Shown here in pieces: positions 1-64,000 of a stretch of DNA of 64,000 nucleotides. Numbering within the stretch: position 1 is the first letter of the stretch; every line of letters starts with the position of its first letter. The stretch is from Actinomycetales bacterium Actino_02 (GTDB lineage: Bacteria > Actinomycetota > Actinomycetes > Propionibacteriales > Propionibacteriaceae). Location of the stretch: contig LUYM01000030.1 of assembly GCA_001603275.1 (NCBI GenBank), forward strand, positions 124,001 through 188,000. The letters are read 5' to 3'. A program made the position numbers and the translations under genes. The notes beneath the pieces are model-generated. The model worked only from the letters and a program-made list of their open reading frames with translations, did no database searches and had not been told where the DNA came from.

Positions 1-178
1 TCACAAGATCCAAGCAGCCACGGACGCGGCCATCGCCGCCCTCGATCCGAGCCAGATCGGCGTGGTCGCCGTTCAGGAGGACGGCAGCTGGCTGGTCAGC
101 CTCAGCGCCACTGTGGCCGAGCTGCAAAAGCAGCTCCTGGCTGCGGTCCGGACCGGGCTGATCAGCATTCAGGAGTGA
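1..178 (+). CDS. C-terminal fragment of an unidentified protein
   Basis: An open frame enters at the left window edge and ends at a TGA at 176-178, giving about 58 residues that finish in RTGLISIQE. It has a predominantly G/C third position and a plausible helical end (AELQKQLLAAV). I do not recognise the family; the stretch around QEDGSWLVSL looks faintly like small GvpO-type proteins, but this is too weak for a name. The stop is 12 bases before the next ATG, so it may be cotranscribed with the broken methyltransferase gene. The 5' part lies outside the window. Confidence 0.5.
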   Translation, partial: HKIQAATDAAIAALDPSQIGVVAVQEDGSWLVSLSATVAELQKQLLAAVRTGLISIQE

Positions 179-190
179 GCCACGGCGGCC

Positions 191-1045
191 ATGTCGGGGC
201 CGGCTGAGACCGCGTCATCCCGGCCGAGCACCCGTCCTAGGCTCGGCAGGGTGAATCCCGGAAAGTGGGCCGGCAAGGCCCAGGCCTATGCGGAGACCTT
301 CGCGCTGCTCTGTGCCGAGCTGGTCGACCCCCTTCTGGACGCGCTGGACCCGGCTCCGGGCGACACCCTGCTCGATGTCGGCACTGGCACCGGTGCGGTG
401 GCGGCCGCAGCGCTGCAGCGCGGTTGTGACGTGATGGCTGTCGACCCCGAGCCCGACATGCTGTCGCTGGCGGCCCAGAACGCGCCGGCGGCAAAACTCG
501 TCCGGGCCGGACTGCCCGAGTTGGACGGCATCACCGGCCCATTCACCGCGATCGCGGCCAACTGCGTGCTCAACCAGCTGGCCGAGCCGAAAGCGTCACT
601 GCAGCGGATGGTGGGTCTGCTCGCACCGCAGGGACGGCTGGCGGTGTCCACCTGGCCGGCCCAACACGGGGTCCAACAGCTGTGGAATGACGTCGTGGCC
701 CAGTCCGGTGCGGTCATCCCGCCGGGAGCGGAACGGTCCTCGAATCCGGACGGCTAGCGACGCGACCTGGACGGGGTGCGCAGCCTGCTGAACAGCGCCG
801 GCGTCCGGATCGATCGGTTGTGGCTGCACGAGTTCGTCCATGTGGTCGACCCAGAGCTGTGGTGGAGTGGGCCGTCCCGCGGGGTGGCCTGGATCGGCCA
901 GGTCTACCGCGCGCAGAGTGAGGCGGGCGCCACGGCCATGGAGCGCGCCTACCGCCGGCTGAGCGCGGACTACCGGGGAAGCGACGGCCTGCTGCACCTG
1001 CCGGCCAGCGCCATCATGGCGGTCGGCGGACGCCCCACTGAGTGA
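191..1045 (+). pseudogene. SAM-dependent methyltransferase gene interrupted by an in-frame amber codon
   Basis: A class I methyltransferase: the glycine-rich SAM motif LLDVGTGTG lies near residue 60, followed by an acidic motif (MAVDPEPDML) and a strand-4 region (FTAIAANCVLNQL). The frame hits TAG at 755-757 and then continues in the same frame to TGA at 1043-1045. The second half (RRDLDGVRSLLNSAG, then WWSGPSRGVAW) is the usual C-terminal part of such enzymes. Read through, it would be about 284 residues. Nothing suggests a frameshift; one nonsense change, or a sequencing error, explains the break. A GTG at 251 is an alternative start closer to the conserved region. The substrate is unknown. 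Confidence 0.75.
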
Positions 1046-1092
1046 AACTGCCCGCTGAGTAGCAGCGGAGGAGCGCCTAGGATCGCAGGCAA

Positions 1093-1905
1093 ATGCTCAG
1101 CCTGATCTCGCCGGCCAAGGCGCTCGACTTCGACTCGCCAGTGCCCAAGACCGCCCACACCATGCCTCGGCTCCTGCAGGACAGCATTGCGCTGGCCGCG
1201 GTGATGAAGAGCAAGTCGGTCACTGACCTGGCCCGACTGTCGGGGATCTCGGACGAACTGGCCGCTCTCAACGCCGAACGCTGGGCCGCCTTCGAGGTGC
1301 CGTTCGCCGGTTCGTCCGCGCGCGTGGCGTTGCTCGCTTTCAACGGCGACACCTATCAGGGCCTGGCCGCCCGGCAGCGGTTCCACACCCGCGACTACAC
1401 CGAGGCGCAGAAGACACTGCGGATCCTGTCCGGGTTGTACGGCCTGCTGCGGCCGCTGGATCAGATCCTGGCCTACCGGCTGGAGATGGGGACGCGGCTG
1501 GCGACCGAACACGGCGGCAACCTGTACCAGTGGTGGGGCCGGCGGATCACCGAACTTGTAGCCGAGGATCTGGCCGAGGCACCTGGCTCAGAGGTGCTGG
1601 TGAACCTGGCCTCGACGGAGTACTTCAGTGCGATCCAGCCCGACCTGCTGGACGCTCGAGTGATCTCGCCACGCTTCGAGGACACCGATCCGCGGGGACG
1701 CCGCTCGGTGGTGTCGTTCTACGCCAAGCGCGCCCGGGGTGAGCTGGCCGCCTGGCTGGTGCTGAATCGGGTGCACAGTGCCCGGGCCATCACCGAGTTC
1801 GATCAGGCCGGCTATCGCTACGACCGGGCGGCGTCGACCCCGGATCAGCCGGTGTTCGTCCGCTCGTACGCGGCCCGCCAGGCCGCACCGAGCGCCGCCC
1901 GCTAG
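1093..1905 (+). CDS. yaaA: Peroxide stress protein YaaA (UPF0246/DUF328)
   Basis: The 270-residue product begins MLSLISPAKALDFDSPVP, the signature N-terminus of the YaaA family, and keeps the conserved TYQGL, LSGLYGLLRPLD and SVVSFYAKRARG blocks. In Escherichia coli YaaA is a cytoplasmic DNA-binding protein that lowers free iron and so limits Fenton damage during peroxide stress; the role here is inferred from the family. Length is close to the usual 250-260 residues. It follows the broken methyltransferase by 47 bases without a strong Shine-Dalgarno sequence, and is convergent with the beta-helix gene. Confidence 0.9.
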   Translation: MLSLISPAKALDFDSPVPKTAHTMPRLLQDSIALAAVMKSKSVTDLARLSGISDELAALNAERWAAFEVPFAGSSARVALLAFNGDTYQGLAARQRFHTRDYTEAQKTLRILSGLYGLLRPLDQILAYRLEMGTRLATEHGGNLYQWWGRRITELVAEDLAEAPGSEVLVNLASTEYFSAIQPDLLDARVISPRFEDTDPRGRRSVVSFYAKRARGELAAWLVLNRVHSARAITEFDQAGYRYDRAASTPDQPVFVRSYAARQAAPSAAR

Positions 1906-1909
1906 AGCC

Positions 1910-1949
1910 GAACGCCTCCGCGTGGGCGACGTTTGGCGACGAGGCGTTC
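1910..1949. terminator. Bidirectional terminator-like hairpin between yaaA and the beta-helix gene
   Basis: Nine-base perfect arms GAACGCCTC (1910-1918) and GAGGCGTTC (1941-1949) flank a 22-base loop in the 42-base gap between two convergent genes. The right arm overlaps the stop codon of the minus-strand gene. There is no long T run, as is common in GC-rich actinobacteria. Confidence 0.5.
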
Positions 1950-3351
1950 AGTGCAGGGTGATGATCTTGCCGCCGGAGCTGGTCGTGGCCGTGCGCCGAT
2001 TGGCCGAATAGCTGCCCGGCACCTGGTACAGCCGGGCCTTCTTGCGAACCAGCACCGCAGCTCCGCGGTTGCCCTGGTAGCTGACCGTCGCGATGATCCG
2101 ACCACTGGTGCCCTTGTCGGAGAGCATCAGAGCGTTGCCGGCGTTGCCGTTGAGCTGATTGCCGGTGCCGGTGATGCTCAGCGTGGACCGGCTGGCCAGG
2201 GCCACCCCGTGCGCCTTGGCTGCGCTGATCAGATTGTTCGCCTGCAGGGTGAGTCGGCTCTTCCCGGAGCCGGCGATGTTCGACTTCCCGGAGCGGACCA
2301 CCGAGGTGTCCGACAGGGTGACCGTCCCCTTGCCGGGCAGCGAGATGCCGTACTGGCGCGAGTCGGCGATCTGCACCCCGGTCAGAGTCAGTACGGTCCC
2401 CGAACCGGTGGCCAGTACCCCGTTGTAGCCATTGCTGAGGAAGGTGGTGTTGCTGATGGACGCCTGAGTTCCGGCCGAGGTGCCCAGCCCGTGTCGTCCA
2501 TTGCGGTCGGCGTGGACACCGCTGAGGCTGAGCACTGACCTGCCGGTGCTGGAGATGCCGCAGACCTTGTTGGCCGAGATGCTGGTGTCGATCACTGTGG
2601 CCGAGGAGGACGACAGACCCAGCCCGTGCCCGGTCTTGCCGGTGGTGCTGCCGCTGACCGCCAGGCCGTTGGTGTCCAGGATGGAGCCGGTGATCGTCGC
2701 GGACGATCCGGCCGACAGCTGGATGCCGTTGCGTCGGTTTGCCGTGGCGGTCAGGTCGGTGGCGGTCAGCCGGGAGCCGTCCAGGTGCACACCGTCGACC
2801 TTGTTGCCGGTCGTGCTCACGTCGGTCAGGGTGAGGTCGACTCCGCGATAGCCGGCCACGCCGTGCTTGCCGGCATTCCGCAGGGTCAGGTGGGCCACCT
2901 GGAGCCGGGCGGTGGCCGCGGCGAACACCGAGGCCGAACCGCGTCCCTGGGCGTCCCAGGCGCCGCCGTAGACGCCGGCGGTCACTGAGGCGGGGAACCA
3001 CAGCATCTGGTCGGCAGTGGCGGCCAGGGTGACGGTCGTCCCGTTCTCCGCAGCGAGGTAGACGCGATCGGCGATCCGGACGCTGCCGCGCAGCTGGTAC
3101 TCCCCGGCCGGGAGGTAGATCAGGTGCGGGCTGTCCGCAGTGCCGGGAACCGCGGCCGCCTGACTCAGCGCGGTGGAGATGTCGCCACTGGCCGTGATCG
3201 TGCTCAGCGAGTAGCTGGTCAGGCCGAACTGGGCTGCCGCTTCGTCCGCCGCGGTGGATGCATGGGCGAAGGTGGTTGGACCGCACAGCGCAGCGCTGGC
3301 GAGCACAGTGAGGGCGACGCCGAGGCGTCCCAGGTGGATGGTGGGGACCAT
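1948..3351 (-). CDS. Secreted right-handed parallel beta-helix repeat protein
   Basis: About 467 residues. The N-terminus has a signal peptide: short basic start, hydrophobic LGVALTVLASAALCG, likely cleavage after FAHA. The rest carries many short repeats of the pectate-lyase-like beta-helix type (IADRVYLAAENGTTVTLAA, LTLRNAGKHGVAGY, VSTTGNKVDGVHLDG, TISANKVCGI). Such proteins often bind or cleave polysaccharides, but I see no clear catalytic set, so no substrate is claimed. The ATG at 3351 was chosen because it places the signal peptide at the N-terminus; the open frame runs further upstream to 3462 without a signal-like segment. The Shine-Dalgarno sequence is poor. It appears monocistronic. 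Confidence 0.8.
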   Translation of the reverse strand: MVPTIHLGRLGVALTVLASAALCGPTTFAHASTAADEAAAQFGLTSYSLSTITASGDISTALSQAAAVPGTADSPHLIYLPAGEYQLRGSVRIADRVYLAAENGTTVTLAATADQMLWFPASVTAGVYGGAWDAQGRGSASVFAAATARLQVAHLTLRNAGKHGVAGYRGVDLTLTDVSTTGNKVDGVHLDGSRLTATDLTATANRRNGIQLSAGSSATITGSILDTNGLAVSGSTTGKTGHGLGLSSSSATVIDTSISANKVCGISSTGRSVLSLSGVHADRNGRHGLGTSAGTQASISNTTFLSNGYNGVLATGSGTVLTLTGVQIADSRQYGISLPGKGTVTLSDTSVVRSGKSNIAGSGKSRLTLQANNLISAAKAHGVALASRSTLSITGTGNQLNGNAGNALMLSDKGTSGRIIATVSYQGNRGAAVLVRKKARLYQVPGSYSANRRTATTSSGGKIITLH

Positions 3352-3446
3352 GGGGGGATTCCAATCAACCGGGAGGGTTGAATCGTCCCAGACCGACCCC
3401 CGGGCAGGCCATAAAGCTGCGGATCGCCTCAGGGAGACGATGAATT

Positions 3447-3479
3447 CCGGGCCGCCGACCACGAGGATCGGCGGCCCGG
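3447..3479 (-). terminator. Terminator hairpin of the glpABC operon
   Basis: Twelve-base perfect arms, CCGGGCCGCCGA (3447-3458) and TCGGCGGCCCGG (3468-3479), with a 9-base loop, lie seven bases past the glpC stop codon. On the minus strand the hairpin is followed by AATTCATCG rather than a U tract, so it would be a non-canonical intrinsic terminator. Confidence 0.65.
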
Positions 3480-3485
3480 CTCAGC

Positions 3486-4718
3486 TCAGCTCAGTCCGTA
3501 GGCCCGATGAATCAGGTAGATCGGGTGCTCGGTGCGCACTCCTGAGGACTTCTGGATCTGCCAGCGGCAGGTCTCGGTGTCGCACAGGGCCAGCTCGGAG
3601 CTGGTGGCCTTCACCATGTCGAACAGGGGCTTGCCGACGGCCTGGGCGACCTCGTACTTCTCCTTCTTCAGCCCGTAGGTGCCGGCGATGCCGCAGCACA
3701 CCGCACCGGAGTCGACGACCTCCAGGTCGGGGATCAGCCGCAGCACCTCCAGGGCCGGCTTGCCGATGCCCTGGCTCTTCAGCTGGCAGGGAGCGTGGTA
3801 GGGCACCTTCATCCCGATCGGGGCGAAGTCGGTCGGCAGTTCGCCGGCCTCGTGCAGATCGAGCAGGAACTCCATCATGTCGACGATCCGGGTGCCGACA
3901 TCCTTCAGCCGCTCGTCCTCGACGCCCATGATCTCGTGCGCCTCATGCTTGAGCATGCCGGTGCAGGAGCCCGACGAGGACACGATGGTGAGATCCTTGC
4001 CGGCCGAGCGCAGGTCGTCGCACAGCTTCAGGACGTCCTTGGTGGCGCCCTTGAAGAGTCCGTTGGACTGCTGGGCCAGGCCACAGCAGCCCTGCTTGGG
4101 GACGATCACCTGGTAGCCGAGGTATTCCAGGACCTCCACCGACTTCTTGGAGGTCTCCACCTCGAAGTAGCCACCGGCGCAGCCGTGGAAGAAGACGACC
4201 GGGCCCCGCGGGAACGGACCGGCCGGGGTCGGACGCTTCCGGAACCAGCCCTCGAAGGTCTGCGACTGCGGCGGCGGCATCGGTGCGTCCTCATGCACCT
4301 TGACCACGGCCTCCATCACCTTGCGGATCGGCTTGTTGTTCAAGGCGGCCTTGGCGATCGGTGCGACCGGGGTCATCACCTTGCCCATCAGCACCGTCTG
4401 GCCGATCAGCTTGTCGCGCAGCGGCATGTGGTCGGCCTTCATCACTGCGCGGGCCTGGCTGTTCAGCTCGGCGATCTGGACGCCCTGGGGGCAGACCAGA
4501 GTGCAGGTGCCGCAACTGGAGCAGTAGTCCAGCGAGTGGTCAACCGACTCACCGTTGCGGAACCGCTCGGCCTGCGGCCCGACGTACTTCGGTCCGGAGA
4601 ACAGCGGGGTCACCGCGGCGACCGGACACTGAGTCTCGCAGATCGTGCACTTCACACACGCGTCCAGGCTGGCCCGGGACAGCGAGTGGCCGGCGAACTC
4701 CAAGCCGTCGGTTGCCAT
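3486..4718 (-). CDS. glpC: Anaerobic glycerol-3-phosphate dehydrogenase subunit C
   Basis: The 410-residue iron-sulfur subunit passes electrons from the GlpAB dimer to the menaquinone pool at the membrane. Two 4Fe-4S clusters are visible near the N-terminus (CVKCTICETQCPV around residue 20 and CSSCGTCTLVCPQGV around residue 65), followed by two cysteine-rich CCG domains (CCGLAQQSNG and CCGIAGTYG). The ATG at 4718 overlaps the glpB stop by one base (TGATG) and has GAAGGAG upstream; a GTG at 4721 is the alternative. It is the last gene of glpABC and a strong hairpin follows. GlpABC implies glycerol-3-phosphate oxidation under anaerobic or microaerobic conditions. Confidence 0.93.
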   Translation of the reverse strand: MATDGLEFAGHSLSRASLDACVKCTICETQCPVAAVTPLFSGPKYVGPQAERFRNGESVDHSLDYCSSCGTCTLVCPQGVQIAELNSQARAVMKADHMPLRDKLIGQTVLMGKVMTPVAPIAKAALNNKPIRKVMEAVVKVHEDAPMPPPQSQTFEGWFRKRPTPAGPFPRGPVVFFHGCAGGYFEVETSKKSVEVLEYLGYQVIVPKQGCCGLAQQSNGLFKGATKDVLKLCDDLRSAGKDLTIVSSSGSCTGMLKHEAHEIMGVEDERLKDVGTRIVDMMEFLLDLHEAGELPTDFAPIGMKVPYHAPCQLKSQGIGKPALEVLRLIPDLEVVDSGAVCCGIAGTYGLKKEKYEVAQAVGKPLFDMVKATSSELALCDTETCRWQIQKSSGVRTEHPIYLIHRAYGLS

Positions 4719-5956
4719 CACAACTCCTTCAGGATCGAATCAGCAGCCAGGACGGCGCTGGCGGCAGCGATCCCGTCCCCGGACTTCTCAGACCAGCGGC
4801 TACTCCCGGCGATCAGGTCACCGGCGGCCCGCAGGTTCGCGTACACCGGCTGACCATTACCCAATACCCGCATCTGCGGATCCACAGCCACTCCGACTCG
4901 GAAGATCGGCTGCTCGCCACCCCAATAGTCGCCGTGGATCAGCGGGGTGTTCTCGGCGCCGACCAGCGGCAGCCCGAACAGCGTCTCGGTCACCGTGCCG
5001 TAGGAGTCCATGGACAAAGCGCCGGCCTCGAAACCGCCGGTGGCCAGGACGAACGCATCTGCTCGGTACTCCCGCTCGGCGGGAACCGTGGCATTGCGGA
5101 CGCTTCGGATCCGGTCACCGTCAGCAGTGAAGCCAACGGTCCGGACCCCGGAGACCATCCTCACCCCAGCGGCCTGAGCCCTGGCGTTGAGCGCCTGGTT
5201 CAGCCGCAGTCCGGCAACCGACGGCGGTGGCAGCGGGATCTCGAAGATGGGATGGCCGAGTTGAGTGGAGAGATCCTGGTGGGCCTGACGATCCTTCAGA
5301 CCGATCACCGCCGGCAGCGCCACAATCTCACCGTCGTTGAGCTGCGGGGCGAGCATGGCGGCAAAGCGGGCACGGAACGCCGGATCGTCGAAGGCATTGG
5401 CGAAGACCAACCCCGAGGAGTCGATCTCGCCTTCTCGAGCAACCGCGTCCACATTGATGGCGCGGGCGCTGACTCGTCCGCCGTCGGGCAGCTCGGTGCG
5501 GGCCAGGTTGCCGGCGACCAGTTCGGGCTGGAAGTCCTTCAGCCGACGCAGGCCGACCACGACCACAGCGCTGCCAGCCTTCAGGTTGCCGGCCAGCATG
5601 CTCGGCTGAGCCAAGCAGGTCGGACGCAGGGCGCCGACCGCAGTGGGCAGGTGATAGTTGGCCTCCGGATCGCCGACCAGCAGGTCGGGGACCAGTTCCT
5701 TGAGATAGCTGAGCGCGGTCAGCACGCCCTGGGCGCCGATGGCGGCGTACGGATGGCCCTTGTCGACCTTCGTGACGGCCTTGATCGGGTTGGTGACCCG
5801 CTCTGGGGTGTAGCCCAGCACGTCCACGGTTCCCTGGCCCAGCTGCAACCCGCCGATGCCCTTGCTCAGCAGCACCACGTCGGCGCCACCGTCGGCCAGC
5901 CGGTTGGCGGCGACCAGTCCGGCCAGACCGCTTCCGATCACAACTACGCGGCTCAC
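4718..5956 (-). CDS. glpB: Anaerobic glycerol-3-phosphate dehydrogenase subunit B
   Basis: This 412-residue flavoprotein subunit works with GlpA in oxidising sn-glycerol 3-phosphate to dihydroxyacetone phosphate. The N-terminus is a Rossmann dinucleotide fold (VVVIGSGLAGLVAANRLADGG), and a second FAD-contact segment sits near FVLATGGFEAGAL. The GTG start at 5956 overlaps the glpA stop by four bases (GTGA), so the two are translationally coupled; upstream codons in the open frame belong to the glpA reading region and are not family sequence. Length matches known GlpB proteins (about 420). Confidence 0.93.
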   Translation of the reverse strand: MSRVVVIGSGLAGLVAANRLADGGADVVLLSKGIGGLQLGQGTVDVLGYTPERVTNPIKAVTKVDKGHPYAAIGAQGVLTALSYLKELVPDLLVGDPEANYHLPTAVGALRPTCLAQPSMLAGNLKAGSAVVVVGLRRLKDFQPELVAGNLARTELPDGGRVSARAINVDAVAREGEIDSSGLVFANAFDDPAFRARFAAMLAPQLNDGEIVALPAVIGLKDRQAHQDLSTQLGHPIFEIPLPPPSVAGLRLNQALNARAQAAGVRMVSGVRTVGFTADGDRIRSVRNATVPAEREYRADAFVLATGGFEAGALSMDSYGTVTETLFGLPLVGAENTPLIHGDYWGGEQPIFRVGVAVDPQMRVLGNGQPVYANLRAAGDLIAGSSRWSEKSGDGIAAASAVLAADSILKEL

Positions 5957-7530
5957 AGCACGACCTCGCTTTCGGCGGCCGGGAGGTGCTCGATGTCGAG
6001 GGTCCCAGCGAAGATCCAGTTGTCCAGGGCGGTCTGGCGTAGCTGTTCGCCGTGCAGAATCGGCCACAGGCCGATCCAGCGGTTCTTCAGGAACAGTCGC
6101 AGCAGCTCGGTGGCCCGCTCGATGTCGATGTGTTCACTTGCCAGGGCGATCCCGGTCGCGCGCATGCTGCAGAAACCGCCCTGGCAAGGACCCATGCCGA
6201 GACGCAATTGGCGGCGTAGGTCGTCGAAGGTGCCCTTGGGCTGCTCAGCCAGGGCGTCAGTGAACATCTTGCGGCTCATCAGCTCGCACTCGCAGATGAT
6301 CTGGTCGTCCAGCCGGTCGTGCTCGCGGTCATGCAAGCGGTGGGTGACCACATAGTTGGGGCCGGCCCCCTCGACGGGCATGTCCTCGTCCGCCGTGCGG
6401 CAGACCCGCTTCTCACCGAGCTTTTCGCACATGGCGTCGACGATGTGCTCGGCCATCAGCCGGTAGGTGGTCAGCTTGCCGCCGCCGATGGTGAGCATGC
6501 CGTCCAGGCCGTCGCGGGTGGTGTGGTCGATGACGGCCATGCCGCGGCTCATGTGCCGGGTGTCGGTGGCCGCCACCCGGTTGTCCTTGATCAGCGGACG
6601 AGCTCCGGCCCAGGCGTGCAGGGCGCGGGCCTTGCGGAAGCCGGGCACCAGCACCTCGCCGGCGTCGAACATCTGCTGGACCTCGTTGGCCTCGATGGCC
6701 AGGTTGTCCGGATCGTCCACCTTCACGTCGGTGGTGCCGATGATGGAGACCGTGTGCACCGGCACCAGGATGTCGCCGTCGGCGGGGTAGATGCAGCGGT
6801 TGACGACACGGTTCACCAACCGGTGGCTCATCGCCACCATGATGCCGCGGCCCGGGATCACGTCCACGGGGTGAGCGCCGGCCATGGCGGCGATCTGACC
6901 GGCCCACGGGCCGGCACAGTTGAGCACGAAGCCGGTCTCGATGACGACGTCCTCGCCGTTCTTCAGGTCGGTGCAGTGGACGGCGGCCACGTGGCCGTCC
7001 ACGGTGTCGATCTTGGTGACCTTGTGGTAGGTCAGAATCTGTGCGCCGTAGTGCCGCGCCGAGTTGGCAGCCCCCCAGACCAGTTGCCAGCCGTCGACGG
7101 TGCCGTCGAGTACCTCGATGGCCCGCTTGATGCCGCGGTTCAGCCGGGGCTCATTGCGCAGGGCCTCGGCAACCGGGATCTCCTGGGCCGGGACTCCGGT
7201 CGCAGCCGCGCCGGCCAGGAACTTGTCCGCGAACGACGGGTCGTCGTCGGGTCCGGTGACGAAGTAGCCGCCGGTCATCTCGACCGCACCGGCCTGGATC
7301 CGGCTCAGGATGGCATTCTCCTGGGCGCACTCGGTGGCCGACAGCGGGTCGGACACGACATAGCGGCCGCCGGAGTGCAGCAGCCCGTGGAAGCGTCCGG
7401 TGGTGCCTTGGCCCAAATCCGCGCGCTCCAGCAGCACGGTGCTGTAGCCGCGCATCGCGACGTCACGCACCACACCGGCGCCGGTTGAGCCGCCACCGAT
7501 GACGACGACGTCAACAGCGAGTTTCCTCAC
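5953..7530 (-). CDS. glpA: Anaerobic glycerol-3-phosphate dehydrogenase subunit A
   Basis: The catalytic FAD subunit, 525 residues. It starts with an FAD-binding Rossmann motif (VVVIGGGSTGAGVVRDVAMRG), keeps the DAO-type substrate region (HGLLHSGGRYVV; GARPLI), and ends with a BFD-like 2Fe-2S domain (CECELM, then GMGPCQGGFC) that separates GlpA from aerobic GlpD. The GTG start at 7530 is preceded by AGGAGGAG at good spacing. glpA, glpB and glpC overlap and form one operon. The regulator gene lies 190 bases upstream on the same strand, so glpABC may have its own promoter or be read from both. Confidence 0.95.
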   Translation of the reverse strand: MRKLAVDVVVIGGGSTGAGVVRDVAMRGYSTVLLERADLGQGTTGRFHGLLHSGGRYVVSDPLSATECAQENAILSRIQAGAVEMTGGYFVTGPDDDPSFADKFLAGAAATGVPAQEIPVAEALRNEPRLNRGIKRAIEVLDGTVDGWQLVWGAANSARHYGAQILTYHKVTKIDTVDGHVAAVHCTDLKNGEDVVIETGFVLNCAGPWAGQIAAMAGAHPVDVIPGRGIMVAMSHRLVNRVVNRCIYPADGDILVPVHTVSIIGTTDVKVDDPDNLAIEANEVQQMFDAGEVLVPGFRKARALHAWAGARPLIKDNRVAATDTRHMSRGMAVIDHTTRDGLDGMLTIGGGKLTTYRLMAEHIVDAMCEKLGEKRVCRTADEDMPVEGAGPNYVVTHRLHDREHDRLDDQIICECELMSRKMFTDALAEQPKGTFDDLRRQLRLGMGPCQGGFCSMRATGIALASEHIDIERATELLRLFLKNRWIGLWPILHGEQLRQTALDNWIFAGTLDIEHLPAAESEVVL

Positions 7531-7570
7531 GTCTCCTCCTGGTTTCGTGGCGACGCCAGGCCACGGGGCG

Positions 7571-7594
7571 GTGGATCCACGTTGATCTCCACCA
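7571..7594. promoter_or_regulatory. Inverted repeat upstream of glpA, possible operator
   Basis: GGTGGATC and an imperfect complement GATCTCCACC face each other across six bases, 41-64 bases before the glpA start. Position and symmetry suit a repressor or activator site for glpABC. There is no independent support. Confidence 0.3.
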
Positions 7595-7719
7595 CAGCGA
7601 GGAGGCGTCCTTGCTTAGGCTAAAGCGCCGGTGGGCCGATTGAATGCGCTAGTGGCCAAGGTATGGCAGACGTGCACGCGAGCAGCCTCGGGCTGGGAAA
7701 TCGCGCCAGGGGGCCGTGA

Positions 7720-8676
7720 CTAGAGCCGCAACCGGTCCAGGACGGCCCGCGCGGTGCCCTCGTCCAGCACCAGGTCGGTTGCCGTTCCGGCCCGCAGCGC
7801 ACCGACCACGGCAGGAGCCCGGGACGGGTCGGCCACCACGCAGAATCGGCGCGGGATCCGCTGCAGCTCGGCCGGAGTCAGTCCCGTGGCGCGCTCGTTG
7901 TAGCTGATGTCGGCGTACGAGCCGTCCTCGCGCAGCATGACCGTGCAGACATCGCCGACAACGCCGTCCGCCTTGAGGGAGGCCATGTCGGCCGCGTCCA
8001 TGTAGCCGGCGGTGTAGACGTGCGAGGGCACTCGTCCCTCCAGGCAGCCGACGCCGAAGATGGCCAGGTCGAGCCGCTCATGCAGCCGCAGCACGTTCTG
8101 CACCGATCGCTCCCGCCACATGGCCTGCTTGGTGGCGGCGTAGTCGAAGAACGCCGGCACCGGGAACAGCACCACCCGAGCGTCGAAGGCGTCCCCGAAG
8201 GCCTGGAGGATCTCGCCGATGTAGGGAATGCCGGAGCTGCGCTGGTTGGCTCCCCCATTGATCTGGACGACGCTGGCTCCGACCAGCGGGCGGCGTCCCA
8301 GGTACTGCACGATGTGGGAGAGAGTGACGCCCCAGGCGACACCGATCAGCTGGTGATCCTCGACGGCCTCGGTGAGCAGGCGTCCGGCCAGCCGGGCCAC
8401 CTGATCGAAGCGGACGTTCTCGTTGGCGTTCTCCCGGACCGACACCATGTGCACCCGGATGCCGAAGTAGCGGCTCAAGGTGGCGGCCATCGGCGAGGCC
8501 GAACCCTGGTGGTCGGCCAGCGAGATTCGGACCAGTCCGGTCTCGCGGGCGTCCTTGAGGAGTCGGGACACCGATGAGCGGGAGAGACGCAGCTGTCGAG
8601 CGATGCTCTCCATGGTCTCGCCCTGGATGTAGTACCGAGACGCAGCCTGGTACATCTCCTCGTAGCGCTCGTTCAT
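7720..8676 (-). CDS. SorC/DeoR-type transcriptional regulator of the glycerol locus
   Basis: About 318 residues. An N-terminal helix-turn-helix (YYIQGETMESIARQLRLSRSSVSRLLKDA, residues about 15-45) is joined to a SorC sugar-phosphate-binding domain (GVAWGVTLSHIVQYL, then INGGANQRSSG). The family binds phosphorylated sugars or polyols; here glycerol 3-phosphate or another glycerol-derived ligand is inferred from position between glpABC and glpFK. The ATG at 8676 has GGAGGG eight bases upstream; an in-frame GTG at 8697 lies in a palindrome and lacks such a site. The gene lies upstream of glpABC on the same strand and diverges from glpF. Confidence 0.85.
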   Translation of the reverse strand: MNERYEEMYQAASRYYIQGETMESIARQLRLSRSSVSRLLKDARETGLVRISLADHQGSASPMAATLSRYFGIRVHMVSVRENANENVRFDQVARLAGRLLTEAVEDHQLIGVAWGVTLSHIVQYLGRRPLVGASVVQINGGANQRSSGIPYIGEILQAFGDAFDARVVLFPVPAFFDYAATKQAMWRERSVQNVLRLHERLDLAIFGVGCLEGRVPSHVYTAGYMDAADMASLKADGVVGDVCTVMLREDGSYADISYNERATGLTPAELQRIPRRFCVVADPSRAPAVVGALRAGTATDLVLDEGTARAVLDRLRL

Positions 8677-8692
8677 CCAGGAATCCCTCCGA

Positions 8693-8706
8693 TGCACGTT
8701 CGTGCA
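8693..8706. promoter_or_regulatory. Palindrome just upstream of the SorC regulator, candidate autoregulatory operator
   Basis: TGCACGTTCGTGCA is a perfect 5-4-5 inverted repeat ending 17 bases upstream of the regulator start codon. A site there would overlap the promoter or leader and suit autoregulation. No second exact copy was noticed near glpF. Confidence 0.4.
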
Positions 8707-9182
8707 CAGGTCTAGCGCATGCGTTCAACCCTTAGCAAGATGAAGCCATCCGGCAGGGGTAGAAGCGCTCATCTGGCCTGCTGCTACGGGGTTCAGTCGT
8801 CAAAGGAGTCGTCGATGTGCCTTCACGCAACGCCGACGCTCGACGTTGGCGGATTTAGCCTCGTCTGTAACCGGGAAGGAGACGCCGCCTCGCGCGGTCG
8901 TCTGGCTTCCACCGGGCATCGGATCTGGACTCCGGTGCCCGGTCGGCGCTTCTGTGTAGTGTCCAGCGGAGTGGGACAGCGAGGGTGCTGGCCCGTCCGT
9001 CATGACCGTGGTTGCTGCGAGTCGCGCGCACCTCGGCCCACGTGGTTGGCCCATCCCTCGTTCATCACCCCAGACGAGGCGTCCGTCTAAAGACGCGCCA
9101 AGGTCGGACCGACCGGACTGTCCAATCCCTACTCACTCGGTATAGCTATCGATAACCCCGCGTCCCGTCGGACGCACAGACT
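8707..9182. other. Long divergent regulatory region between the glycerol regulator and glpF
   Basis: About 480 bases without a convincing gene. It holds a hairpin with eight-base arms (ACCGGGCA at 8911-8918, TGCCCGGT at 8936-8943), a palindrome GGTCGGACCGACC (9102-9114), and AT-richer sequence with TATAGCTATCGATAA near 9141 that could hold the glpF -10 region; the matching -35 is poor. The open frame at 8719-9090 has an unlikely cysteine- and arginine-rich translation and is not called. Confidence 0.4.
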
Positions 9183-9200
9183 GACACCAGTGTTGGTGTC
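9183..9200. promoter_or_regulatory. Perfect inverted repeat before glpF
   Basis: GACACCA-GTGT-TGGTGTC, two perfect 7-base arms around a 4-base spacer, ends 18 bases before the glpF start codon. It can be an operator for the divergent SorC-type regulator or a leader hairpin close to the ribosome-binding region; the sequence cannot decide. Confidence 0.5.
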
Positions 9201-9218
9201 GGAAAGCGAGCAATCACG

Positions 9219-9962
9219 ATGCTTCCAACTGTTTTCCTGTCGGAGGTCGTTGGCACCGCCATTCTTGTCCTCCTCGGCTGTGGCGTTGTGGCGAACAACC
9301 TCCTCGCCAAGACCAAGGGGCACGGATCGGGCACTCTGCACATCAACTGGGGATGGGGTCTCGCCGTCTTCGCTGGCGTCGTTGTCTCCTACAAGTCCGG
9401 TGCGCACCTGAACCCGGCCGTCACGTTCGGCGTGATGGCGTCGGGCGCCAAGGAGTTCGTCCCCGGTGTGCCGGTTGACGCAGCTTCCATCGCCACCTAC
9501 CTGGCCGGCCAGATGGTCGGCGCCTTCATCGGCGCAGTCGTGTGCTGGCTGGCGTACAAGCAGCACTTCGATGAGGATGCCCCCGAGGGCTACAAGCTGG
9601 GCGTGTTCTCCACCGGTCCCGAGATCCGCAACTACGGCTGGAACTTCATGACCGAGCTCATCGGCACCTTCGTTCTGGTTCTGTTCATCCTCGGCCTCGG
9701 CCACTGGACCGGCGGTCAGCTCGGCTGGCTCGGCGCTCTGCCCGTTGGCCTGCTGGTTGTCGGTATCGGTACCTCGCTCGGTGGCCCCACCGGATACGCC
9801 ATCAACCCGGCTCGTGACCTCGGCCCCCGTATTGCCCACGCTGTCCTGCCGATCCCGAACAAGGGCTCGTCTGACTGGGCGTACTCCTGGGTTCCGGTCT
9901 TCGGCCCCATCGTCGGTGGTGTGATCGCCGGCCTGACCGCTGGCTTCCTGCTGCCGGCCTGA
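9219..9962 (+). CDS. glpF: Glycerol facilitator, MIP/aquaglyceroporin family
   Basis: This inner-membrane channel of 247 residues lets glycerol enter by diffusion before GlpK traps it. Both pore half-helix motifs are present: NPA in AHLNPAVTFG (residue about 66) and NPAR followed by Asp in INPARDLGPR (residue about 194). The Asp after the second motif is typical of glycerol facilitators rather than water-only channels. Six hydrophobic segments are evident. It leads the glpFK pair and diverges from the regulator and glpABC. The ATG at 9219 has GGAAAG upstream at slightly long spacing. Confidence 0.94.
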   Translation: MLPTVFLSEVVGTAILVLLGCGVVANNLLAKTKGHGSGTLHINWGWGLAVFAGVVVSYKSGAHLNPAVTFGVMASGAKEFVPGVPVDAASIATYLAGQMVGAFIGAVVCWLAYKQHFDEDAPEGYKLGVFSTGPEIRNYGWNFMTELIGTFVLVLFILGLGHWTGGQLGWLGALPVGLLVVGIGTSLGGPTGYAINPARDLGPRIAHAVLPIPNKGSSDWAYSWVPVFGPIVGGVIAGLTAGFLLPA

Positions 9963-9975
9963 TAACCAACAAATC

Positions 9976-10010
9976 GGTGGGTGGGTCCGGTGATCCCGGG
10001 CTCACCCACC
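9976..10010 (+). other. Hairpin in the glpF-glpK gap
   Basis: GGTGGGTG (9976-9983) pairs with CACCCACC (10003-10010) around a 19-base loop, 13 bases after the glpF stop. There is no T tract. It may stabilise the glpF transcript or partly attenuate into glpK. Confidence 0.4.
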
Positions 10011-10100
10011 ACCTCACCCGCCCCTGAAAACAACGAGCGGGCCGGTGGCCGCCGACCCGCTCAGACTCTCCATTCAACAATGACGTGGAAGGAATTATCC

Positions 10101-11621
10101 ATGGCCGACAAGTACATCCTCGCGATTGACCAGGGAACGACCAGTTCCCGCGCAATCGTCTTCAACCACGAAGGCCGCATCGTCTCCGTGGGCCAGAAGG
10201 AGCACGAGCAGATCTTCCCGCGTGCGGGCTGGGTCGAGCACAACCCGATTGAGGTCTGGGACGCCGTCCGCGAGGTCGTCGCCGAGGCTCTGGCCAAGTC
10301 CAGCCTCAACAAGGAGAACATCCAGGCTGTTGGCGTCACCAACCAGCGCGAGACCACGGTCGTCTGGAACAAGGAGACCGGTCTCCCGGTCTACAACGCG
10401 ATCGTTTGGCAGGACACCCGTACCTCCAAGATCGTCGAGGACCTGGGCGGCGCTGAGGGTCAGGACAAGTACAAGGCTCGCGTCGGTCTGCCGCTGGCCA
10501 CCTACTTCTCCGGCCCCAAGGTCAAGTGGATCCTGGACAACGTCGAAGGCGCTCGCGCCGACGCCGAGGCCGGCAAGCTGCTCATGGGCAACATGGACAC
10601 CTGGGTCATCTGGAACCTGACCGGTGGTGTCGACGGCGGCGTGCACGTCACCGACCCGACCAACGCTTCCCGCACCATGCTGATGGATCTGAAGACCCTC
10701 AGCTGGGATCCGGAGATCGCAGCCGACATGGGCATCCCGATGAGCATGCTCCCGGCCATCAAGTCCTCCTCCGAGGTCTACGGCTACGGCCGCGAGCAGG
10801 GTCTGCTCGGTGGCGTCCCGATCGCAGGCGACCTGGGCGACCAGCAGGCTGCAACCTTCGGCCAGGCCGCGTTCAAGGCCGGCATGGCGAAGAACACCTA
10901 CGGCACCGGCTGCTTCATGATCATGAACACCGGCGAGGAGATCGTTCCTTCGAAGAACGGCCTGCTGACCACTGTCTGCTACAAGATCGGCGACCAGAAG
11001 ACCATCTACGCCCTTGAGGGCTCGATCGCAGTGACCGGTTCGCTGGTGCAGTGGCTGCGCGACAACCTGAAGATGTTCTCCTCTGCTCCGGAGATCGAAG
11101 AGCTCGCCGCGTCCGTTGATGACAACGGTGGCTGCTACTTCGTCCCGGCGTTCTCCGGCCTGTTCGCTCCGTACTGGCGCTCCGACGCCCGCGGCGCGAT
11201 CGTCGGCCTGACCCGCTTCGTCAACCGTGGCCACATCGCCCGCGCCGTCCTGGAGGCCACCGCCTACCAGACCCGCGAGGTCCTGGACGCCATGGAAGCC
11301 GACTCCGGTGTGAAGCTGGCCGAGCTCAAGGTCGACGGCGGCATGACTGCCAACGAGACCCTGATGCAGTTCCAGGCTGATCAGCTCGGCGTGCCGGTGG
11401 TTCGTCCGGTCGTCGCTGAGACCACTGCCCTTGGTGCGGCCTACGCGGCCGGTATCGCCACTGGCTACTGGAACGGCGAAGCCGACGTCATCGCCAACTG
11501 GGCCGAGGACAAGCGCTGGGTGCCGAGTGCAGAGCAGGACGAGCGTGCTCGCCTGTACCGCAACTGGAAGAAGGCCGTTACCAAGACCTTCGACTGGGTC
11601 GATGGAGACGTTGCCATCTGA
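10101..11621 (+). CDS. glpK: Glycerol kinase
   Basis: The 506-residue FGGY-family enzyme phosphorylates glycerol to sn-glycerol 3-phosphate, the substrate of GlpABC. The N-terminal ATP phosphate loop [10 protein letters not shown] is present, as are the catalytic region ([13 protein letters not shown]) and the adenine-site segment ([11 protein letters not shown]). The ATG at 10101 has GGAAGGA upstream and gives the family N-terminus [12 protein letters not shown]; the open frame upstream to 9981 lies in the glpF-glpK spacer. Codons in glpF and glpK are visibly optimised (e.g. AAG, AAC, GGC), suggesting high expression. A strong hairpin follows. Confidence 0.97.
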
Positions 11622-11638
11622 GTTCGCCAGAACTGCGA

Positions 11639-11669
11639 CAGTGCCGCCGGGGTTTCCCCGGCGGCACTG
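11639..11669 (+). terminator. Rho-independent terminator of glpFK
   Basis: Fourteen-base perfect arms CAGTGCCGCCGGGG (11639-11652) and CCCCGGCGGCACTG (11656-11669) close on a TTT loop, 18 bases after the glpK stop, followed by CTGCTTTCT. It is the clearest intrinsic-type hairpin in the window. Confidence 0.85.
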
Positions 11670-11696
11670 CTGCTTTCTGGGTCCGGACCGAAATGC

Positions 11697-11848
11697 GGGG
11701 ACGGTTCCGATTACCGTCCAGCCTTGTCAGGACGCTGCGCTACGAATCTCGGAACCGTCCCCCTTTTGTCCCGGGGACGGGCGGTGCGGTGAGGTCGGGG
11801 CGGGCGGCGAGGAGCTGGGACGTAACAGGAACCGTCCCCTTTTGTCCC
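11697..11848. repeat. GGGAC-type short palindrome cluster between glpK and murJ
   Basis: Three elements fill the convergent gap: a family A copy (11697-11719, one-base insertion), a partial family B copy (about 11751-11772) and a full 32-base family B copy (11817-11848). Family A is GGACGGT, six bases, ACCGTCC, then CC. Family B is GGGACG, ten bases, CGTCCC, then CTTTTGTCCC. The same units recur at ten other places in the window. Confidence 0.85.
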
Positions 11849-11863
11849 GGCTGGGGGAATGAC

Positions 11864-14800
11864 TCAGCGGCCGAGGACGGCGATCTCGGAGATGGTGCCC
11901 TGGTAGACGCTCTTGCCGATCGAGGGCAGCGAGGTCAGGTAGATCAGCAGGAAGCGGGTGCGCGGCGCGGTGCTGGGGACCAGCAGCGTGTCTGCGGCCA
12001 GGTCGGACGACGCCGCAACCGACTGCCACTGCTTCACCGACTGCTTAGGCGCGGAGGTCGCCGACTCGATCGGCACCATTAGCTGAACGGCGCCGCCCGG
12101 CGCCGCGGACATCACCTCGACCGAGGTCACGTCGCGAACCGCGCCCAGATCGACGATCAGTCCGACTCCCGGCTTCTGGCCGTTGAAGGTGGCCGACTTC
12201 TTGTACTTCTCCGTCACCCACGAGGTCTTGGGATTCTGGTCGATCGCCTGCAGCACCAGCTTGGCATTCTCGCCGCCGCTGCCACCGTCCTGCTTGGGGT
12301 CGAAATCGGACGCGGCGATGATCGTCAGCTTCCCCGCCGGTGCGGCACTCGGGGTGACCACTGGGCGCGGGGTCAGGATCGCCGCAGCCACCAGCCCCAC
12401 AGCCAGGACCAGGCCGAAGGTGCCGATTACGAAGGGCAGCCGAGTCTTGGGCGCAGGCGGCGCGGACGACTCGACGGCCGGCGGCGGCGGGACCGGAGTG
12501 AAACCCTCCTGACGATCCAGGGCCGAGGAGACGAACTCCTCGTCATCACCGGAGCCCACACTCGAGCTCTCCAGTGGGCTGGACACCTGGAACCGGCTGG
12601 CGGCCGGCGTCGGCAGCGGCGGAGCCACCCGGGAGACCGGGGCCGGCTCATCGGGCTCGGTGCCGTGGCGGTTCAGCCGAGCCCGCAGATCGGACACCGC
12701 GCTGGTCGGGCCGAGCACCAAGGACAGCTGGGTGGTCAGCTCGGACGCCGTCTCGATGGGCTCCGCATGGCCGCGCGGCTCCACGGACAGGATCCGGTCG
12801 ACGATCTTGTCCAGCTGCGGGGCCACGCCGGTGCGGACCTCGCTGGGCAGCGGAAGCCGTCCGTCCTTCTCCAGGACCGGGTGCAGACCGAAGGCCGGCT
12901 GCAGCGGCCAGCGCGCAATCAGGCAGGCGTACAGCAACTCGCCCAGCGCCAAGACGTCACCGGCTGCGTTGCCGACGGCCTCCTCGTCCAGACCGGCCGC
13001 ATAGCCGAGGATCTTGAGGTTGCCGGAATTGGTGATCAGCACCGTGGCTGGATTGAGCTGGCCGTGGTGCTGCCCCTGGCTGTGCAGGCCGTTCAGTGCG
13101 TCGGCGATCTCCCGGATCACCCAGGCGGTCTCGACACCGGTCAGCGGCCCGCGACGGAGCAGCTTCTCCAGAGTCTGGCCGGCGGCGTACTCGTAGACGA
13201 CGAAGGCGCCCTCGGGTGGCTCGTCGCCCTGATCCAGCAAGGTGGCCTGTTCGGTGGCATCGGGAACCAGAACGTCCAACACCCGCAGGAACCGGGCATC
13301 GGTGGCGCCGGCGGCCTGCCGGGCCGAGCGCAGCACGGCAGCCGTCCGCGGAGAGCCGGACGGAAGCAGCTGCACCAACACCGGACGGCCGAGCACGATG
13401 TCGCTGCCGAGCCAGGACTGGCTCGAGTTCCGGGCGGCCAGCAGCGTGCCCAGCCGGTAGCGACCGGCCAGTACCCGTCCGGTTCCCGGATCGACGCTTG
13501 GCTCGGGGTACTCCAGGATCACCTCGGGCGGAGCCGGTGGCGGAGTGACCTGGACGAACACGCCCACGCCGTCCGGATCGGCGGGCCGCAGCACCGGGGA
13601 CGGGGAGGCGGCCGGTGGCTCGTAGTCGCTGGGACGGCCCCGATCCGCGATCGGCTCCTCTGCGGCGGGACGCGGAATCGACTCCTCGGCGTCCTCCTCG
13701 GCGACCAGCGCCTCGGCGGCATCAGAGTCGCCGTCGTCACCGCGGCGTCGGCGCAGCACCGAAATCAGTGAGGACACCTCGTCGATGCCCAGCCGCTTGG
13801 CGACCACGAAGAAGATGCCCACCGCGGCCACCCCGGCCACGGCCAGGATCAGCAGCCGCAACCAGGTGGACGCCACCCCGGCGCCGGCCCAGGTGATCAG
13901 CCAGGCCACCAGCGCGGCCGGAGTCGAGGCCAGCACCAGCCGGGCGAGGTGCTGCCACAACGTCCTCCCATCCAGGTCGGGCAGCCGGCGTTTCAGAGAG
14001 CGATGAGTGAGGAAGACGCCCAGGAAGTAGGACGCCGAGTAGGCCAGCGCCAACCGGGCCGCGACCGTGTTCGGGTCGTTCCAGGCCAGCACGAGGGCCA
14101 CAGCCAGGGCCGCATTCGCGCCGCTGATCCAGATCTGGAGACCGAAGGGGGTCTTGGTGTTGTCGAGGGCGTAGAAGGCGCGCAGATACAGGTACTGAAT
14201 GGTGTAGGGCACCAGCCCGATCCCGAAGGCGGCCAGCGCCCAGGCCACGAAGTGGTAGTCGGCCGCACCCGCCCCGTTGCCGAAGGGGACCCGAGCGATC
14301 GGGTCGGCCAGTGCCACGAAGGCCACCGACGATGGCACCAGGAAGGTCAAGGCCAGCCGCAGTGCCCGATTCGTCTCCTCGGCAACTCCAGCCAGGTTGC
14401 CGGCCAGCGCAGCGGTCGACGCGGCCGGCAGCATGGCGGTGGCCAGGGACACGGTGAGCAGCGAATGCGGCAGGATCCAGATCAGATAGGCCTGCTGATA
14501 AGCGTTGATGCCGCCACCGGAGGCCATGTTGGTGACCACGACTTGGGCCAGTGACGTCAGCGCCACGTAGCCGACCATCCACTTGGCGACGTGGAACGTC
14601 CGGCCCAGCCCGGTGCCCTTCAGGTCGAACCGCGGACGGTAGCTGAACCCGGCCCGCTTCAGGTAGGGCAGCAGGATCAGGGTCTGCACGGCGATGCCGA
14701 GGGTGGAACCGATGCCGAGCAGCCAGACCTGCTGATCGGTGAACGCCAGGTTGCGTGAGGTCTGCGAACCCCAGAAGAACAGGTACAGGCTCAACGAGAT

Positions 14801-15349
14801 GATCGACACCACGTTGTTCAACACCGGGGCCCACATCATCGGCCCGAACTTCTCGCGGGCGTTGAGGACCTGACCGATCAGGAAGAAGACGCCGTAGAAG
14901 AAGATTTGCGGCATCGTCAGGTAGCTCATCAGCAGCAGCGTCCGCCAATGCTCGGCCATCTCCGGTGCACGCCAGGTCGGCTTGGTGTAGATCCACATCA
15001 CCAGCGGTGCAGCCACCGTGAATAGCACTGTGAGAGCGCCCAGGATCACCAGGAAACCGGTCATGATCCGGTCGACGAATGCCCGTCCGCCGTCCTCGTC
15101 CCGGCTGACCGCGCGGACGATCTGAGGCACCAGCACGTTGTTCAAGGTGCCGCCGGCCAGCAGCAGATACAGCGAACTCGGGACGGTCAGGGCCAAGGTG
15201 AGGACGTCGGCCCGCATTGTGAAGTTGCCCAGAATGAAGGCGATCAGGACGGCTCGGATCAGGCCGAGCACTCGGGAGACCATCGTCCCCGACGCCATCA
15301 CTGCGGTCGCGCTGAGCAGCTTGCGCCCAGAGTTGCTGGCTTCGCTCAT
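11864..15349 (-). CDS. murJ: Lipid II flippase MurJ/MviN fused to a pseudokinase and an extracellular domain
   Basis: An 1161-residue protein with the actinobacterial MviN layout. Residues 1 to about 530 form the 14-helix MurJ flippase that moves lipid II across the membrane. After a charged linker, residues about 620-900 resemble a protein kinase fold without clear catalytic Lys/Asp motifs, as in mycobacterial MviN, where the phosphorylated pseudokinase recruits the FHA protein FhaA. One more helix follows (FVIGTFGLVLAVGLVAAAIL, about 970-993), then an extracellular domain with a discoidin-like feel. The ATG at 15349 overlaps the upstream stop by four bases. Family knowledge supports the role; FhaA is not in this window. 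Confidence 0.93.
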   Translation of the reverse strand: MSEASNSGRKLLSATAVMASGTMVSRVLGLIRAVLIAFILGNFTMRADVLTLALTVPSSLYLLLAGGTLNNVLVPQIVRAVSRDEDGGRAFVDRIMTGFLVILGALTVLFTVAAPLVMWIYTKPTWRAPEMAEHWRTLLLMSYLTMPQIFFYGVFFLIGQVLNAREKFGPMMWAPVLNNVVSIISLSLYLFFWGSQTSRNLAFTDQQVWLLGIGSTLGIAVQTLILLPYLKRAGFSYRPRFDLKGTGLGRTFHVAKWMVGYVALTSLAQVVVTNMASGGGINAYQQAYLIWILPHSLLTVSLATAMLPAASTAALAGNLAGVAEETNRALRLALTFLVPSSVAFVALADPIARVPFGNGAGAADYHFVAWALAAFGIGLVPYTIQYLYLRAFYALDNTKTPFGLQIWISGANAALAVALVLAWNDPNTVAARLALAYSASYFLGVFLTHRSLKRRLPDLDGRTLWQHLARLVLASTPAALVAWLITWAGAGVASTWLRLLILAVAGVAAVGIFFVVAKRLGIDEVSSLISVLRRRRGDDGDSDAAEALVAEEDAEESIPRPAAEEPIADRGRPSDYEPPAASPSPVLRPADPDGVGVFVQVTPPPAPPEVILEYPEPSVDPGTGRVLAGRYRLGTLLAARNSSQSWLGSDIVLGRPVLVQLLPSGSPRTAAVLRSARQAAGATDARFLRVLDVLVPDATEQATLLDQGDEPPEGAFVVYEYAAGQTLEKLLRRGPLTGVETAWVIREIADALNGLHSQGQHHGQLNPATVLITNSGNLKILGYAAGLDEEAVGNAAGDVLALGELLYACLIARWPLQPAFGLHPVLEKDGRLPLPSEVRTGVAPQLDKIVDRILSVEPRGHAEPIETASELTTQLSLVLGPTSAVSDLRARLNRHGTEPDEPAPVSRVAPPLPTPAASRFQVSSPLESSSVGSGDDEEFVSSALDRQEGFTPVPPPPAVESSAPPAPKTRLPFVIGTFGLVLAVGLVAAAILTPRPVVTPSAAPAGKLTIIAASDFDPKQDGGSGGENAKLVLQAIDQNPKTSWVTEKYKKSATFNGQKPGVGLIVDLGAVRDVTSVEVMSAAPGGAVQLMVPIESATSAPKQSVKQWQSVAASSDLAADTLLVPSTAPRTRFLLIYLTSLPSIGKSVYQGTISEIAVLGR

Positions 15350-17328
15350 TCGGCCCTCTCCGGCACGGCATCACTCTTGGCGGCGGCGTCACGGCGCCGC
15401 ACCTGGCGGATTCGGAAGGCGGTCGCGCCGATCAGCACCACGGCCGAGATCGCGACGATGATCCAGGCCACCATGCCGAGGTCGGTGACCTCGACCACGA
15501 TCCGGGTGCCCTCGTTGATCCGATGCCCGGTCACGGAGGTCAGTTGCGCGGTCGCGCCGATCACCCCGTTCGAGCTCGCCTCCGGCCGGATGTTCACCGT
15601 CTGGCTCTGCCCAGGATCGATGGTGAACACCTTCGACGGCGGGATCGCCAGGCGCTGCGGGTTGTCCGAGACCACCTGCACGATCACCTGGATCTGGTCG
15701 GTGAGCTCATTGGTGACAGTGATCGGGAACTCATTGGTACGCGACGACATCACGAAACGGGAGCTGGCGTGCAGCTCGATGCCGTCGGTCAGAACGTGCG
15801 GGCCGAACCGGTCACTCAGTGCCCGGACCAGGTCATTGCGGCCTTGCGGATTCTGCACCCAGCTGGACGAACTGAGCCGGGCCAGCGCCGGCCCGCTTTG
15901 GGTCAGGGCCGTCGAGGTCGGAGCGATCTCCTGGTAGGTGGCGAAGTCGTGACCGATCTGTTTGAGCTGGTCGAAGTCACCCGGCGTCAGGGTTGGCACC
16001 ACCTGAACCGACAACTCGGGGCTGCCTTTCGCGGCGGTGGCCAGCAGATCGGGCAGCGAACGCGCGTTCGTCCAGTCGGGTCGGCTGTCCTCATCCTTGG
16101 CCAGATCATCGGCCGACGTGATCAGCCGCAACTGGCCGGCGGCACCGGCCACCACGGTGTTGGCCAACGAGATCAGCCGGGCCTCCAGAGACCCTGTCAC
16201 CGTTGTGGACGAGTCGGAGCCGGCCACCGGCACCACGGCAGGTCCGCCGGAGACCGGCTTGAGCACTCGGGTGGAAGCGCTGTTCTGCACCAGCACCGCA
16301 GCGTCACTCAGGCCGGCGAGGTATTCCAGCCCGGTCTCGTCCAGGACGAGACCGTTGGGGATCACCACCAGCGGCAGATCGGAGAGGTCGGCGACGTCAT
16401 TGCCGACGGTCTGGGCGCGAGCCAGGACGGCGGGTTGGTTGGCGGCTGCCGCACCGGCGACGTCCGGGTTGCCGTAGAGCGTCCGGGCGCCCCAGTCCCG
16501 ATCCAGTTGCTCGTAGCGGGCCAGCCAGCTGGCGGCGATCTGTTGGCCGGTGCCCGGCACGGTCTTGTCGCCGCTCATCACCAGATAGCCGTCGGCCTGG
16601 TCGCGCACCTCGTCCAACAGTTCTGGGTCGATCAGCCAGCTGCGTCCGGGTTCACCGGCGGCGGTGAGCAGGGTATTCAGGCGTCCGGTCAGCTCGGCGG
16701 AGAGACTCTCATTGCGGAACAGGCCGTCGACCACCTTGGTCGGGGTGGTGGACAGCAGGACCGCCGAGGTCAGCGGGACGGAGTTGCCCGGCAGGCTGAC
16801 AAAGGTGCGGATCTGGCCGGCCACGCTGTAGTTGCTGCTCTGATCCGAGGTCCCCAGCACTTGCACCCCGAAGGCGTAGGCCGCCCCGGTGGTGTCGAAG
16901 CCGAGGTCGGCCATCGTCGCCTTCAACTTGAGCTGCGTCTTCGCGCCCGGCGCGAAGGCGTCCGTGGAGCGGGTGATCAGCCGGTAGTGGTCGGGCGTGG
17001 CGGTCATCCGCGATCCCCAGCCGGACTCGGCGGCCTCGGCGCGGCGCAGCGTCGTTGGGTCACGGATCGGATCCCGGGAGCGCCACAGGATTGCCTGCAC
17101 TCCGTAGACCGGGTCCGTGCTGGCGTTGGTGACGGTGGCGCTGATCTGGACGGTGTCGTCCGGCTCGGTGCCGCTGACCGTCAGGCTGTTCAGGGTGACG
17201 CGCAGCTGCGGCGTGGCCACCGCATCGGCTGTCGTCGGGGTCAACCAGGCCAGACTTGTGGCTGCCAGCAGCACCGCGAGCGGGTAGCCCAGGGCGCGGC
17301 GCCAGTAGCTGGATCCACCGCTTGTCAC
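15346..17328 (-). CDS. DUF6049 family membrane-anchored secreted protein
   Basis: About 660 residues. An N-terminal signal or anchor (YWRRALGYPLAVLLAATSLAWL) leads into a large extracytoplasmic region that starts with a beta-sandwich (TVSGTEPDDTVQISATVTN). A C-terminal helix (MVAWIIVAISAVVLIGATAF) and a short basic tail anchor it. The arrangement DUF6049 then murJ, divergent from the CCA enzyme, matches the mycobacterial Rv3909-Rv3910 neighbourhood, which suggests an envelope role; its biochemistry is unknown. The GTG at 17328 places the signal at the N-terminus; the frame continues upstream to 17511 across the divergent pcnA start, so upstream starts are unlikely. It overlaps murJ by four bases. 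Confidence 0.85.
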   Translation of the reverse strand: MTSGGSSYWRRALGYPLAVLLAATSLAWLTPTTADAVATPQLRVTLNSLTVSGTEPDDTVQISATVTNASTDPVYGVQAILWRSRDPIRDPTTLRRAEAAESGWGSRMTATPDHYRLITRSTDAFAPGAKTQLKLKATMADLGFDTTGAAYAFGVQVLGTSDQSSNYSVAGQIRTFVSLPGNSVPLTSAVLLSTTPTKVVDGLFRNESLSAELTGRLNTLLTAAGEPGRSWLIDPELLDEVRDQADGYLVMSGDKTVPGTGQQIAASWLARYEQLDRDWGARTLYGNPDVAGAAAANQPAVLARAQTVGNDVADLSDLPLVVIPNGLVLDETGLEYLAGLSDAAVLVQNSASTRVLKPVSGGPAVVPVAGSDSSTTVTGSLEARLISLANTVVAGAAGQLRLITSADDLAKDEDSRPDWTNARSLPDLLATAAKGSPELSVQVVPTLTPGDFDQLKQIGHDFATYQEIAPTSTALTQSGPALARLSSSSWVQNPQGRNDLVRALSDRFGPHVLTDGIELHASSRFVMSSRTNEFPITVTNELTDQIQVIVQVVSDNPQRLAIPPSKVFTIDPGQSQTVNIRPEASSNGVIGATAQLTSVTGHRINEGTRIVVEVTDLGMVAWIIVAISAVVLIGATAFRIRQVRRRDAAAKSDAVPERAE

Positions 17329-17434
17329 CGTCCTATCGTACGGGGGTCGCTGAGCCGGTCCGTCCCGGACGCGCTCAGCCCGGCGACCCGGCTGACGGGC
17401 CGCGGGTGCGTTCGCCCCGGTAGACTGCTCGGTC

Positions 17435-18877
17435 GTGCCTGACCTGACTGCTGATCGCCGCGCCGCGCTGGACGCCGTGCTGGCCGCCGGGCCGAAAGTG
17501 CGCCAGCTCACCGAAGCCTTCGCCGCTGCGGGCCATGAGCTCTACCTGGTCGGCGGATCGGTCCGCGACGCCCTGCTGGGACGCCTGGGCACCGACCTGG
17601 ACTACACCACCTCTGCGCACCCGGACCAGATCGAGCAGATCGTTCGCAGGTTCACCAAGGCCGTGTGGGACGTCGGCCGCGCTTACGGCACCATCGCCTG
17701 CCGGATCGATGACGAGAAGTCCTGGCTGGTCGAGATCACCACCTTCCGGGCCGACAGCTACGTCGATCACAGCCGCAAACCCGAGGTCGTCTTTGGCGAT
17801 CACCTCGGTGGTGATCTGATCCGACGCGACTTCACCATCAACGCCATGGCCCTGGACACCGTGACCGGCGAGCTGCTCGACCCGTTCAAGGGCCTGGACG
17901 ACCTGGAAGCCGCCGTGATCCGAACCCCGTCGGCGCCGGAGATCTCGTTCTCCGACGACCCGCTGCGGATGATGCGGGCGGCCCGATTCGCTTCCCAGCT
18001 GGGCTTCCGGCCGGCCCCCGACGTTGTCGAGGCCATGAAGGCCGATGCCGGGCGGATCACCATCATCTCCGCCGAGCGGGTCCGCGACGAGCTGACCAAG
18101 CTGATGTTGTCGGCCGACCCCCGTCCGGGCCTGGAGCTGCTGGTCGACACCGGGCTGGCCGACATCGTCCTGCCGGAACTGCCGGCGCTGCGGATGGAAT
18201 CCGACGAGCACAACCGGCACAAGGATGTCTTCGAGCACACGCTGACCGTGATCGAGCAGTCGATCGAGCTGGAGCGGGCCCGGGGCCACGCCCCGGACCT
18301 GGTCGGACGCCTGGCCGCGCTGTTCCACGACATCGGCAAGCCGCGGACGCGTCGCTTCGAGCCCGGTGGCAAGGTCTCCTTCCACCATCACGACGTAGTC
18401 GGGGCCAAGATGACCCGCAAGCGGATGGAGGCGCTGCACTTCTCCAATGACGAGATCAAGGCGGTCGCCAAGCTCGTCGAGCTGCATCTGCGCTTCCACG
18501 GGTACGGCGAGGGGCAGTGGACGGATTCGGCGGTGCGCCGCTACGTCCGCGATGCCGGCGATCAGCTGGAGCGACTGCACATTCTGACCCGCTCGGACTG
18601 CACGACCCGCAACCAGCGCAAGGCCGACACCTTGCGCCGCTCCTATGAGGAGTTGGAGTGGCGGATCGACGAGTTGGCCGCCCAGGAGGAGCTGGACTCG
18701 ATGCGTCCGGATCTGGACGGGACGCAGATCATGGAGCTGCTCGGCATCGGGCCCGGACGGGACGTGGGCGCGGCCTACAAGTATCTGTTGGAACGTCGAA
18801 TCGACGACGGCCCGCTCGGTGAGCAGCGGGCGAAGGACGAGCTGTTGGCCTGGTGGGCTGCGCGGCAGGAGAACTGA
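17435..18877 (+). CDS. pcnA: CCA-adding tRNA nucleotidyltransferase
   Basis: This 480-residue enzyme adds or repairs the 3' CCA end of tRNAs. Motifs run in order: the nucleotidyltransferase GGSVRDALLG near residue 36 with DLD catalytic acids, the RRDFTINAMAL motif, the tRNA-binding head, and a C-terminal HD domain (ALFHDIGKPRTRR, about residue 290) typical of actinobacterial enzymes. The NUDIX gene that sits beside it in mycobacteria is absent. The start is GTG at 17435. The stop abuts the next ATG with no gap, so it is cotranscribed with the HAD phosphatase. Confidence 0.94.
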   Translation: MPDLTADRRAALDAVLAAGPKVRQLTEAFAAAGHELYLVGGSVRDALLGRLGTDLDYTTSAHPDQIEQIVRRFTKAVWDVGRAYGTIACRIDDEKSWLVEITTFRADSYVDHSRKPEVVFGDHLGGDLIRRDFTINAMALDTVTGELLDPFKGLDDLEAAVIRTPSAPEISFSDDPLRMMRAARFASQLGFRPAPDVVEAMKADAGRITIISAERVRDELTKLMLSADPRPGLELLVDTGLADIVLPELPALRMESDEHNRHKDVFEHTLTVIEQSIELERARGHAPDLVGRLAALFHDIGKPRTRRFEPGGKVSFHHHDVVGAKMTRKRMEALHFSNDEIKAVAKLVELHLRFHGYGEGQWTDSAVRRYVRDAGDQLERLHILTRSDCTTRNQRKADTLRRSYEELEWRIDELAAQEELDSMRPDLDGTQIMELLGIGPGRDVGAAYKYLLERRIDDGPLGEQRAKDELLAWWAARQEN

Positions 18878-19531
18878 ATGACACTGCACTTTCGGCCCGA
18901 GGCGGTCGTTTTCGACAACGACGGGCTGCTCGTCGACTCCGAGGCATGTTGGACCAAGGCTGAAGCCACCATCTTCGCCGAGCGTGGCCTGGACTACCCA
19001 CCGTCGATCAAGTCCGAGTTCATCGGCAAGTCGGTGCCGGACACCGTCCGGTTGATGGCCGAGCGGTTCGGTGAGATCGGCAACGAGGCGGCGATCGGCA
19101 CCCAGTTGCTGCGGTTGGCCGCCGAGGTGATCGCGGCTGAGGCTGAGCCGATGCCCGGCGCTGTTGAGCTGGTCACCTCCTTGCGTGGACGGATGCCGAT
19201 CGCGGTGGCCAGCAACTCGCCGCGAGCGCTGGTCGAGGCGGCGCTGCGTCCGGCCGGGCTGTGGGGACGCTTCGACGCTCTGGTCAGCTTCGACGACGTG
19301 GCCGTCGGCAAGCCGGCCCCGGACTTGTATCTGAAGGCGTGCTCATTGCTGCGAGCCACCCCGGAACACTGTCTGGCCTTTGAGGATTCCGAGACCGGCC
19401 TGGCCTCGGCGCGCGCGGCCGGACTGGCAGTTGTCGGGGTGCCGACGCTGAAGAACCTGGAGTTCGACGCCGATCTGGTCGTCGATTCGCTGGCCGATCC
19501 CGACCTGGTGGAGTGGGCAGCCTCCTGGTGA
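18878..19531 (+). CDS. HAD-superfamily sugar-phosphate phosphatase or phosphoglucomutase-like hydrolase
   Basis: The 217-residue HAD hydrolase has motif I as FDNDGLLVDSE (nucleophile Asp, then Asn-Asp), motif II in VASNSPR, the motif III Lys in GKPAPDLYLKA, and motif IV as FEDSETGLASA. A helical cap lies between motifs I and II, as in the beta-phosphoglucomutase/2-deoxyglucose-6-phosphatase branch. The substrate is unknown; phosphorylated sugars are usual. The ATG follows directly after the pcnA stop. Confidence 0.88.
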   Translation: MTLHFRPEAVVFDNDGLLVDSEACWTKAEATIFAERGLDYPPSIKSEFIGKSVPDTVRLMAERFGEIGNEAAIGTQLLRLAAEVIAAEAEPMPGAVELVTSLRGRMPIAVASNSPRALVEAALRPAGLWGRFDALVSFDDVAVGKPAPDLYLKACSLLRATPEHCLAFEDSETGLASARAAGLAVVGVPTLKNLEFDADLVVDSLADPDLVEWAASW

Positions 19532-19533
19532 CT

Positions 19534-19567
19534 TTAGTTAGCCAAGCTAATGAGATAAGCTAACTAA
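19534..19567. promoter_or_regulatory. MarR-type operator before the MarR/MFS pair
   Basis: Perfect nine-base arms TTAGTTAGC (19534-19542) and GCTAACTAA (19559-19567) surround a 16-base centre. A nested repeat TTAGC-CAA-GCTAA (19538-19550) shares the left arm, giving three half sites. MarR regulators commonly bind TTAGC/GCTAA-type palindromes, and the adjacent gene encodes one. The right arm ends two bases before the GTG start codon. Confidence 0.8.
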
Positions 19568-19569
19568 CT

Positions 19570-19989
19570 GTGAGTGAAGATCTAGGTCATCTGGCAAACG
19601 CCGTCCGCACCACCTGCCAGCAGGTGAGTCGCCGGGTGCGCTTCGAAGCCAACCCGGAACTGGCGCCGCACCACGCCGGCGTGCTGTTCAAGCTGCTGGA
19701 CGGATCGCGCACTCCCAGCGAGCTCGCCGACCTTGAGCGGGTGGCGGCGCCGTCCATGACCCGCACCGTGAACTGCCTTGTCGAGCGCGGTCTGGTCAGC
19801 CTGAGCGGCAACCCGAACGACGGACGCTCCAAGCTCGTCTCGCTGACCGATGCCGGCCAGGACGCCCTGGAGCAGACCGTCCGCGCCCGCGATGACTGGA
19901 TGATGCAGCGGCTGGCCGGATTGAGCGAGGCCGACCAGGAGATCCTGCGAGCCGCCACCGAGGTGCTGAATCGGGTGCTGGACGCGTGA
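19570..19989 (+). CDS. MarR family transcriptional regulator
   Basis: A 139-residue winged-helix regulator: the recognition region TPSELADLERVAAPSMTRTVNCLVERGLV (about 45-75) and the wing (GNPNDGRSKLVSLTDAG) are standard MarR. It probably represses itself and the overlapping MFS exporter gene through the palindrome just upstream, releasing on binding a small toxic compound; the ligand is unknown. The GTG at 19570 follows the operator directly and has no Shine-Dalgarno sequence, so translation may be leaderless. Confidence 0.9.
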   Translation: MSEDLGHLANAVRTTCQQVSRRVRFEANPELAPHHAGVLFKLLDGSRTPSELADLERVAAPSMTRTVNCLVERGLVSLSGNPNDGRSKLVSLTDAGQDALEQTVRARDDWMMQRLAGLSEADQEILRAATEVLNRVLDA

Positions 19990-21239
19990 GTATGGCAACC
20001 GCTCAGCGGGTGCCGACCTTCGCTTCACTGAGCATTCCCAATTACCGGCTCTTCTGGACCGGTGGACTGATCTCCAATGTCGGCACCTGGATGGCCCGGG
20101 TCGCCCAGGACTGGCTGGTGCTGACCGTCCTGACCAACAACTCGGCCTGGGCGCTGGGCATCGTCACCGGCTTGCAGTTCCTGCCGATCGCACTGCTGGC
20201 GCCGTATGCCGGTGCGCTGGCCGACCGGGTGGCGAAGCGTCGGCTGCTGATGTACACCCAGGCCGCCCAGGGTCTGGTCGGCCTCACCATGGCGACGCTG
20301 GTGATCGGCGGCTGGATCCAGCTGTGGCATGTCTACCTGCTGGCCACCCTGCTCGGCATCGCCGCCGCCTTCGACGGGCCGGCGCGGCAGGCCTTCGCAC
20401 CGGAGATGGTCAGCGAGAAGCTGATTCCGAACGCGGTCGGCCTGAACACCACCTCGTTCCACGCGGCCCGGCTGGTCGGACCTGCCGTGGCCGGACTGAT
20501 CATCGGCTGGTGGGGCGTCGGGCCGGCGCTGGCCATCAACGGGCTGAGCTTCCTCGCCGTCCTGACTGCGCTGTACCGGATGGATCCTGAGCGGCTGACG
20601 CCGGCTCCGCGGGTGCGGGCCAAGGGGGCCGTGATGGATGGCGTCCGCTACGTCCGGCGGCGTCCGGACATCATGCTGGCGATGTTCATCGTGTTCATGC
20701 TCGGCACCTTCGGGATGAACTTCCAGATCACCAATGCGCTGATGGCGACCGCGGTGTTCCAGGTGGGGCCCGTGCAGTACGGACTGCTCGGCTCGGTGCT
20801 GGCGATCGGCTCGCTGTCGGCCGGCCTGCTCGCGGCCCGGCGCGTCGACCTGCCCTGGAAGCTGATCGTCGGCTCGCTGGGTGCTTTCGCCATCGCCGAA
20901 CTCGGGCTGGCGGCCATGCCGAACTACTGGTCCTACGCCGTGCTGCTGGTGCCGACCGGCCTGGCCTCGCTGACCGTGATGACGGCCGCCAATGCGTCCG
21001 TGCAGCTGTCCACGGAGCCGGTGATGCGTGGCCGGGTGATGGCGCTCTACCAGGCGATCTTCCTGGGCGGGACACCGCTGGGTGCTCCGCTGATCGGCTG
21101 GGTCGGGGACGCCTTCGGCCCGCGCTGGACGCTGGCCATCGGCGGCATCGCCTGTGTTCTGACCTTCGCGATCGCCGTGGCAGTGCTCGCCCGCCGGCAC
21201 GCGGACGAGGCCATCACCGTCGCTCCGCTCCCCTCCTGA
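19986..21239 (+). CDS. MFS transporter, drug or siderophore exporter type
   Basis: This 417-residue, 12-helix major facilitator starts (after MSMATAQRVP) with the NYRLFWTGGLISNVGTWMARVAQDWLV segment typical of the EntS/MFS_3 export group, and has the ADRVAKRR loop between helices 2 and 3. The GTG start overlaps the marR stop by four bases, so the two are one operon controlled by the operator at 19534-19567. Efflux of the MarR ligand is the likely role; the substrate cannot be named. Confidence 0.88.
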   Translation: MSMATAQRVPTFASLSIPNYRLFWTGGLISNVGTWMARVAQDWLVLTVLTNNSAWALGIVTGLQFLPIALLAPYAGALADRVAKRRLLMYTQAAQGLVGLTMATLVIGGWIQLWHVYLLATLLGIAAAFDGPARQAFAPEMVSEKLIPNAVGLNTTSFHAARLVGPAVAGLIIGWWGVGPALAINGLSFLAVLTALYRMDPERLTPAPRVRAKGAVMDGVRYVRRRPDIMLAMFIVFMLGTFGMNFQITNALMATAVFQVGPVQYGLLGSVLAIGSLSAGLLAARRVDLPWKLIVGSLGAFAIAELGLAAMPNYWSYAVLLVPTGLASLTVMTAANASVQLSTEPVMRGRVMALYQAIFLGGTPLGAPLIGWVGDAFGPRWTLAIGGIACVLTFAIAVAVLARRHADEAITVAPLPS

Positions 21240-21244
21240 TCTTT

Positions 21245-21431
21245 GGGGACGGTTCCATTACCGTCCACCCACGTCAGAGAGATTGGCGGGGACGGTTCCA
21301 TTACCGTCCGGCCAGGTCAACGGTGTTCAGGGACGATCGATGGACGGTAATGGAACCGTCCCCGCTCTGCCCCAAGGCGCGGGGCGCGACGGGTGGTGTG
21401 GGACGTAACAGGAACCGTCCGCTTATGTCCC
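21245..21431. repeat. GGGAC-type short palindrome cluster between the MFS and acyl-CoA ligase genes
   Basis: Three family A copies (21245-21266, 21288-21309, and inverted at 21342-21363) and one 32-base family B copy (21400-21431) nearly fill the 215-base gap between two convergent genes. The A copies are identical over 22 bases. Confidence 0.9.
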
Positions 21432-21454
21432 GCGGGGGACACCGAGGCTCAGAG

Positions 21455-23134
21455 TCAGGGGCGACGGGCCAGGTACTCGTCGCGGAGTTGCTTGCGCAGC
21501 ACCTTGCCCAACATCGAGCGGGGGAAGTCGGGGACGGCCACGATCTTCTTGGGCACCTTGTAGGCGGCCAGTCGCTCCCGGCACCAGGTACGCATGGACG
21601 CCTCGTCCAGGCTTGATCCCGGCCGCAGCATCACCACCGCGACCACCTTCTCGCCGCCATGCGGCGAGGGCACCCCGATCACCGCGGCATCGGCCAGATC
21701 CGGGTGCGTCCGCAGCACTGCCTCGACCTCGGACGGGGCCACATTGAAGCCGCCGGTGATGATCAGTTCCTTGACCCGATCGACGATGGTGGTGAAGCCG
21801 TCGGCATCCACGGTGACCACGTCACCGGTGCGCAGCCAGCCCCCAGGCAGCAGCGTCTTCTCGGTGTCGGCAGGGTTGTTCCAGTAGCCGCCGAAGACCT
21901 GCGGGCCCTGGATCAGCAGCTCACCACGCTCACCGACGGCCACCTCCTTGGTCGGATCCTCGGTGTCGACGACCTTCATGTACGTGCTCGGGAACGGGAC
22001 CCCGATCGTCCCAGCTCGCCGCGACGGCGCGAACGGATTACCCAGGCAGACCGGGGACGCCTCAGTCATCCCGTAGCCCTCGACCAGCAGTCCGCCGGAC
22101 ACGCTCTCCCACAGCTCGACAGTCGAGTTCGGCAGGTTCATCGCCCCGGAGATGCAGTACTTGGCCGAGCGCAGGCTGATCCCGCGCTTCTTCGCCTCGG
22201 CCGCGGTCTTCTCATAGATCGGCGGGACGGCGCAGTACACCGTCGGCGGCGTCTTCTTGGCCGCCGCCAGCACCAGATCCACATCGAAGGACGGGAAGAT
22301 CACCAGCCGCGCCTGCTTGAGGATTCCGTAGGTGAGGAACAGGGTCATCCCGAACGCATGGAACATCGGCAGGATCGCGTAGAAGTTCTCTTTGCGGTAC
22401 TGCGCGCCATGCATCCAGGCCTCGCCCTGGCGGGCGTTGGCGAACAGGTTGTAGTGGCTGAGCATCGCGCCCTTGGAGACTCCAGTCGTCCCGGACGTGT
22501 ACTGGATCACCGCCAGGTCATGGACGCCCGGCTTGGGGTGCGCGGGGTCGATCCGCGGAGCGGAAACCAGCTGCTCCCACGACATCGTCCCCGAGGTCGG
22601 CTGGGTCAGCTTGGCGCGGGTCTCCCGCAGCTTGCGGACGGGCAGGTGCAGCGCCATGGCCTTCAGCTTCGGGAACGCCTTGAGCAGGTTCACCGCGACG
22701 ATCTTGGACAGTGCAATGTCGTCCGGCAGCGCCTGCAGCTTGGCCACGGCCACATCCCAGCAGATCGCCACCCGGGCACCGTGATCCTCGAACTGATGGC
22801 GCAGTTCTCGTTCGGTGTAGAGCGGGTTGTGCTCGACCACGACTGCGCCCAACCGCAGCACGGCGTAGAAGGCGATCACGTGCTGCGGCGAGTTGGGTAG
22901 CACCAACGCCACCCGGTCGCCGGCCTGCACGCCGAGCCGACGCAGCCCTTCGGCGACCCGCTCGACCTGCTCACCGAAGGCGGCATAGGTCGTCGTGCGT
23001 CCGAAGAACTCCAAAGCGATGGAGTCCGCTGCCTCACTGACCGAGCGCTCGTACAGCGCCACCAACGACTCTGTTGGCAGTTCGATCTGGGCAGGTACCC
23101 CTGGCTGATAATGCTTCACCCACGGTGCATCCAC
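21455..23134 (-). CDS. fadD: Long-chain fatty acid-CoA ligase (AMP-forming)
   Basis: The 559-residue ANL-superfamily enzyme activates a fatty acid with ATP and CoA. The P-loop-like motif YTSGTTGVSKGAML lies near residue 215, the A5 motif EGYGMTEASP near 360, and GWLRTGDVVTVD plus the C-terminal lysine region (KVPKKIVAVPDFPRSMLGKVLRK) follow. The GTG start at 23134 lies next to a TTCAC/GTGAA palindrome. It is convergent with the MFS gene. Chain-length preference cannot be read from sequence. Confidence 0.9.
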   Translation of the reverse strand: MDAPWVKHYQPGVPAQIELPTESLVALYERSVSEAADSIALEFFGRTTTYAAFGEQVERVAEGLRRLGVQAGDRVALVLPNSPQHVIAFYAVLRLGAVVVEHNPLYTERELRHQFEDHGARVAICWDVAVAKLQALPDDIALSKIVAVNLLKAFPKLKAMALHLPVRKLRETRAKLTQPTSGTMSWEQLVSAPRIDPAHPKPGVHDLAVIQYTSGTTGVSKGAMLSHYNLFANARQGEAWMHGAQYRKENFYAILPMFHAFGMTLFLTYGILKQARLVIFPSFDVDLVLAAAKKTPPTVYCAVPPIYEKTAAEAKKRGISLRSAKYCISGAMNLPNSTVELWESVSGGLLVEGYGMTEASPVCLGNPFAPSRRAGTIGVPFPSTYMKVVDTEDPTKEVAVGERGELLIQGPQVFGGYWNNPADTEKTLLPGGWLRTGDVVTVDADGFTTIVDRVKELIITGGFNVAPSEVEAVLRTHPDLADAAVIGVPSPHGGEKVVAVVMLRPGSSLDEASMRTWCRERLAAYKVPKKIVAVPDFPRSMLGKVLRKQLRDEYLARRP

Positions 23135-23137
23135 ACG

Positions 23138-23153
23138 TTCACCCTAGTGTGAA
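23138..23153. promoter_or_regulatory. Palindrome immediately upstream of fadD
   Basis: TTCAC-CCTAGT-GTGAA has perfect five-base arms and sits four bases before the fadD start codon. The form is that of a small TetR- or GntR-type operator, plausible for fatty-acid control, but no regulator gene is adjacent. Confidence 0.35.
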
Positions 23154-23275
23154 GCGGGTCCCGACGGGGGCCACCCGGACGAGATTCCTCGCCGGTCGTC
23201 TCGCCGAGGGCTCGCCTTCGCGTCCAGAGCTCGTGCCGGGGTACGAGCCGTCGGCGATAAGGCGAGCCCTGGTTC

Positions 23276-23308
23276 GCAGAAAAAGGGGGGGCAGTCCCCT
23301 TTTTCTGC
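23276..23308. repeat. Family C palindrome (GCAGAAAAAGGGG / CCCCTTTTTCTGC)
   Basis: Perfect 13-base arms with a seven-base loop lie in the gap between fadD and the sigma factor gene. The core resembles families A and B (run of G, then a CAGTCC-type turn). Read on either strand, the hairpin contains A/T runs. Confidence 0.85.
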
Positions 23309-23393
23309 GGGGCCGGCGGCACTGCCGTACGAACAGCGCAACGAACCTGTGTCGGCGCGACTTGTTGTAGGTGTGGGAATCGATGCTGTCACC

Positions 23394-23900
23394 ATGACCG
23401 CCGACATCGGCCTGGACGCCGCCTTCAGCGAATTCGTCCGCAGCCGCAGCCGACGCCTCGGTGACCTGGCCTGGCTGATCACCGGCAACCTCGCTGATGC
23501 CGAGGACGCCGTGCAGGACGCCCTGGCCGGGCTCTACCGGCGCTGGGCGAAGCTGCCGACCGGCGACGAGTTCGAGGCGTACGTCCATCGCAGCCTGGTG
23601 AACGCCTGCCTCGGGGTGATTCGGCGGCGTCCGCGGACGCTCAGTGTCGCCGATCCGGCACTGCTGGCCTCGGCTCCGGTGGGGGCGGATCCGTCCGTGG
23701 CGGTGGCGGCCAGCGATCAGGTCTGGCGGCTGTGCCAGCAGCTGGCCCCCGATCAGCGGGCCGCGGTGGTGCTGCGTTTCTACGGCGACCTCAGCTATGC
23801 CGAGATCGCCGCCGCGCTGGGCTGCCGCGAGGCGACGGCTCGATCCCACGTGAACCGGGCGCTGAAGAAGCTGCGCTCACGGATCGAGGAGACGAAATGA
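23394..23900 (+). CDS. SigE-family ECF RNA polymerase sigma factor
   Basis: About 168 residues with sigma region 2 (FSEFVRSRSRRLGDLAWLITGNLADAEDAVQDAL) and region 4 (LAPDQRAAVVLRFYGDLSYAEIAAALGCREATARSHVNRAL), joined by a short linker, as in the actinobacterial SigE/SigM-like ECF group. It directs RNA polymerase to a small set of promoters. The ATG at 23394 gives the usual family length; a GTG at 23349 would add 15 residues. Its stop overlaps the next start (ATGA), so the downstream membrane protein is probably its partner or target. Confidence 0.9.
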   Translation: MTADIGLDAAFSEFVRSRSRRLGDLAWLITGNLADAEDAVQDALAGLYRRWAKLPTGDEFEAYVHRSLVNACLGVIRRRPRTLSVADPALLASAPVGADPSVAVAASDQVWRLCQQLAPDQRAAVVLRFYGDLSYAEIAAALGCREATARSHVNRALKKLRSRIEETK

Positions 23901-24940
23901 ACGAGGAGGAGCGCGCGTTCCGCGAGGGTCTGCGGCAGGCGGTGGCCGATCGTCCCGGCGGAGTCCGGGTGGACGTTGACGAGGTGATCGCCCGGGCGTC
24001 CTCCCCGGATTTCGTCCCCGAGACCCGATGGACGCCGCCACGTTGGCTGGCCGCCGCGGCCGCCGTGCTGGTGGTTGCCGGTCTGGGGGTTGGCGTGACG
24101 GTGTTCCGGCCCTCGGCCGGGATCCCGGCGGCACCGGCCGCGCCGTCGCCGTCCGCTTCGACCCAGTTCGACGCGAGTGACCTGGTCGGCAGCAGGTGGT
24201 GGGTCGTCCAGATCGACGGACGCAGCGTGTCGGCCACCAATGAAGCCACCCAGCCGTATCTGAGTTTCGCCTCGGCGTCCGACCTCACCTTCTTCGACGG
24301 CTGCAACACCGGCATCGCCCGCTACCGGGTGGGCATCGGCCTGCGTCCGGAGTTCGACGTCACCCTGGGGCCGGTCGGGGCTGTCGCCTGCCGCGAAGAC
24401 CAGGGACGTTTCACCGACGCTCTCGCTGCCGCATGGAGCATCCACAAGAACGGTGAGCTGCTGGAGTTCCTCGACCCGAGCGGCACCGTCGTGCTGCAGC
24501 TGGCCCGGGCGGACGCGACTGCACCGCAGCCCACCCAGCTGCCGACCAATGGTGCCGTCGTGGCCGACGACACCCCCTCGGCTCCGGCCGCGCCCAGCCC
24601 GACACCCACGGCGACCGAGCCGCCCACGGCGTCATCAAGTCAGACCGCTGGGGTGCACGTCCGGATCTACAACGACACCGGAGTCACCTTGCACAAGGTG
24701 AAGGTCGGCTTCCCGGGCGGGGTCGTCATCGGTGTAGACACGATGGCCCCGGGCACCTACAGCGAGTACATGGGCGTCGACGTCGCCTACCAGCTCGCGA
24801 GCTTGGAGGCCACGGCGGACGGGCATCCGTACAAGCTGACGCCGGACGACTATCTCGGCGAGAAGCCACTCGAGCCAGGCAACTACACCTACCGGATCAG
24901 ACTGACCGAGGGGGTCATGTTCCTCGAATTCGGCGACTGA
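23897..24940 (+). CDS. Membrane-anchored META (HslJ-like) domain protein, likely sigma-factor partner
   Basis: About 347 residues: a cytoplasmic N-terminus (MNEEERAFREGLRQAV, about 45 residues), one membrane helix (LAAAAAVLVVAGLGVGVTVF), a META/HslJ-like domain (VGSRWWVVQIDG, then FFDGCNTGIARYRV), a Pro/Ser/Thr linker, and a second small beta domain (HVRIYNDTGVTLHKVKVGF). The start overlaps the sigma stop by four bases. Type I topology and coupling to an ECF sigma gene suggest anti-sigma or sensor function, but I see no ZAS/HxxxCxxC zinc motif, so this is inference from context. Confidence 0.75.
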   Translation: MNEEERAFREGLRQAVADRPGGVRVDVDEVIARASSPDFVPETRWTPPRWLAAAAAVLVVAGLGVGVTVFRPSAGIPAAPAAPSPSASTQFDASDLVGSRWWVVQIDGRSVSATNEATQPYLSFASASDLTFFDGCNTGIARYRVGIGLRPEFDVTLGPVGAVACREDQGRFTDALAAAWSIHKNGELLEFLDPSGTVVLQLARADATAPQPTQLPTNGAVVADDTPSAPAAPSPTPTATEPPTASSSQTAGVHVRIYNDTGVTLHKVKVGFPGGVVIGVDTMAPGTYSEYMGVDVAYQLASLEATADGHPYKLTPDDYLGEKPLEPGNYTYRIRLTEGVMFLEFGD

Positions 24941-25023
24941 GCCTCGTCGCTGCCCGGTGGGCGTGCAGCGGACGCCGCTGTCAGTGGCTCGGCCTAGCAT
25001 GAGTCCGACGAAAGGGTGGACGG

Positions 25024-25596
25024 ATGGGCGAGCGCTGCGGCTGGTGCGGGGATGATCCGCTGTACATCGCCTACCACGACGACGAGTGGGGACGTCCCGT
25101 CCATGACAGCAAGGCGCTGTTCGCCAAGCTGATTCTGGACGGCTTCCAGGCCGGCCTGGCCTGGATCACCATTCTGCGCAAGCGGGACGCCTTCTACGCC
25201 GGCTTCGCCGGACTCGATCCGGACGTGATCGCCGACTGGGGCGAGCCGGACGTGATCTGTCTGCTTGGCGACGCCGGGATCGTCCGGCATCGCGGCAAGA
25301 TCGAGGCGGCCATCGGCAATGCCCGCGCCTGGCAGCAGGTGGAGGCCACCCATCCGGGCGGGTTCTCTGCGCTGATCTGGGACGCCGTCGGCGGGGAACC
25401 GGTCGACCGTGAGCTGGCCAGCCCGTCCGATTACGTGGCGACCGATCCGCGCACCGATGCGCTCTCGAAGCAGCTGAAGAAGCTCGGCTTCCGATTCGTG
25501 GGCCCGACCATCGTCTATGCATTTGCCCAAGCCGTCGGCATGTTCAACGATCATCTGGTGACCTGCCCCAGTCACGACGAGTGCCTGCCCGAATGA
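25024..25596 (+). CDS. tag: DNA-3-methyladenine glycosylase I
   Basis: The 190-residue repair enzyme excises 3-methyladenine from alkylated DNA. It begins RCGWCGDDPLYIAYHDDEWGRP, with the Zn-binding Cys/His residues of Tag (N-terminal Cys and His, with His and Cys near the C-terminus in DHLVTCPSHDEC), and keeps the GFQAGLAWITILRKR and FRFVGPTIVYAFAQAVGMFNDH motifs. Length is as expected. The stop overlaps the start of the EamA transporter gene by four bases. Confidence 0.96.
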   Translation: MGERCGWCGDDPLYIAYHDDEWGRPVHDSKALFAKLILDGFQAGLAWITILRKRDAFYAGFAGLDPDVIADWGEPDVICLLGDAGIVRHRGKIEAAIGNARAWQQVEATHPGGFSALIWDAVGGEPVDRELASPSDYVATDPRTDALSKQLKKLGFRFVGPTIVYAFAQAVGMFNDHLVTCPSHDECLPE

Positions 25597-26453
25597 ACCT
25601 GAAGTTGCCGGCGTGGTTGAGCCCGGTGTGGCTGGTGATCGGCTCGATCGCGTCCGTCCAGCTGGGGGCGGCCTTCGCCAAGTCGCTGTTCCCGCTGGCC
25701 GCACCGACTGCGGTCGCCTGGCTGCGGATGGCCGTGGCGGCGCTGATCTTCTGGGTGATCGCGCGTCCCCGGGTACGCGGACGCAGCTGGCCGGAGTGGC
25801 GGGTGGTGCTCAGCTACGGCGTCGCGCTGGCCACGATGAACTGGGCGATCTACATGGCCTTCTCGCGGATCCCGATCGGACTGGCCGTCACCATCGAGTT
25901 CCTCGGCCCGCTGAGCCTGGCCCTGATCGGCTCGCGGCGAGCCCGCGACTATCTGTGGGTGGCACTTGCTGCGGTCGGGGTGGCGCTGCTCGGCGTGTTT
26001 CCGGTGTCCGTCGACTGGATCGGGGTCGGCTTCGCCCTGCTCGCGGGCGCGGGCTGGGCCTCCTATATCGTCCTCGGACGCCGCACCGGACGAAGCTGGG
26101 AGGGCATCACCGGAGTTTCGATGGGCTCACTGGTGGGCGCGACGGTCTTTCTGGTGCCCGGCCTGGTCGCCGGTGGTGCCGATCTGCTGCAGCCCAAGGT
26201 GTTGCTGCTCGGTGCCCTAGTCGGGCTGCTCAGCTCGGTGATCCCCTATGGGCTGGAGATGGTGGCGCTGCGTTCGATCCCGTCCGGGGTGTTCGGAATC
26301 CTGATGAGTCTCGAGCCGGCCGCCGCCGCGGCGTTCGCACTGCTGGTGCTCGGCGAACAGCTGAGCTGGGTCGAGCTGGTCGCGATGGTCTGTGTTGTTG
26401 TCGCCTCGATCGGCTCGACCCGCAGCCTGGCGTCCGCGCCGGCTCCGAACTGA
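25593..26453 (+). CDS. EamA/DMT-superfamily transporter, RhtA-like exporter
   Basis: A membrane protein of 286 residues with ten helices in two EamA halves. The second half has the IPYGLEMVALRSIPSGVFGILMSLEPAAAA segment typical of RhtA-type (threonine/homoserine) exporters. The ATG at 25593 overlaps the tag stop (ATGA), which makes a start further upstream at 25581 unlikely. Export of amino acids or related metabolites is the family role; the real substrate is unknown. Confidence 0.88.
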   Translation: MNLKLPAWLSPVWLVIGSIASVQLGAAFAKSLFPLAAPTAVAWLRMAVAALIFWVIARPRVRGRSWPEWRVVLSYGVALATMNWAIYMAFSRIPIGLAVTIEFLGPLSLALIGSRRARDYLWVALAAVGVALLGVFPVSVDWIGVGFALLAGAGWASYIVLGRRTGRSWEGITGVSMGSLVGATVFLVPGLVAGGADLLQPKVLLLGALVGLLSSVIPYGLEMVALRSIPSGVFGILMSLEPAAAAAFALLVLGEQLSWVELVAMVCVVVASIGSTRSLASAPAPN

Positions 26454-26587
26454 GGCACTGCCCGGGTGGGCGCTTCTCGACTCGCGGTCTCCTCTGATCT
26501 GTGCAGGCAGCTGGAGCCGGGGTTGTCGTCCACAGATGTCACCAGAGCGCTTCCGCGGTCCTGCCGAACTGACTCACGCTGTTCATC

Positions 26588-27541
26588 ATGCGCAAGCCAA
26601 GGCCGTGGGTTCTACCGACTCAGCCGGTCAGCCGCGCAATCCTGCTGGCCAGCGGCATCACCGAAGCGATGATTCGCGGACGGTTGCGCAGCGGCGAGCT
26701 GATCACGATCCGCGATGGCGTCTACCTGAGCGCCGCAGCGTGGCCGGATGAGCCCGCCGCGCAGCACCTCGTCAGGGGTCATGGCGAACTCGTGGTGAAT
26801 CCGAACGCTGTCCTCAGTCATCAGTCTGCGGCGGTCGTGTGGCGTCTTCCCACGCCCGGCTTCGGCGACTGGCACGACCTCCCGGTTTCGGTGATGCTCC
26901 CAGTGGTCGGTCACAGGTCGCGGACCGGCCAGGCCGTCCATCGGCGCGGTCCGCTGCCGTTGACGCAGGTGCAACGCGATGCCGACGGCTATCCCGTGAC
27001 GAGCCCCGCCCGGACGGCCGTCGACCTCGCCGCCGCTCTCGAGGTGCCGCAGGCGCTCGTGCTGCTCGATGCGGCGGCCCGACTGATCTGCCAGGGACTG
27101 GTCCCGGTCATCCGTCGTCGCGACTACGCAAGTCAGCGGCTGGTGGCAGCCGCGGTCGAGCTGCTGGAGGAGGCTGCGAAGACAATCCACTGCGCGCGGC
27201 TACGGCCGATGTTCTCATTGGTGGATCCGGGGCGTGAGTCGGCAGCCGAGTCGTTGTCGGCGGGTCACTTCGAACTGGCGGGGCTGCCCCGTCCGCGCTA
27301 TCAGGCCGAGTTGCGCACCCACCGGGGCACCTTCTTCGCTGATGCGCTGTGGGACGACAGGCTGGTCGGTGAATGTGATGGCGCAGTGAAGTACAGCGAC
27401 GCGAGCGCCTATGTGCGCGAGAAGGAGCGCGAGCAGGTCCTGCGTGACCTGGGGTATCGCTTCGTCCGCTGGCAGGCGAAGGAGATCATGACCAACCCCG
27501 AGGTCGTCGTCGATCGGGTCGCGCGGGCTCTCGGCGGCTGA
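26588..27541 (+). CDS. DUF559/AbiEi-like HTH domain protein
   Basis: The 317-residue protein has an N-terminal winged-HTH of the AbiEi antitoxin type (ILLASGITEAMIRGRLRSGELITIRDGVYLS), a middle segment (SHQSAAVVWRLP, then SPARTAVDLAAAL), and a C-terminal DUF559 Vsr-like nuclease fold (RYQAELRTHRGTFFADALWDDRLVGECDG, then EKEREQVLRDLGYRFVRWQA). The Asp/Glu pair in the nuclease fold looks intact. Such proteins are numerous in actinobacteria and of unknown function. No toxin partner is adjacent. It is followed by an inverted repeat array. Confidence 0.82.
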   Translation: MRKPRPWVLPTQPVSRAILLASGITEAMIRGRLRSGELITIRDGVYLSAAAWPDEPAAQHLVRGHGELVVNPNAVLSHQSAAVVWRLPTPGFGDWHDLPVSVMLPVVGHRSRTGQAVHRRGPLPLTQVQRDADGYPVTSPARTAVDLAAALEVPQALVLLDAAARLICQGLVPVIRRRDYASQRLVAAAVELLEEAAKTIHCARLRPMFSLVDPGRESAAESLSAGHFELAGLPRPRYQAELRTHRGTFFADALWDDRLVGECDGAVKYSDASAYVREKEREQVLRDLGYRFVRWQAKEIMTNPEVVVDRVARALGG

Positions 27542-27542
27542 C

Positions 27543-27710
27543 GTGAGCTCCGATCTCGTCACTCTCAGGGCGGTTCCGGCAGGCCTCGTCCGCGTGAGCC
27601 CCGATGTTGTTGCTATCAGGGGCTCTCGGGCGGCGCATAGCAGCAACATCGGAGCCCGAGCCTCCTAGGGTCGCGAGAAACCGGCTGAGAGCGACGAAAT
27701 CGGAGCTCAG
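27543..27710. repeat. Array of four copies of a 26-28 base unit, two direct and two inverted
   Basis: Units at 27543-27570 and 27594-27621 share GTGAGC, CCGAT, TCAGGG and alternating positions between. Two inverted copies follow at about 27634-27659 and 27685-27710. Outer copies pair with each other (about 22 of 24 positions), inner copies pair with each other (about 15 of 16), so the array can fold into nested stems. It occupies the convergent gap between the DUF559 gene and the MscS gene. Confidence 0.75.
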
Positions 27711-27848
27711 ATTTCGCCAGAGCGGGCTCAACGCTCCGATTGGTGATCGCCGTCGAGTCACGGAGTGCGCCGTGAGGGCAGGACGCCGTCGGGGCTGCGA
27801 CGCGTCCAAGTGGTCAGCCCGCCCGTCGCTGTCGCCAGAGGGCGCTGG

Positions 27849-28748
27849 TTACTGCTGGCCGACCACGCCGAAGGTGGTCACCGGGCTGCGCACTCCGGCC
27901 TTGGCCAGCGCGGCCATGCTGCGGGCCAGCAGCGTCCGCTGGACGCCGTAGTGCTGGTTCGGGGTGGCCTTGGCCGTCATCCGGATGATCATCGTGGTTG
28001 CCGAAACCGAGTTCACCCCGGCAACAGCCGGACGCTCCAGCAGTACCTTCGCGAGTTCCTCGTCGTCTTCGGCCTCGGTAGCAACCTCGGTGAGAATCTC
28101 GATCACCTTGTCAGCGTCTTCATCCTGGGCGACAGGGATGTCGATGATCGCCGTCGACCAGCCCTGGCTCTGGTTCCCGACTCGCAGGATCTCGCCGTTG
28201 CGGACGTACCAGAGGGTGCCGGTGAAGTCTCGAACCTGGGTGACTCGCAGGCCCACCTCTTCCACAGTGCCGCGCACTTCGCCGACGTCGATCAGGTCAC
28301 CGACGCCGTACTGGTCCTCCATGATCATGAAGATTCCGGAGATGAAGTCCTTGATCAGACTCTGGGCGCCGAAAGCCAGCACCAAGCCGCCGACCCCGGC
28401 CGATGCCAGCAGCGGGGCCATCGGGATGTCGAAGATCGACATGATGGTGAGCAGGCCGATCACCACCACCGTGATCGAGACCAGGTTGCGGGACAGGGAC
28501 GCCACCGTGCGGATCCGCTGCTCGGCGCGTTCGGAGGAGAGCCCGGTGGCTTGGCTGAGCAGTCGCTCGGCGCGGCTCAATGTGCGATCCCGCTGGGCTT
28601 GGGCCCGCTTGATCGCTGAGCGGCTGCCCAGGTCGATAGCGCGGACGATCAGCCAGCGGGCGATCACGGAGATCACCACGATGACACCGATGGCGATCAG
28701 GCTGTCCGGCCAGACCCAGGCGAGAGCGAGCGGTTCCATGTCGGCCAT
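27849..28748 (-). CDS. Small mechanosensitive channel, MscS family
   Basis: The 299-residue channel has an N-terminal membrane segment (SLIAIGVIVVISVIARWLIVRAI), a middle pair of helices with the pore-lining glycine/alanine-rich stretch (LLASAGVGGLVLAFGAQSLIKDFISGIF) and the cytoplasmic beta domain (DQYGVGDLIDVGEVRGTVEEVGLRVTQVRDF). It releases solutes during osmotic downshock. The ATG at 28748 has GGCGGAAG upstream; MEPLALAW at 28739 is an alternative. Single gene. Confidence 0.92.
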   Translation of the reverse strand: MADMEPLALAWVWPDSLIAIGVIVVISVIARWLIVRAIDLGSRSAIKRAQAQRDRTLSRAERLLSQATGLSSERAEQRIRTVASLSRNLVSITVVVIGLLTIMSIFDIPMAPLLASAGVGGLVLAFGAQSLIKDFISGIFMIMEDQYGVGDLIDVGEVRGTVEEVGLRVTQVRDFTGTLWYVRNGEILRVGNQSQGWSTAIIDIPVAQDEDADKVIEILTEVATEAEDDEELAKVLLERPAVAGVNSVSATTMIIRMTAKATPNQHYGVQRTLLARSMAALAKAGVRSPVTTFGVVGQQ

Positions 28749-28936
28749 TCTTCCGCCTCATCGACGGGTCGGACGCGCCCAGGGTGCGAATGTCGCGTAG
28801 TCGGACCGAGGCGTTCACGCTCAGCGCGGGCCGCATGCCGCTCGAGGCCCTGTCCTGGCAGCGGGAGCACTGGGAACATCTAGCGAGGCCACCTGGTTCC
28901 ACAAAATAGTTGAAACTGCAATCAAATGGAGTTGCT

Positions 28937-30064
28937 ATGCAGATCGGGCTGTTCAGCGTCGGTGATGTCACCACCGATCCGACCACCGGGCGCACCCCGA
29001 GTGAGCATGAGCGGATCAAGGCGGCCGTCGCGATCGCGCGCAAGGCCGAGGAGATCGGCCTGGACGTCTTCGCCATCGGCGAGCACCACAACCCGCCGTT
29101 CCATCCGTCCTCGCCGACCACGCTGCTGGGCTACATCGCTGCGCAGACCTCGACGATCACTCTGTCGACGGCGACCACGCTGATCACCACCAACGACCCG
29201 GTCAAGCTCGCCGAGGACTACTCGGTGCTGCAGCACCTGGCCGACGGACGGGTCGACCTGATGCTCGGCCGCGGCAACACCGGCCCGGTCTACCCCTGGT
29301 TCGGCAAGGACATTCGTGACGGTATCGACCTGGCCATCGAGAACTACGCGCTGCTGCGTCGGCTGTGGCGTGAAGAGGTCGTCGACTGGGAGGGCAAGTT
29401 CCGCACTCCGCTGCACGGCTTCACCCTGGCCCCGCAGCCGCTGGACGGGGTGGCTCCGTTCGTCTGGCACGGCTCGATCCGCTCCCCGCAGATCGCCGAG
29501 CAGGCGGCCTACTACGGCGACGGCTTCTTCCACAACAACATCTTCTGGAACATGGGCCACACCAAGCAGATGGTGAGCCTGTACCGGCGCCGCTTCGAGT
29601 TCCACGGGCACGGCCCGGCCGACACCGCGATCGTCGGGCTCGGCGGCCAGTTCTTCGCCCGGAAGAACTCCCAGGACGCGATCAACGAGTTCCGTCCGTA
29701 CTTCGACGTGGCGCCGGTCTACGGCCACGGTCCGAGCCTGGAGGAGTTCATGGCCGAGACCCCGCTGACCGTCGGTTCGCCGCAGCAGGTGCTCGAGCGG
29801 ACGCTCAGCTTCCGCGAGCACGTCGGCCACTACCAGCGTCAGCTGTTCCTGCTCGATCACGCGGGTCTTCCGCTGAAGACCGTCCTGGAGCAACTCGACA
29901 TCCTGGGCGAGCTGCTGCCCGAACTGCGCAAGGGCTTCGCCGAAGGCCGTCCGGCGCACATCCCGGACGCCCCGACGCACGCTTCCCTGGTGGCCGCACG
30001 GGATGCTGCGGCCAACGCGGCGGCAGAGCCCGAGCTGGTTGGGGCCAGTGAGGCCGGACGATGA
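28937..30064 (+). CDS. FMN-dependent luciferase-like monooxygenase, CE1758 type
   Basis: About 375 residues with the TIM-barrel LLM fold: MQIGLFSVGDV, IGLDVFAIGEHHNPPF and the substrate loop DGRVDLMLGRGNTGPVYPWFG. It belongs to the LLM group always paired with a small FMN reductase (the Corynebacterium CE1758/CE1759 pair is the family prototype), and the next gene is that reductase. The reaction is a flavin-dependent oxygenation; no natural substrate is known. The ATG at 28937 has TGGAG upstream. The preceding 60 bases are AT-rich for this genome and may hold the promoter. Confidence 0.88.
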   Translation: MQIGLFSVGDVTTDPTTGRTPSEHERIKAAVAIARKAEEIGLDVFAIGEHHNPPFHPSSPTTLLGYIAAQTSTITLSTATTLITTNDPVKLAEDYSVLQHLADGRVDLMLGRGNTGPVYPWFGKDIRDGIDLAIENYALLRRLWREEVVDWEGKFRTPLHGFTLAPQPLDGVAPFVWHGSIRSPQIAEQAAYYGDGFFHNNIFWNMGHTKQMVSLYRRRFEFHGHGPADTAIVGLGGQFFARKNSQDAINEFRPYFDVAPVYGHGPSLEEFMAETPLTVGSPQQVLERTLSFREHVGHYQRQLFLLDHAGLPLKTVLEQLDILGELLPELRKGFAEGRPAHIPDAPTHASLVAARDAAANAAAEPELVGASEAGR

Positions 30065-30654
30065 CCGAACTCCTGGTGGTCTCGGCCGGCACCGATCCGA
30101 ACTCGAGCAGCCGGCTGCTCGGAACCCGGCTGGGTGAAGCGACGTCCATGGCGCTGGCTGCGGAGGGTGAGCTCGTCAGCGTGCAGCACCTGGAGTTGCG
30201 CACGATCGCGTCCGACCTGACCAACCACCTGATCACCGGCGTCGCCAGCGCGAAGCTGGACGAGGCCTTTGCCCAGGTCCGAGCCGCGGACGGCGTGATC
30301 GCGGTGAGCCCGGTCTACAACGGCTCCTACACCGGGCTGTTCAAGCTGTTCTTCGATGCGCTCGGCCGCGATCTGATGCGCGGACGGCCGGTGCTGCCGG
30401 CTGCCACCGGAGGGACGGCCCGGCACTCGCTGGTGATCGAGTACGCCATGGTGCCGCTGTTCTACTACCTGCGGGCGCTGCTGTCGTCGGTCCCGGTCTT
30501 CGCCGCCACGGCGGACTGGGGCGCCTCAGCCGGCCTGGACGACCGGATCGAGCAGGCCGCCGCCGCCTTCACCAGGCTGGTGCGCGCCGCTCACCCGACC
30601 AAGTCCGATCCGAGCTTCGAGGTCACCGACTTCAGTCAACTGCTCGGCGGCTGA
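30061..30654 (+). CDS. NAD(P)H-dependent FMN reductase, CE1759 type
   Basis: The 197-residue flavodoxin-like reductase has the phosphate-binding N-terminus VVSAGTDPNSSSRLLG and the flavin-site AVSPVYNGSYTGLFKLFFDAL. It supplies reduced FMN to the preceding LLM monooxygenase, with which it overlaps by four bases (ATGA). Strict gene pairing supports a two-component monooxygenase. Confidence 0.9.
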   Translation: MTELLVVSAGTDPNSSSRLLGTRLGEATSMALAAEGELVSVQHLELRTIASDLTNHLITGVASAKLDEAFAQVRAADGVIAVSPVYNGSYTGLFKLFFDALGRDLMRGRPVLPAATGGTARHSLVIEYAMVPLFYYLRALLSSVPVFAATADWGASAGLDDRIEQAAAAFTRLVRAAHPTKSDPSFEVTDFSQLLGG

Positions 30655-30670
30655 GCGGACGTCCGTCCGC
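30655..30670. terminator. Short hairpin between convergent genes
   Basis: GCGGAC-GTCC-GTCCGC occupies almost the whole 17-base gap between the FMN reductase stop and the septum-formation gene stop. It may serve both transcripts as a weak terminator. Confidence 0.4.
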
Positions 30671-30671
30671 G

Positions 30672-31484
30672 TTACTTCTTGGTGCCCTTCAGGCTTCCGG
30701 TGAGCTTGCCGTCGGGGCTGCCTGCAGTGCAGACGATTCGGTGGTCGGCGATCTTCGTCCACGAGTCGTCGGGTGCCAGGAAGGCCGCGATCTCGTAGCT
30801 GGAGCGGCCGACGTCGATGCCCACGAACTTGGTGAAGGCTGCCACACAGACGTCGGTGTACAACGCGTCACGCTCCTTCTGCGTTGGTGCGGCTGTACCC
30901 GTCCACTTCTTCTCGGCGTAGGCCTCGTACTCGTGGCTGGTTGAGCAGTCGACGATCACCGGTGCCTCCCCGGATTGCTGCGAGGTCGTGCATTCGCCGA
31001 CCCGCGGGAAGAACGTGTCGTCGCCCTTGATCGAGGCGGTCAGCTCGGTGTCGGCAGCGCCGACCAGGCAGACCGCTCGGCGGCTGGACGGCTCACTCCA
31101 GGCGGCCTCGTCCGGCACCAGGAACCGGGATGAGTAGCGGCTGAAGCCGGGCTGGGCGCCGAGATAGCTGGTGAAGGCGGACGAGCAGGCCTGGCCGGCC
31201 TCCTGCTTGAGGTCGATCTCGCCGGGATAGTCGGCGCCACTGAGTGGGACGATCTGGCTGACTTCCCAGCGGTGCGCGCTGGTGCAGGCGATGGCCTGCA
31301 CTTGGTCGAGGTCGAAGCTGTCGCCGTCCAGGGCGCCCAGGCAGTCACCGGGTCCGAGCTTGGCCAGCGCGGAGGTACTCGGCGGCGCGCTCGGTGTCGG
31401 GGACGGTGCCGGCGCCGCTGTGCAGCCGGCCACGATGGCGAGCAGGGCACCCCCGGCCAGTATGCCGATTCGTCCGGTTCGCAT
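30672..31484 (-). CDS. Septum-formation family lipoprotein
   Basis: The 270-residue lipoprotein has a signal with a lipobox ending in IVAGC (Cys about 22), then a Pro/Ser linker, and two septum-formation domain copies: LGPGDCLGALDGDSFDLDQVQAIACTSAHRWEV and FPRVGECTTSQQSGEAPVIVDCSTSHEYEAY. Each has the paired cysteines and the C-x-H/EV pattern of this actinobacterial family. Function is unknown despite the family name. The ATG at 31484 has AGGGGGTG upstream and gives the signal at the N-terminus. Confidence 0.82.
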   Translation of the reverse strand: MRTGRIGILAGGALLAIVAGCTAAPAPSPTPSAPPSTSALAKLGPGDCLGALDGDSFDLDQVQAIACTSAHRWEVSQIVPLSGADYPGEIDLKQEAGQACSSAFTSYLGAQPGFSRYSSRFLVPDEAAWSEPSSRRAVCLVGAADTELTASIKGDDTFFPRVGECTTSQQSGEAPVIVDCSTSHEYEAYAEKKWTGTAAPTQKERDALYTDVCVAAFTKFVGIDVGRSSYEIAAFLAPDDSWTKIADHRIVCTAGSPDGKLTGSLKGTKK

Positions 31485-31547
31485 CGCACCCCCTGTGGTT
31501 TCGCCCATGCTAGCGGGGATGCCTTGCGGCCCGTCCTGACCCATAAC

Positions 31548-31570
31548 GGGGACGGTTCCTGTTACGTCCC
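31548..31570. repeat. Partial family B GGGAC-type palindrome
   Basis: A 23-base match to the inverted family B element (GGGGACGGTTCC, then TGTTACGTCCC) lies between the divergent septum-formation and histidine kinase genes. The usual outer GGGAC/AAAG part is not conserved here. Confidence 0.8.
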
Positions 31571-31587
31571 AGGTGGTGCGCGCGGAA

Positions 31588-31671
31588 CGCGCCCCCGATT
31601 CTCTGCAGGCGCCCCCGAAACTCACTCACGCCCGCGAGTATTCGCGGGCACCTGTCAGATATGGGGGCGCG
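31588..31671. repeat. 84-base nested foldback with perfect inner hairpin
   Basis: Outer arms CGCGCCCCC (31588-31596) and GGGGGCGCG (31663-31671) extend imperfectly inwards. Inside is a perfect hairpin GCCCGCGA-GTAT-TCGCGGGC (31630-31649). It lies 104 bases before the histidine kinase start, so it may be transcribed as leader RNA. Confidence 0.6.
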
Positions 31672-31775
31672 AAGTCCCGGGAGCGGAGGTGTTGGACGAG
31701 AGGGGGCGGGTCGGCCCGAGGCGGTGGACGGGTTGGACACGTCCGCACTGGGGTGCTCATCTAGGCTGGAGGACG

Positions 31776-33011
31776 ATGCAACACGCAGACCTGCTGTTCC
31801 CGCCCGGCGCCACCCGCCACGACTGGGTGCTCGACGCCATGATGGCCTTCGGGTTGGGGCTGTTGACGATCTTTCCGTACGGGATTCGCGGCGTCGACCA
31901 CATCACCGCCGGGGCGCAGCTGTTCACCGCATCGCTGATGATCGGTTCACTGGTGCTGCGCCGCCACTCCCCGCTGCTCGCCCTGGCCGGGGTCACTCTT
32001 GCCGGGCTCGGCCAGGTGGTGGTCTCGGACACCCCGATGGCCACGCTGGTGGCCGTCCCGATCGTCGCCTACTCGGTAGCCCGCTGGATTCCCGGCCATG
32101 AGGCCCGGGTGACCCTGGCCGTGGGAGCGATCGGCGCCGTGCTGGGGCCGCTGCGCTGGGTGGTCACCGATCCGGCATATGTCAGCGTGAAAGACCTTGT
32201 CGGACTGTCCTTGTACAGCTTCGTCTGCATGGCGCTGGTGATCACTCCGTACGCCGTGGGACGACGCGTCCGCGAGTCCAGCGAGGCACACCTGGGACGA
32301 GTGGCCGCCGCCGAGGAGCGCTACCGGACCATGGTGGCCGAGCGCGAGCAGCTCACTCGGCTGGCCGAGTCGCGCACCCGCAATCAGATCGCCTCCGAGC
32401 TGCACGACATCGTGGCCCACTCGCTGTCGGTGATGATCGTCCAGGCTGAGGGTGGACGGGCACTGGCCGCCAAGAAGCCCGAGGCGGCAACCGAGGCGCT
32501 GACCACGATCGCCGAAACCGGACGCGAGGCGCTGATGGAGATGCGCCGGATCCTCGGCGTCCTGCGCGACCCGAACTCCGGTGCCGCCGACTTCGCACCG
32601 GCGCCACGGCTGGAGGACATCCCCGAGCTGGTGGCACGCACGTCCGACCGGGTGCAGCTGAGCATTCAGGGACGTCCGCCGCTTCGGCCCTCGGCCGCGC
32701 TCGAGCTCACCGTCTATCGGGTGGTGCAGGAGGCGCTGACCAACTTCCTCAAGCACGCCGGCCCAGACGCCACGGCCATGGTGACGGTCACCTATGGCTC
32801 GACCGAGATCGTGGTCGACGTGCTGGACAATGGGCTGGGAGCCACCGCCGGCGTCCCGGAGACTCCGGGGCACGGGCTGCGTGGGATGAGTGAGCGGGTC
32901 GCCTCGATGGGTGGACGGTTGCACGCTCGTCCGCGACCGGGCGGCGGCTTTCAAGTGACTGCGGTGCTGCCGGTGTCAGGCCCGGTCAGCCAAGATGGAG
33001 GATGGCGATGA
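31776..33011 (+). CDS. Two-component sensor histidine kinase (HisKA_3)
   Basis: The 411-residue kinase has about six membrane helices in residues 10-170, a coiled segment, and the NarL-partner dimerisation box ELHDIVAHSLSVMIVQ with the phospho-accepting His at about residue 210. The C-terminal HATPase_c has DVLDNGLGA and GHGLRGMSERVASMGG. The signal is probably sensed within the membrane. The ATG at 31776 is preceded by GGAGGA; open sequence upstream is repeat DNA. It overlaps the response regulator start and is clearly cotranscribed. Confidence 0.93.
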   Translation: MQHADLLFPPGATRHDWVLDAMMAFGLGLLTIFPYGIRGVDHITAGAQLFTASLMIGSLVLRRHSPLLALAGVTLAGLGQVVVSDTPMATLVAVPIVAYSVARWIPGHEARVTLAVGAIGAVLGPLRWVVTDPAYVSVKDLVGLSLYSFVCMALVITPYAVGRRVRESSEAHLGRVAAAEERYRTMVAEREQLTRLAESRTRNQIASELHDIVAHSLSVMIVQAEGGRALAAKKPEAATEALTTIAETGREALMEMRRILGVLRDPNSGAADFAPAPRLEDIPELVARTSDRVQLSIQGRPPLRPSAALELTVYRVVQEALTNFLKHAGPDATAMVTVTYGSTEIVVDVLDNGLGATAGVPETPGHGLRGMSERVASMGGRLHARPRPGGGFQVTAVLPVSGPVSQDGGWR

Positions 33012-33670
33012 GCCCGATTCGGGTGTTTTTGGCTGACGATCAGGCGCTGGTCCGCAGCGGCTTCCGGATGCTGATCGGTGCCGAGGACGACCTCGAGGTG
33101 GTCGGCGAGGGCGCTGACGGGGCTGAGACCGTCCGTGAAGTGCGGCGGACGCCCACCGATGTCGTGCTGATGGACATCCGAATGCCGGTGATGGACGGCG
33201 TCGAAGCCACCCGCCGGATCGTCGCCGAAGGCCTGCCGACCCGGGTGCTGGTGCTGACCACTTTCGACCTGGACGAGTACGTCTTCAGTGCGCTGAAGGC
33301 CGGGGCCAGCGGTTTCATGCTGAAGGACGCCCGTCCCGAAGAGCTGCTGAATGCGATCCGGACGGTGGCTGCCGGCGAGGCGGTCATTGCGCCCTCGGCC
33401 ACCCGGCGCCTGCTCGACCACGTGTTGCCGACGCTGCCGGCCAGCCCCGAGGGCGTCGACCACCGGCTCGATGTGCTCACCGATCGCGAGCGTGAGGTGC
33501 TCGTCGAGATCGCGGCCGGAGCCACCAATGCTGAGATCGCCACCCGGCTGTACATGGCCGAGGGCACTGTGAAGACCCACATCGGACGGCTGCTGGCCAA
33601 GCTCCAGGTGCGTGACCGGGTCGGGCTGGTGCTGTTCGCCTACGAGACCGGGTTGGTGCGCCGGGTCTAG
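33008..33670 (+). CDS. NarL/FixJ-family response regulator
   Basis: A 220-residue regulator: receiver domain with acidic pocket Asp10-Asp11, phospho-accepting Asp56 in VVLMDIRMP, Thr and Lys (LTTFDLDEYVF; GASGFMLKDA), then a LuxR-type HTH (LTDREREVLVEIAAGATNAEIATRLYMAEGTVKTHIG). The ATG at 33008 overlaps the kinase stop (ATGA) with GGAGG at proper distance; an ATG at 33002 touches the Shine-Dalgarno and is less likely. The regulon is unknown; no transporter gene follows in the operon. Confidence 0.93.
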   Translation: MSPIRVFLADDQALVRSGFRMLIGAEDDLEVVGEGADGAETVREVRRTPTDVVLMDIRMPVMDGVEATRRIVAEGLPTRVLVLTTFDLDEYVFSALKAGASGFMLKDARPEELLNAIRTVAAGEAVIAPSATRRLLDHVLPTLPASPEGVDHRLDVLTDREREVLVEIAAGATNAEIATRLYMAEGTVKTHIGRLLAKLQVRDRVGLVLFAYETGLVRRV

Positions 33671-33677
33671 AGGTCGG

Positions 33678-33830
33678 CTTCGCTACCGGTGTGGTCGCCT
33701 CACCACTCGTCCGCGCTGCTTCGCATGCTCGCTCGCCCGTCGCTTCGCTACCCGTGGTGGCGCTTCGCTACTCGTAGGGTCACTTCGCTACCGCTAGACG
33801 GGTAGCGAAGCGGGGTGACCGGTAGCGAAG
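33678..33830. repeat. CTTCGCTACC / GGTAGCGAAG repeat array
   Basis: CTTCGCTAC units occur at 33678, 33743, 33763 and 33783, and the complementary GGTAGCGAAG at 33801 and 33821. The central pair (33783-33792 and 33801-33810) makes a perfect ten-base stem with an eight-base loop. The array fills the gap between the response regulator and the convergent photolyase, where it may end both transcripts. Confidence 0.8.
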
Positions 33831-33853
33831 TGGACGGACGGAACCGCGGCGGC

Positions 33854-35284
33854 TCAGGCGCGCAGGGTGCGGGTCGAGGCGAACCGCTCCAGAGTTAGCT
33901 GTCGGGCCGCGGCGTGGTCGACCAGCGGGGCTGGATAATCCTCACCCAGCCGGACCCCGGCAGCGGCCAACACCGAGTCGCGCAGCAGCCAGGGGGCGTG
34001 GATGCTGCGATCGTCCAGCCGGGCCAGTTCGGGGACGAATGACCTGATGAAGGCCCCATCCGGATCGAACCGCTGGCTCTGCCGGACCGGGCTGAAGATC
34101 CGGAAGTAGGGCTGCGCATCGCAACCGGTGGACGCGGTCCACTGCCAGCCACCGTTGTTCGAGGCCAGATCGAAGTCGAGTAGCTGTCGGGCGAAGTAGG
34201 CCTCGCCGCGGCGCCAGTCGATGCCGAGATCCTTGACCAAGAAGCTGGCAGTGACCATCCGCAGCCGATTGTGCAGGTAGCCGGTCTGGTTCAGTTGACG
34301 CATGCCGGCATCGACCAGCGGGTAGCCGGTGCGTCCGGCGCACCAGGCGGCGAAGTTGCGGTCGGCCTGTTCGCCGTAGTCCCACGCGATTCGGCTGTAG
34401 CCGGGCTGGAAGGCTTCGGTGGACACTCGGGGGTGATGCGCCAACAACTGCGAGTAGAACTCACGCCAGACCAACTCACTGAGCCACGACTCGGCACCGG
34501 CCGAGCCAGCAGCGGCTCGCTCGGCGGCAACGCCGACCAGCTCGCGCACCGAGATCGTCCCGAACCGCAGATGGACGCTCAGTCGGCTGGTTCCCGGCTG
34601 GGCCGGGAAGTCGCGGGCCAGGTGGTAGTCGTCGATCCGGGCCAGGAAGTCGGCCAGCAGCGTTCGGGCCGCCGCGGTGCCGGCCGGTTTCGGGCCGTCC
34701 ACCGGCTCGAAGCCGAGGTCGGCCAGCTCAGGGACCCGGGCGTCGGCCGGCGGCGTGGCCAGGCGTCCGGCCAGGTCGATCGGGTAGGGGCGCACCGGCT
34801 CGGCGGCTAACCGGCGCAGCCAGGCCGTCCGGAATGGCGTGAAGACGGTGAATGGACGCCCGTCGCCGGTGCGCACCTGGTCGGGGCCGAAGATCACCTG
34901 GTCAACCCAGGAATGCCAGCCGATGCCTGCCGTCGCGAGGGCGCTGGCCACGGCCGCGTCCCGGGCGATGGCGGACGGCTCGTAGTCGGTGTTGGTGTGC
35001 ACCTGACCCACGCCGAGCTCAAGGGCCAGTGTCGGAATCTCGATCACCGGATCGCCGTGGCGGACGATCAGGCCGCCGCCGGCCGCGCGCAGCTCGGCGT
35101 CTAGGGCGGCCAGACTGTGCCGGATGAACTCCACCCGCCGATCGGCCCTCGGCAAGGGCTCAAGCAGGGCGGGGTCGAAGACGAAGACGGCGTGCACGCG
35201 TCCGCGGGCGGCCAGAGCGTGGTGCAGCGCGGCATGGTCGTCGCTGCGCAGGTCGCGGCGGAACCAGACCAGAGAGTCGCTCAT
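33854..35284 (-). CDS. phrB: Deoxyribodipyrimidine photolyase
   Basis: The 476-residue DNA repair enzyme splits cyclobutane pyrimidine dimers using light. It has the antenna-domain start SLVWFRRDLRSDDHAAL and the FAD domain with LRFGTISVRELV, WLSELVWREFYSQLL, GYPLVDAGMRQLNQTGYLHNRLRM and NGGWQWTASTGCDAQPYFRIFSPV, all standard for class I CPD photolyases. The ATG at 35284 follows GGAGGA; upstream codons are not family sequence. Confidence 0.95.
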   Translation of the reverse strand: MSDSLVWFRRDLRSDDHAALHHALAARGRVHAVFVFDPALLEPLPRADRRVEFIRHSLAALDAELRAAGGGLIVRHGDPVIEIPTLALELGVGQVHTNTDYEPSAIARDAAVASALATAGIGWHSWVDQVIFGPDQVRTGDGRPFTVFTPFRTAWLRRLAAEPVRPYPIDLAGRLATPPADARVPELADLGFEPVDGPKPAGTAAARTLLADFLARIDDYHLARDFPAQPGTSRLSVHLRFGTISVRELVGVAAERAAAGSAGAESWLSELVWREFYSQLLAHHPRVSTEAFQPGYSRIAWDYGEQADRNFAAWCAGRTGYPLVDAGMRQLNQTGYLHNRLRMVTASFLVKDLGIDWRRGEAYFARQLLDFDLASNNGGWQWTASTGCDAQPYFRIFSPVRQSQRFDPDGAFIRSFVPELARLDDRSIHAPWLLRDSVLAAAGVRLGEDYPAPLVDHAAARQLTLERFASTRTLRA

Positions 35285-35403
35285 TGGTCCTCCTCTGTGC
35301 GCCAACTCTGAGGTGACGCTAGCCCACCGCATGCTCGCGGTGAATGCGAATGAGTGGGGTCGTTGTCGGCGACCGCCCGGAGACGAGGCCTGCAAGGGTC
35401 CCG

Positions 35404-35524
35404 CAAGAAGAGGGGACTGTCCCTCTTTCTGTGGATCTGCGTTCCGCGTGTGTCTGGCTGGACGGTAATGGAACCGTCCCCATGGACTGGCCTGAGCAGG
35501 GTGGACGGTAATGGAACCGTCCCC
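35404..35524. repeat. One family C and two family A GGGAC-type palindromes
   Basis: A family C copy (about 35404-35431, GAAGAGGGGACTGTCCCTCTT core) is followed by two identical family A copies (35460-35481 and 35503-35524). The last ends four bases before the ketopantoate reductase stop region. Confidence 0.88.
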
Positions 35525-35527
35525 GGG

Positions 35528-36547
35528 CTAGAGCTGGGCCAGCAGGGCGTCCGGGTCGTGGCGGTAGGTGTCCAGCGGGAGTTGGCCCGACGACAGTGCC
35601 TCGAGGGTATCGGTCAGCAGCCGGTTCACCGGGGTCGGGACGCCATGAGCGGCACCGGCCTCGGCCACGGCGCCGTTGAGGAAGCGGACCTCGGTCTGGC
35701 CCCGGCCCGAGCGCAGGTCGATGTGGAAGCTCGGCATCTTGTCGCCGCGGCCACCGCCCAGCGCCTTGGTCAGCGCCGGCTGGGCGATGAATCGCGGCAG
35801 CTTGGTGCCCAAGGCCAGCGCCCGCACCGGGGTGCCGGGCAGATCGGTCGGACGCAGCCCGAGCGCATCCATCACGGCCAGGCACTCGCGCAGCACGGCC
35901 AACTCGATCCGGTAGCTGCGCGGGTCGGCGAACAGCGCGCTGACCGGCTCGTCCAGGATGGCCGAGGTGGCGTTGCCGGTCAGATTGGTGAGCAGCTTCG
36001 ACCACTTCATGGCCAAGGCGTCCGGGTAGCCGATCCCGTTCAGCGACGCGTCGTTCAGCGCGGCCAGCAGCCGCTCGGCCAGCGGATGGGTGGTGGCGAT
36101 GCCGACTCCGCGTCGCTTCTCCTCGACCACGGCACCGACGCCCGGCTTGCCGACCGCAGTGGTCACCGTGCCGCTGAGCACCTTGTCAGCACCCAGTCGC
36201 GAGGCCAGCAGCGGTTCGTTGGCGACCCCGTTCTGCAGGCTGAGCATGGCCGGCAGCTCGCGCCCGGTGGCCACGAGCGAATCCAGGAAGCCGGGGGTGT
36301 CGAAGGACTTCAGCGCCACCACGGCCACGTCGTACGGTCCGGCGTCGAGCACCTCTGCGGTCGAGCCGAAGATCCGGAAGTCGCGGACGGTCTGGGTCTG
36401 GCCGTCCCTGGTCAGCAGCAGGCCCTGTTCGGCGATCGTCGCGGCGGCCGCCGGCTGCTCGCTGAAGGTGACGTCATGTCCGGCCGCGGCCAGGGAACCG
36501 CCGATGTAGCTGCCGATCGCGCCGGCGCCGACGAACCAGAACTTCAC
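35528..36547 (-). CDS. panE: 2-dehydropantoate 2-reductase (ketopantoate reductase)
   Basis: A 339-residue NADPH-dependent enzyme for the pantoate step of CoA synthesis. It shows FVGAGAIGSYIGGSLAAAGHDV at the N-terminus, a helix with VALKSFDTPGF, and the C-terminal catalytic Lys region (ALAMKWSKLLTNLTGNATSAI). Several actinobacteria carry more than one paralogue, so a related hydroxyacid substrate remains possible. It is monocistronic and flanked by repeats on both sides. Confidence 0.85.
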   Translation of the reverse strand: MKFWFVGAGAIGSYIGGSLAAAGHDVTFSEQPAAAATIAEQGLLLTRDGQTQTVRDFRIFGSTAEVLDAGPYDVAVVALKSFDTPGFLDSLVATGRELPAMLSLQNGVANEPLLASRLGADKVLSGTVTTAVGKPGVGAVVEEKRRGVGIATTHPLAERLLAALNDASLNGIGYPDALAMKWSKLLTNLTGNATSAILDEPVSALFADPRSYRIELAVLRECLAVMDALGLRPTDLPGTPVRALALGTKLPRFIAQPALTKALGGGRGDKMPSFHIDLRSGRGQTEVRFLNGAVAEAGAAHGVPTPVNRLLTDTLEALSSGQLPLDTYRHDPDALLAQL

Positions 36548-36670
36548 GCCCTACCCCTTCCGCTGAACCGGCCTGACACCGGCTGCGTTCGAACGATACG
36601 ACATCGGCCCGTCCCGTCGAAGCCACTCAGGCCGACGGCGAGCGGGACTCGCTCCGTCCGTCCCACTCAC

Positions 36671-36885
36671 CTCGCCACCGCTTCCCTCGCCGCGCTACCG
36701 CTTCCCTCGCGGCGCTACCGCTTCCCTCGCGGCGCTACCCGTATATCGGTAGCACCGCGATCAACCGGTAGCGGGGTTGCGTGAACCGGTAGCACGGCGG
36801 ATGAACCGGTAGCGCGGCGGAACGGACGGGTAGCACGGCGGATGAACCGGTAGCGCGGCGGAACGGACGGGTAGCGCCGCAGACG
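36671..36885. repeat. Array of about nine 20-base units with CGCTACCG / CGGTAGCG core
   Basis: Three direct copies of a 20-base unit (CTACCGCTTCCCTCGCGGCG and variants, 36675-36740) are followed by about six complementary units (ACCGGTAGCACGGCGGATGA and relatives) out to about 36885. The right half also has a 41-base super-period. The two halves can fold back on each other. It fills the gap between panE and the LacI regulator gene. Spacers of constant length and unique sequence are absent, so it is not CRISPR. Confidence 0.8.
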
Positions 36886-36916
36886 AACCAGCAGTGAGGC
36901 GAACGAACGACCCGGC

Positions 36917-37921
36917 TCAGCCCAGCGGACGCACCGAGCCGCGCTCCTGGACCGGCATCGGCACCAAGGTCAGCGGCGGGGCCTGCCGGCTGAGTAGCAG
37001 TTGCATGGCCGTGCGCCCCATCTCCCGGTAGGGGATCTGCATGGTGGTCAGCTGCGGACGCAGATAGGAGGCCAGGTACTCGTCGTCGAAGGAGATCACC
37101 GACAGATCGTCCGGCACCTTCAGTCCGCGCTCCTGCGCGGACTGGTAGACCCCGAACGCCACCCGGTCGTTGGCCGCGATCATCGCGGTGATCGGCCCGG
37201 CCGCGAAGATCTCCTCCGCGCCCGCGTAGCCCAACCCTGGCTCCCAGTACTTGCCGTCAACCTGATGGACGAGCTCAATGCCCTCTTCAGCCAAGGCGGC
37301 GTCCATGCCGGCGTAGCGGTCGGCCACCGTGGCCGAGAAGGCCGGCTCGAGCAGGTCGGCGGAGCGTCCGATGAAGCCGATCCGGCGATGACCGCGGTCG
37401 GTCAGGTACTTCACTGCCTGATATCCGGCCCGGTACTCATCGGGCAGGACGCACGGATGCCCGGCGGTCGAGGTGGCGTTGACCAGGATCGTGTTCACCT
37501 CAGGCAGCGGCGGCAACTCCAGCTGGCGAGCTCGCATCAGACCGAAGACGATGCCGTCGGTGCGCCGGTCCAGCATCAGGCTGACCAGCTTCTCCAGCTG
37601 GCCGGGACGTCCGGACTCGGTGATCAGCAGCGAATGATCGTGCGCCTCGGCCTCTTCGAGCAGCCCGCTGATGATGGCCGAGGCATAGCGGGTGACGGTG
37701 ACCTCGTCGGAGATGAAGCCGATCGTCCGGGTGGTGCCGGTGCGCAGGCCGCGGGCCGCCGGGTTCGGACGATAATCCAGCGCGGCCGCCGCAGCCCGGA
37801 CCCGTTCGGCCGCCTGCTCCGAGAGCCGGGTGTTCGGACGATTGTTCAGCACCATGCTGACGGTGGTCGTGGACAGCCCGGCGAGCTTGGCCACATCGGC
37901 CAAAGTTGCGCGCTTGGTCAC
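36917..37921 (-). CDS. LacI family transcriptional regulator
   Basis: About 334 residues: HTH with hinge (ATLADVAKLAGLSTTTVSMVLNN, then DYRPNPAARGLR) followed by a periplasmic-binding-type sugar domain (IGFISDEVTVTRYASAIISGLLEEAE through SVISFDDEYLASYLRPQLTTM). It is likely a repressor that responds to a sugar; the neighbouring Gfo/Idh oxidoreductase and transporter are candidate targets. The GTG at 37921 fits the conserved N-terminus VTKRATLADVA and has GAGGG upstream. Confidence 0.9.
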   Translation of the reverse strand: MTKRATLADVAKLAGLSTTTVSMVLNNRPNTRLSEQAAERVRAAAAALDYRPNPAARGLRTGTTRTIGFISDEVTVTRYASAIISGLLEEAEAHDHSLLITESGRPGQLEKLVSLMLDRRTDGIVFGLMRARQLELPPLPEVNTILVNATSTAGHPCVLPDEYRAGYQAVKYLTDRGHRRIGFIGRSADLLEPAFSATVADRYAGMDAALAEEGIELVHQVDGKYWEPGLGYAGAEEIFAAGPITAMIAANDRVAFGVYQSAQERGLKVPDDLSVISFDDEYLASYLRPQLTTMQIPYREMGRTAMQLLLSRQAPPLTLVPMPVQERGSVRPLG

Positions 37922-38044
37922 TGTCGAGCCCTCACCGTCGTTGGTTTGCTTTTCTGCAGAGCAGACCAAGGATATCGGCTCTGACTAGCCCAGCGCCCGT
38001 CCGCCCGTTCCGGGGAGTGGCACGACGTAGGAGGAGGTCCTCAG

Positions 38045-38074
38045 CGAGCGCCGCGTCCTGAGATGAGGCGCTCG
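38045..38074 (-). terminator. Hairpin after the Gfo/Idh oxidoreductase gene
   Basis: CGAGCGCC (38045-38052) pairs with GGCGCTCG (38067-38074) around 14 bases, three bases past the minus-strand stop codon. No T run is present. Confidence 0.45.
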
Positions 38075-38077
38075 GCG

Positions 38078-39076
38078 CTACAGCGTGGATTCGCGGACGG
38101 GTAGGCCGGCCAGTCGGTAGCACTCGTCGATGAACTCCATGTTCGCGATGGCGTTGTCCAGGTCGGTGGGGAAGCTCGCCCCGTCCCGGATGGCTGCAAT
38201 CAGCGCACCGAGCTGGTGAGTGTAGGTGCTGACCGTCCCCAGATGCTCGACCCGCTGGCCGGACGCACTCTCGATGATCAGCCGGTCGTCGCTGGTCAGA
38301 TCGATGAAGTTCGGCTGGAAGATGGTGCCCCGCGTCCCGGTGACCAGGATGGACATCTCCTGTGGGCCCTCCAGGCTCGACTCCAAGGTGGCGATCACCC
38401 CACCGGGAAGTCCAGCGGCGACGGTCGCGGTGGCGTCCACCCGTGGGTCAATGCCGGCGTGCGTGGTGGCACTCGCACCGATCGGACGGGCGGAGCCGCC
38501 CAGCACTCGGGCGAGGTCGCGGGCAATGTGGATCGCGTAGCAGCCCAGGTCCATCAGTGAGCCGCCGGCCAGCGGCCACGACCAGCGAATGTCACTCAGA
38601 TCGGCGCAGTCGAACTTCATCTCCACCTTCACGGCGGTGACCTGCCCGATCGCTTCGTCGCCGACTAACTCCAGCAGCCGCTTGTAGGTGGGGTGGTAGC
38701 GGTGGTGGAAGCCCTCGAAGACGACCAGGCCGTCCTTCGGCTCGGACGCCACCAGCCGGGCCTCTGCGGTGTTGCTGCCGAACGGCTTCTCCGACAGCAC
38801 ATGCTTGCCGGCGCGCAGGGCGGCCAGATTCCAGCGGACGTGCTCGCTGTTGGGCAGCGCGTTGTAGACGACCTCGACCGCAGGGTCGGAAAGCAATTCT
38901 GCGTAACTGCCATAGGCCTGAGCGATCCCGAACTGGACGGCGTAGGCCTGAGCCCGCTCCGGGCTGCGGGCCGCAACGGCGACAATCTCAGCGCCCAAGG
39001 ATTTTGCGGGCGCGACTACGGCTCTCTCCGCGATCCGGGCTGCTCCGAGAATGCCGATCCGCAACGGTTCGCTCAC
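38078..39076 (-). CDS. Gfo/Idh/MocA family NAD(P)-dependent oxidoreductase
   Basis: The 332-residue oxidoreductase has an N-terminal Rossmann fold (RIGILGAARIAERAVVAPA), the EKP motif (GKHVLSEKPFGSN, about residue 95) and the C-terminal beta-sheet domain with DLGCYAIHIARDLARVLGG, whose Asp/His pair fits the active site. Such enzymes oxidise sugars or inositols; the substrate is unknown. A palindrome 49 bases upstream and the LacI gene downstream suggest sugar-responsive control. Confidence 0.87.
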   Translation of the reverse strand: MSEPLRIGILGAARIAERAVVAPAKSLGAEIVAVAARSPERAQAYAVQFGIAQAYGSYAELLSDPAVEVVYNALPNSEHVRWNLAALRAGKHVLSEKPFGSNTAEARLVASEPKDGLVVFEGFHHRYHPTYKRLLELVGDEAIGQVTAVKVEMKFDCADLSDIRWSWPLAGGSLMDLGCYAIHIARDLARVLGGSARPIGASATTHAGIDPRVDATATVAAGLPGGVIATLESSLEGPQEMSILVTGTRGTIFQPNFIDLTSDDRLIIESASGQRVEHLGTVSTYTHQLGALIAAIRDGASFPTDLDNAIANMEFIDECYRLAGLPVRESTL

Positions 39077-39124
39077 CGCTGACCTCCCTGTACTGGCACG
39101 CTCGAGCCGCGCCTGAACGGATTT

Positions 39125-39140
39125 GATAGCGCAAGCTATC
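39125..39140. promoter_or_regulatory. Palindrome upstream of the Gfo/Idh gene, candidate LacI-family operator
   Basis: GATAGC-GCAA-GCTATC is a perfect inverted repeat 49-64 bases before the oxidoreductase start. Size and position suit a repressor site, and a LacI-family gene lies directly downstream of the oxidoreductase. The centre is GCAA rather than the CG typical of LacI sites, which lowers confidence. Confidence 0.4.
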
Positions 39141-39218
39141 GCGCTGACGGCCCGGGTGCGAGAGGTTTTGGACGATGATCTGGCCGCAGCGATTCCCGCG
39201 GCCGATGGACGCCGGGTC

Positions 39219-40445
39219 TCAGCCGCCGACGGCGACCGAATCGTCGCTGGCCACCACGCGTCCCAGTGACCGGGCCGCGGCGAACGCGATGATCGCGGTC
39301 AGCGTCCCGAATACCGCCACTGCGTACAGGCCGAGCTGGTAGCCGCCCAGATCGATCACGTGGCCGGCCACTCCGGAGCCGATCGAGGCACCGATACCGA
39401 TCCCGGTGCCCATCCAGGCCAAACCTTCGGTGAGCCGGGACGGATGCACCAACCGCTCGATCAGCGAGTTTCCGTTGATCAGGGTCGGCGCTACCGTGAC
39501 CCCGACCAGGAGCCCGGCCGCGGCCAGCAGCCAGGTGGAGTTGGCGAAGCACAAGGCGATCGTGGCGACGAACAGCGCGGTGATGCCGATCAGGAATCGA
39601 CGCGGCAGCGGCGAGGCCCAGCGTCGGGCTCCGTAATAGAAGCCGGCCAGCGCCGAGGCCAGCGAGAACACCGCCAGGATCAGTCCGGAGGCGGCCCGGG
39701 CGTCCCATTCGGTTGCGGCGGCGACCACACTCACGTCGATCGCGCCGAAGACGGTGCCGATCAGCAGGTTGATGGCGATCACGGCGGCCACCCCCGGCAC
39801 CAGCAGGATCAGCTGGCGCCAGGCCGCACCCTCGGGTGCCGCGGGACGCTCCTGCAGTGGCGGCTCGGTGGCCCGCTGCGAATAGAACCACTGGGCTCCG
39901 ACCAGGCCGAGAATCACCGGCGCGACCAGGCCGGCCGCCGGATGCACTCCGGTGGACAAGGCGGTCGCCACCACCGGGCCGACCATGTAGGCGACTTCGT
40001 CCAGCGTCGACTCCAGCGAGAAGGCGACATGCAGCTGGTCGGGGTTGTCGGTCACGTACGACCAGCGAGCGCGGACGAGCGCGCCGGGGGCACCGCCGGT
40101 GGCACCGGAGATCATCACCGGCGGGAACAGCGTCCAGGCCGGTGCCTGCATCACGGCAAGCACGACGGTCACGGCCAGCGAGATCGCGGAGATGATGGCG
40201 GCCGGATACATGACCCGGCGCTGCCCGAACCGGTCGACCAGATTGGACAGCACAGCAGTACCCAGCGCCCAACAGACCGCGTTCGCCGCGGTGGCTGCAC
40301 CAGCCAGGCCGTAGCTGCCGTAGATGGACGAAACCATCAAGACCAACCCGAGCCCCATCATCGCGCCGCCGGAGCGGGCGACCAGGCCGGCCGCACAGAA
40401 TCTGAGAGCGCCGGGGATGCTCAGAATCTCCCTATACGCGCGCAC
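39219..40445 (-). CDS. MFS transporter
   Basis: About 408 residues, 12 helices of the major facilitator type (GALRFCAAGLVARSGGAMMGLGLVLMVSSIYGSYGLAGA, then NLVDRFGQRRVMYPA loop). The substrate is unknown. The start is uncertain: GTG at 40445 fits the domain, while the frame stays open to 40541 across the divergent dehydrogenase promoter. It diverges from the zinc dehydrogenase gene with under 90 bases between starts. Confidence 0.8.
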   Translation of the reverse strand: MRAYREILSIPGALRFCAAGLVARSGGAMMGLGLVLMVSSIYGSYGLAGAATAANAVCWALGTAVLSNLVDRFGQRRVMYPAAIISAISLAVTVVLAVMQAPAWTLFPPVMISGATGGAPGALVRARWSYVTDNPDQLHVAFSLESTLDEVAYMVGPVVATALSTGVHPAAGLVAPVILGLVGAQWFYSQRATEPPLQERPAAPEGAAWRQLILLVPGVAAVIAINLLIGTVFGAIDVSVVAAATEWDARAASGLILAVFSLASALAGFYYGARRWASPLPRRFLIGITALFVATIALCFANSTWLLAAAGLLVGVTVAPTLINGNSLIERLVHPSRLTEGLAWMGTGIGIGASIGSGVAGHVIDLGGYQLGLYAVAVFGTLTAIIAFAAARSLGRVVASDDSVAVGG

Positions 40446-40530
40446 CAAACGAGTCTCGCACACCCTGGTGACAGTTCGCTCCGGCGCGGGCAGCGTGACC
40501 AGCGACGTCCGGCCGTGGTGGACTGATGCC

Positions 40531-41544
40531 ATGCGTTCCACCGTGATTCATGGGGCCGGCGACGTCCGGCTGGAGGACCGGCCCGACCCGGTGATCATCA
40601 AGCCGACCGACGCGATCGTGCGGACGGTGGCCACCTGCGTGTGCGGCTCGGATCTGTGGCGCTATCGCGGCATCGGGGATGTCCCGAAGCCGGTCGCCAT
40701 CGGCCATGAGTACTGCGGGATCGTCGAGCAGGTCGGCTCGGCGGTGACCGGAGTGAGCGTCGGCCAGTTCGTCGTCGGTGGCTTCTATCACTGCGACAAC
40801 ACCTGCCCCACCTGCCGCAAGGGTGCCCAGGCGAACTGCCCCAACGGCGGTGCCTACGACGGCTGCCAGGCTGAGCTGATTCGGATCCCGAATGCCGACG
40901 GCACTCTGGTCGCTACCCCTGAATTGCCTTCCGAGGAACAGATTCCCGACTTGCTGACCCTGTCGGACGTGATGGGCACCGGCTGGCACGCTGCGGTCTC
41001 AGCCGGCATCGGCCCGGGGATGAGTGTGGCCGTGGTCGGCGACGGTGCGGTCGGGCTATGTGCGGTGCTGGCCGCCGCCCAGCTGGGCGCCGAGCAGGTG
41101 ATCGCGATGAGTCGCCACGAGGACCGGCAGCAGCTGGCCATCGAGTTCGGCGCGACCGCGATCATCGCCGAGCGGGACGAGGCCGGCGCGGCCAAGGTGC
41201 GTGAGCTCACCGAAGGGATCGGCGCGGACGCCGTCCTGGAGTGCGTCGGCACCGAACAGTCGCGGCTGCAGGCGCTGGCCTGCGCGCGTCCGGGTGCCAC
41301 CATCGGGACGGTCGGACTTCCGCACGGCGAACTCCCCGCTGACAAGCTGTTCTGGCGCAATGTCGGGCTGGCCGGCGGACCGGCTCCGGTACGGGCCTAC
41401 CTGCCGGCGCTGATGGAGCTCGTCCTGGCCGGACGGATCCATCCCGGCAAGGTCTTCGACCTGGAACTGCCGCTGGCCGAGGTCGCCGAGGCCTACGCCG
41501 CCATGGACTCCCGGCGGGCGATCAAGGTGCTGCTGCGTCCCTGA
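40531..41544 (+). CDS. Zinc-dependent alcohol dehydrogenase family protein
   Basis: The 337-residue medium-chain dehydrogenase has catalytic zinc ligands CVCGSDLWRYRG and GHEYCGIVEQVG, structural-zinc cysteines (CDNTCPTCRKGAQANC, about residues 90-105) and the NAD(P) Rossmann motif VAVVGDGAVGLCAVLAA. The alcohol or polyol substrate is unknown. The ATG at 40531 starts the conserved MRSTVIHGAGDVRLEDRPDP. It is divergent from the MFS gene. Confidence 0.88.
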   Translation: MRSTVIHGAGDVRLEDRPDPVIIKPTDAIVRTVATCVCGSDLWRYRGIGDVPKPVAIGHEYCGIVEQVGSAVTGVSVGQFVVGGFYHCDNTCPTCRKGAQANCPNGGAYDGCQAELIRIPNADGTLVATPELPSEEQIPDLLTLSDVMGTGWHAAVSAGIGPGMSVAVVGDGAVGLCAVLAAAQLGAEQVIAMSRHEDRQQLAIEFGATAIIAERDEAGAAKVRELTEGIGADAVLECVGTEQSRLQALACARPGATIGTVGLPHGELPADKLFWRNVGLAGGPAPVRAYLPALMELVLAGRIHPGKVFDLELPLAEVAEAYAAMDSRRAIKVLLRP

Positions 41545-41561
41545 GCTCTGCGATCGGGTAG

Positions 41562-41642
41562 CGTCCGGCTTATCCGAGCTTCTTCGCCACCGAGCTGCCG
41601 ACGCTGGGCGTCGAGCCGAAGTGGATCATCACCCGGGAGTGA
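41562..41642 (+). pseudogene. Possible remnant of a lost gene
   Basis: Between two stops lies a 26-codon stretch, ending in FFATELPTLGVEPKWIITRE and TGA. The last 23 codons end in G or C without exception, the coding signature of this genome, yet there is no start codon or room for a gene. It may be the 3' end of a deleted gene. The protein is not recognised. Confidence 0.25.
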
Positions 41643-41694
41643 TCGTCGCGAGCGAGGCGTTTGGCTGAGGGCGCGGCGGGTTACCCTGACTCGC

Positions 41695-42297
41695 GTGAGT
41701 GAAGTCCCGCGTCCGCATCGGCCGAGCTATCGGGAGCCGTCTGCGCTGGAGGCGATCGGTGAGCGATCCGACCCGATCGCCGCGCTGCACGCCGCCCACG
41801 AGACGGCCGCGGTCCTGGTGAAGGTCGGACGGGCCAGCGCCGATCCGGCGGCCACGGACCGACTGGTGGCGATCACCGACGAGATCGGGCTGGACACGCT
41901 GGCCGAGCTGTGGTCGGCTCGCCCGGCCCGTTCGCTGCCCGGGGCGTTGTGGCGGCTGTACCTGCTGCGCGAGTGGGTGGCCACCGACGCCATGGGTGTG
42001 GCAAGGGAGTATGCCGCCGGCGTCCGCTTCACTGAGGTGAACCATGTGGTCGCTGGGGCCGAACCTCCAGGCCCGGACGAGGTGCGCCGAGTCGCCGAGG
42101 AGATCCTGCGGGGTGTGTTCGCCGGCGATCTCGCGGTTGCTCTGGAACGGGCCGCGGCCTTCTGCCTGGTCGTCTCCGCCGGACGGGCGGACGTCACCGC
42201 CGGCACCCGGGCTGTGGCCCAGGCGCTGCGTCTGCAGGACATGGCCGCCGACCTGACCGCCTGCGCGAAGCTGTGGCGCGAAGATCGGCTCGCCTAG
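41695..42297 (+). CDS. Conserved hypothetical protein, mostly helical
   Basis: A 200-residue soluble protein with no signal peptide or membrane segment. It is predicted to be largely helical (ALHAAHETAAVLVKVGRASADPAATDRLVAITDEIGLDTLAELW). I do not recognise a domain. The stretch LPGALWRLYLLREWVATDAMGVAREYAAG is characteristic enough to find homologues. The start is GTG at 41695. G/C third positions support a real gene. It is convergent with lysE. Confidence 0.65.
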   Translation: MSEVPRPHRPSYREPSALEAIGERSDPIAALHAAHETAAVLVKVGRASADPAATDRLVAITDEIGLDTLAELWSARPARSLPGALWRLYLLREWVATDAMGVAREYAAGVRFTEVNHVVAGAEPPGPDEVRRVAEEILRGVFAGDLAVALERAAAFCLVVSAGRADVTAGTRAVAQALRLQDMAADLTACAKLWREDRLA

Positions 42298-42396
42298 CGC
42301 CGGGGCGTTGGACGGCCTCGTCCGCACGGCGCACCGCTCGCGTCATCGAGCGGCGAGATGTTTGGCGAAGTGAGCGGCACGACCTATCCTTCTAGG

Positions 42397-42477
42397 GCGT
42401 CGGGCCGCGGTAGCCCCGGGCTCCAACTTTCGCCGCTTCGAGCGGCCACGCGCCGAGAGGCGCTCCCGGCCCGACGC
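42397..42477. repeat. 81-base cloverleaf-like foldback
   Basis: A perfect ten-base closing stem, GCGTCGGGCC (42397-42406) and GGCCCGACGC (42468-42477), encloses three small hairpins: AGCCC-C-GGGCT, GCCGCT-TCG-AGCGGC, and GCGCC-GAGA-GGCGC. It sits in the convergent gap between the hypothetical gene and lysE. It lacks tRNA hallmarks (no T-loop TTC motif, wrong stem lengths). It could be a mobile repeat, a structured RNA or an elaborate terminator. Confidence 0.6.
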
Positions 42478-42531
42478 ACTTACTCCCCCAACTTCCCCGC
42501 AACTGCCGCGCCGAGACGTGCGGTCGATCGA

Positions 42532-42571
42532 GCTGAGCGGGCCGGCGGGAGGAACGCTCGGCCCGCTCAGC
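42532..42571 (-). terminator. Terminator hairpin at the end of lysE
   Basis: Thirteen-base perfect arms GCTGAGCGGGCCG (42532-42544) and CGGCCCGCTCAGC (42559-42571) have a 14-base loop. The right arm includes the lysE stop codon, so the ribosome would clear the stem only on release. Confidence 0.65.
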
Positions 42572-43178
42572 CGGTGAAGGCGACTCCCAGGCCGAGGACG
42601 ATCACCACGGCGGAGCCGATCACACCCAGCCAGCCCGAGGCGCGCTCGGGGAGGACGGCTTTGGCGCCGCTGCTGACTAGCGCGAGCCCGAGCTGCCACG
42701 ACAGTGACGCCAGCCCTGCCCCGGCGGTGAAGGCGATCCCGCCCCAGGGGCCTCCGGTGTCGGGCAGTGCGCTGGCCAGGGCCAGGAAGTAGATCAGGGT
42801 GGCCGGGTTGATTGCGGTCAGCGCGAAGAACTTCAGGTAGGCCGAACGTCCGCTGGTGCGAGTCGGCGGCGCCTCACCGCGCGGCCTGCGCAGAGCGAGC
42901 AGTTGCTGGATGCCGAGGACGACCAGGATCGCGCCGGCCAGATAGCGCGGCCAGGCGCCCCAGGAGCGGATCACCGGAGCGGCGGCTGCGCCGGCCACGA
43001 TCGCGGCCGTGCAGTAGAGCGTGTCGATGGTGGCCACTCCGGCCGCGCCGGCCACGGCCGAGCGGCGTCCGTTCGTCATGCCCTCGCGAAGCAGTAGGAC
43101 GCCGATCGCGCCCAGTGGCATGGCGATGGCGAACCCTGCGGCCACCCCGGCCAGGCCTGAAGCGGTTACGGGATCCAT
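42567..43178 (-). CDS. LysE family amino-acid exporter
   Basis: The 203-residue membrane protein has the LysE/RhtB N-terminus (GLAGVAAGFAIAMPLGAIGVLLLREGMTNGRR) and the helix-4 region FFALTAINPATLIYFLALAS. About six helices are evident. It exports an amino acid. The Lrp/AsnC-type gene diverges from it 69 bases away, as in the LysG/LysE logic where the regulator activates the exporter on amino-acid excess. The ATG at 43178 is the family start; the frame runs far upstream through the regulator gene. Confidence 0.88.
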   Translation of the reverse strand: MDPVTASGLAGVAAGFAIAMPLGAIGVLLLREGMTNGRRSAVAGAAGVATIDTLYCTAAIVAGAAAAPVIRSWGAWPRYLAGAILVVLGIQQLLALRRPRGEAPPTRTSGRSAYLKFFALTAINPATLIYFLALASALPDTGGPWGGIAFTAGAGLASLSWQLGLALVSSGAKAVLPERASGWLGVIGSAVVIVLGLGVAFTG

Positions 43179-43247
43179 GGCAGAAGTCTGGCCCAGCTGT
43201 GAGCTCCGACACTGCGATTTCCGAGGTGTGATCGTAGAGTTGTTCAC

Positions 43248-43667
43248 ATGGACGCTCTGGACGAGGAAATTCTCGGTCTGCTGCGACGAAATGCGCGGCG
43301 CTCGTTGTCGGACATCGCCCGCCACGTGGAGCTCAGCGCGAACGCCGTGGCCGCCCGAGTGCGGCGCATGGAAGCCGACGGGGTGATCCTCGGCTACACG
43401 ATCGTCACCGACGCCGAGCGGGCCGAGCCGTCCCGTGGGCTGGAGGTGTTCATCGACGTCCGGCTGGCCGATGCGACCGACGGCGAGCAGTTCCTGGCCG
43501 GCATTGGATCGGTCCGTCAGATCGTCGATGCCGTCCACGTCACCGGGCCCTACGACTACCTCGTCCGGGCCCGAGTGAGCGACACCGCAGCACTGGACGG
43601 CTTGCTCAAGCACCTGAAGAAGTCCTGCGGGGTCGTCCAGACTCAGACTCGGGTCGCCCTTCGCTGA
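43248..43667 (+). CDS. Lrp/AsnC family transcriptional regulator
   Basis: A 139-residue regulator with an N-terminal AsnC-type HTH (LDEEILGLLRRNARRSLSDIARHVELSANAVAARVRRMEADGVI) and a C-terminal RAM/Lrp ligand domain (VDAVHVTGPYDYLVRARVSDTAALDGLL). It probably controls the divergent lysE through the 69-base shared promoter region in response to an amino acid. Its stop is five bases from a GGGAC-type repeat that may end its transcript. Confidence 0.92.
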   Translation: MDALDEEILGLLRRNARRSLSDIARHVELSANAVAARVRRMEADGVILGYTIVTDAERAEPSRGLEVFIDVRLADATDGEQFLAGIGSVRQIVDAVHVTGPYDYLVRARVSDTAALDGLLKHLKKSCGVVQTQTRVALR

Positions 43668-43671
43668 CTCC

Positions 43672-43855
43672 GGGACGAAAGGGGACCCTTCCTGTTACGT
43701 CCCAACCTTGCCGGAGCGTGAACCCCGGGACGTAACAGGAACCGTCCCCTTCTGTCTCAGTCGGCGGGGAGCGGGGTTCCGGTTCTGGCTGGACGGAAAT
43801 GGAACCGTCCCCGGGGATGGCGGTGACCAGGGCGGACGGTAATGGAACCGTCCCC
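43672..43855. repeat. GGGAC-type palindrome cluster downstream of the AsnC gene
   Basis: Two 32-base family B copies in opposite orientation (43672-43703 inverted, 43727-43758 direct) precede two family A copies (43791-43812 with one substitution, 43834-43855). The facing B copies can pair with each other over most of their length. The cluster separates asnC from the PTS leader. Confidence 0.9.
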
Positions 43856-43916
43856 GCTGATCGGGCTGCGACAAGGCGACGTGCGCGAGCGGCCGGACGA
43901 GTGTTAGCCTCTCCGC

Positions 43917-43930
43917 AGAACTTCGGTTCT
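43917..43930 (+). other. Small UUCG-tetraloop hairpin in the PTS leader
   Basis: AGAAC-TTCG-GTTCT lies three bases before the antiterminator target. A stable 5' hairpin of this kind may insulate or nucleate folding of the leader. Confidence 0.45.
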
Positions 43931-43933
43931 ACA

Positions 43934-43960
43934 GGATTGTTACCCGCAAGGGGCAAGACC
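43934..43960 (+). promoter_or_regulatory. Ribonucleic antiterminator (RAT) target of LicT/BglG
   Basis: GGATTGTTACCCGCAAGG followed by GGCAAGACC has the consensus ends of BglG/LicT/SacY RAT elements (GGATTGTTAC and GGCAAAACC). Its last five bases overlap the left arm of the following terminator, so the two structures exclude each other. The LicT-type gene lies two genes along, at 46098. Confidence 0.88.
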
Positions 43961-43996
43961 TGAGATGCACAGGACGTGCGTCTCGGGTCTTTTTTC
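43956..43996 (+). terminator. Regulated leader terminator of the beta-glucoside PTS operon
   Basis: AGACCTGAGATGCAC (43956-43970) pairs with GTGCGTCTCGGGTCT (43976-43990), with two mismatched positions, around AGGAC, and is followed by six T residues. When LicT binds the overlapping RAT this stem cannot form and transcription continues into the permease gene. Confidence 0.9.
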
Positions 43997-44038
43997 ATTT
44001 TCTGGCCCGGTTCGGGCCCGAGACACGAAGGATTGACG

Positions 44039-46051
44039 ATGGCGTCTACGACGACGGACACGGCTTCCGAGATCGTTGCCAAGGTCGGAGGACCGGGCAA
44101 CATCGTGAGCCTCACCCACTGCGCGACCCGGCTTCGCTTCGAACTGAAGGATGCGGGCTTGGTCGACGCGACAGCACTCGACAAGGTCCCCGGGGTGATG
44201 GGCACGGTCCCGCAGTCCGGCGACCGCTACCAGGTGGTGATCGGCGGAGCCGTCCAGACCACCTACAACCAGATCATGAACCTGCCGAGCATGTCCGAGG
44301 TCTCCAAGGGCCTGTCCGATGCGGACGTGAAGGCCGCGGCTCGGGCCAAGGCGCGCGGCAAGTTCGCCTGGCTGGACGCCTTCTTCGAGTACCTGTCGGA
44401 CTCATTCCGTCCGCTGCTGGGCGTGCTGCTCGGCGCCTCGCTGATCATCGCCTTCGCAGCGGTCCTGGACGCCCTGGGCGTGGTCGACTTCCGGGCCGCC
44501 GACAAGTCGGCCTCCTGGGTCTTCGTGGACGCCATGTGGCGCTCGGTCTTCTACTTCCTGCCGATCATGGTCGCCTACAACGCGGCCAAGAAGCTGAACA
44601 TCGACCCCTGGGTCGGCGCCACGGTGATGGGCGCGGTGATGACGCCGGAGTTCATCAGCCTGTCGAACGCCACCCGGTTCCCTGACACCGTCTGCACGCC
44701 CAGCCCGATCGCCGGTGCCGACCCGACCTGCGTGGCCCAGATCTTTGGGCTGCCGATGCAGCTCAACGGCTACGGCGGCCAGGTATTCGTGCCGCTGATC
44801 ATGGTCGCCGTGCTGGCCCTGGTCTACAAGGCGCTGAAGAAGATCTTCCCGGCCAACATCCAGATGGTGTTCGTCCCGTTCTTCTCGATGGTCGTGATGA
44901 TCCCGGTGACCGCATTCCTGATCGGCCCGCTCGGCATCTGGATCGGCACCGGCCTGGGCACCGGATTGTCCTGGCTGAACACGTCCGCGCCGCTGGTTTT
45001 CGCGATCATCATCCCGATGCTCTACCCGTTCCTGGTGCCGCTGGGCCTGCACTGGCCGCTGAATGCACTGATGCTGGCCAACATCCAGACCCTGGGCTAC
45101 GACTTCATCCAGGGCCCGATGGGTTCGTGGAACTTCGCCTGCTTCGGCGCCACCGCCGGCGTGCTCGTCCTGGCCATCCGCAACCGCAACGTCGAGATGC
45201 GTGAGGTCGCAACCGGCGCCCTGGCCGCCGGCCTGCTGGGCGGCATCTCCGAACCGTCGCTGTACGGCATTCACCTGCGCTACAAGCGGATTTACCCGCG
45301 GATGCTGGTCGGCTGTGCAGTCGGCGGTCTGACCACCGGCCTGCTCGGCGGGGTCACCACCAAGGCCTTCGCGTTCACCTCGCTGCTGACCATCCCGGTG
45401 TTCGAGCCGATGTGGCGCTACGGCCTGGCCATCACGCTGGCCTTCTTCACCGCGATGATTCTGGTGATCTTCTCCGACTACCGGACACCGGAGCAGAAGG
45501 CACAGGACGAGGCCGATCGCGCCCAGGCCGATGCCGATCTCGCCCTGGAAGCTGCCGGTGCGAAGCTGAACGTTCCGGCGGCCGCCACCGCCGGACCGAC
45601 CACCCTGCTCGGGGCTCCGGTGTCCGGCCAGGTCGTCCCGATCACTGAGGTTGCCGACAAGGTGTTCGCCTCGAAGGCTCTGGGCGAAGGGGTCGGTATC
45701 GTCCCCACCGCCGGACGAGTGGTCGCCCCGGTCAGCGGCGTCCTGGTTACCGTCCCGGACAGCGGCCACGCCTTCGGTATCCGCACCGATGACGGCGTCG
45801 AGGTGCTCGTCCACGTCGGCATCGACACCGTCCGGCTCGAGGGCAAGGGCTTTGACGTCAAGGTCGCCAAGGATCAGCGCGTCACTGCCGGGGACGTCCT
45901 GGCCGACGTCGACCTGGACGGCATTCGGGCCGCCGGCTACGACCCGACCACCGTCGTCGTGGTGATCAACACCCTGACCCTGAGCTCGGTCACGCCCCGT
46001 CCGGCAGCCGAGGTCGGCCTGGGTGATCCGGTGATTGACCTGGTCATCTGA
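44039..46051 (+). CDS. bglF: Beta-glucoside-type PTS permease, EIIBCA
   Basis: The 670-residue permease takes up and phosphorylates a beta-glucoside. Domains run B-C-A: EIIB (residues 1-90) with phospho-Cys28 in THCATRLRF, EIIC (about 105-460) with ten or so helices and the GGISEPSLYGIHLRYK loop, and EIIA (about 515-670) with phospho-His near 592 in VLVHVGIDTVRLEGKGF. The ATG at 44039 has AAGGA upstream; the open frame above runs through the terminator. No phospho-beta-glucosidase gene follows, so the hydrolase must lie elsewhere. The exact sugar is not certain. Confidence 0.92.
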   Translation: MASTTTDTASEIVAKVGGPGNIVSLTHCATRLRFELKDAGLVDATALDKVPGVMGTVPQSGDRYQVVIGGAVQTTYNQIMNLPSMSEVSKGLSDADVKAAARAKARGKFAWLDAFFEYLSDSFRPLLGVLLGASLIIAFAAVLDALGVVDFRAADKSASWVFVDAMWRSVFYFLPIMVAYNAAKKLNIDPWVGATVMGAVMTPEFISLSNATRFPDTVCTPSPIAGADPTCVAQIFGLPMQLNGYGGQVFVPLIMVAVLALVYKALKKIFPANIQMVFVPFFSMVVMIPVTAFLIGPLGIWIGTGLGTGLSWLNTSAPLVFAIIIPMLYPFLVPLGLHWPLNALMLANIQTLGYDFIQGPMGSWNFACFGATAGVLVLAIRNRNVEMREVATGALAAGLLGGISEPSLYGIHLRYKRIYPRMLVGCAVGGLTTGLLGGVTTKAFAFTSLLTIPVFEPMWRYGLAITLAFFTAMILVIFSDYRTPEQKAQDEADRAQADADLALEAAGAKLNVPAAATAGPTTLLGAPVSGQVVPITEVADKVFASKALGEGVGIVPTAGRVVAPVSGVLVTVPDSGHAFGIRTDDGVEVLVHVGIDTVRLEGKGFDVKVAKDQRVTAGDVLADVDLDGIRAAGYDPTTVVVVINTLTLSSVTPRPAAEVGLGDPVIDLVI

Positions 46052-46097
46052 ACCGAGGACAGTGGGATCGCCGTGACCCCTCCGACCCGGGACTGAG

Positions 46098-46934
46098 ATG
46101 GAGATCGCCAGAATCTTCAACAACAACGTCGTCCTCGCATTGGACGACGCTGGCCGCGAGGTCATCCTGACCGGCCGTGGTCTGGGCTTCCAGACCCGGC
46201 CGGGTCAGCCGGTCAACGACGCCTTGGTGGTGCGGACGTTCGTGCCGACCGACGGACGCGACCCCGACCACCTGGCCGAGTTGATGGCCGGCATCGCCCC
46301 GGAGTACATCTCGTTGGTCGGTGAGTCGTTGGCGCAGATCGGAGCCGGCAAGCTCGCCGAGAACCCGGCGTTGGTGGTCGCGTTGGCCGACCATGTCAGC
46401 TACGCGCTGCGCCGGGCTGCGATCGGGCTCAATCTGGAGTATCCGCTGCTGGCCGAGGTGCAGCACCTCTACGCCGATGAGTATCGGCAGGCGCAGGAGT
46501 TGCTGGCCGCGATCAACGCCGGCAGCGCCACCCAACTGCCGGCGGACGAGGCAGTCGGACTGGCATTGCACCTGGTCAATGCCGGATTCACCACCGGAGA
46601 CCTCTCCTACACCTACAAGATGACCGGGGTGATCCAGCAGCTGGTCACCGTGATCGAGCAGTCCTTCGGCGTTACGTTGCCCAGCGGCAGCGTCTCGGTG
46701 GGCCGGTTCATCACTCACCTGCGCTATCTGTTCGTCCGAATCCAGCAGCACACCCAGCTTCACGAAAACCACTCCGCGATCGGCCAGGCGATCCGGGAGA
46801 GCTACCCGCAGGCGGCAGAGTGCGCACAGCGGCTGGCTTCGATCCTGGAGCTGCGCCTCGGCGAGACCCTCACCGACGACGAGGTGTCCTACCTGGCCCT
46901 GCACGTGGCCCGGGTGACCGCGGACGCCGCCTGA
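46098..46934 (+). CDS. licT: LicT/BglG family transcriptional antiterminator
   Basis: The 278-residue RNA-binding regulator has an N-terminal CAT domain (MEIARIFNNNVVLALDDAGREVILTGRGLGF, residues 1-55) that binds RAT hairpins, then PRD1 (about 65-170) and PRD2 (about 175-278), whose histidines (e.g. ALADHVSYALRR, FITHLRYLFVRIQQ, LALHVARVT) are phosphorylated by the PTS. Without sugar the permease phosphorylates and inactivates it; with sugar it binds the RAT at 43934 and allows read-through. It is cotranscribed downstream of bglF by a 46-base gap. Confidence 0.94.
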   Translation: MEIARIFNNNVVLALDDAGREVILTGRGLGFQTRPGQPVNDALVVRTFVPTDGRDPDHLAELMAGIAPEYISLVGESLAQIGAGKLAENPALVVALADHVSYALRRAAIGLNLEYPLLAEVQHLYADEYRQAQELLAAINAGSATQLPADEAVGLALHLVNAGFTTGDLSYTYKMTGVIQQLVTVIEQSFGVTLPSGSVSVGRFITHLRYLFVRIQQHTQLHENHSAIGQAIRESYPQAAECAQRLASILELRLGETLTDDEVSYLALHVARVTADAA

Positions 46935-46945
46935 CGCCCACCGAC

Positions 46946-46991
46946 CCCTGAGCTTGTCGAAGGGACGTGCTCGCGGGCTTCGACAGGCTCA
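46946..46991. repeat. TGAGCTTGTCGAAG / CTTCGACAGGCTCA inverted repeat
   Basis: CCCTGAGCTTGTCGAAGGG (46946-46964) faces CTTCGACAGGCTCA (46978-46991) 12 bases after the licT stop. This motif is a very common intergenic repeat in many actinobacteria and alphaproteobacteria. Here it can also act as the operon terminator. Confidence 0.75.
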
Positions 46992-47122
46992 ACCAGCGGG
47001 AACGGGCTCAGCCAGCGGACGGCCGATCCCTGAACCTCGTCGAGAGCTCCCCTGAGCCCACCCTGGGAACCGGAGGTTCGGGAGGTGCCCCGTTCTAGAC
47101 TCACTCGGCGGAGGTGGACGTC

Positions 47123-48349
47123 GTGGCGAGGCCATTGGGAAGACGGTTCTGGGCCGTCTGGCTAGGTAGTTCAGTGTCGTATCTGGCGGAGGGGCTGCTT
47201 TTTGGGGCATTGCCGCTGCTCGCCGCCACGCTGACCCGCGACCCACGATTGATCTCGATCACCGACGCCCTCGGCCAAGCTGGCTGGCTGCTGCTGGGGC
47301 TGGCGTCAGGCATCGCCGCTGATCGGCTACCCCGGTTGCCGCTGATGTGGGCGTCCAATGCCGTCCGAGCACTGGCCGCAGGCGTCTTCGCTGCGCTGGT
47401 CTGGATCGGATGGGCGGGCCTGCCGACGATCTACGTGCTCGGCTTCGTCCTCGGTTTGGCCGCGCCGTTCTTCGACAATGCGTCCTCCTCGGTGCTGCCC
47501 GAACTGGTCGAGCCCGATCAGTTCGGACGGGCGAACTCGCTCACCCAGATGTCGCTGGCGCTGGCCGGCAACCTGATCGGCCCGATGGTCGGCACTCTGG
47601 TCTTCGTGCTGGCCCCGGCCGCGCCGTTCGGCTTCGCCGCGCTGGCCTTCGCCACCGGCACCCTGATCACCGCGTGGGTGTCGCGCCGGGCGCCCGGCCA
47701 GGCGGCGCACTCCGGAGAGCAGAGCAACCTCGAGCTGCTCCGTGAGGGCTTCTCCTACCTGATTCACCACCGGGTGCTGCGGACGCTGGCCGCCTCGGTC
47801 GGCGTGGTGAACTTCGTCACTTCGGGCGTGATCGCCGTGCTGGTGCTGTACGTCTTGGAGCTACTGAAGCTGCCCGAGTCGGCATACGGCCTGGTGATGG
47901 GCGCCTTCGCGATCGGGGCCATCGCTGGCGCGCTGGCCTCGGTGCCGCTGGTCCGCTGGTGGGGGGAACGAGCCACAGTGCTGGCCTCGATCACGGCGTT
48001 CGCGGTGTCGTCCATCGTGTTGGGCGCGGTGCCGCAGGTGGTGGTGTCATTCGCCGCATTCATCTTCACTGGCTTCTTCTCGATGGCCTGGAACGTGATC
48101 GTGAACAGCTATCGGCAGCGGGTGGTGCCCTCCGAACTGCTCGGACGAGTCACTGCGGTCTACCGGATGATGGCCTTCATCGCCATGCCACTAGGGGCGT
48201 TGGGGGTCGGCCTGCTCTCGCATGCGGTCGGGCTCCAGGCGTCCTATGTGATCGGTGGCGTGCTGCTGCTGATCACCGCGGCTCTGGCCGTCCGTCCGCT
48301 CGCCGGAATGCCTGGACGCTCCCGGCCCGCTCCGCTCCCCGCCGACTGA
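47123..48349 (+). CDS. MFS transporter
   Basis: About 408 residues and 12 helices, MFS_3-like: FWAVWLGSSVSYLAEGLLFGALPLLAATLT, loop ADRLPRLPLMW, and LPELVEPDQFGRANSLTQMSLALAGNLIGP, a hallmark of the macrolide-efflux-like group. The GTG at 47123 has GGAGG at better spacing than the in-frame GTG at 47114. Substrate unknown. It is not preceded by a regulator gene and is convergent with the kinase gene. Confidence 0.85.
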   Translation: MARPLGRRFWAVWLGSSVSYLAEGLLFGALPLLAATLTRDPRLISITDALGQAGWLLLGLASGIAADRLPRLPLMWASNAVRALAAGVFAALVWIGWAGLPTIYVLGFVLGLAAPFFDNASSSVLPELVEPDQFGRANSLTQMSLALAGNLIGPMVGTLVFVLAPAAPFGFAALAFATGTLITAWVSRRAPGQAAHSGEQSNLELLREGFSYLIHHRVLRTLAASVGVVNFVTSGVIAVLVLYVLELLKLPESAYGLVMGAFAIGAIAGALASVPLVRWWGERATVLASITAFAVSSIVLGAVPQVVVSFAAFIFTGFFSMAWNVIVNSYRQRVVPSELLGRVTAVYRMMAFIAMPLGALGVGLLSHAVGLQASYVIGGVLLLITAALAVRPLAGMPGRSRPAPLPAD

Positions 48350-48351
48350 GT

Positions 48352-48407
48352 GGGGACGGTTCCTGCATTTCTCGCTGACAAGGGTGGACGGTTTTGGAAC
48401 CGTCCCC
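48352..48407. repeat. GGGAC-type palindromes between the MFS and kinase genes
   Basis: A degenerate copy (48352-48373) and a family A variant with TTTT in the loop (48386-48407) lie in a 69-base gap between convergent genes. The arms of the second copy are exact, while the loop differs, as expected if the stem is what is kept. Confidence 0.85.
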
Positions 48408-48418
48408 AATTGAGTCCG

Positions 48419-49069
48419 CTACCAGGAGGGCCAGCGCAGCTGCAGCTCAGCGGACGCACGGTAGCCGGCGATCAGCTCGGCGTTGGCCTGGTCGGAGCCG
48501 AGAGTGTGCGTTCGGGCGTGCTCGGGGGACTTGCCGAAGCGCTCATGGCGCCGGATCAGCGCCGCGATCCGGATCGGCTCGGACGGGGCCGCAAGGAACC
48601 AGACCTCGTCCAGGCAGGCCCGAACCCGGCGCCATTCGGGCTCCGGGTTGAGCAGGTAGTTGCCTTCGGTGATGACGACGCGGCAGCCCGGCGGCACCGC
48701 GATCGCCCCGGCCACCGGATCCTCGATCTCGCGCCGATACTCCGGGGCGTAGACGATGCCCGGACCGGGTTCGCGCAGCCGTTCCAGTAGTGCCGCGTAG
48801 CCGTCCGGGTCGAAGGTGTCCGGGGCGCCGCGCCGATGAGCCCGGTCATCCGCGGCGATCACCGACTTGGCAAGGTGAAACCCGTCCATCGGGACGACCA
48901 CAGCCGAGCCGGGTTCAGTCCGGTTCAGTCGTTCGGCGAGCAGTGCGGCCAACGTCGACTTCCCGGCTCCGGGGGCGCCGCAGATTCCGACCAGCACTCG
49001 GGGCCGCGAGTCGGAGAGTGCCGACAGCCGTTGCGCCAGCTCGTCCACTGCGACGTCGACCTCGTCCAC
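48419..49069 (-). CDS. P-loop nucleoside/nucleotide kinase family protein
   Basis: The 216-residue kinase has a Walker A motif (GICGAPGAGKSTLAALLAE), a phospho-acceptor segment (VVPMDGFHLAKSVI), the substrate loop (RRGAPDTFDPDGYAALLERL), EGNYLL as Walker B-like strand, and a C-terminal RHERFGKSPEHARTHTLGSDQANAELI. This fits the uridine-kinase-like/fructose-kinase (FrcK) branch. The substrate is unassigned. The GTG at 49069 has AAGGA upstream; the open frame above it crosses a family B repeat. Confidence 0.82.
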   Translation of the reverse strand: MDEVDVAVDELAQRLSALSDSRPRVLVGICGAPGAGKSTLAALLAERLNRTEPGSAVVVPMDGFHLAKSVIAADDRAHRRGAPDTFDPDGYAALLERLREPGPGIVYAPEYRREIEDPVAGAIAVPPGCRVVITEGNYLLNPEPEWRRVRACLDEVWFLAAPSEPIRIAALIRRHERFGKSPEHARTHTLGSDQANAELIAGYRASAELQLRWPSW

Positions 49070-49124
49070 CGAGCATCCTTCCCCGAGCTGATGGCCTGTG
49101 TCACCGGCGCCGGCCAGCGCGTCT

Positions 49125-49156
49125 GGGACGTAACAGGAACCGTCCCCATTCTGTAC
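49125..49156. repeat. Family B GGGAC-type palindrome upstream of the kinase gene
   Basis: A 32-base copy with a divergent tail (CCATTCTGTAC in place of CTTTTGTCCC) lies between the DUF2200 stop and the kinase start on the minus strand, inside a potential transcript of both. Confidence 0.85.
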
Positions 49157-49181
49157 CGGAGGCGCCACCGGCATGGACGCC

Positions 49182-49535
49182 TCAGGCTGGGCTGCGCAGG
49201 ATCGAGCTCATCTTCTTGCCCCGGGCCACCTCATCGACGAGCTTGTCGAGATAGCGAACTCGCTGCATCTGCGGGTCGTCCATCTCCTCGACTCGGATCC
49301 CGCAGATCAGCCCGGTGATCAGTGACGCGTTCGGGTTGAACGACGGCGCCTCGTCGAAGAAGTCGCCCACGGTGGTGCCGGCAGCAAGCAGGGACGCCAG
49401 CGCGTCCGCGTCGTAGCCGGTGAGCCAGCTGATCACCTGGTCGAGCTCGGCTTGGGTGTGCCCCTTGCGTTCCACCTTGGCCAGGTAGAGCGCGTAGATG
49501 TCGGCGAACGGTGTGCCGAAGATCCGGTGTGCCAT
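49182..49535 (-). CDS. DUF2200 family protein
   Basis: A 117-residue cytoplasmic protein, MAHRIFGTPFADIYALYLAKVERKGHTQAELDQVISWLTGYD at the N-terminus, typical of the small DUF2200 family of unknown function. AAGGGAG precedes the ATG at 49535. The frame stays open upstream to 49676 but that part encodes a GGGAC-type repeat and is not family sequence. Confidence 0.85.
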   Translation of the reverse strand: MAHRIFGTPFADIYALYLAKVERKGHTQAELDQVISWLTGYDADALASLLAAGTTVGDFFDEAPSFNPNASLITGLICGIRVEEMDDPQMQRVRYLDKLVDEVARGKKMSSILRSPA

Positions 49536-49627
49536 CACGAGCTCCCTTCGTTCAGGGAGCCTAACTGGGTCGTCCCACGCCTCAAAGGGGGCGGACGCGC
49601 CTGCGGAGTCCTCCGCCGCGGCACCGC

Positions 49628-49658
49628 CACAGAAAAGGGGACTGTCCCCATCCCTGTG
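49628..49658. repeat. Family C palindrome upstream of the DUF2200 gene
   Basis: CACAGAAAAGGGGACTGTCC followed by CCATCCCTGTG. The inner GGGGAC/GTCCCC arms are perfect and the outer CACAG/CTGTG arms match. Confidence 0.85.
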
Positions 49659-49678
49659 AGGGATCGCCAGTGCCAACC

Positions 49679-51259
49679 TCAGCCGGCGGGTTCCAGGTTG
49701 ATCGACGGCTCGACCGGGGCGGGTGTCACCGCTGCCCCATCGGAAGCCGGGGCCTCGCCGGCCTCGGGTTCGCCGCAGAAAAGAGGACCGTCCCCACCTC
49801 TGCGGGCTGGCGCGCCGGCATCCAGAGCGGGTTCACAGTTCAGTCCCGGCTCGGTGATCGGTTCGGCGGACGCGACTCCGTCCAACACCTCGTTGAGGCG
49901 CTCGTCGCTGAAGGCCAAGTCGGCGGCTTCGTCCTTCAACAGCTGATGGCGATGCCAGAACCAGGAGATGAGCAGGGGAATCAGCGCGCCCACCCAGGCC
50001 AGCGGAGCAGCAAGGCACGCGCCGAGGAAGCCGATTCGCTCGATCAGAACGATCCCGACCGTGCCGCGTGCGGCCAGCTCCATGAAGCCGGCGATCGTCG
50101 GAACCACGGCCGCGCCGAGCCCCTGAATGGCATTACGCACCACGAACAGCACGCTGAGGATCGCGTACAGCAGGCCGTTGATGATCAGGTACTGGTGAGC
50201 CATGGCGATCACTGCGGTCTCTTCGGGGCCGACGAACAGTCGCACCAGGTTCGTCCCGAAGGCGGTGATGGCAAGTCCGGTGGCCATCGCCCACGCCATG
50301 GCCAACATGGTGATCCGGAACACGCCGACCCGGATCCGCTGCCACTGGTGCGCGCCACGGTTCTGTGCGACGTAGGTGCTGATTCCCGCGCCGATGGACG
50401 CCAGCGGCGTCACCGCCACCTGGTCGACCCGCATCGCCGCGGTGAAGGCAGCCACGGCGTTGGTGCCGAGCCCGTTGATGCCGTATTGGAGCATCGCGGC
50501 ACCGACCGCGATCACCGACATCTGGAAGCCCATAGTCAGGCCGAGCTCGGCCGACTCTCGCAGGTCGGCACCCGATACTCGCCAGTCGCCGCGGCCCAGA
50601 TGGAGCTCGGGCATCTTGCGGGCGATCAGGATCAGGCACAAGATCACCGAGATGGTCTGGGCCACCACGGTGGCCGCGGCCGCTCCGGCGACGCCCAGAT
50701 GCAGCCCGCCGACGAAGACGATCACCAGGCCGGCATTCAGCACGCAGGAGATGACCAGGAAGATCAATGGCGTCCGGCTGTCTCCCAGAGCCCGAATCAA
50801 AGCGCTGAGGAAGTTGAACGCAACGGTCGCAGCCGCCCCGGATGCCAGAACGACAAGGAAGATCGTCGAGTTGTCGAGCAGCTCGGCCGGGGTGCCCATC
50901 CAAACCAGCAGGCCCCGCGAACCGAACAGGCCGGCGATCATGATCGCCGCAGCGATGCCGGCGCCGATCACCGCACTCGCGGCGACGGCTCGGCGCAGCC
51001 GCACCATGTCTCCCGAGCCGAAGGCTCTCGCGACCGGAATGGCAACACCGGCCGAGGCACCGAAGGAGAACCCGAAAAGCAGGAACTGGATGCTGCCGGA
51101 CGCTCCGACGGCCGCCAGCGCGTCCACGCCGAGCACCTGGCCGACGACCATGGCATCGGTCACCGAATACAGCTGCTGGAACAGATTGCCGATCAGCAGC
51201 GGCAGGGTGAAGAGGACGATCAGGCGGAGCGGCGGGCCGACCGTCAGGTTCTTGGTCAT
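49679..51259 (-). CDS. MATE family efflux transporter
   Basis: The 526-residue transporter has 12 helices in two MATE halves: LIVLFTLPLLIGNLFQQLYSVTDAMVVGQVLGVDALAAVG (first) and LGLTMGFQMSVIAVGAAMLQYGINGLGTNAVAAFTAAMRVDQVAVTPLASIGAGISTYVAQNRGAHQ (second). It exports cationic drugs or metabolites using Na+ or H+. The conserved region ends near residue 460; the last 65 residues form an unusual hydrophilic tail that includes the translation of a family C repeat (RGGDGPLFCGE, 49775-49803). The ATG at 51259 starts the family sequence. Confidence 0.9.
   Translation of the reverse strand: MTKNLTVGPPLRLIVLFTLPLLIGNLFQQLYSVTDAMVVGQVLGVDALAAVGASGSIQFLLFGFSFGASAGVAIPVARAFGSGDMVRLRRAVAASAVIGAGIAAAIMIAGLFGSRGLLVWMGTPAELLDNSTIFLVVLASGAAATVAFNFLSALIRALGDSRTPLIFLVISCVLNAGLVIVFVGGLHLGVAGAAAATVVAQTISVILCLILIARKMPELHLGRGDWRVSGADLRESAELGLTMGFQMSVIAVGAAMLQYGINGLGTNAVAAFTAAMRVDQVAVTPLASIGAGISTYVAQNRGAHQWQRIRVGVFRITMLAMAWAMATGLAITAFGTNLVRLFVGPEETAVIAMAHQYLIINGLLYAILSVLFVVRNAIQGLGAAVVPTIAGFMELAARGTVGIVLIERIGFLGACLAAPLAWVGALIPLLISWFWHRHQLLKDEAADLAFSDERLNEVLDGVASAEPITEPGLNCEPALDAGAPARRGGDGPLFCGEPEAGEAPASDGAAVTPAPVEPSINLEPAG
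49775..49803. repeat. Family C palindrome inside the MATE C-terminal tail
   Basis: GCAGAAAAGAGGACCGTCCC followed by CACCTCTGC lies in frame within the coding sequence and adds about ten residues without a stop. It is the only member of the families seen inside a gene in this window. Confidence 0.8.
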
Positions 51260-51516
51260 CTAGCGATCTCGTGAAGTGGCTTGTGGCGGCTCATGCCGGA
51301 GGCTTCCGGTCGACCGCAGAGGTGTGGACGGCCGTTGCGACCGTTCCCAGCAGGTTAAGCCTGGGTCCACAACAAAGTCCAACAAGGACGCCTTGTGTGA
51401 TTCAGAGGCGGGGGGACTGGATGGCAGGGTGGAGACTCGCGCCCGCTGCTGGAATGGCCACGAATCGTCCGTCCGTGCGCACGGTGAGTGTCGAGCAGCG
51501 ATGCCAGGATGGACGG

Positions 51517-52314
51517 GTGGATGTGCGACGTGCGGTGGCAACGCTCGCTGGTCTTGGTCTTGTGGTCGCGCTCGCGGGCTGTGGCTCCCGCGGTGCTGAG
51601 CCGGTGGCACCGGGACCAACCACGTCGGTGACACCCTCGTCCGCACTGCCTCATCTGGCCACGATCGAGGGCAAGGACACGAGCAGGGGGAAGAGCGACC
51701 CGAACGGTTTGTGGGCCCAGGCGGCTCTCGACGCAACCAACGAACTGATCGACAGCCCCGCTCAGCTTCTCGAGTCTCAGCGCAATTGGCGACGTGCGGT
51801 GGAGGCGGACTTCCCACCGGGCGGCGACATCACCGTCGATCCGCGCACCTTCATGCCGCTGCGCGAGTCGATGGTGGAGGGTTTCGGAGTCACCGGGCCA
51901 GATCCCGCACTGTTGAAGAGTCCGGACCCGGCGCTCCTGCGCGAAGCTCTGCGACGGGCCTCGGATCGGATCATGCGAGTGCGGGCTGACGGACGGGAGT
52001 TGTCTGAGGCCCAGTTTGAGCGGCTTTCCGAGACTGACGAGGACCAGGACGAAGAGGACGAGACCAGCGACGGCTATACGCCGAACTTCCTTTCCGACCC
52101 GGAGAGCTATACCGGTGTAGTCGGGGTCTCGAACTTCGACACCAAAGGGGTCAGACTCGTCTGGCTGCAGCGCACGACGCTTCGGATTCTGGCGGAGGAG
52201 CTCCGCCGAGTCGACGCGCTGCCTGCCCGCATCGTCCCCTATCTCGACATCGACACTCTCCAGTGGTTGCGCGATCGGGGCGAGTCGTATCCGACCGACA
52301 CGCAACTGAAGTAG
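51517..52314 (+). CDS. Predicted lipoprotein of unknown function
   Basis: The 265-residue protein starts VDVRRAVATLAGLGLVVALAGCGS: basic n-region, hydrophobic core and a LAGC lipobox (Cys about 22), so it is likely anchored outside the membrane. A Pro/Thr/Ser linker follows, then a helical domain (LWAQAALDATNELIDSPAQLL), an acidic stretch (ETDEDQDEEDETSDG, about residue 175) and a conserved-looking C-terminus (GVSNFDTKGVRLVWLQRTTLRILAEELRRVDALP). I do not recognise the domain. The GTG at 51517 was chosen for the signal peptide. Confidence 0.72.
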   Translation: MDVRRAVATLAGLGLVVALAGCGSRGAEPVAPGPTTSVTPSSALPHLATIEGKDTSRGKSDPNGLWAQAALDATNELIDSPAQLLESQRNWRRAVEADFPPGGDITVDPRTFMPLRESMVEGFGVTGPDPALLKSPDPALLREALRRASDRIMRVRADGRELSEAQFERLSETDEDQDEEDETSDGYTPNFLSDPESYTGVVGVSNFDTKGVRLVWLQRTTLRILAEELRRVDALPARIVPYLDIDTLQWLRDRGESYPTDTQLK

Positions 52315-52459
52315 GCCCGATTCATGTCGCGTGGCGGTCGAGCGGTGCGCGGGACGAGTCGTCACCAGCGGGATTGCTCGACGAAGTCACCGCCGAGGGA
52401 CGTTTGAGCGCGCGAATCGGCTCGGGCAGGACGTCCCCGGACGAGTTACACGGATGTAG

Positions 52460-52491
52460 TTATCCCCACTGTGGACAACTCCTGTGGATAA
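52460..52491. promoter_or_regulatory. Cluster of three DnaA boxes
   Basis: TTATCCCCA (52460-52468), TGTGGACAA (52470-52478, reading TTGTCCACA on the minus strand) and TGTGGATAA (52483-52491, reading TTATCCACA). The second and third match DnaA-box consensus exactly; the first has one change. Spacing of 1 and 4 bases is that of a cooperative DnaA cluster. No dnaA, dnaN or parAB gene is near. Confidence 0.65.
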
Positions 52492-52521
52492 CTGTGAAGG
52501 GGTTGGGCCAGAAAAAGACCT

Positions 52522-52557
52522 GGCCGGCCCGGGGGCCGCCACCCCCGAACCGGCCAA
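52522..52557. terminator. GC-rich hairpin in the lipoprotein-ackA gap
   Basis: TGGCCGG and CCGGCCA arms with an inner GGGGG/CCCCC stem lie in the 452-base gap between convergent genes. There is no strong T tract. It may end either transcript. Confidence 0.5.
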
Positions 52558-52596
52558 GAAGCATCCTCAGGAGTGAAAACTCACTACCCGTTGATC

Positions 52597-52680
52597 GACT
52601 AGGGAGTCTACGCGATTGGAGGGGTCGGAAGACCAGGTCCCGACTAAGGGTTTCTACATGAAATTACGTAGTCCCTAGTC
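52597..52680. repeat. Three copies of a GACTAGGGA...TAC motif, one inverted
   Basis: GACTAGGGAGTCTAC (52597-52611), GACTAAGGGTTTCTAC (52642-52657) and, inverted, GTAGTCCCTAGTC (52668-52680). The last two form a hairpin with a ten-base AT-rich loop. Together with AGTGA-AAAC-TCACT (52572-52585) they make the most AT-rich intergenic stretch seen downstream of the DnaA boxes. Function is unknown. Confidence 0.5.
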
Positions 52681-52766
52681 TGGGTGACAACTCGGTCTCC
52701 ATCTCAGGTCGAGGATCGTCCACACGTCGCTCGTGTCGCGCCCGAAACGGGCCGCTGCGGGTCGGC

Positions 52767-53951
52767 TCAGCCGATGGCAGCCTTCGTCTCCCGAGCCATG
52801 GCGAGCTCCTCGTTGGTGGGCACCACCAACACGGTCACCTTCGAATCCGGGGTGGAAATCACCCGCGGCTCCTTCGAGCGGACGGCGTTGGCGGCCTCGT
52901 CGAGGACGAACCCGAGCGGCTCGAGCTTCTTCACCACTCCGGCCCGCACCAGCGCATCGTTCTCGCCGACGCCGGCGGTGAAGGTCAGCGCGTCCACCCC
53001 ACCCAGGATCGCCAGGTACGAGCCGACGTAGCTGACCAGCCGGTGCAGGTAGACGTCCATGGCCAGCCGAGCCCGCTGGTTGCCGGCGTTGATCAGGCCG
53101 GTGATGTCACGGAAGTCGGTCGCTCCGCACAGCCCGAGCATCCCGGACTTCTTGTTCAGCAGGGCGTCCACCTCGCCGAGATCCAGGCCGAGGGCCCGGC
53201 CGAGGAACGCGTGCAGGCCCGGGTCGACGTCGCCGGAGCGAGTGCCCATCACCAGGCCGGCCAGCGGAGTGAGCCCCATCGAGGTATCCACAGCCACGCC
53301 GTGATCGATCGCCGAGATCGAGGCGCCGTTGCCGAGGTGGCAGACGATCTGGTTGAAGCTGTCGTAGGGACGGCCCAGCACCTCGGCCACCTTCTTCGAC
53401 ACGTAGCTGTGCGAGGTGCCGTGGAAGCCGTACTTGCGGATGCCGTGGGCGTGGGCCAGCTCGTCGTCGATCGCGTAGGTGTAGGCGGCCGGCGGCAAGG
53501 TGGCGAAGAAGGCGGTGTCGAACACCGCCACATGCGGGACGTCCGGGAGCACGGCCATGGCAGCCTCGATGCCGGCGATGCCCGGCGGGTTGTGCAGCGG
53601 GGCCAGCGGGCTCAGCTCGCGCAGCTTGGCCAGCACGGCGGCATCGATGACCGTGGTCTGCCGGAACGCCTCACCGCCATGGACGGTCCGGTGCCCGACG
53701 GCGACCACCTCGGACAAGGTCGGGCCGACCTCGTCGAAGACCTTCACCAGGTGGGCCAGGGCGTGGGCGTGGTCGGGGAAGCCGACCGAGTCGTGCCGCT
53801 TCACCTCGCCGAACTCGTGGTCGAGAGTGCTCTCGCTCTCGCCGATCCGCTGGATGATTCCGCTAGCCACCACCCCCTCGGTCGCCATATCGATCACCTG
53901 ATACTTGATCGAGCTGGAACCGCAGTTCAGCAGCAGGACGGGTTCGCTCAC
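52767..53951 (-). CDS. ackA: Acetate kinase
   Basis: The 394-residue enzyme interconverts acetyl phosphate + ADP and acetate + ATP, the energy-yielding step of acetate formation. It has the ASKHA N-terminus LLNCGSSSIKYQVID, the GHRTVHGGE motif, substrate segment VAVFDTAFF, the GFHGTSHSYV region, HLGNGASI, and the adenosine-site TFTAGVGEN. It follows pta with a 25-base gap on the same strand. Both give ATP from acetyl-CoA, in line with propionate/acetate fermentation. Confidence 0.97.
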   Translation of the reverse strand: MSEPVLLLNCGSSSIKYQVIDMATEGVVASGIIQRIGESESTLDHEFGEVKRHDSVGFPDHAHALAHLVKVFDEVGPTLSEVVAVGHRTVHGGEAFRQTTVIDAAVLAKLRELSPLAPLHNPPGIAGIEAAMAVLPDVPHVAVFDTAFFATLPPAAYTYAIDDELAHAHGIRKYGFHGTSHSYVSKKVAEVLGRPYDSFNQIVCHLGNGASISAIDHGVAVDTSMGLTPLAGLVMGTRSGDVDPGLHAFLGRALGLDLGEVDALLNKKSGMLGLCGATDFRDITGLINAGNQRARLAMDVYLHRLVSYVGSYLAILGGVDALTFTAGVGENDALVRAGVVKKLEPLGFVLDEAANAVRSKEPRVISTPDSKVTVLVVPTNEELAMARETKAAIG

Positions 53952-53976
53952 AGCGCTCCTCGGGTAGTCCGGATCT

Positions 53977-56037
53977 CTATTCGGCCGCCTGGGCCTGAAT
54001 CGCCGTGATGGCCACGGTGTTCACGATGTCTTCCACCAGCGCACCCCGGGACAGGTCGTTCACTGGCTTGTTCAGGCCCTGCAGGACCGGCCCGATCGCC
54101 ACGGCGCCGGACGACCGCTGGACGGCCTTGTACGTGTTGTTGCCGGTGTTCAGGTCCGGGAAGATGAACACGGTTGCCCGTCCGGCTACGGCGGATTCGG
54201 GCAGCTTGGTCTTGGCCACGGTCGGGTCGACGGCCGCGTCGAACTGGATCGGGCCTTCCAGAGCCAACTCGGGTGCCCGCTGCCGGACGATCTCGGTGGC
54301 GGCTCGCACCTTGTCCACGTCCACGCCGGTGCCGGACGTCCCGGTCGAGTAGCTCAGCATCGCCACCCGCGGCTCGATCCCGAAGCCGGCTGCGGTGGCT
54401 GCCGAGCTGATCGCGATATCGGCCAGCTGCTCCTCGGTCGGGTTCGGGTTCACCGCACAGTCGGCGTAGACCACCACCCGGTCGGGCAGGCACATCAGGA
54501 ACGAACCCGACACGACGCTCACGCCCGGCTTGGTCTTGATGAACTCCAGCGAGGGACGGATGGTGTTGGCCGTGGTGTTGATCGCACCCGACACCATGCC
54601 GTCGGCCATCCCGAGGTGGACCATCATCGTGCCGAAGTAGGACAGGTCCTTCAGCTTCTCCTTGGCCTGGTCGAGGGTAACCCCCTTGTGGGCCCGCAGC
54701 CGGGCGTACTCGGCCGCGAACTGCTCAACGAGCTTCGGATCGGTCGGATCGACCACCTCGACCCCGGCCAGGGCCAGACCCATGTGCGTGGCCCGCGCCT
54801 TGATGGCTCCGGCGTCGCCGAGCAGGATCAGCCGAGCCACGCCGCGACGCAACAGAATGTCGGCCGACTTCAGGATCCGATCGTCGGTCGACTCGGGCAT
54901 CACGATGGTGCGCCGGTCGGAGCGGGCGATCTCCTGCAGCTGATGCTCGAACATCAGCGGGGTGATCACCTCGGAGCGATGCACCTGCAAGGCGCTGAGC
55001 AGCGCCGGGACGTCCACATTCTCGGAGAAGATCCGGCGGGCCACCTCCACCTTGCGCGGACTGGAGGTCATGGCGCCCTCGAGTCGGAACATCCGCTCGG
55101 CCGAAGTGAAAGTGCCCAGCTCGCTGGTGCCGATCGGCAGCTCGTTGTGGATGCTGGTGATCAGCGTGCGAATCGTGTCGGGGATCTCGTAGCCGCCGAG
55201 CAGCACGATGGCCGCCAGCGGAGGGAACGAGCCGGACGTGTGGGCCAGCAGCAGGCCGGGCAGCATGTCGGAGCGGTCGGACGGCATGATCACCGTCGAC
55301 TCCGGCTCCAGCCGGGCCAAGACATTGGGCAGGGTCATGGCGGCCACCAGCACGCTGGCCGACTCGCGATTGAGCAGCGCCGGATTGCCGAGCACCAGCT
55401 TGGCGTCCACCGAGGCGAACTGGTCGGCGACCGTCGGGGCGGCCAGCAGCTTCTCGCACGGCAGGACGGCCACCTGGACGTCGGTCAGCTTGGCCAGTTC
55501 AGCCTTCACGGCGTCGATCTGCTCCGGCTCGACCCGGTTCGCGATGACGGCCAACACCTTGACGTGATTGGCCCGGAACTCGCGCAGGCCGCCCTCGGCG
55601 GCCTCTCGAATCCCCTCAGCGTCGCGGGCGCGTCCGCTGACCACCAGCACGACCGGGGTGTTCAGGTTCGCGGCCACCTTGGCGTTGAAGTTCAGTTCGG
55701 TCGGTGAGGCGACGTCGGTGTAGTCGGAGCCGAGAATCACGACGTTCTCGTGCTTCTCCTTCAGTGCGGCGAACCGCTCGACCAGCGTCGCCTGCGCCGC
55801 ATCGCCGTCGGCATGGACGTCGTCATAGGTGACGCCGATGCCCTCTTCGTAGCTCTGGTTGACGCCCGGCTGCTCGATCAGGGTCTGCAGGATCGGGTCC
55901 TTCACCCCGTCCCGGACCAGCGGACGGAACACGCCGACCGAACCGAGGGTGCGGGTCAGGGCCTCGATCAGCCCCACGGCCACCATCGACTTCCCGGTCA
56001 GGCCTTCGGGGGATGCCACGTAGATGCTCGTGCTCAC
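53977..56037 (-). CDS. pta: Phosphate acetyltransferase, long form with DRTGG domain
   Basis: The 686-residue enzyme makes acetyl phosphate from acetyl-CoA. Three domains: an N-terminal BioD-like P-loop (YVASPEGLTGKSMVAVGLIEAL), a DRTGG regulatory domain (about 215-330) and the catalytic PTA_PTB domain (about 365-686; MPESTDDRILKSADIL, SYSTGTSGTGVDVDKVRAATE, FIFPDLNTGNNTYKAVQR). The long form is typically allosterically controlled. It leads the pta-ackA operon. Confidence 0.96.
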   Translation of the reverse strand: MSTSIYVASPEGLTGKSMVAVGLIEALTRTLGSVGVFRPLVRDGVKDPILQTLIEQPGVNQSYEEGIGVTYDDVHADGDAAQATLVERFAALKEKHENVVILGSDYTDVASPTELNFNAKVAANLNTPVVLVVSGRARDAEGIREAAEGGLREFRANHVKVLAVIANRVEPEQIDAVKAELAKLTDVQVAVLPCEKLLAAPTVADQFASVDAKLVLGNPALLNRESASVLVAAMTLPNVLARLEPESTVIMPSDRSDMLPGLLLAHTSGSFPPLAAIVLLGGYEIPDTIRTLITSIHNELPIGTSELGTFTSAERMFRLEGAMTSSPRKVEVARRIFSENVDVPALLSALQVHRSEVITPLMFEHQLQEIARSDRRTIVMPESTDDRILKSADILLRRGVARLILLGDAGAIKARATHMGLALAGVEVVDPTDPKLVEQFAAEYARLRAHKGVTLDQAKEKLKDLSYFGTMMVHLGMADGMVSGAINTTANTIRPSLEFIKTKPGVSVVSGSFLMCLPDRVVVYADCAVNPNPTEEQLADIAISSAATAAGFGIEPRVAMLSYSTGTSGTGVDVDKVRAATEIVRQRAPELALEGPIQFDAAVDPTVAKTKLPESAVAGRATVFIFPDLNTGNNTYKAVQRSSGAVAIGPVLQGLNKPVNDLSRGALVEDIVNTVAITAIQAQAAE

Positions 56038-56124
56038 GCTGGTCAGGTTAGCGCTGACTGCCCTGTGGTCGTGAACCGAGGTGCTGGGCCGGAACCTCAG
56101 GCTGGACGAATGTGCGCCCCGGGC

Positions 56125-56922
56125 TCAGCCGGCGGCGTGCTCGTCGATCCAGGCCATGTCGGCCAGATGCTCGGCTGCACCGCCCGGAGTCTCCAGGATG
56201 ATCGGAGTGCCGGCGGTGCCGAAGACCTCGGCCAGGCCCTCGGGGTCGCAGTGCCCGGCGCCGAGGTTCGCATGCCGGTCGGCACCGGAGCCGAAGGCGT
56301 CGCGGGAGTCGTTGCCGTGGACCAGGTCGATCCGTCCGGTGATTGCCAACACCCGATCCACAAGGCCGCTCAGTTCGTTGCCTGCGGCGTGGGCATGGCA
56401 GGTGTCCAGGCAGAAGCCGACCCGGTCGGCATTGGGCGAGCCGGAGATGGCGTCCCACAGCCGGTCAAGCCGCTCGAGCTCGCGGGCCATGGCGTTGGCA
56501 CCACCGGCGGTGTTCTCGATCAGCAACGGCACTTCGATCTTCAGGCCGTCGATCGCCTTGCGCCAGTTCTCGAAGCCGACCTGCGGATCGTCGCTGGCCA
56601 GCACGTGCCCGCCATGGACGATCACGCCGGCCGCCCCGATTTCGGCTGCTGCGGTGAGCTGCTTCTGCAGATGCTGCCGGCTCGGAATCCGGATCCGGTT
56701 GTTGGTGCTGGCCAGGTTCAGCACGTAGGGCGCATGGATGTAGAGCGCGACGCCGGCTGCCTCCGCGGCGCTGCGCAGCCCGTCCGCCCCGGAGGCGTAG
56801 TCGACCCGGGGACCCTTCCACGCCTGCGGATCGCCAAGGAAGAACTGACAGGCACCGGCCTGCAGCTCGGCGGCCGCAGCCACCGGATCGACGGCATCGA
56901 CGTGAGCTCCGATCACTGGCAT
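56125..56922 (-). CDS. nfo: Endonuclease IV (deoxyribonuclease IV)
   Basis: A 265-residue AP endonuclease of the Nfo family that cuts 5' to abasic sites. The TIM-barrel zinc ligands can be traced: GAHVDAVDPVAAAAELQAGACQFFLGDP at the N-terminus, YIHAPYVLNLAS, GVIVHGGH, PLLIENTAGG, GFCLDTCHAHAAGNEL and LVHGNDSRDAFGSGADRHANLG (all near-canonical). The ATG at 56922 begins the family sequence MPVIGAHV; the upstream in-frame ATG at 56973 adds 17 unrelated residues. Single gene. Confidence 0.93.
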   Translation of the reverse strand: MPVIGAHVDAVDPVAAAAELQAGACQFFLGDPQAWKGPRVDYASGADGLRSAAEAAGVALYIHAPYVLNLASTNNRIRIPSRQHLQKQLTAAAEIGAAGVIVHGGHVLASDDPQVGFENWRKAIDGLKIEVPLLIENTAGGANAMARELERLDRLWDAISGSPNADRVGFCLDTCHAHAAGNELSGLVDRVLAITGRIDLVHGNDSRDAFGSGADRHANLGAGHCDPEGLAEVFGTAGTPIILETPGGAAEHLADMAWIDEHAAG

Positions 56923-57066
56923 GCCCCGCAGTCTAGGCGGCTCGACCGACGCCGCCGAAAGAGCATTAGTCACAGTTCAGCTACAGGTCGCGCACATCCT
57001 CTCGCGACGGTTGGCGAGAAACCTACGGAAGGGTAAGTTAGGCATGCCCACGACGAAGGAGTTCCG

Positions 57067-58839
57067 ATGGACGCAGGTCACCTGGCGGTCATGTTCGCGG
57101 GATCGGTGGCCCGGCACAGCGAGCGTCCGGCCACGCGGGTGCGGGTCGACGGCGAGTTCGTCGTCCAGACCTACGCCGAGCTGGGCGCTCAGGTGCGCCA
57201 GTTGGCGGCCCGGCTGATCGATCGGGGCCTGGAGCCTGGCGATCGAGTCGCAATCTTCTCGACGAACCGTCCGGAGTGGAGCCTGGCCGACCTGGCCTGT
57301 GCCACAGCCGCGCTGGTCAGTGTCCCCTTGTACCCCACCAGCACGCCTGACCAGGTGCGCCACATCATGGGCGACTCCGGTGCCAAGTTGGCCTTCGTCG
57401 CCGGCCAGGCCGAGCTCGACAAGCTTGCCGAGGCCGGCTTGGACGAGTTGGCTGTGGTCAGCTTCGACGAGCTGGACGACGCCGTCCCGCTGAGCGCGGA
57501 GCTGGCGGCCGCGCCGTCCGATTTCGCCGAAGTGGACGCCCGGCTCGAGAAGGCCAGCTCCGGCGACCTAGCCACCATCATCTACACCTCGGGCACAACC
57601 GGTGAGCCCAAGGGTGTGATGCTCACGCATGGCGGCTTCACCCACCAGGTAGCCGTGTTGAACCGGTACTTCACGATCACGCCCCAGGATTCCTCGCTCT
57701 GCTTCCTGCCGCTCAGCCACGCCCTGGAGCGGGCCTGGTCGTACGTGGTGCTCGCCGGCGGCTGCCTGAACACCTACGTCCCCGACCCGCGCACGGTCGC
57801 CGAGATGCTGGTGGCCGCGAAGCCGACGTTGCTGGCCAGCGTCCCGCGGCTCTTCGAGAAGGTGTACATCACCGCGCAGGAGAAGGTGGCCGACAGCCCG
57901 CTGAAGAAGCGGATCTTGGCCTGGGCGTTGCGCACCGGCAGCGCCTATCACGACGTGCTGCGGGCCGGGAAGCACCCCGCACCGTTGCTCACCCTGAAGC
58001 TGAAGATCGCCGACAAGCTCGCCCTGGGGGCGGTTCGGGACGCGATGGGCGGACCCAAGGTCGTCCTCGCCTGTGGCGGAGCGCCGCTGCGCACGGAGAT
58101 CGAAGAGTTTTTCTACGGCTGCGGTCTGCTGGTGCTCCAGGGCTACGGGCTGACCGAGGCGTCCCCGCTGGTCACCTTCCCGTACTCGGCGGGGATCCGC
58201 TTCGGCACCGTGGGCAAGGTGATGGACGGTGGCGAGCTGCGGGTGGCCGCCGATGGCCAGATCGAGTATCGGGGCCCGAACCTCATGCTGGGGTACTGGG
58301 GCAAGCCCGAAGACACTGCCGCCACGATCGTGGACGGCTGGCTGCAGACCGGTGACATCGGCACCCTCGATGAGGATGGCTTCCTGCAGATCACCGACCG
58401 GATCAAGAACCTCATCGTCACCAGCAATGGCAAGAACGTGGCCCCGGCCCCGATCGAGGGCTTGCTGGCCAGCGACCCGCTGTTCGAGTACACCCTGGTG
58501 CTCGGCGACAACCGTCCATATCTGACGCTGTTGATCGCACCGTCGCTGCCGCATCTGGAGGACATCGCCCACCAGCTGCAGGTGACCTGGTCCAAGCGCG
58601 AGGAGCTGCTGAACAATCAACAGGTGCTCGACGAGATCTGGCGCCGGATCACCGAGCTGACCGCCAAGCTGCCCAGGCATGAGCAGATTCGGGATCTGCG
58701 GCTGACGATCGAGGGCTTCACTCAGGAGAACGGCCTGCTCACCCCGAGTCTGAAGGTGAAGCGCCGCGAGGTCGAGCAGCGCTTCTCCGCGCTCGTCGAG
58801 GACATGTACAACCGCGCCGGCAAGCTCCTCAAGCGCTAA
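57067..58839 (+). CDS. Long-chain fatty acid-CoA ligase (FadD15-like)
   Basis: The 590-residue ANL-superfamily enzyme belongs to the longer FadD15/FAA-type group: TIIYTSGTTGEPKGVML near residue 175, the CFLPLSHALERAWSYVVLAGG segment, ACGGAPLRTEIEEFFYGCGLLVLQGYGLTEASP, GWLQTGDIGTLDEDGFLQITDRIKNLIVTSNGKNVAPAPIE and a C-terminal LTPSLKVKRREVEQRF. It activates long fatty acids for lipid synthesis or degradation. GAAGGAG precedes the ATG at 57067. It differs clearly from the FadD at 21.5 kb. Confidence 0.92.
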   Translation: MDAGHLAVMFAGSVARHSERPATRVRVDGEFVVQTYAELGAQVRQLAARLIDRGLEPGDRVAIFSTNRPEWSLADLACATAALVSVPLYPTSTPDQVRHIMGDSGAKLAFVAGQAELDKLAEAGLDELAVVSFDELDDAVPLSAELAAAPSDFAEVDARLEKASSGDLATIIYTSGTTGEPKGVMLTHGGFTHQVAVLNRYFTITPQDSSLCFLPLSHALERAWSYVVLAGGCLNTYVPDPRTVAEMLVAAKPTLLASVPRLFEKVYITAQEKVADSPLKKRILAWALRTGSAYHDVLRAGKHPAPLLTLKLKIADKLALGAVRDAMGGPKVVLACGGAPLRTEIEEFFYGCGLLVLQGYGLTEASPLVTFPYSAGIRFGTVGKVMDGGELRVAADGQIEYRGPNLMLGYWGKPEDTAATIVDGWLQTGDIGTLDEDGFLQITDRIKNLIVTSNGKNVAPAPIEGLLASDPLFEYTLVLGDNRPYLTLLIAPSLPHLEDIAHQLQVTWSKREELLNNQQVLDEIWRRITELTAKLPRHEQIRDLRLTIEGFTQENGLLTPSLKVKRREVEQRFSALVEDMYNRAGKLLKR

Positions 58840-58844
58840 CCGAC

Positions 58845-58972
58845 GGGGACGGTTCCATTACCGTCCACCCCGCTCACCGCGATTCCTGGGGACGGTTCCA
58901 TTACCGTCCACCTCGGTGCCAGATTCCCTTCATTGCCGCGAGTGCGCGGTGGACGGTAATGGAACCGTCCCC
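58845..58972. repeat. Three family A GGGAC-type palindromes downstream of the acyl-CoA ligase
   Basis: Copies at 58845-58866, 58888-58909 (both GGGGACGG orientation) and 58951-58972 (inverted) are identical over 22 bases and lie between the ligase stop and the CstR-type operator of the next gene. The first begins five bases after the stop codon. Confidence 0.9.
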
Positions 58973-59004
58973 GCAGTTCAGGGCGTCGTCGAGTTGAGAG
59001 AGGA

Positions 59005-59020
59005 ATACCCCCGGGGGTAT
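59005..59020. promoter_or_regulatory. CsoR/CstR-type operator
   Basis: ATACCCCCGGGGGTAT is a perfect 16-base palindrome of the form bound by CsoR-family repressors (ATACCCC/GGGGTAT). It lies immediately before the start of the CoA-disulfide reductase/rhodanese gene. Since that gene belongs to the sulfide/persulfide response, the persulfide-sensing member CstR is a better match than copper-sensing CsoR. The repressor gene is not in the window. Confidence 0.8.
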
Positions 59021-59030
59021 GCTGATGAGC

Positions 59031-60644
59031 ATGAAGACGGTGATTGTGGGTGGGGTTGCCGGCGGGATGTCCGCGGCGACCAGGTTGCGTCGGCTGGACG
59101 AGTCCGCCGAGATTGTGGTGTTCGAACGTTCCGGACACGTCTCCTTTGCGAACTGCGGGCTTCCCTACTACGTGGGTGGGGTGATCACCGACCGCCAGTC
59201 GCTGCTGCTGCAGACTCCGGCCAGCCTGAAGGCGCGGTTCGGCCTGGACGTCCGGGTGAACTCAGAAGTGACCGCGATCGACCCGGCCGCCAAGACGGTG
59301 AGCGTCACCAACCTGGCCGATGGAACCCAGTACACCGAGAGCTACGACAGCCTGATCCTCGCTCCGGGCGCGGCACCCTTCGTCCCGCCGATCCCCGGCG
59401 CTGAGCGGGCCCTGACCCTGCGCAACATCGCCGACGTGGACGCCATGGCAGCCGCCGTCAGCGACGGACGCCCGCGCACCGCAGTGATCATGGGTGGCGG
59501 CTTCATCGGCGTGGAGCTCGCCGAGAACCTCATCCACAAGGGCTTCGAGGTGACTATCGTCGAGCTGGCCGACCAGCTGCTGGCGCCGCTGGATGTCGAG
59601 ATGGCCGCACTCGTCGAGAAGACCCTGATCGCCAACGGCGTCCGGGTTGTCACCGGGGCGTCAGTCACCGCGATCGAAGAAAGCAGCGTGACCCTCTCCG
59701 ACGGCAGCACCCTGGCCGCCGGTCTGGTGATCGCCGCCATCGGCGTCCGTCCCGAGACCTCGCTGGCCCAGGCGGCCGGACTCGAACTCGGCGAGCGTGG
59801 CGGCATCCTGGTCGACGAGCACCAGCGCACCTCCGATTCGTCCATCTTCGCGGTCGGTGACGCCGTGGTGAAGCGGGACGTGATCACCGGCGCCCAGGCC
59901 CTGGTTCCGCTGGCCGGCCCGGCCAACCGCCATGGACGCCTGGTCGCCGACGTGATCGCCGGACGCTCGGTCGCCGCGAAGCCGGTGCTCGGCACCGCCG
60001 TGGTCGGTGTCTTCGGGCTCGTTGCGGCAGCCACCGGCTGGACCGAGAAGCGGGCCCGCGCCGCCGGACGCGCGATCCGGGTGATCCACACCCATCCGGC
60101 CAACCATGCCGGCTACTACCCCGGCGCCGAATCGATGAGCCTCAAGTTGGTCATCGACGCCGAGACCGACGCCATCCTCGGTGCCCAGGGCATCGGCGGA
60201 TCCGGCGTCGACAAGCGCATCGACGTGATCGCGACAGCGATTCGTGGCGGAATCACCGCCTCGGAGCTGGTCGACCTCGAGCTGTCCTATGCTCCGCAGT
60301 TCAGCTCGGCCAAGGACCCGGTGAACATGCTCGGCTACATCGCCGAGAACCTGCGCGATGGCCTCACCCAGACGATCCAGTGGCACGAAGTCGCCGACGA
60401 GGTGGCCCGCGGCGTCCAGCTGATCGACGTGCGCACCCCTGGTGAGTACGCCCGCGGCACGGTGGACGGCGCGATCAACATTCCGGTGGACGACCTGCGT
60501 GACCGTCTGGACGAGGTGGCCGACGACGTGATCGTCCATTGCCAGGTCGGCCTGCGCGGGTATCTGGCGGCCCGGACCCTGGCTCAACACGGACGCACCG
60601 TGCGCAATCTGGACGGCGGTTATCGCACCTGGGCTCGGGTCTGA
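59031..60644 (+). CDS. CoA-disulfide reductase/persulfide reductase with C-terminal rhodanese domain
   Basis: About 537 residues. The N-terminal part is a pyridine-nucleotide disulfide oxidoreductase of the CoADR type: FAD motif VIVGGVAGGMSAATRLRRLDE, single active-site Cys42 in SFANCGLPYYVGG, a second NAD(P) motif GGGFIGVELAENLIHKGFEV, and the dimer region with NHAGYYPGAESMSLKL. A rhodanese domain (about 440-537) ends it, with the catalytic Cys in VHCQVGLRGYLAARTL. Such fusions reduce CoA-persulfide or polysulfide and help tolerate sulfide. Three in-frame ATGs lie close (59019, 59025, 59031); the last gives the family start, the first lies inside the operator. Confidence 0.88.
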   Translation: MKTVIVGGVAGGMSAATRLRRLDESAEIVVFERSGHVSFANCGLPYYVGGVITDRQSLLLQTPASLKARFGLDVRVNSEVTAIDPAAKTVSVTNLADGTQYTESYDSLILAPGAAPFVPPIPGAERALTLRNIADVDAMAAAVSDGRPRTAVIMGGGFIGVELAENLIHKGFEVTIVELADQLLAPLDVEMAALVEKTLIANGVRVVTGASVTAIEESSVTLSDGSTLAAGLVIAAIGVRPETSLAQAAGLELGERGGILVDEHQRTSDSSIFAVGDAVVKRDVITGAQALVPLAGPANRHGRLVADVIAGRSVAAKPVLGTAVVGVFGLVAAATGWTEKRARAAGRAIRVIHTHPANHAGYYPGAESMSLKLVIDAETDAILGAQGIGGSGVDKRIDVIATAIRGGITASELVDLELSYAPQFSSAKDPVNMLGYIAENLRDGLTQTIQWHEVADEVARGVQLIDVRTPGEYARGTVDGAINIPVDDLRDRLDEVADDVIVHCQVGLRGYLAARTLAQHGRTVRNLDGGYRTWARV

Positions 60645-60781
60645 ACCGTCCCGGGCCGGCCATTAGGGCCGCCGCCGGCGCCGTCGCGGGTGAATTCTGA
60701 CCGCTTTTTGTCTGTACGACTCTGTACGAAATCCGCCAATTGGCTGGGAGGATTTCTAGACAGAGTTGTTCACTAGAACGA

Positions 60782-60900
60782 GCAGGCACTGATCGGTGAG
60801 TCGGCTGTAGCGACGGCGCTGACCTGTTTCGAGGGGTGTGGCCAGAGATGGCCACTCGGGCATCAGCGGTCGTTCGACCGGCGAGCACATCAGTGCCTGC
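60782..60900. repeat. 119-base foldback with perfect 12-base closing stem and two inner hairpins
   Basis: GCAGGCACTGAT (60782-60793) and ATCAGTGCCTGC (60889-60900) pair exactly. Inside are GTGGCCA-GAGA-TGGCCAC (60838-60855) and CGGTCG-TT-CGACCG (60867-60880). A further hairpin GTTGGCCGCGGG/CCGCGGGCAAC (60919-60944) follows before the HTH gene start. The rest of 60645-60966 has no gene; TGTACGA is repeated around 60714-60730 and may belong to a promoter. Confidence 0.65.
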
Positions 60901-60966
60901 CCGATTCAGAGTTCTCCCGTTGGCCGCGGGTAACCGCGGGCAACCACCACCCCGACAGGAATTTCT

Positions 60967-61206
60967 GTGCACCAACGGCCCACCCGGACCGAGATCGCCG
61001 TGTTGATCGACCAAGCGCGGATAGATCGGCATTTGTCGATCCGTACCGTGGCGCGGATCGCCGGCGTCCCGCCATCGACGATGCAGGGCTGGCTGTCAGC
61101 GCGGCATTTCCCGACTCCTGCGCTCCGCCCGCGTTTCCAGAAGCTGGTGGATCTGCTCGAGCTCACCGACCAGCTGCATCCCGGGCTCTGGCTCGACGAG
61201 GAGTGA
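60967..61206 (+). CDS. Small helix-turn-helix protein, copy 1
   Basis: A 79-residue protein that is almost wholly one HTH domain: TEIAVLIDQARIDRHLSIRTVARIAGVPPSTMQGWLSARHFPTPALRPRFQKLVDLLELTD. The pattern LSxRxxARxAGxPPxTxQGW is that of XRE-like DNA-binding heads found at the N-terminus of large signalling ATPases in actinobacteria, but here nothing follows it. Half of its positions match the next small protein. The GTG at 60967 has ACAGGA upstream, seven bases away. It lies downstream of a heavily folded leader. Confidence 0.72.
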   Translation: MHQRPTRTEIAVLIDQARIDRHLSIRTVARIAGVPPSTMQGWLSARHFPTPALRPRFQKLVDLLELTDQLHPGLWLDEE

Positions 61207-61261
61207 GCCGGGACCTGTAGCGATTCCGGGCACCCATCGCCGGCCGGGTGGAGAATGAGCC

Positions 61262-61486
61262 ATGCTCACCCCCGAGCGCTGGTCCGAGTTCGCCGTCCTC
61301 CTGGACCACACGCGCAAGACCCGACATCTCTCGGTTCGGGCGGCCGCACGAGTGGCCGGAGCACCACCGACGACAGTCCAAGGCTGGCTGGCCGGGACCC
61401 ATTGCCCGTCAGAAAACTCGCGTCCGCAGTTCCTGGCGCTGGTCTGTGAACTCGGCCTGGACGAACAGCTGCCGCCGGGTTGGTGA
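61262..61486 (+). CDS. Small helix-turn-helix protein, copy 2
   Basis: A 74-residue protein, paralogous to the gene 55 bases upstream: SEFAVLLDHTRKTRHLSVRAAARVAGAPPTTVQGWLAGTHCPSENSRPQFLALVCELGLDEQLPPGW. Both start with a W/E-x-A/V-x-L segment, share the ARxAGxPPxTxQGWL recognition region, and end (Q)LxPG(L/W). GGAG precedes the ATG at 61262. It stops six bases from the convergent peptidase gene. Tandem duplication followed by divergence is the simplest reading; a joint DNA-binding or anti-repressor role is possible but unproven. Confidence 0.72.
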   Translation: MLTPERWSEFAVLLDHTRKTRHLSVRAAARVAGAPPTTVQGWLAGTHCPSENSRPQFLALVCELGLDEQLPPGW

Positions 61487-61492
61487 GCCCGC

Positions 61493-63061
61493 CTACTCCG
61501 CTGTCGGAGTGGCCGTCGGCGTGGGTGTCGGTGTGGGCGTCGGACTCGGCGGGTCCTCCACGGCCGCGGTGACGACGGCACTGGCCGCCGAGGAGACCTG
61601 GACGGTGCCGTACCCCGAACGCCGACCAGTGACCACCACGCGCAGGCTTGCCCCGAGCTGGGCCTCGGTGATCACGAACTGAGCGGAGGTGGCGCCCTCG
61701 ATGGCCGTATCCCCGGCGTACCACTGGTAGGCCAGGCTGGTCGGGGTGGGCGTCCATCCCGAAACGGTCGCCGACAAGGTGCTGCCCACCGTGGTCGTGC
61801 CGCTGACCACCGGGGCAGGGGTGGCCGTGAACGCCTTGACCACCTTCACCTTTGCGGTGGTGATGCTCTTGTCGGAGTAGCCGGCCAGCTTGGCGGTGAC
61901 CCGCACCGAGAGCTTGTGACCGACATCAGAGCTCCGCGGCACGTAGGTGGCGGCGGTCTGCTTCTTGATGGTCTTGCCGTCGCGCAGCCACTGGTAGCTG
62001 ACCGTGGTCGGAGTCGGGCTCCAGGTGCCCAGATCGACGCCGAGCGCCGTCCCGGCCACCGGCTCCCCGGCGAGACGGACGCCGCTGGCCACGAACACTC
62101 CGCGGTAGATCTCGGCGGTTCCCGGTGAGGTCTTCGTGATCGCCAACGCGCCGGAGGTGGCTGTCACGACAACTCGGATCACCGTGTTGTAGTCGGCCGC
62201 CACGAGCTGGTAGCTGGCCGCCGTGGCACCGGCGATCGGCGCCTTATTGCGCGTCCACTGGTAGCTGAGCGTTGCTCCGTCCGGCACCCAGGTGCCCGGC
62301 ACCGCGGTCAGGGTCAGTCCGACGCGGGGGCTGCCGCCGATGTTGGGATAGCTGCGCGGGGCGGGCAGGAACGGCACCGGCACAGTGGTGCTCTGGTAGG
62401 GCCAGGTGGTGCTGTGGGCGCGAGAGATCGTGGGCAGACAGGCCGGTTGCCCGGTCACGCCGCACGGCCCAGTCAGCGGGACGGTCACCGGAACCCCGGT
62501 CCACCATGAGGTCTGCTTCATGGCGCCATCCCAGGTCAGTGAGATGTGCACGTGGTTCTTGTGGTTGGCTGTGTACGACCCGCGGCTGGCCATCTTCCGC
62601 CAGCCCAGCTCGGGGTAGTAGGTCGACCAGATCCGCTGGTTCCAGATGATGTACATCACACCGAGCCGGCGGGCCACCTCACCATTGTTGGCGGTCATCC
62701 ACTTCAGCGCCTGATCGACCCGGGTCCGCTGCGACTTGTACTTGACGTCCATGTGCCAGTCGAGAGCTCGTCCCTCCTTGTGCTCGGAGGTGGTGCCGAC
62801 ATTGCAGCCGCGGGAGATGCCCGACGAGCCGCCGCCCCAGGTCGCGATCAGCAGGCTCAGCAGCGCCTTGGTTCCGGGCTTCGCGCTCGGCGTGCACCGG
62901 GACTGTGGATCGTAGCCGGGGTGCTGGTCGATGGTGGCACTGGCCAGGGTCTGCGGAGGGTAGGGGCTCTTCGCCACGGCGGAGGGAACCGCCACCGGGC
63001 TCGTCCACAGCAGGACGGTCGCCAGCGCGGCGGCGATGGTTGCGGTCAGGCGTCTGGCCAT
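61493..63061 (-). CDS. Secreted LAS-type peptidase-like protein with Ig-like repeats
   Basis: The 522-residue protein has a signal peptide (RRLTATIAAALATVLLWTSPVAVPSAVA). Residues about 40-190 resemble the actinobacterial peptidoglycan-linked LAS metallopeptidase fold (D-Ala-D-Ala carboxypeptidase/M15 superfamily): SEHKEGRALDWHMDV offers His and Asp zinc ligands and NHKNHVHISLTW the final HxH. Three Ig-like repeats follow (pattern GTW.P....SYQW.R.G), then a Pro/Thr tail (PTPTPTPTPTATPTAE). The ATG at 63061 has GGAAGGG upstream and gives the signal peptide. The enzyme role is inferred. Confidence 0.8.
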   Translation of the reverse strand: MARRLTATIAAALATVLLWTSPVAVPSAVAKSPYPPQTLASATIDQHPGYDPQSRCTPSAKPGTKALLSLLIATWGGGSSGISRGCNVGTTSEHKEGRALDWHMDVKYKSQRTRVDQALKWMTANNGEVARRLGVMYIIWNQRIWSTYYPELGWRKMASRGSYTANHKNHVHISLTWDGAMKQTSWWTGVPVTVPLTGPCGVTGQPACLPTISRAHSTTWPYQSTTVPVPFLPAPRSYPNIGGSPRVGLTLTAVPGTWVPDGATLSYQWTRNKAPIAGATAASYQLVAADYNTVIRVVVTATSGALAITKTSPGTAEIYRGVFVASGVRLAGEPVAGTALGVDLGTWSPTPTTVSYQWLRDGKTIKKQTAATYVPRSSDVGHKLSVRVTAKLAGYSDKSITTAKVKVVKAFTATPAPVVSGTTTVGSTLSATVSGWTPTPTSLAYQWYAGDTAIEGATSAQFVITEAQLGASLRVVVTGRRSGYGTVQVSSAASAVVTAAVEDPPSPTPTPTPTPTATPTAE

Positions 63062-63212
63062 GGCGGCCCTTCCAGCAGGGGGTGGTTGCACCTTACCTAT
63101 CCGAGGAGCGGTGCGACCGGTGTCTGCCATCCCGGGCGAGGTGGCAGTTTGGTGCCGACACTGCCGACTTCCGTCGGAACCAGAGGTCCGACGGTGACCG
63201 CGACGACCAGGG

Positions 63213-64000
63213 TCAGGCCGCGGCCAGCGGGGACGGGTTGGCCGATGCGGTCGGCGCGGGCACCACATTGGCCGGTGCGGACGGGGTGACCTGCGGATCC
63301 GGAGCCGGCGTCGCCGACACCCAGGATGCGGCCACCGGAACGGTCGGCTCGGAGATCACCTTGATCGTCCGGTAGCCCGACTTGGCGGCGGTCACCTTCA
63401 CCGTGATCGCCTTGCCCGCCAGCTCGGCCGACAGCACGAGGGTCGACTTGGTGGCCTTGGAGATGGCGACGCCGTCGGCGTACCACTGGTAGCTCAGCGT
63501 GGACGGCTTGGGCGACCAGGTGCCCACGATCACGCTCAGCTTGGCGCCGGCCACCAGCGAACCGCGCACCTGCGGGATCGGTGCCTTGCTGAACTGGCGC
63601 AGCACCTTGGTCTTGGCCGAGGTGAGGGTCTTGGTCTGGTAGCCGGTGCTGGCCCCGGTCACCTTCACCGAGAGCTGATGCTTGTTGTCGGAGCTCTTCA
63701 CCTTGTAGGTGGCCTTCGTGGCGCCGGAGATCTTCTTGCCGTCGCGCAGCCACTGGTAACGCAGCGTCTCCGGCTCCGGAGCCCACGTGCTCACTCCCGC
63801 GGTGAGGGTGTTGCCCGGCGAGAAGACCCCGGAGATGCTGGCCACTCCGGTGGCGAACTGGGCCAAGGTCACCTTGGCGGTGGCCGCCGAGGTGCGGGTG
63901 GTAGAGCTGCCGCTGGTCGGCTTGGCGGTCACCTGAACCCGCAGCGTCTTGCCGCCGAAGCTGGGCAGAACTTCCAGGGACGCGTCGGTGGCGCCCTCGA
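63213..64000 (-). CDS. Ig-like repeat surface protein, 5' end outside the window
   Basis: An open frame enters from the right edge and ends at 63213, at least 262 residues. It holds the same Ig-like repeat (VGTWSPKPSTLSYQWYADGVAISKATKSTLVL; STWAPEPETLRYQWLRDGKKISGATKATY) found in the neighbouring peptidase gene, and a Pro/Ala tail (TPAPDPQVTPSAPANV). Repeats about 85-90 residues apart carry the conserved YQW and AxxSxY positions. It is likely secreted and cell-wall associated or a longer adhesin/hydrolase. The 151-base gap to the peptidase gene shows no clear promoter or hairpin. Confidence 0.8.
   Translation of the reverse strand, partial: EGATDASLEVLPSFGGKTLRVQVTAKPTSGSSTTRTSAATAKVTLAQFATGVASISGVFSPGNTLTAGVSTWAPEPETLRYQWLRDGKKISGATKATYKVKSSDNKHQLSVKVTGASTGYQTKTLTSAKTKVLRQFSKAPIPQVRGSLVAGAKLSVIVGTWSPKPSTLSYQWYADGVAISKATKSTLVLSAELAGKAITVKVTAAKSGYRTIKVISEPTVPVAASWVSATPAPDPQVTPSAPANVVPAPTASANPSPLAAA

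What the first reader, a model, noticed from the sequence alone, without database searches (positions are those of the whole stretch)
21245..21266. Family A: identical 22-base palindromes scattered through gene gaps
GGACGGT, six bases, ACCGTCC and CC recurs at 11697 (variant), 21245, 21288, 21342, 35460, 35503, 43791 (variant), 43834, 48386 (variant), 58845, 58888 and 58951. Identity over 22 bases in otherwise unrelated gaps means recent copying, not convergent terminators. Every copy is outside genes. Loop changes (AATGGA, TTTTGGA) leave the arms intact. The form resembles REP sequences moved by RAYT/IS200-like transposases, several of which are flanked by GGGGAC-type repeats, but no such gene is here.
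Basis: partly seen in the sequence, partly recalled or inferred. Interest (0 to 1): 0.75.

Follow-up and report, generated by a model that had tools for sequence, protein, structure and literature searches.

The report
REP palindromes and their DnaA-boxed transposase
Short identical palindromes scattered between the genes of this actinobacterium look like copies spread by a small single-strand transposase encoded elsewhere in the same genome, and the gene of that transposase carries, at a fixed place in front of it, what look like binding sites for the cell's replication initiator, which would make the link between repeat spread and DNA replication directly testable.

Summary
The 20-nt pattern occurs 154 times in the 3.05-Mb genome, control 0. 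Two RAYT genes are present: the finding's 22-mer brackets RAYT1, a GGGGACAGTCCCC palindrome brackets RAYT2. The exact 22-mer occurs 120 times here, 5 in sister species G015, 0 in 28 other genus genomes; another species' RAYT-flank repeat occurs 322 times there, 0 in 29 others. Three of six window sites lack the element in syntenic G015. The repeats resemble the GGGG-tagged TIRYT / subclass 2.1 kind, for which a survey found no REP-like sequences and, in Actinobacteridae, only IS200-type enzymes. Two departures: neighbours are mostly head-to-tail at 43/44 nt here (40 direct of 50 pairs), though not in G015 (11 of 24); and 22 of 23 lineage RAYT genes have a DnaA box upstream, against 3 of 371 ordinary genes; 18 of 19 leaders with box and -10-like hexamer keep 47-50 nt between them. 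RAYT-driven movement and DnaA control are inferred, not shown.

The parts
11697..11719 (+). family A REP, loop one base longer
   Evidence: not in the syntenic gap of G015, which holds other repeats
21245..21266 (+). family A REP (the finding), first of a head-to-tail pair
   Evidence: gap of G015 is short and without repeats
21267..21287 (+). 21-nt linker of the 43-nt unit
   Evidence: linker consensus over 25 linkers of 21 nt
21288..21309 (+). family A REP, second of the pair
21342..21363 (-). family A REP, opposed to the pair (GGGGAC tags outward)
35460..35481 (-). family A REP of a head-to-tail pair
   Evidence: pair shared with G015, where both copies differ at the same loop base
35503..35524 (-). 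family A REP of a head-to-tail pair
43791..43812 (-). family A REP, one arm mismatch
   Evidence: pair shared with G015
43834..43855 (-). family A REP
48386..48407 (-). family A REP variant, opposed to a related + copy (GGGGACGGTTCCTGC...) at 48352; shared with G015
58845..58866 (+). family A REP of a head-to-tail pair; array not in G015, whose gap holds only a REP-like dyad that may be an eroded copy
58888..58909 (+). family A REP of a head-to-tail pair
58951..58972 (-). family A REP opposed to the pair
31548..31571 (+). family B repeat GGGGACGGTTCCTGTTACGTCCCA; not in G015
43727..43749 (-). family B repeat, opposed to a + copy at 43681; not in G015
49125..49147 (-). family B repeat, shared with G015; falls inside a gene call (48419-49174) whose start is uncertain
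49637..49649 (-). family C core (GGGGACAGTCCCC), the repeat type that brackets RAYT2

Best explanation
The palindromes are REP elements mobilised by RAYT1, a Y1 HUH transposase (262 aa) at C29:17854-18639 of the same genome. Shown: RAYT1 is bracketed by copies of this family with the GGGGAC tag pointing outward; relatives' RAYTs are bracketed by repeats of their own; the two species-specific repeats tested are abundant only in the genome that carries the matching RAYT; sites differ between sister species. Inferred from E. coli TnpA-REP: the enzyme binds the tagged hairpin as single-stranded DNA, cuts beside it with its tyrosine and joins the excised strand elsewhere. Inferred from the arrays: the copied unit is REP plus about 21 nt of linker (43/44 nt), so that inserting or re-joining one unit next to another makes head-to-tail arrays. 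Further inferred: transcription of the RAYT is governed by DnaA through one or two DnaA boxes between the 5' repeat and the start codon, which would tie enzyme supply to replication initiation, when its single-stranded substrate is exposed.
For: 154 genomic copies, control 0. Two Y1_Tnp genes; the best NCBIfam hit of both is REP-associated tyrosine transposase, at 68 and 72 bits, below the model's cut-off of 80. H60, H62 and Y119 invariant in all 17 aligned RAYTs. All 17 of 21 genus RAYT loci that I oriented and read have GGGGAC repeats on both sides (in L036 the 3' copy lies in the end of the reading frame). Core counts: 14 RAYT-bearing genomes median 68.7 per Mb, 16 without 8.3, p = 6e-6; reversed-pattern control alike. 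Cognate repeats 120 / 5 / 0 of 28 and 322 / 0 of 29. Sites lacking in G015. Unit length: of the 100 exact copies listed (of 120), 30 of 31 same-strand neighbours are at 43 or 44 nt; adjacent linkers in one array average 0.77 identity (n = 7) against 0.54 between arrays. DnaA box: 22 of 23 RAYT leaders, mean 0.03 of 23 in shuffles, 3 of 371 ordinary genes; 18 of the 19 leaders with both elements have 47-50 nt between box and TANNNT; a second TCCACA 29-32 nt upstream in 13 of 22. The same motif lies upstream of dnaA and dnaB.
Against: No movement was observed. G009 has 111 core motifs without a detected RAYT (180-contig draft). Head-to-tail order is not general: in G015 only 11 of 24 neighbour pairs are direct. 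Three of seven adjacent-linker pairs are within the range of pairs from different arrays. L030, the RAYT of G015, has only a degenerate TCCACA at -110, and L022 has its box at -113, 79 nt from the hexamer. TANNNT is a weak pattern and no promoter was mapped. The RAYT C-terminal helix-turn-helix shows no detectable likeness to DnaA domain IV (hhalign probability 1.7%). Only 3 of 59 RAYT loci outside the lineage have even a loose box, so DnaA control is not a rule of the enzyme class. Origin-proximal clustering in G015 (27 of 44 clusters within 0.4 Mb) is not seen in the listed sites of Micropruina glycogenica, and no strand bias was found in G015.
Confidence: 0.88

Rival explanations
1. The palindromes are selected intrinsic terminators or mRNA-stabilising hairpins at gene ends.
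For: Convergent gaps hold 31 of 84 intergenic copies though they make up about 13% of intergenic bases; divergent gaps hold 14 of 84 against about 28% of bases (rough gene calls). The 22-mer folds well (z -2.8).
Against: No T run: none of the family A copies in the two scanned stretches (21200-36000, 43000-60000) is called a terminator; three family C palindromes are. Identical 22-mers, presence/absence between sisters and RAYT linkage are not expected.
Confidence: 0.06
2. They are MITEs of an ordinary DDE transposase with terminal inverted repeats, and the RAYT is a bystander.
For: Opposed copies with tags outward look like terminal inverted repeats.
Against: Genus RAYTs are bracketed by their own species-specific repeats (17 of 21 read, three more); motif density follows RAYT presence; tandem single-unit arrays are not MITE-like.
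Confidence: 0.03
3. The DnaA-box-like motif is the RAYT's own operator, read by its C-terminal helix-turn-helix, and not a site for DnaA.
For: Among RAYT loci the motif is found in this lineage only, and the proteins seem to end in an HTH (weak Pfam matches); subclass 2.1 members elsewhere have DnaA-like or HTH C-termini.
Against: The same motif lies upstream of dnaA and dnaB; the HTH does not detectably resemble DnaA domain IV.
Confidence: 0.3
4. The box is conserved by descent from one ancestral leader and has no function.
For: All carriers are one protein family (45-61% identity to RAYT1 in the alignment), so they are not independent.
Against: The rest of the leader shows little conservation while about 12 bases and two spacings stay nearly fixed; TCCACA occurs 0 times in 3319 nt of the leaders further upstream.
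Confidence: 0.1

Closest known systems
TIRYT / TIRtron (Di Nocera group 2013, PMC3733652; passages seen)
   Same: RAYT-like gene bracketed by inverted repeats, many with a GGGG-type motif (their consensus GGGGWSAS), some with moderately abundant families in the genome, in dimers or clusters.
   Different: Their consensus fits GGGGACAG but not GGGGACGG exactly. Here families of over a hundred copies (120 and 322 exact), and a DnaA box before the gene. [quoted passage not shown]
TnpA-REP subclass 2.1 / RAYT group 1 (PMC6006769; passages seen)
   Same: HUH-Y1 core plus a C-terminal extension; most TIRYT examples with GGGG-type repeats belong there.
   Different: That survey found no REP-like sequences beside subclass 2.1 and, in its sample, only subclass 1.1 in Actinobacteridae; it noted that the repeats do not resemble DnaA boxes, whereas here the boxes stand between repeat and gene. 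Placement of these proteins in subclass 2.1 was not tested.
REPINs of Pseudomonas fluorescens SBW25 (PMC3116915; passages seen)
   Same: Intergenic, high-copy, conserved REP with variable spacer, linked to RAYTs; some tandem arrays are reported there too.
   Different: 93% of 430 SBW25 doublets are inverted; here 40 of 50 neighbour pairs are direct, though 11 of 24 in G015.
GTAG REPs and E. coli TnpA-REP (PMC8266576; passages seen)
   Same: Tagged palindrome recognised on one strand by a Y1 enzyme.
   Different: Tag is GGGGAC and partly inside the stem; no GTAG.

Membership tests
REP / RAYT system | short palindrome, high copy, intergenic | tested here: met
   154 copies; 84 of 91 cores intergenic
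REP / RAYT system | Y1 HUH transposase flanked by the same repeat | tested here: met
REP / RAYT system | single-strand cleavage at or near the tag | not testable with these tools
   needs purified protein
GTAG-tagged REP | 5' GTAG tetranucleotide | tested here: not met
   5' end is GGGGACGGTTCC in 90 of 91 sampled copies
CGTC-tagged REP | no dedicated flanked transposase | tested here: not met
   RAYT1 is flanked by the family
REPIN | doublet of two inverted REPs as the usual unit | tested here: not met
   own sample 40 direct, 10 inverted of 50 pairs; G022 41 direct, 17 inverted of 58 (100 of 322 copies); but G015 11 direct, 13 inverted of 24
TIRYT / subclass 2.1 | GGGG-type inverted flanking repeats | tested here: met
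   17 of 21 genus loci read
TIRYT / subclass 2.1 | C-terminal HTH or Bac_DnaA_C domain | tested here: inconclusive
   weak HTH_23 in 10 of 17 members, best E 7.5e-4, no Bac_DnaA_C among the 25 families shown; hhalign to DnaA IV negative
TIRYT / subclass 2.1 | clustering with subclass 2.1 sequences in the published classification | not tested
   their sequences were not at hand
DnaA regulon | DnaA box at a near-fixed promoter position | tested here: met
   21 of 23 leaders at -76 to -91, one at -113, one without
DnaA regulon | DnaA binding and transcriptional effect | not testable with these tools
   bench work

The most novel reading that the evidence does not exclude
A REP transposase family has been placed in the DnaA regulon of its host, so that the enzyme is made in step with replication initiation, when its single-stranded hairpin substrate is exposed, and in several species its short units (21 to 44 nt) are copied head-to-tail beside existing ones. 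Other genes of this genome that may be mobile (three DUF222 genes) carry the same boxes, hinting that selfish elements of this lineage share a timing device.
Probability: 0.45. Interest if true: 0.8.

Novelty: new variant of a known kind. Interest (0 to 1): 0.6.

Why it matters
The link between REP spread and replication forks rests mainly on analogy with IS200/IS605. A conserved DnaA box in front of the RAYT gives a direct, cheap test of replication-coupled control of a domesticated transposase. The family also shows that GGGGAC-tagged repeats can build populations of hundreds of copies, in a phylum where a survey reported only the IS200 type, and often with a head-to-tail unit.

Tried and rejected
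Rejected: that the RAYT C-terminal domain is a detectable DnaA domain IV (hhalign 1.7%; four column-shuffled controls 0.1-0.7%, N-terminal part 0.2%). Rejected as a general rule: clustering of REPs near the origin (seen in G015, not in Micropruina glycogenica; both place lists were cut by the tool, 100 of 109 and 100 of 131, the missing ones being at the high end of the contig; one search used a rounded genome length, mended) and strand bias. The REP core type changes 6 times on a mostly unresolved RAYT tree; only the GGGGACAGTCCCC type forms a supported clade, and no comparison with shuffled labels was made. No Rfam family reaches its gathering score in the window. No target-site duplication could be read, since flanks differ too much between the two species.

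Literature: passages seen of PMC3733652, PMC6006769, PMC8266576, PMC3116915; for other papers only search listings. The searches showed no report of DnaA boxes before RAYT genes or of REPs in these genera; the library lacks most subscription papers, and the 2017 RAYT-group paper was not among the hits.

Rows dropped or weak: 4 of 21 genus RAYT loci (L022, L025, L027, L034) were not oriented by my script for but enter. 18 of 20 named lineage loci duplicate genus loci and were removed, leaving 23. In one search the upstream of L129 was read wrongly because the match starts at the contig edge, so 58 of 59 outside loci are usable. Gene calls come from a simple codon-score caller of my own; start sites are rough. 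RAYT2 has an earlier ATG (275 aa); box distance was counted from the start that aligns with the family.

Full report
Observation. The window holds the palindrome at every place named, ten exact and two variant copies, above chance (19 against 0.59 with two mismatches). The genome from which it comes (3.05 Mb, 31 contigs; the window is contig 30, 124001-188000) holds 154 exact GGACGGTN6ACCGTCC sites and none of the reversed control. Over 464 kb sampled (window, 380 kb of contig 6, 20 kb of contig 29), 91 copies with up to four mismatches were found; 90 of them have the same first 12 bases, GGGGACGGTTCC, and the 3' half is looser. The genus contains records named Propionicimonas and Propionibacteriaceae (by loci identical to genus loci); the genome itself is unnamed.

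Source of the copies. Two Y1_Tnp genes exist, both on contig 29. RAYT1 (262 aa) has two family A copies upstream, 43 nt apart, and three inverted copies downstream. RAYT2 (275 aa from its first ATG) is bracketed by a GGGGACAGTCCCC palindrome, copies of which lie in the window. In the genus, 14 of 30 genomes carry such genes, 21 in all. I read the flanks of 17 of these 21: all have GGGGAC repeats on both sides, in L036 the 3' one within the end of the reading frame, with a 3' part that differs between genes; tags point outward except in the three genes with the symmetrical GGGGACAGTCCCC. Genomes with a RAYT have a median 68.7 core motifs per Mb (range 22-153), those without 8.3 (1.8-32.6), p = 6e-6; the reversed control has 4.6 and 4.2 (medians are the upper middle value). 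The clearest exception is G009, 111 motifs without a detected gene. The exact 22-mer is nearly private: 120 here, 5 in G015, 0 in 28 others; the flank repeat of the G022 RAYT is 322 there and 0 in 29 others. Only these two repeats were tested so.

Turnover. The window is syntenic with G015:C1:2973508-3039949 at 75-96% identity in blocks. The arrays at 21245 and 58845 and the copy at 11697 are lacking there; those at 35460, 43791 and 48386 are shared. The G015 gap opposite 21245 is short and free of repeats; that opposite 58845 holds a REP-like dyad that may be an eroded copy; that opposite 11697 holds other repeats. In the shared 35460 pair both copies differ between the species at the same loop base.

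Array anatomy. In the 464-kb sample neighbours within 200 nt are direct in 40 of 50 pairs and opposed with tags outward in 10, with tags inward in 0. Among the 100 exact copies listed (of 120), 30 of 31 same-strand neighbours within 250 nt are 43 or 44 nt apart. Linkers of 21 nt share a consensus ACCCTnGTCAGCGCGATTCnT (25 linkers); adjacent linkers of one array average 0.77 identity (n = 7, range 0.38-1.0) against 0.54 between arrays and 0.50 for random letters. Other genes have their own period: 22-23 nt in Micropruina glycogenica with up to nine same-strand copies in a row, 26 nt in L029 and 21 nt in L031. The rule is not general: G022 has 41 direct, 14 outward and 3 inward of 58 pairs (100 of 322 copies), M. 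glycogenica 2 inward among 24 clusters, and G015 11 direct, 11 outward and 2 inward of 24 pairs (71 listed copies). Copies are mostly intergenic (84 of 91 cores) and over-represented in convergent gaps (31 of 84; about 13% of intergenic bases). Family A copies are not called terminators.

DnaA boxes. Reading RAYT leaders showed AGTTATCCACAG in otherwise dissimilar sequence. The whole genome has 28 TTDTCCACA sites (reversed control 7); both RAYTs have one, 88 and 82 nt before the start codon. Of 23 non-redundant RAYT loci of the lineage 22 have TTNTCCACA on the coding strand, 21 of them at -76 to -91 and L022 at -113; L030 has only a lone TCCACA at -110. Nineteen of these leaders also have a TANNNT hexamer in the last 75 nt; in 18 the distance from box to hexamer is 47-50 nt, in L022 79 nt. 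A second TCCACA lies 29-32 nt upstream of the main one in 13 of 22, while the region from -300 to -150 has none in 3319 nt. Of 371 genes in 444 kb of this genome, 3 have such a box within 150 nt (Fisher p = 8e-32, not corrected for shared descent of the RAYTs); block-shuffled leaders average 0.03 of 23. Outside the lineage 3 of 59 RAYT loci (58 usable) have a loose match at no fixed place. By my rough gene of the 28 sites of this genome are intergenic; among them are sites 49 nt before dnaA and 149 nt before dnaB (both in reverse orientation to the gene), 87 nt before a ParA/CbiA-type gene, near an ATP-cone (NrdR-like) gene whose start is uncertain, and 8-59 nt before three DUF222 genes. This argues that the motif is a true DnaA site.

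Reading. That the copies are REP elements of RAYT1 is well supported by linkage, private cognate repeats and turnover. The single-strand mechanism is by analogy with TnpA-REP and was not tested. Copying of a 43-nt unit head-to-tail is inferred from period and linker likeness; slippage or recombination could lengthen arrays too. DnaA control is inferred from position and conservation; the RAYT's own HTH is the chief rival reader of the box.

Comparison. The class is known: TIRYT genes with GGGGWSAS repeats (PMC3733652, passages) and TnpA-REP subclass 2.1 (PMC6006769, passages). The latter found no REP-like sequences with this subclass, only IS200-type enzymes in Actinobacteridae of its sample, and compared the repeats with DnaA boxes; the passages seen do not mention boxes in the leader. 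SBW25 REPINs are 93% inverted, with some tandem arrays (PMC3116915, passages). Hence a new variant of a known kind.

Noticed in passing
52469-52491: Two DnaA boxes (TTATCCACAGGAGTTGTCCACAG on the minus strand) in a gap without a near same-strand gene by my rough gene calls.
   Followed up: partly
own genome C28:34522, C6:322173, C6:358416 (L199, L055, L056): Three DUF222 genes have a DnaA box 8-59 nt before their predicted start. DUF222 proteins are often repeated, possibly mobile families (recalled), so RAYTs may not be the only such genes with this signal.
   Followed up: partly
G015 contig 1: REP clusters of G015 are origin-proximal: 27 of 44 within 0.4 Mb of dnaA, against 10 of 29 background motifs; not seen in the listed sites of Micropruina glycogenica.
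   Followed up: partly
33673-33835 and 36666-36907: Another short repeat family around ACCGGTAGCG in two gaps, without the GGGGAC motif.
   Followed up: no
61967-63793: Repeated 65-nt segments 267 nt apart within coding sequence, as of a tandem-domain protein.
   Followed up: no
L232, gap opposite window 11697: In G015 this gap holds a different, longer duplicated repeat (around GGTCGCGTTCGAGCGACGTGTCTGTTGAAACCCGCAATTGGC).
   Followed up: no
G009: 111 GGGGAC core motifs but no Y1 transposase found: a relic population or an assembly gap.
   Followed up: no
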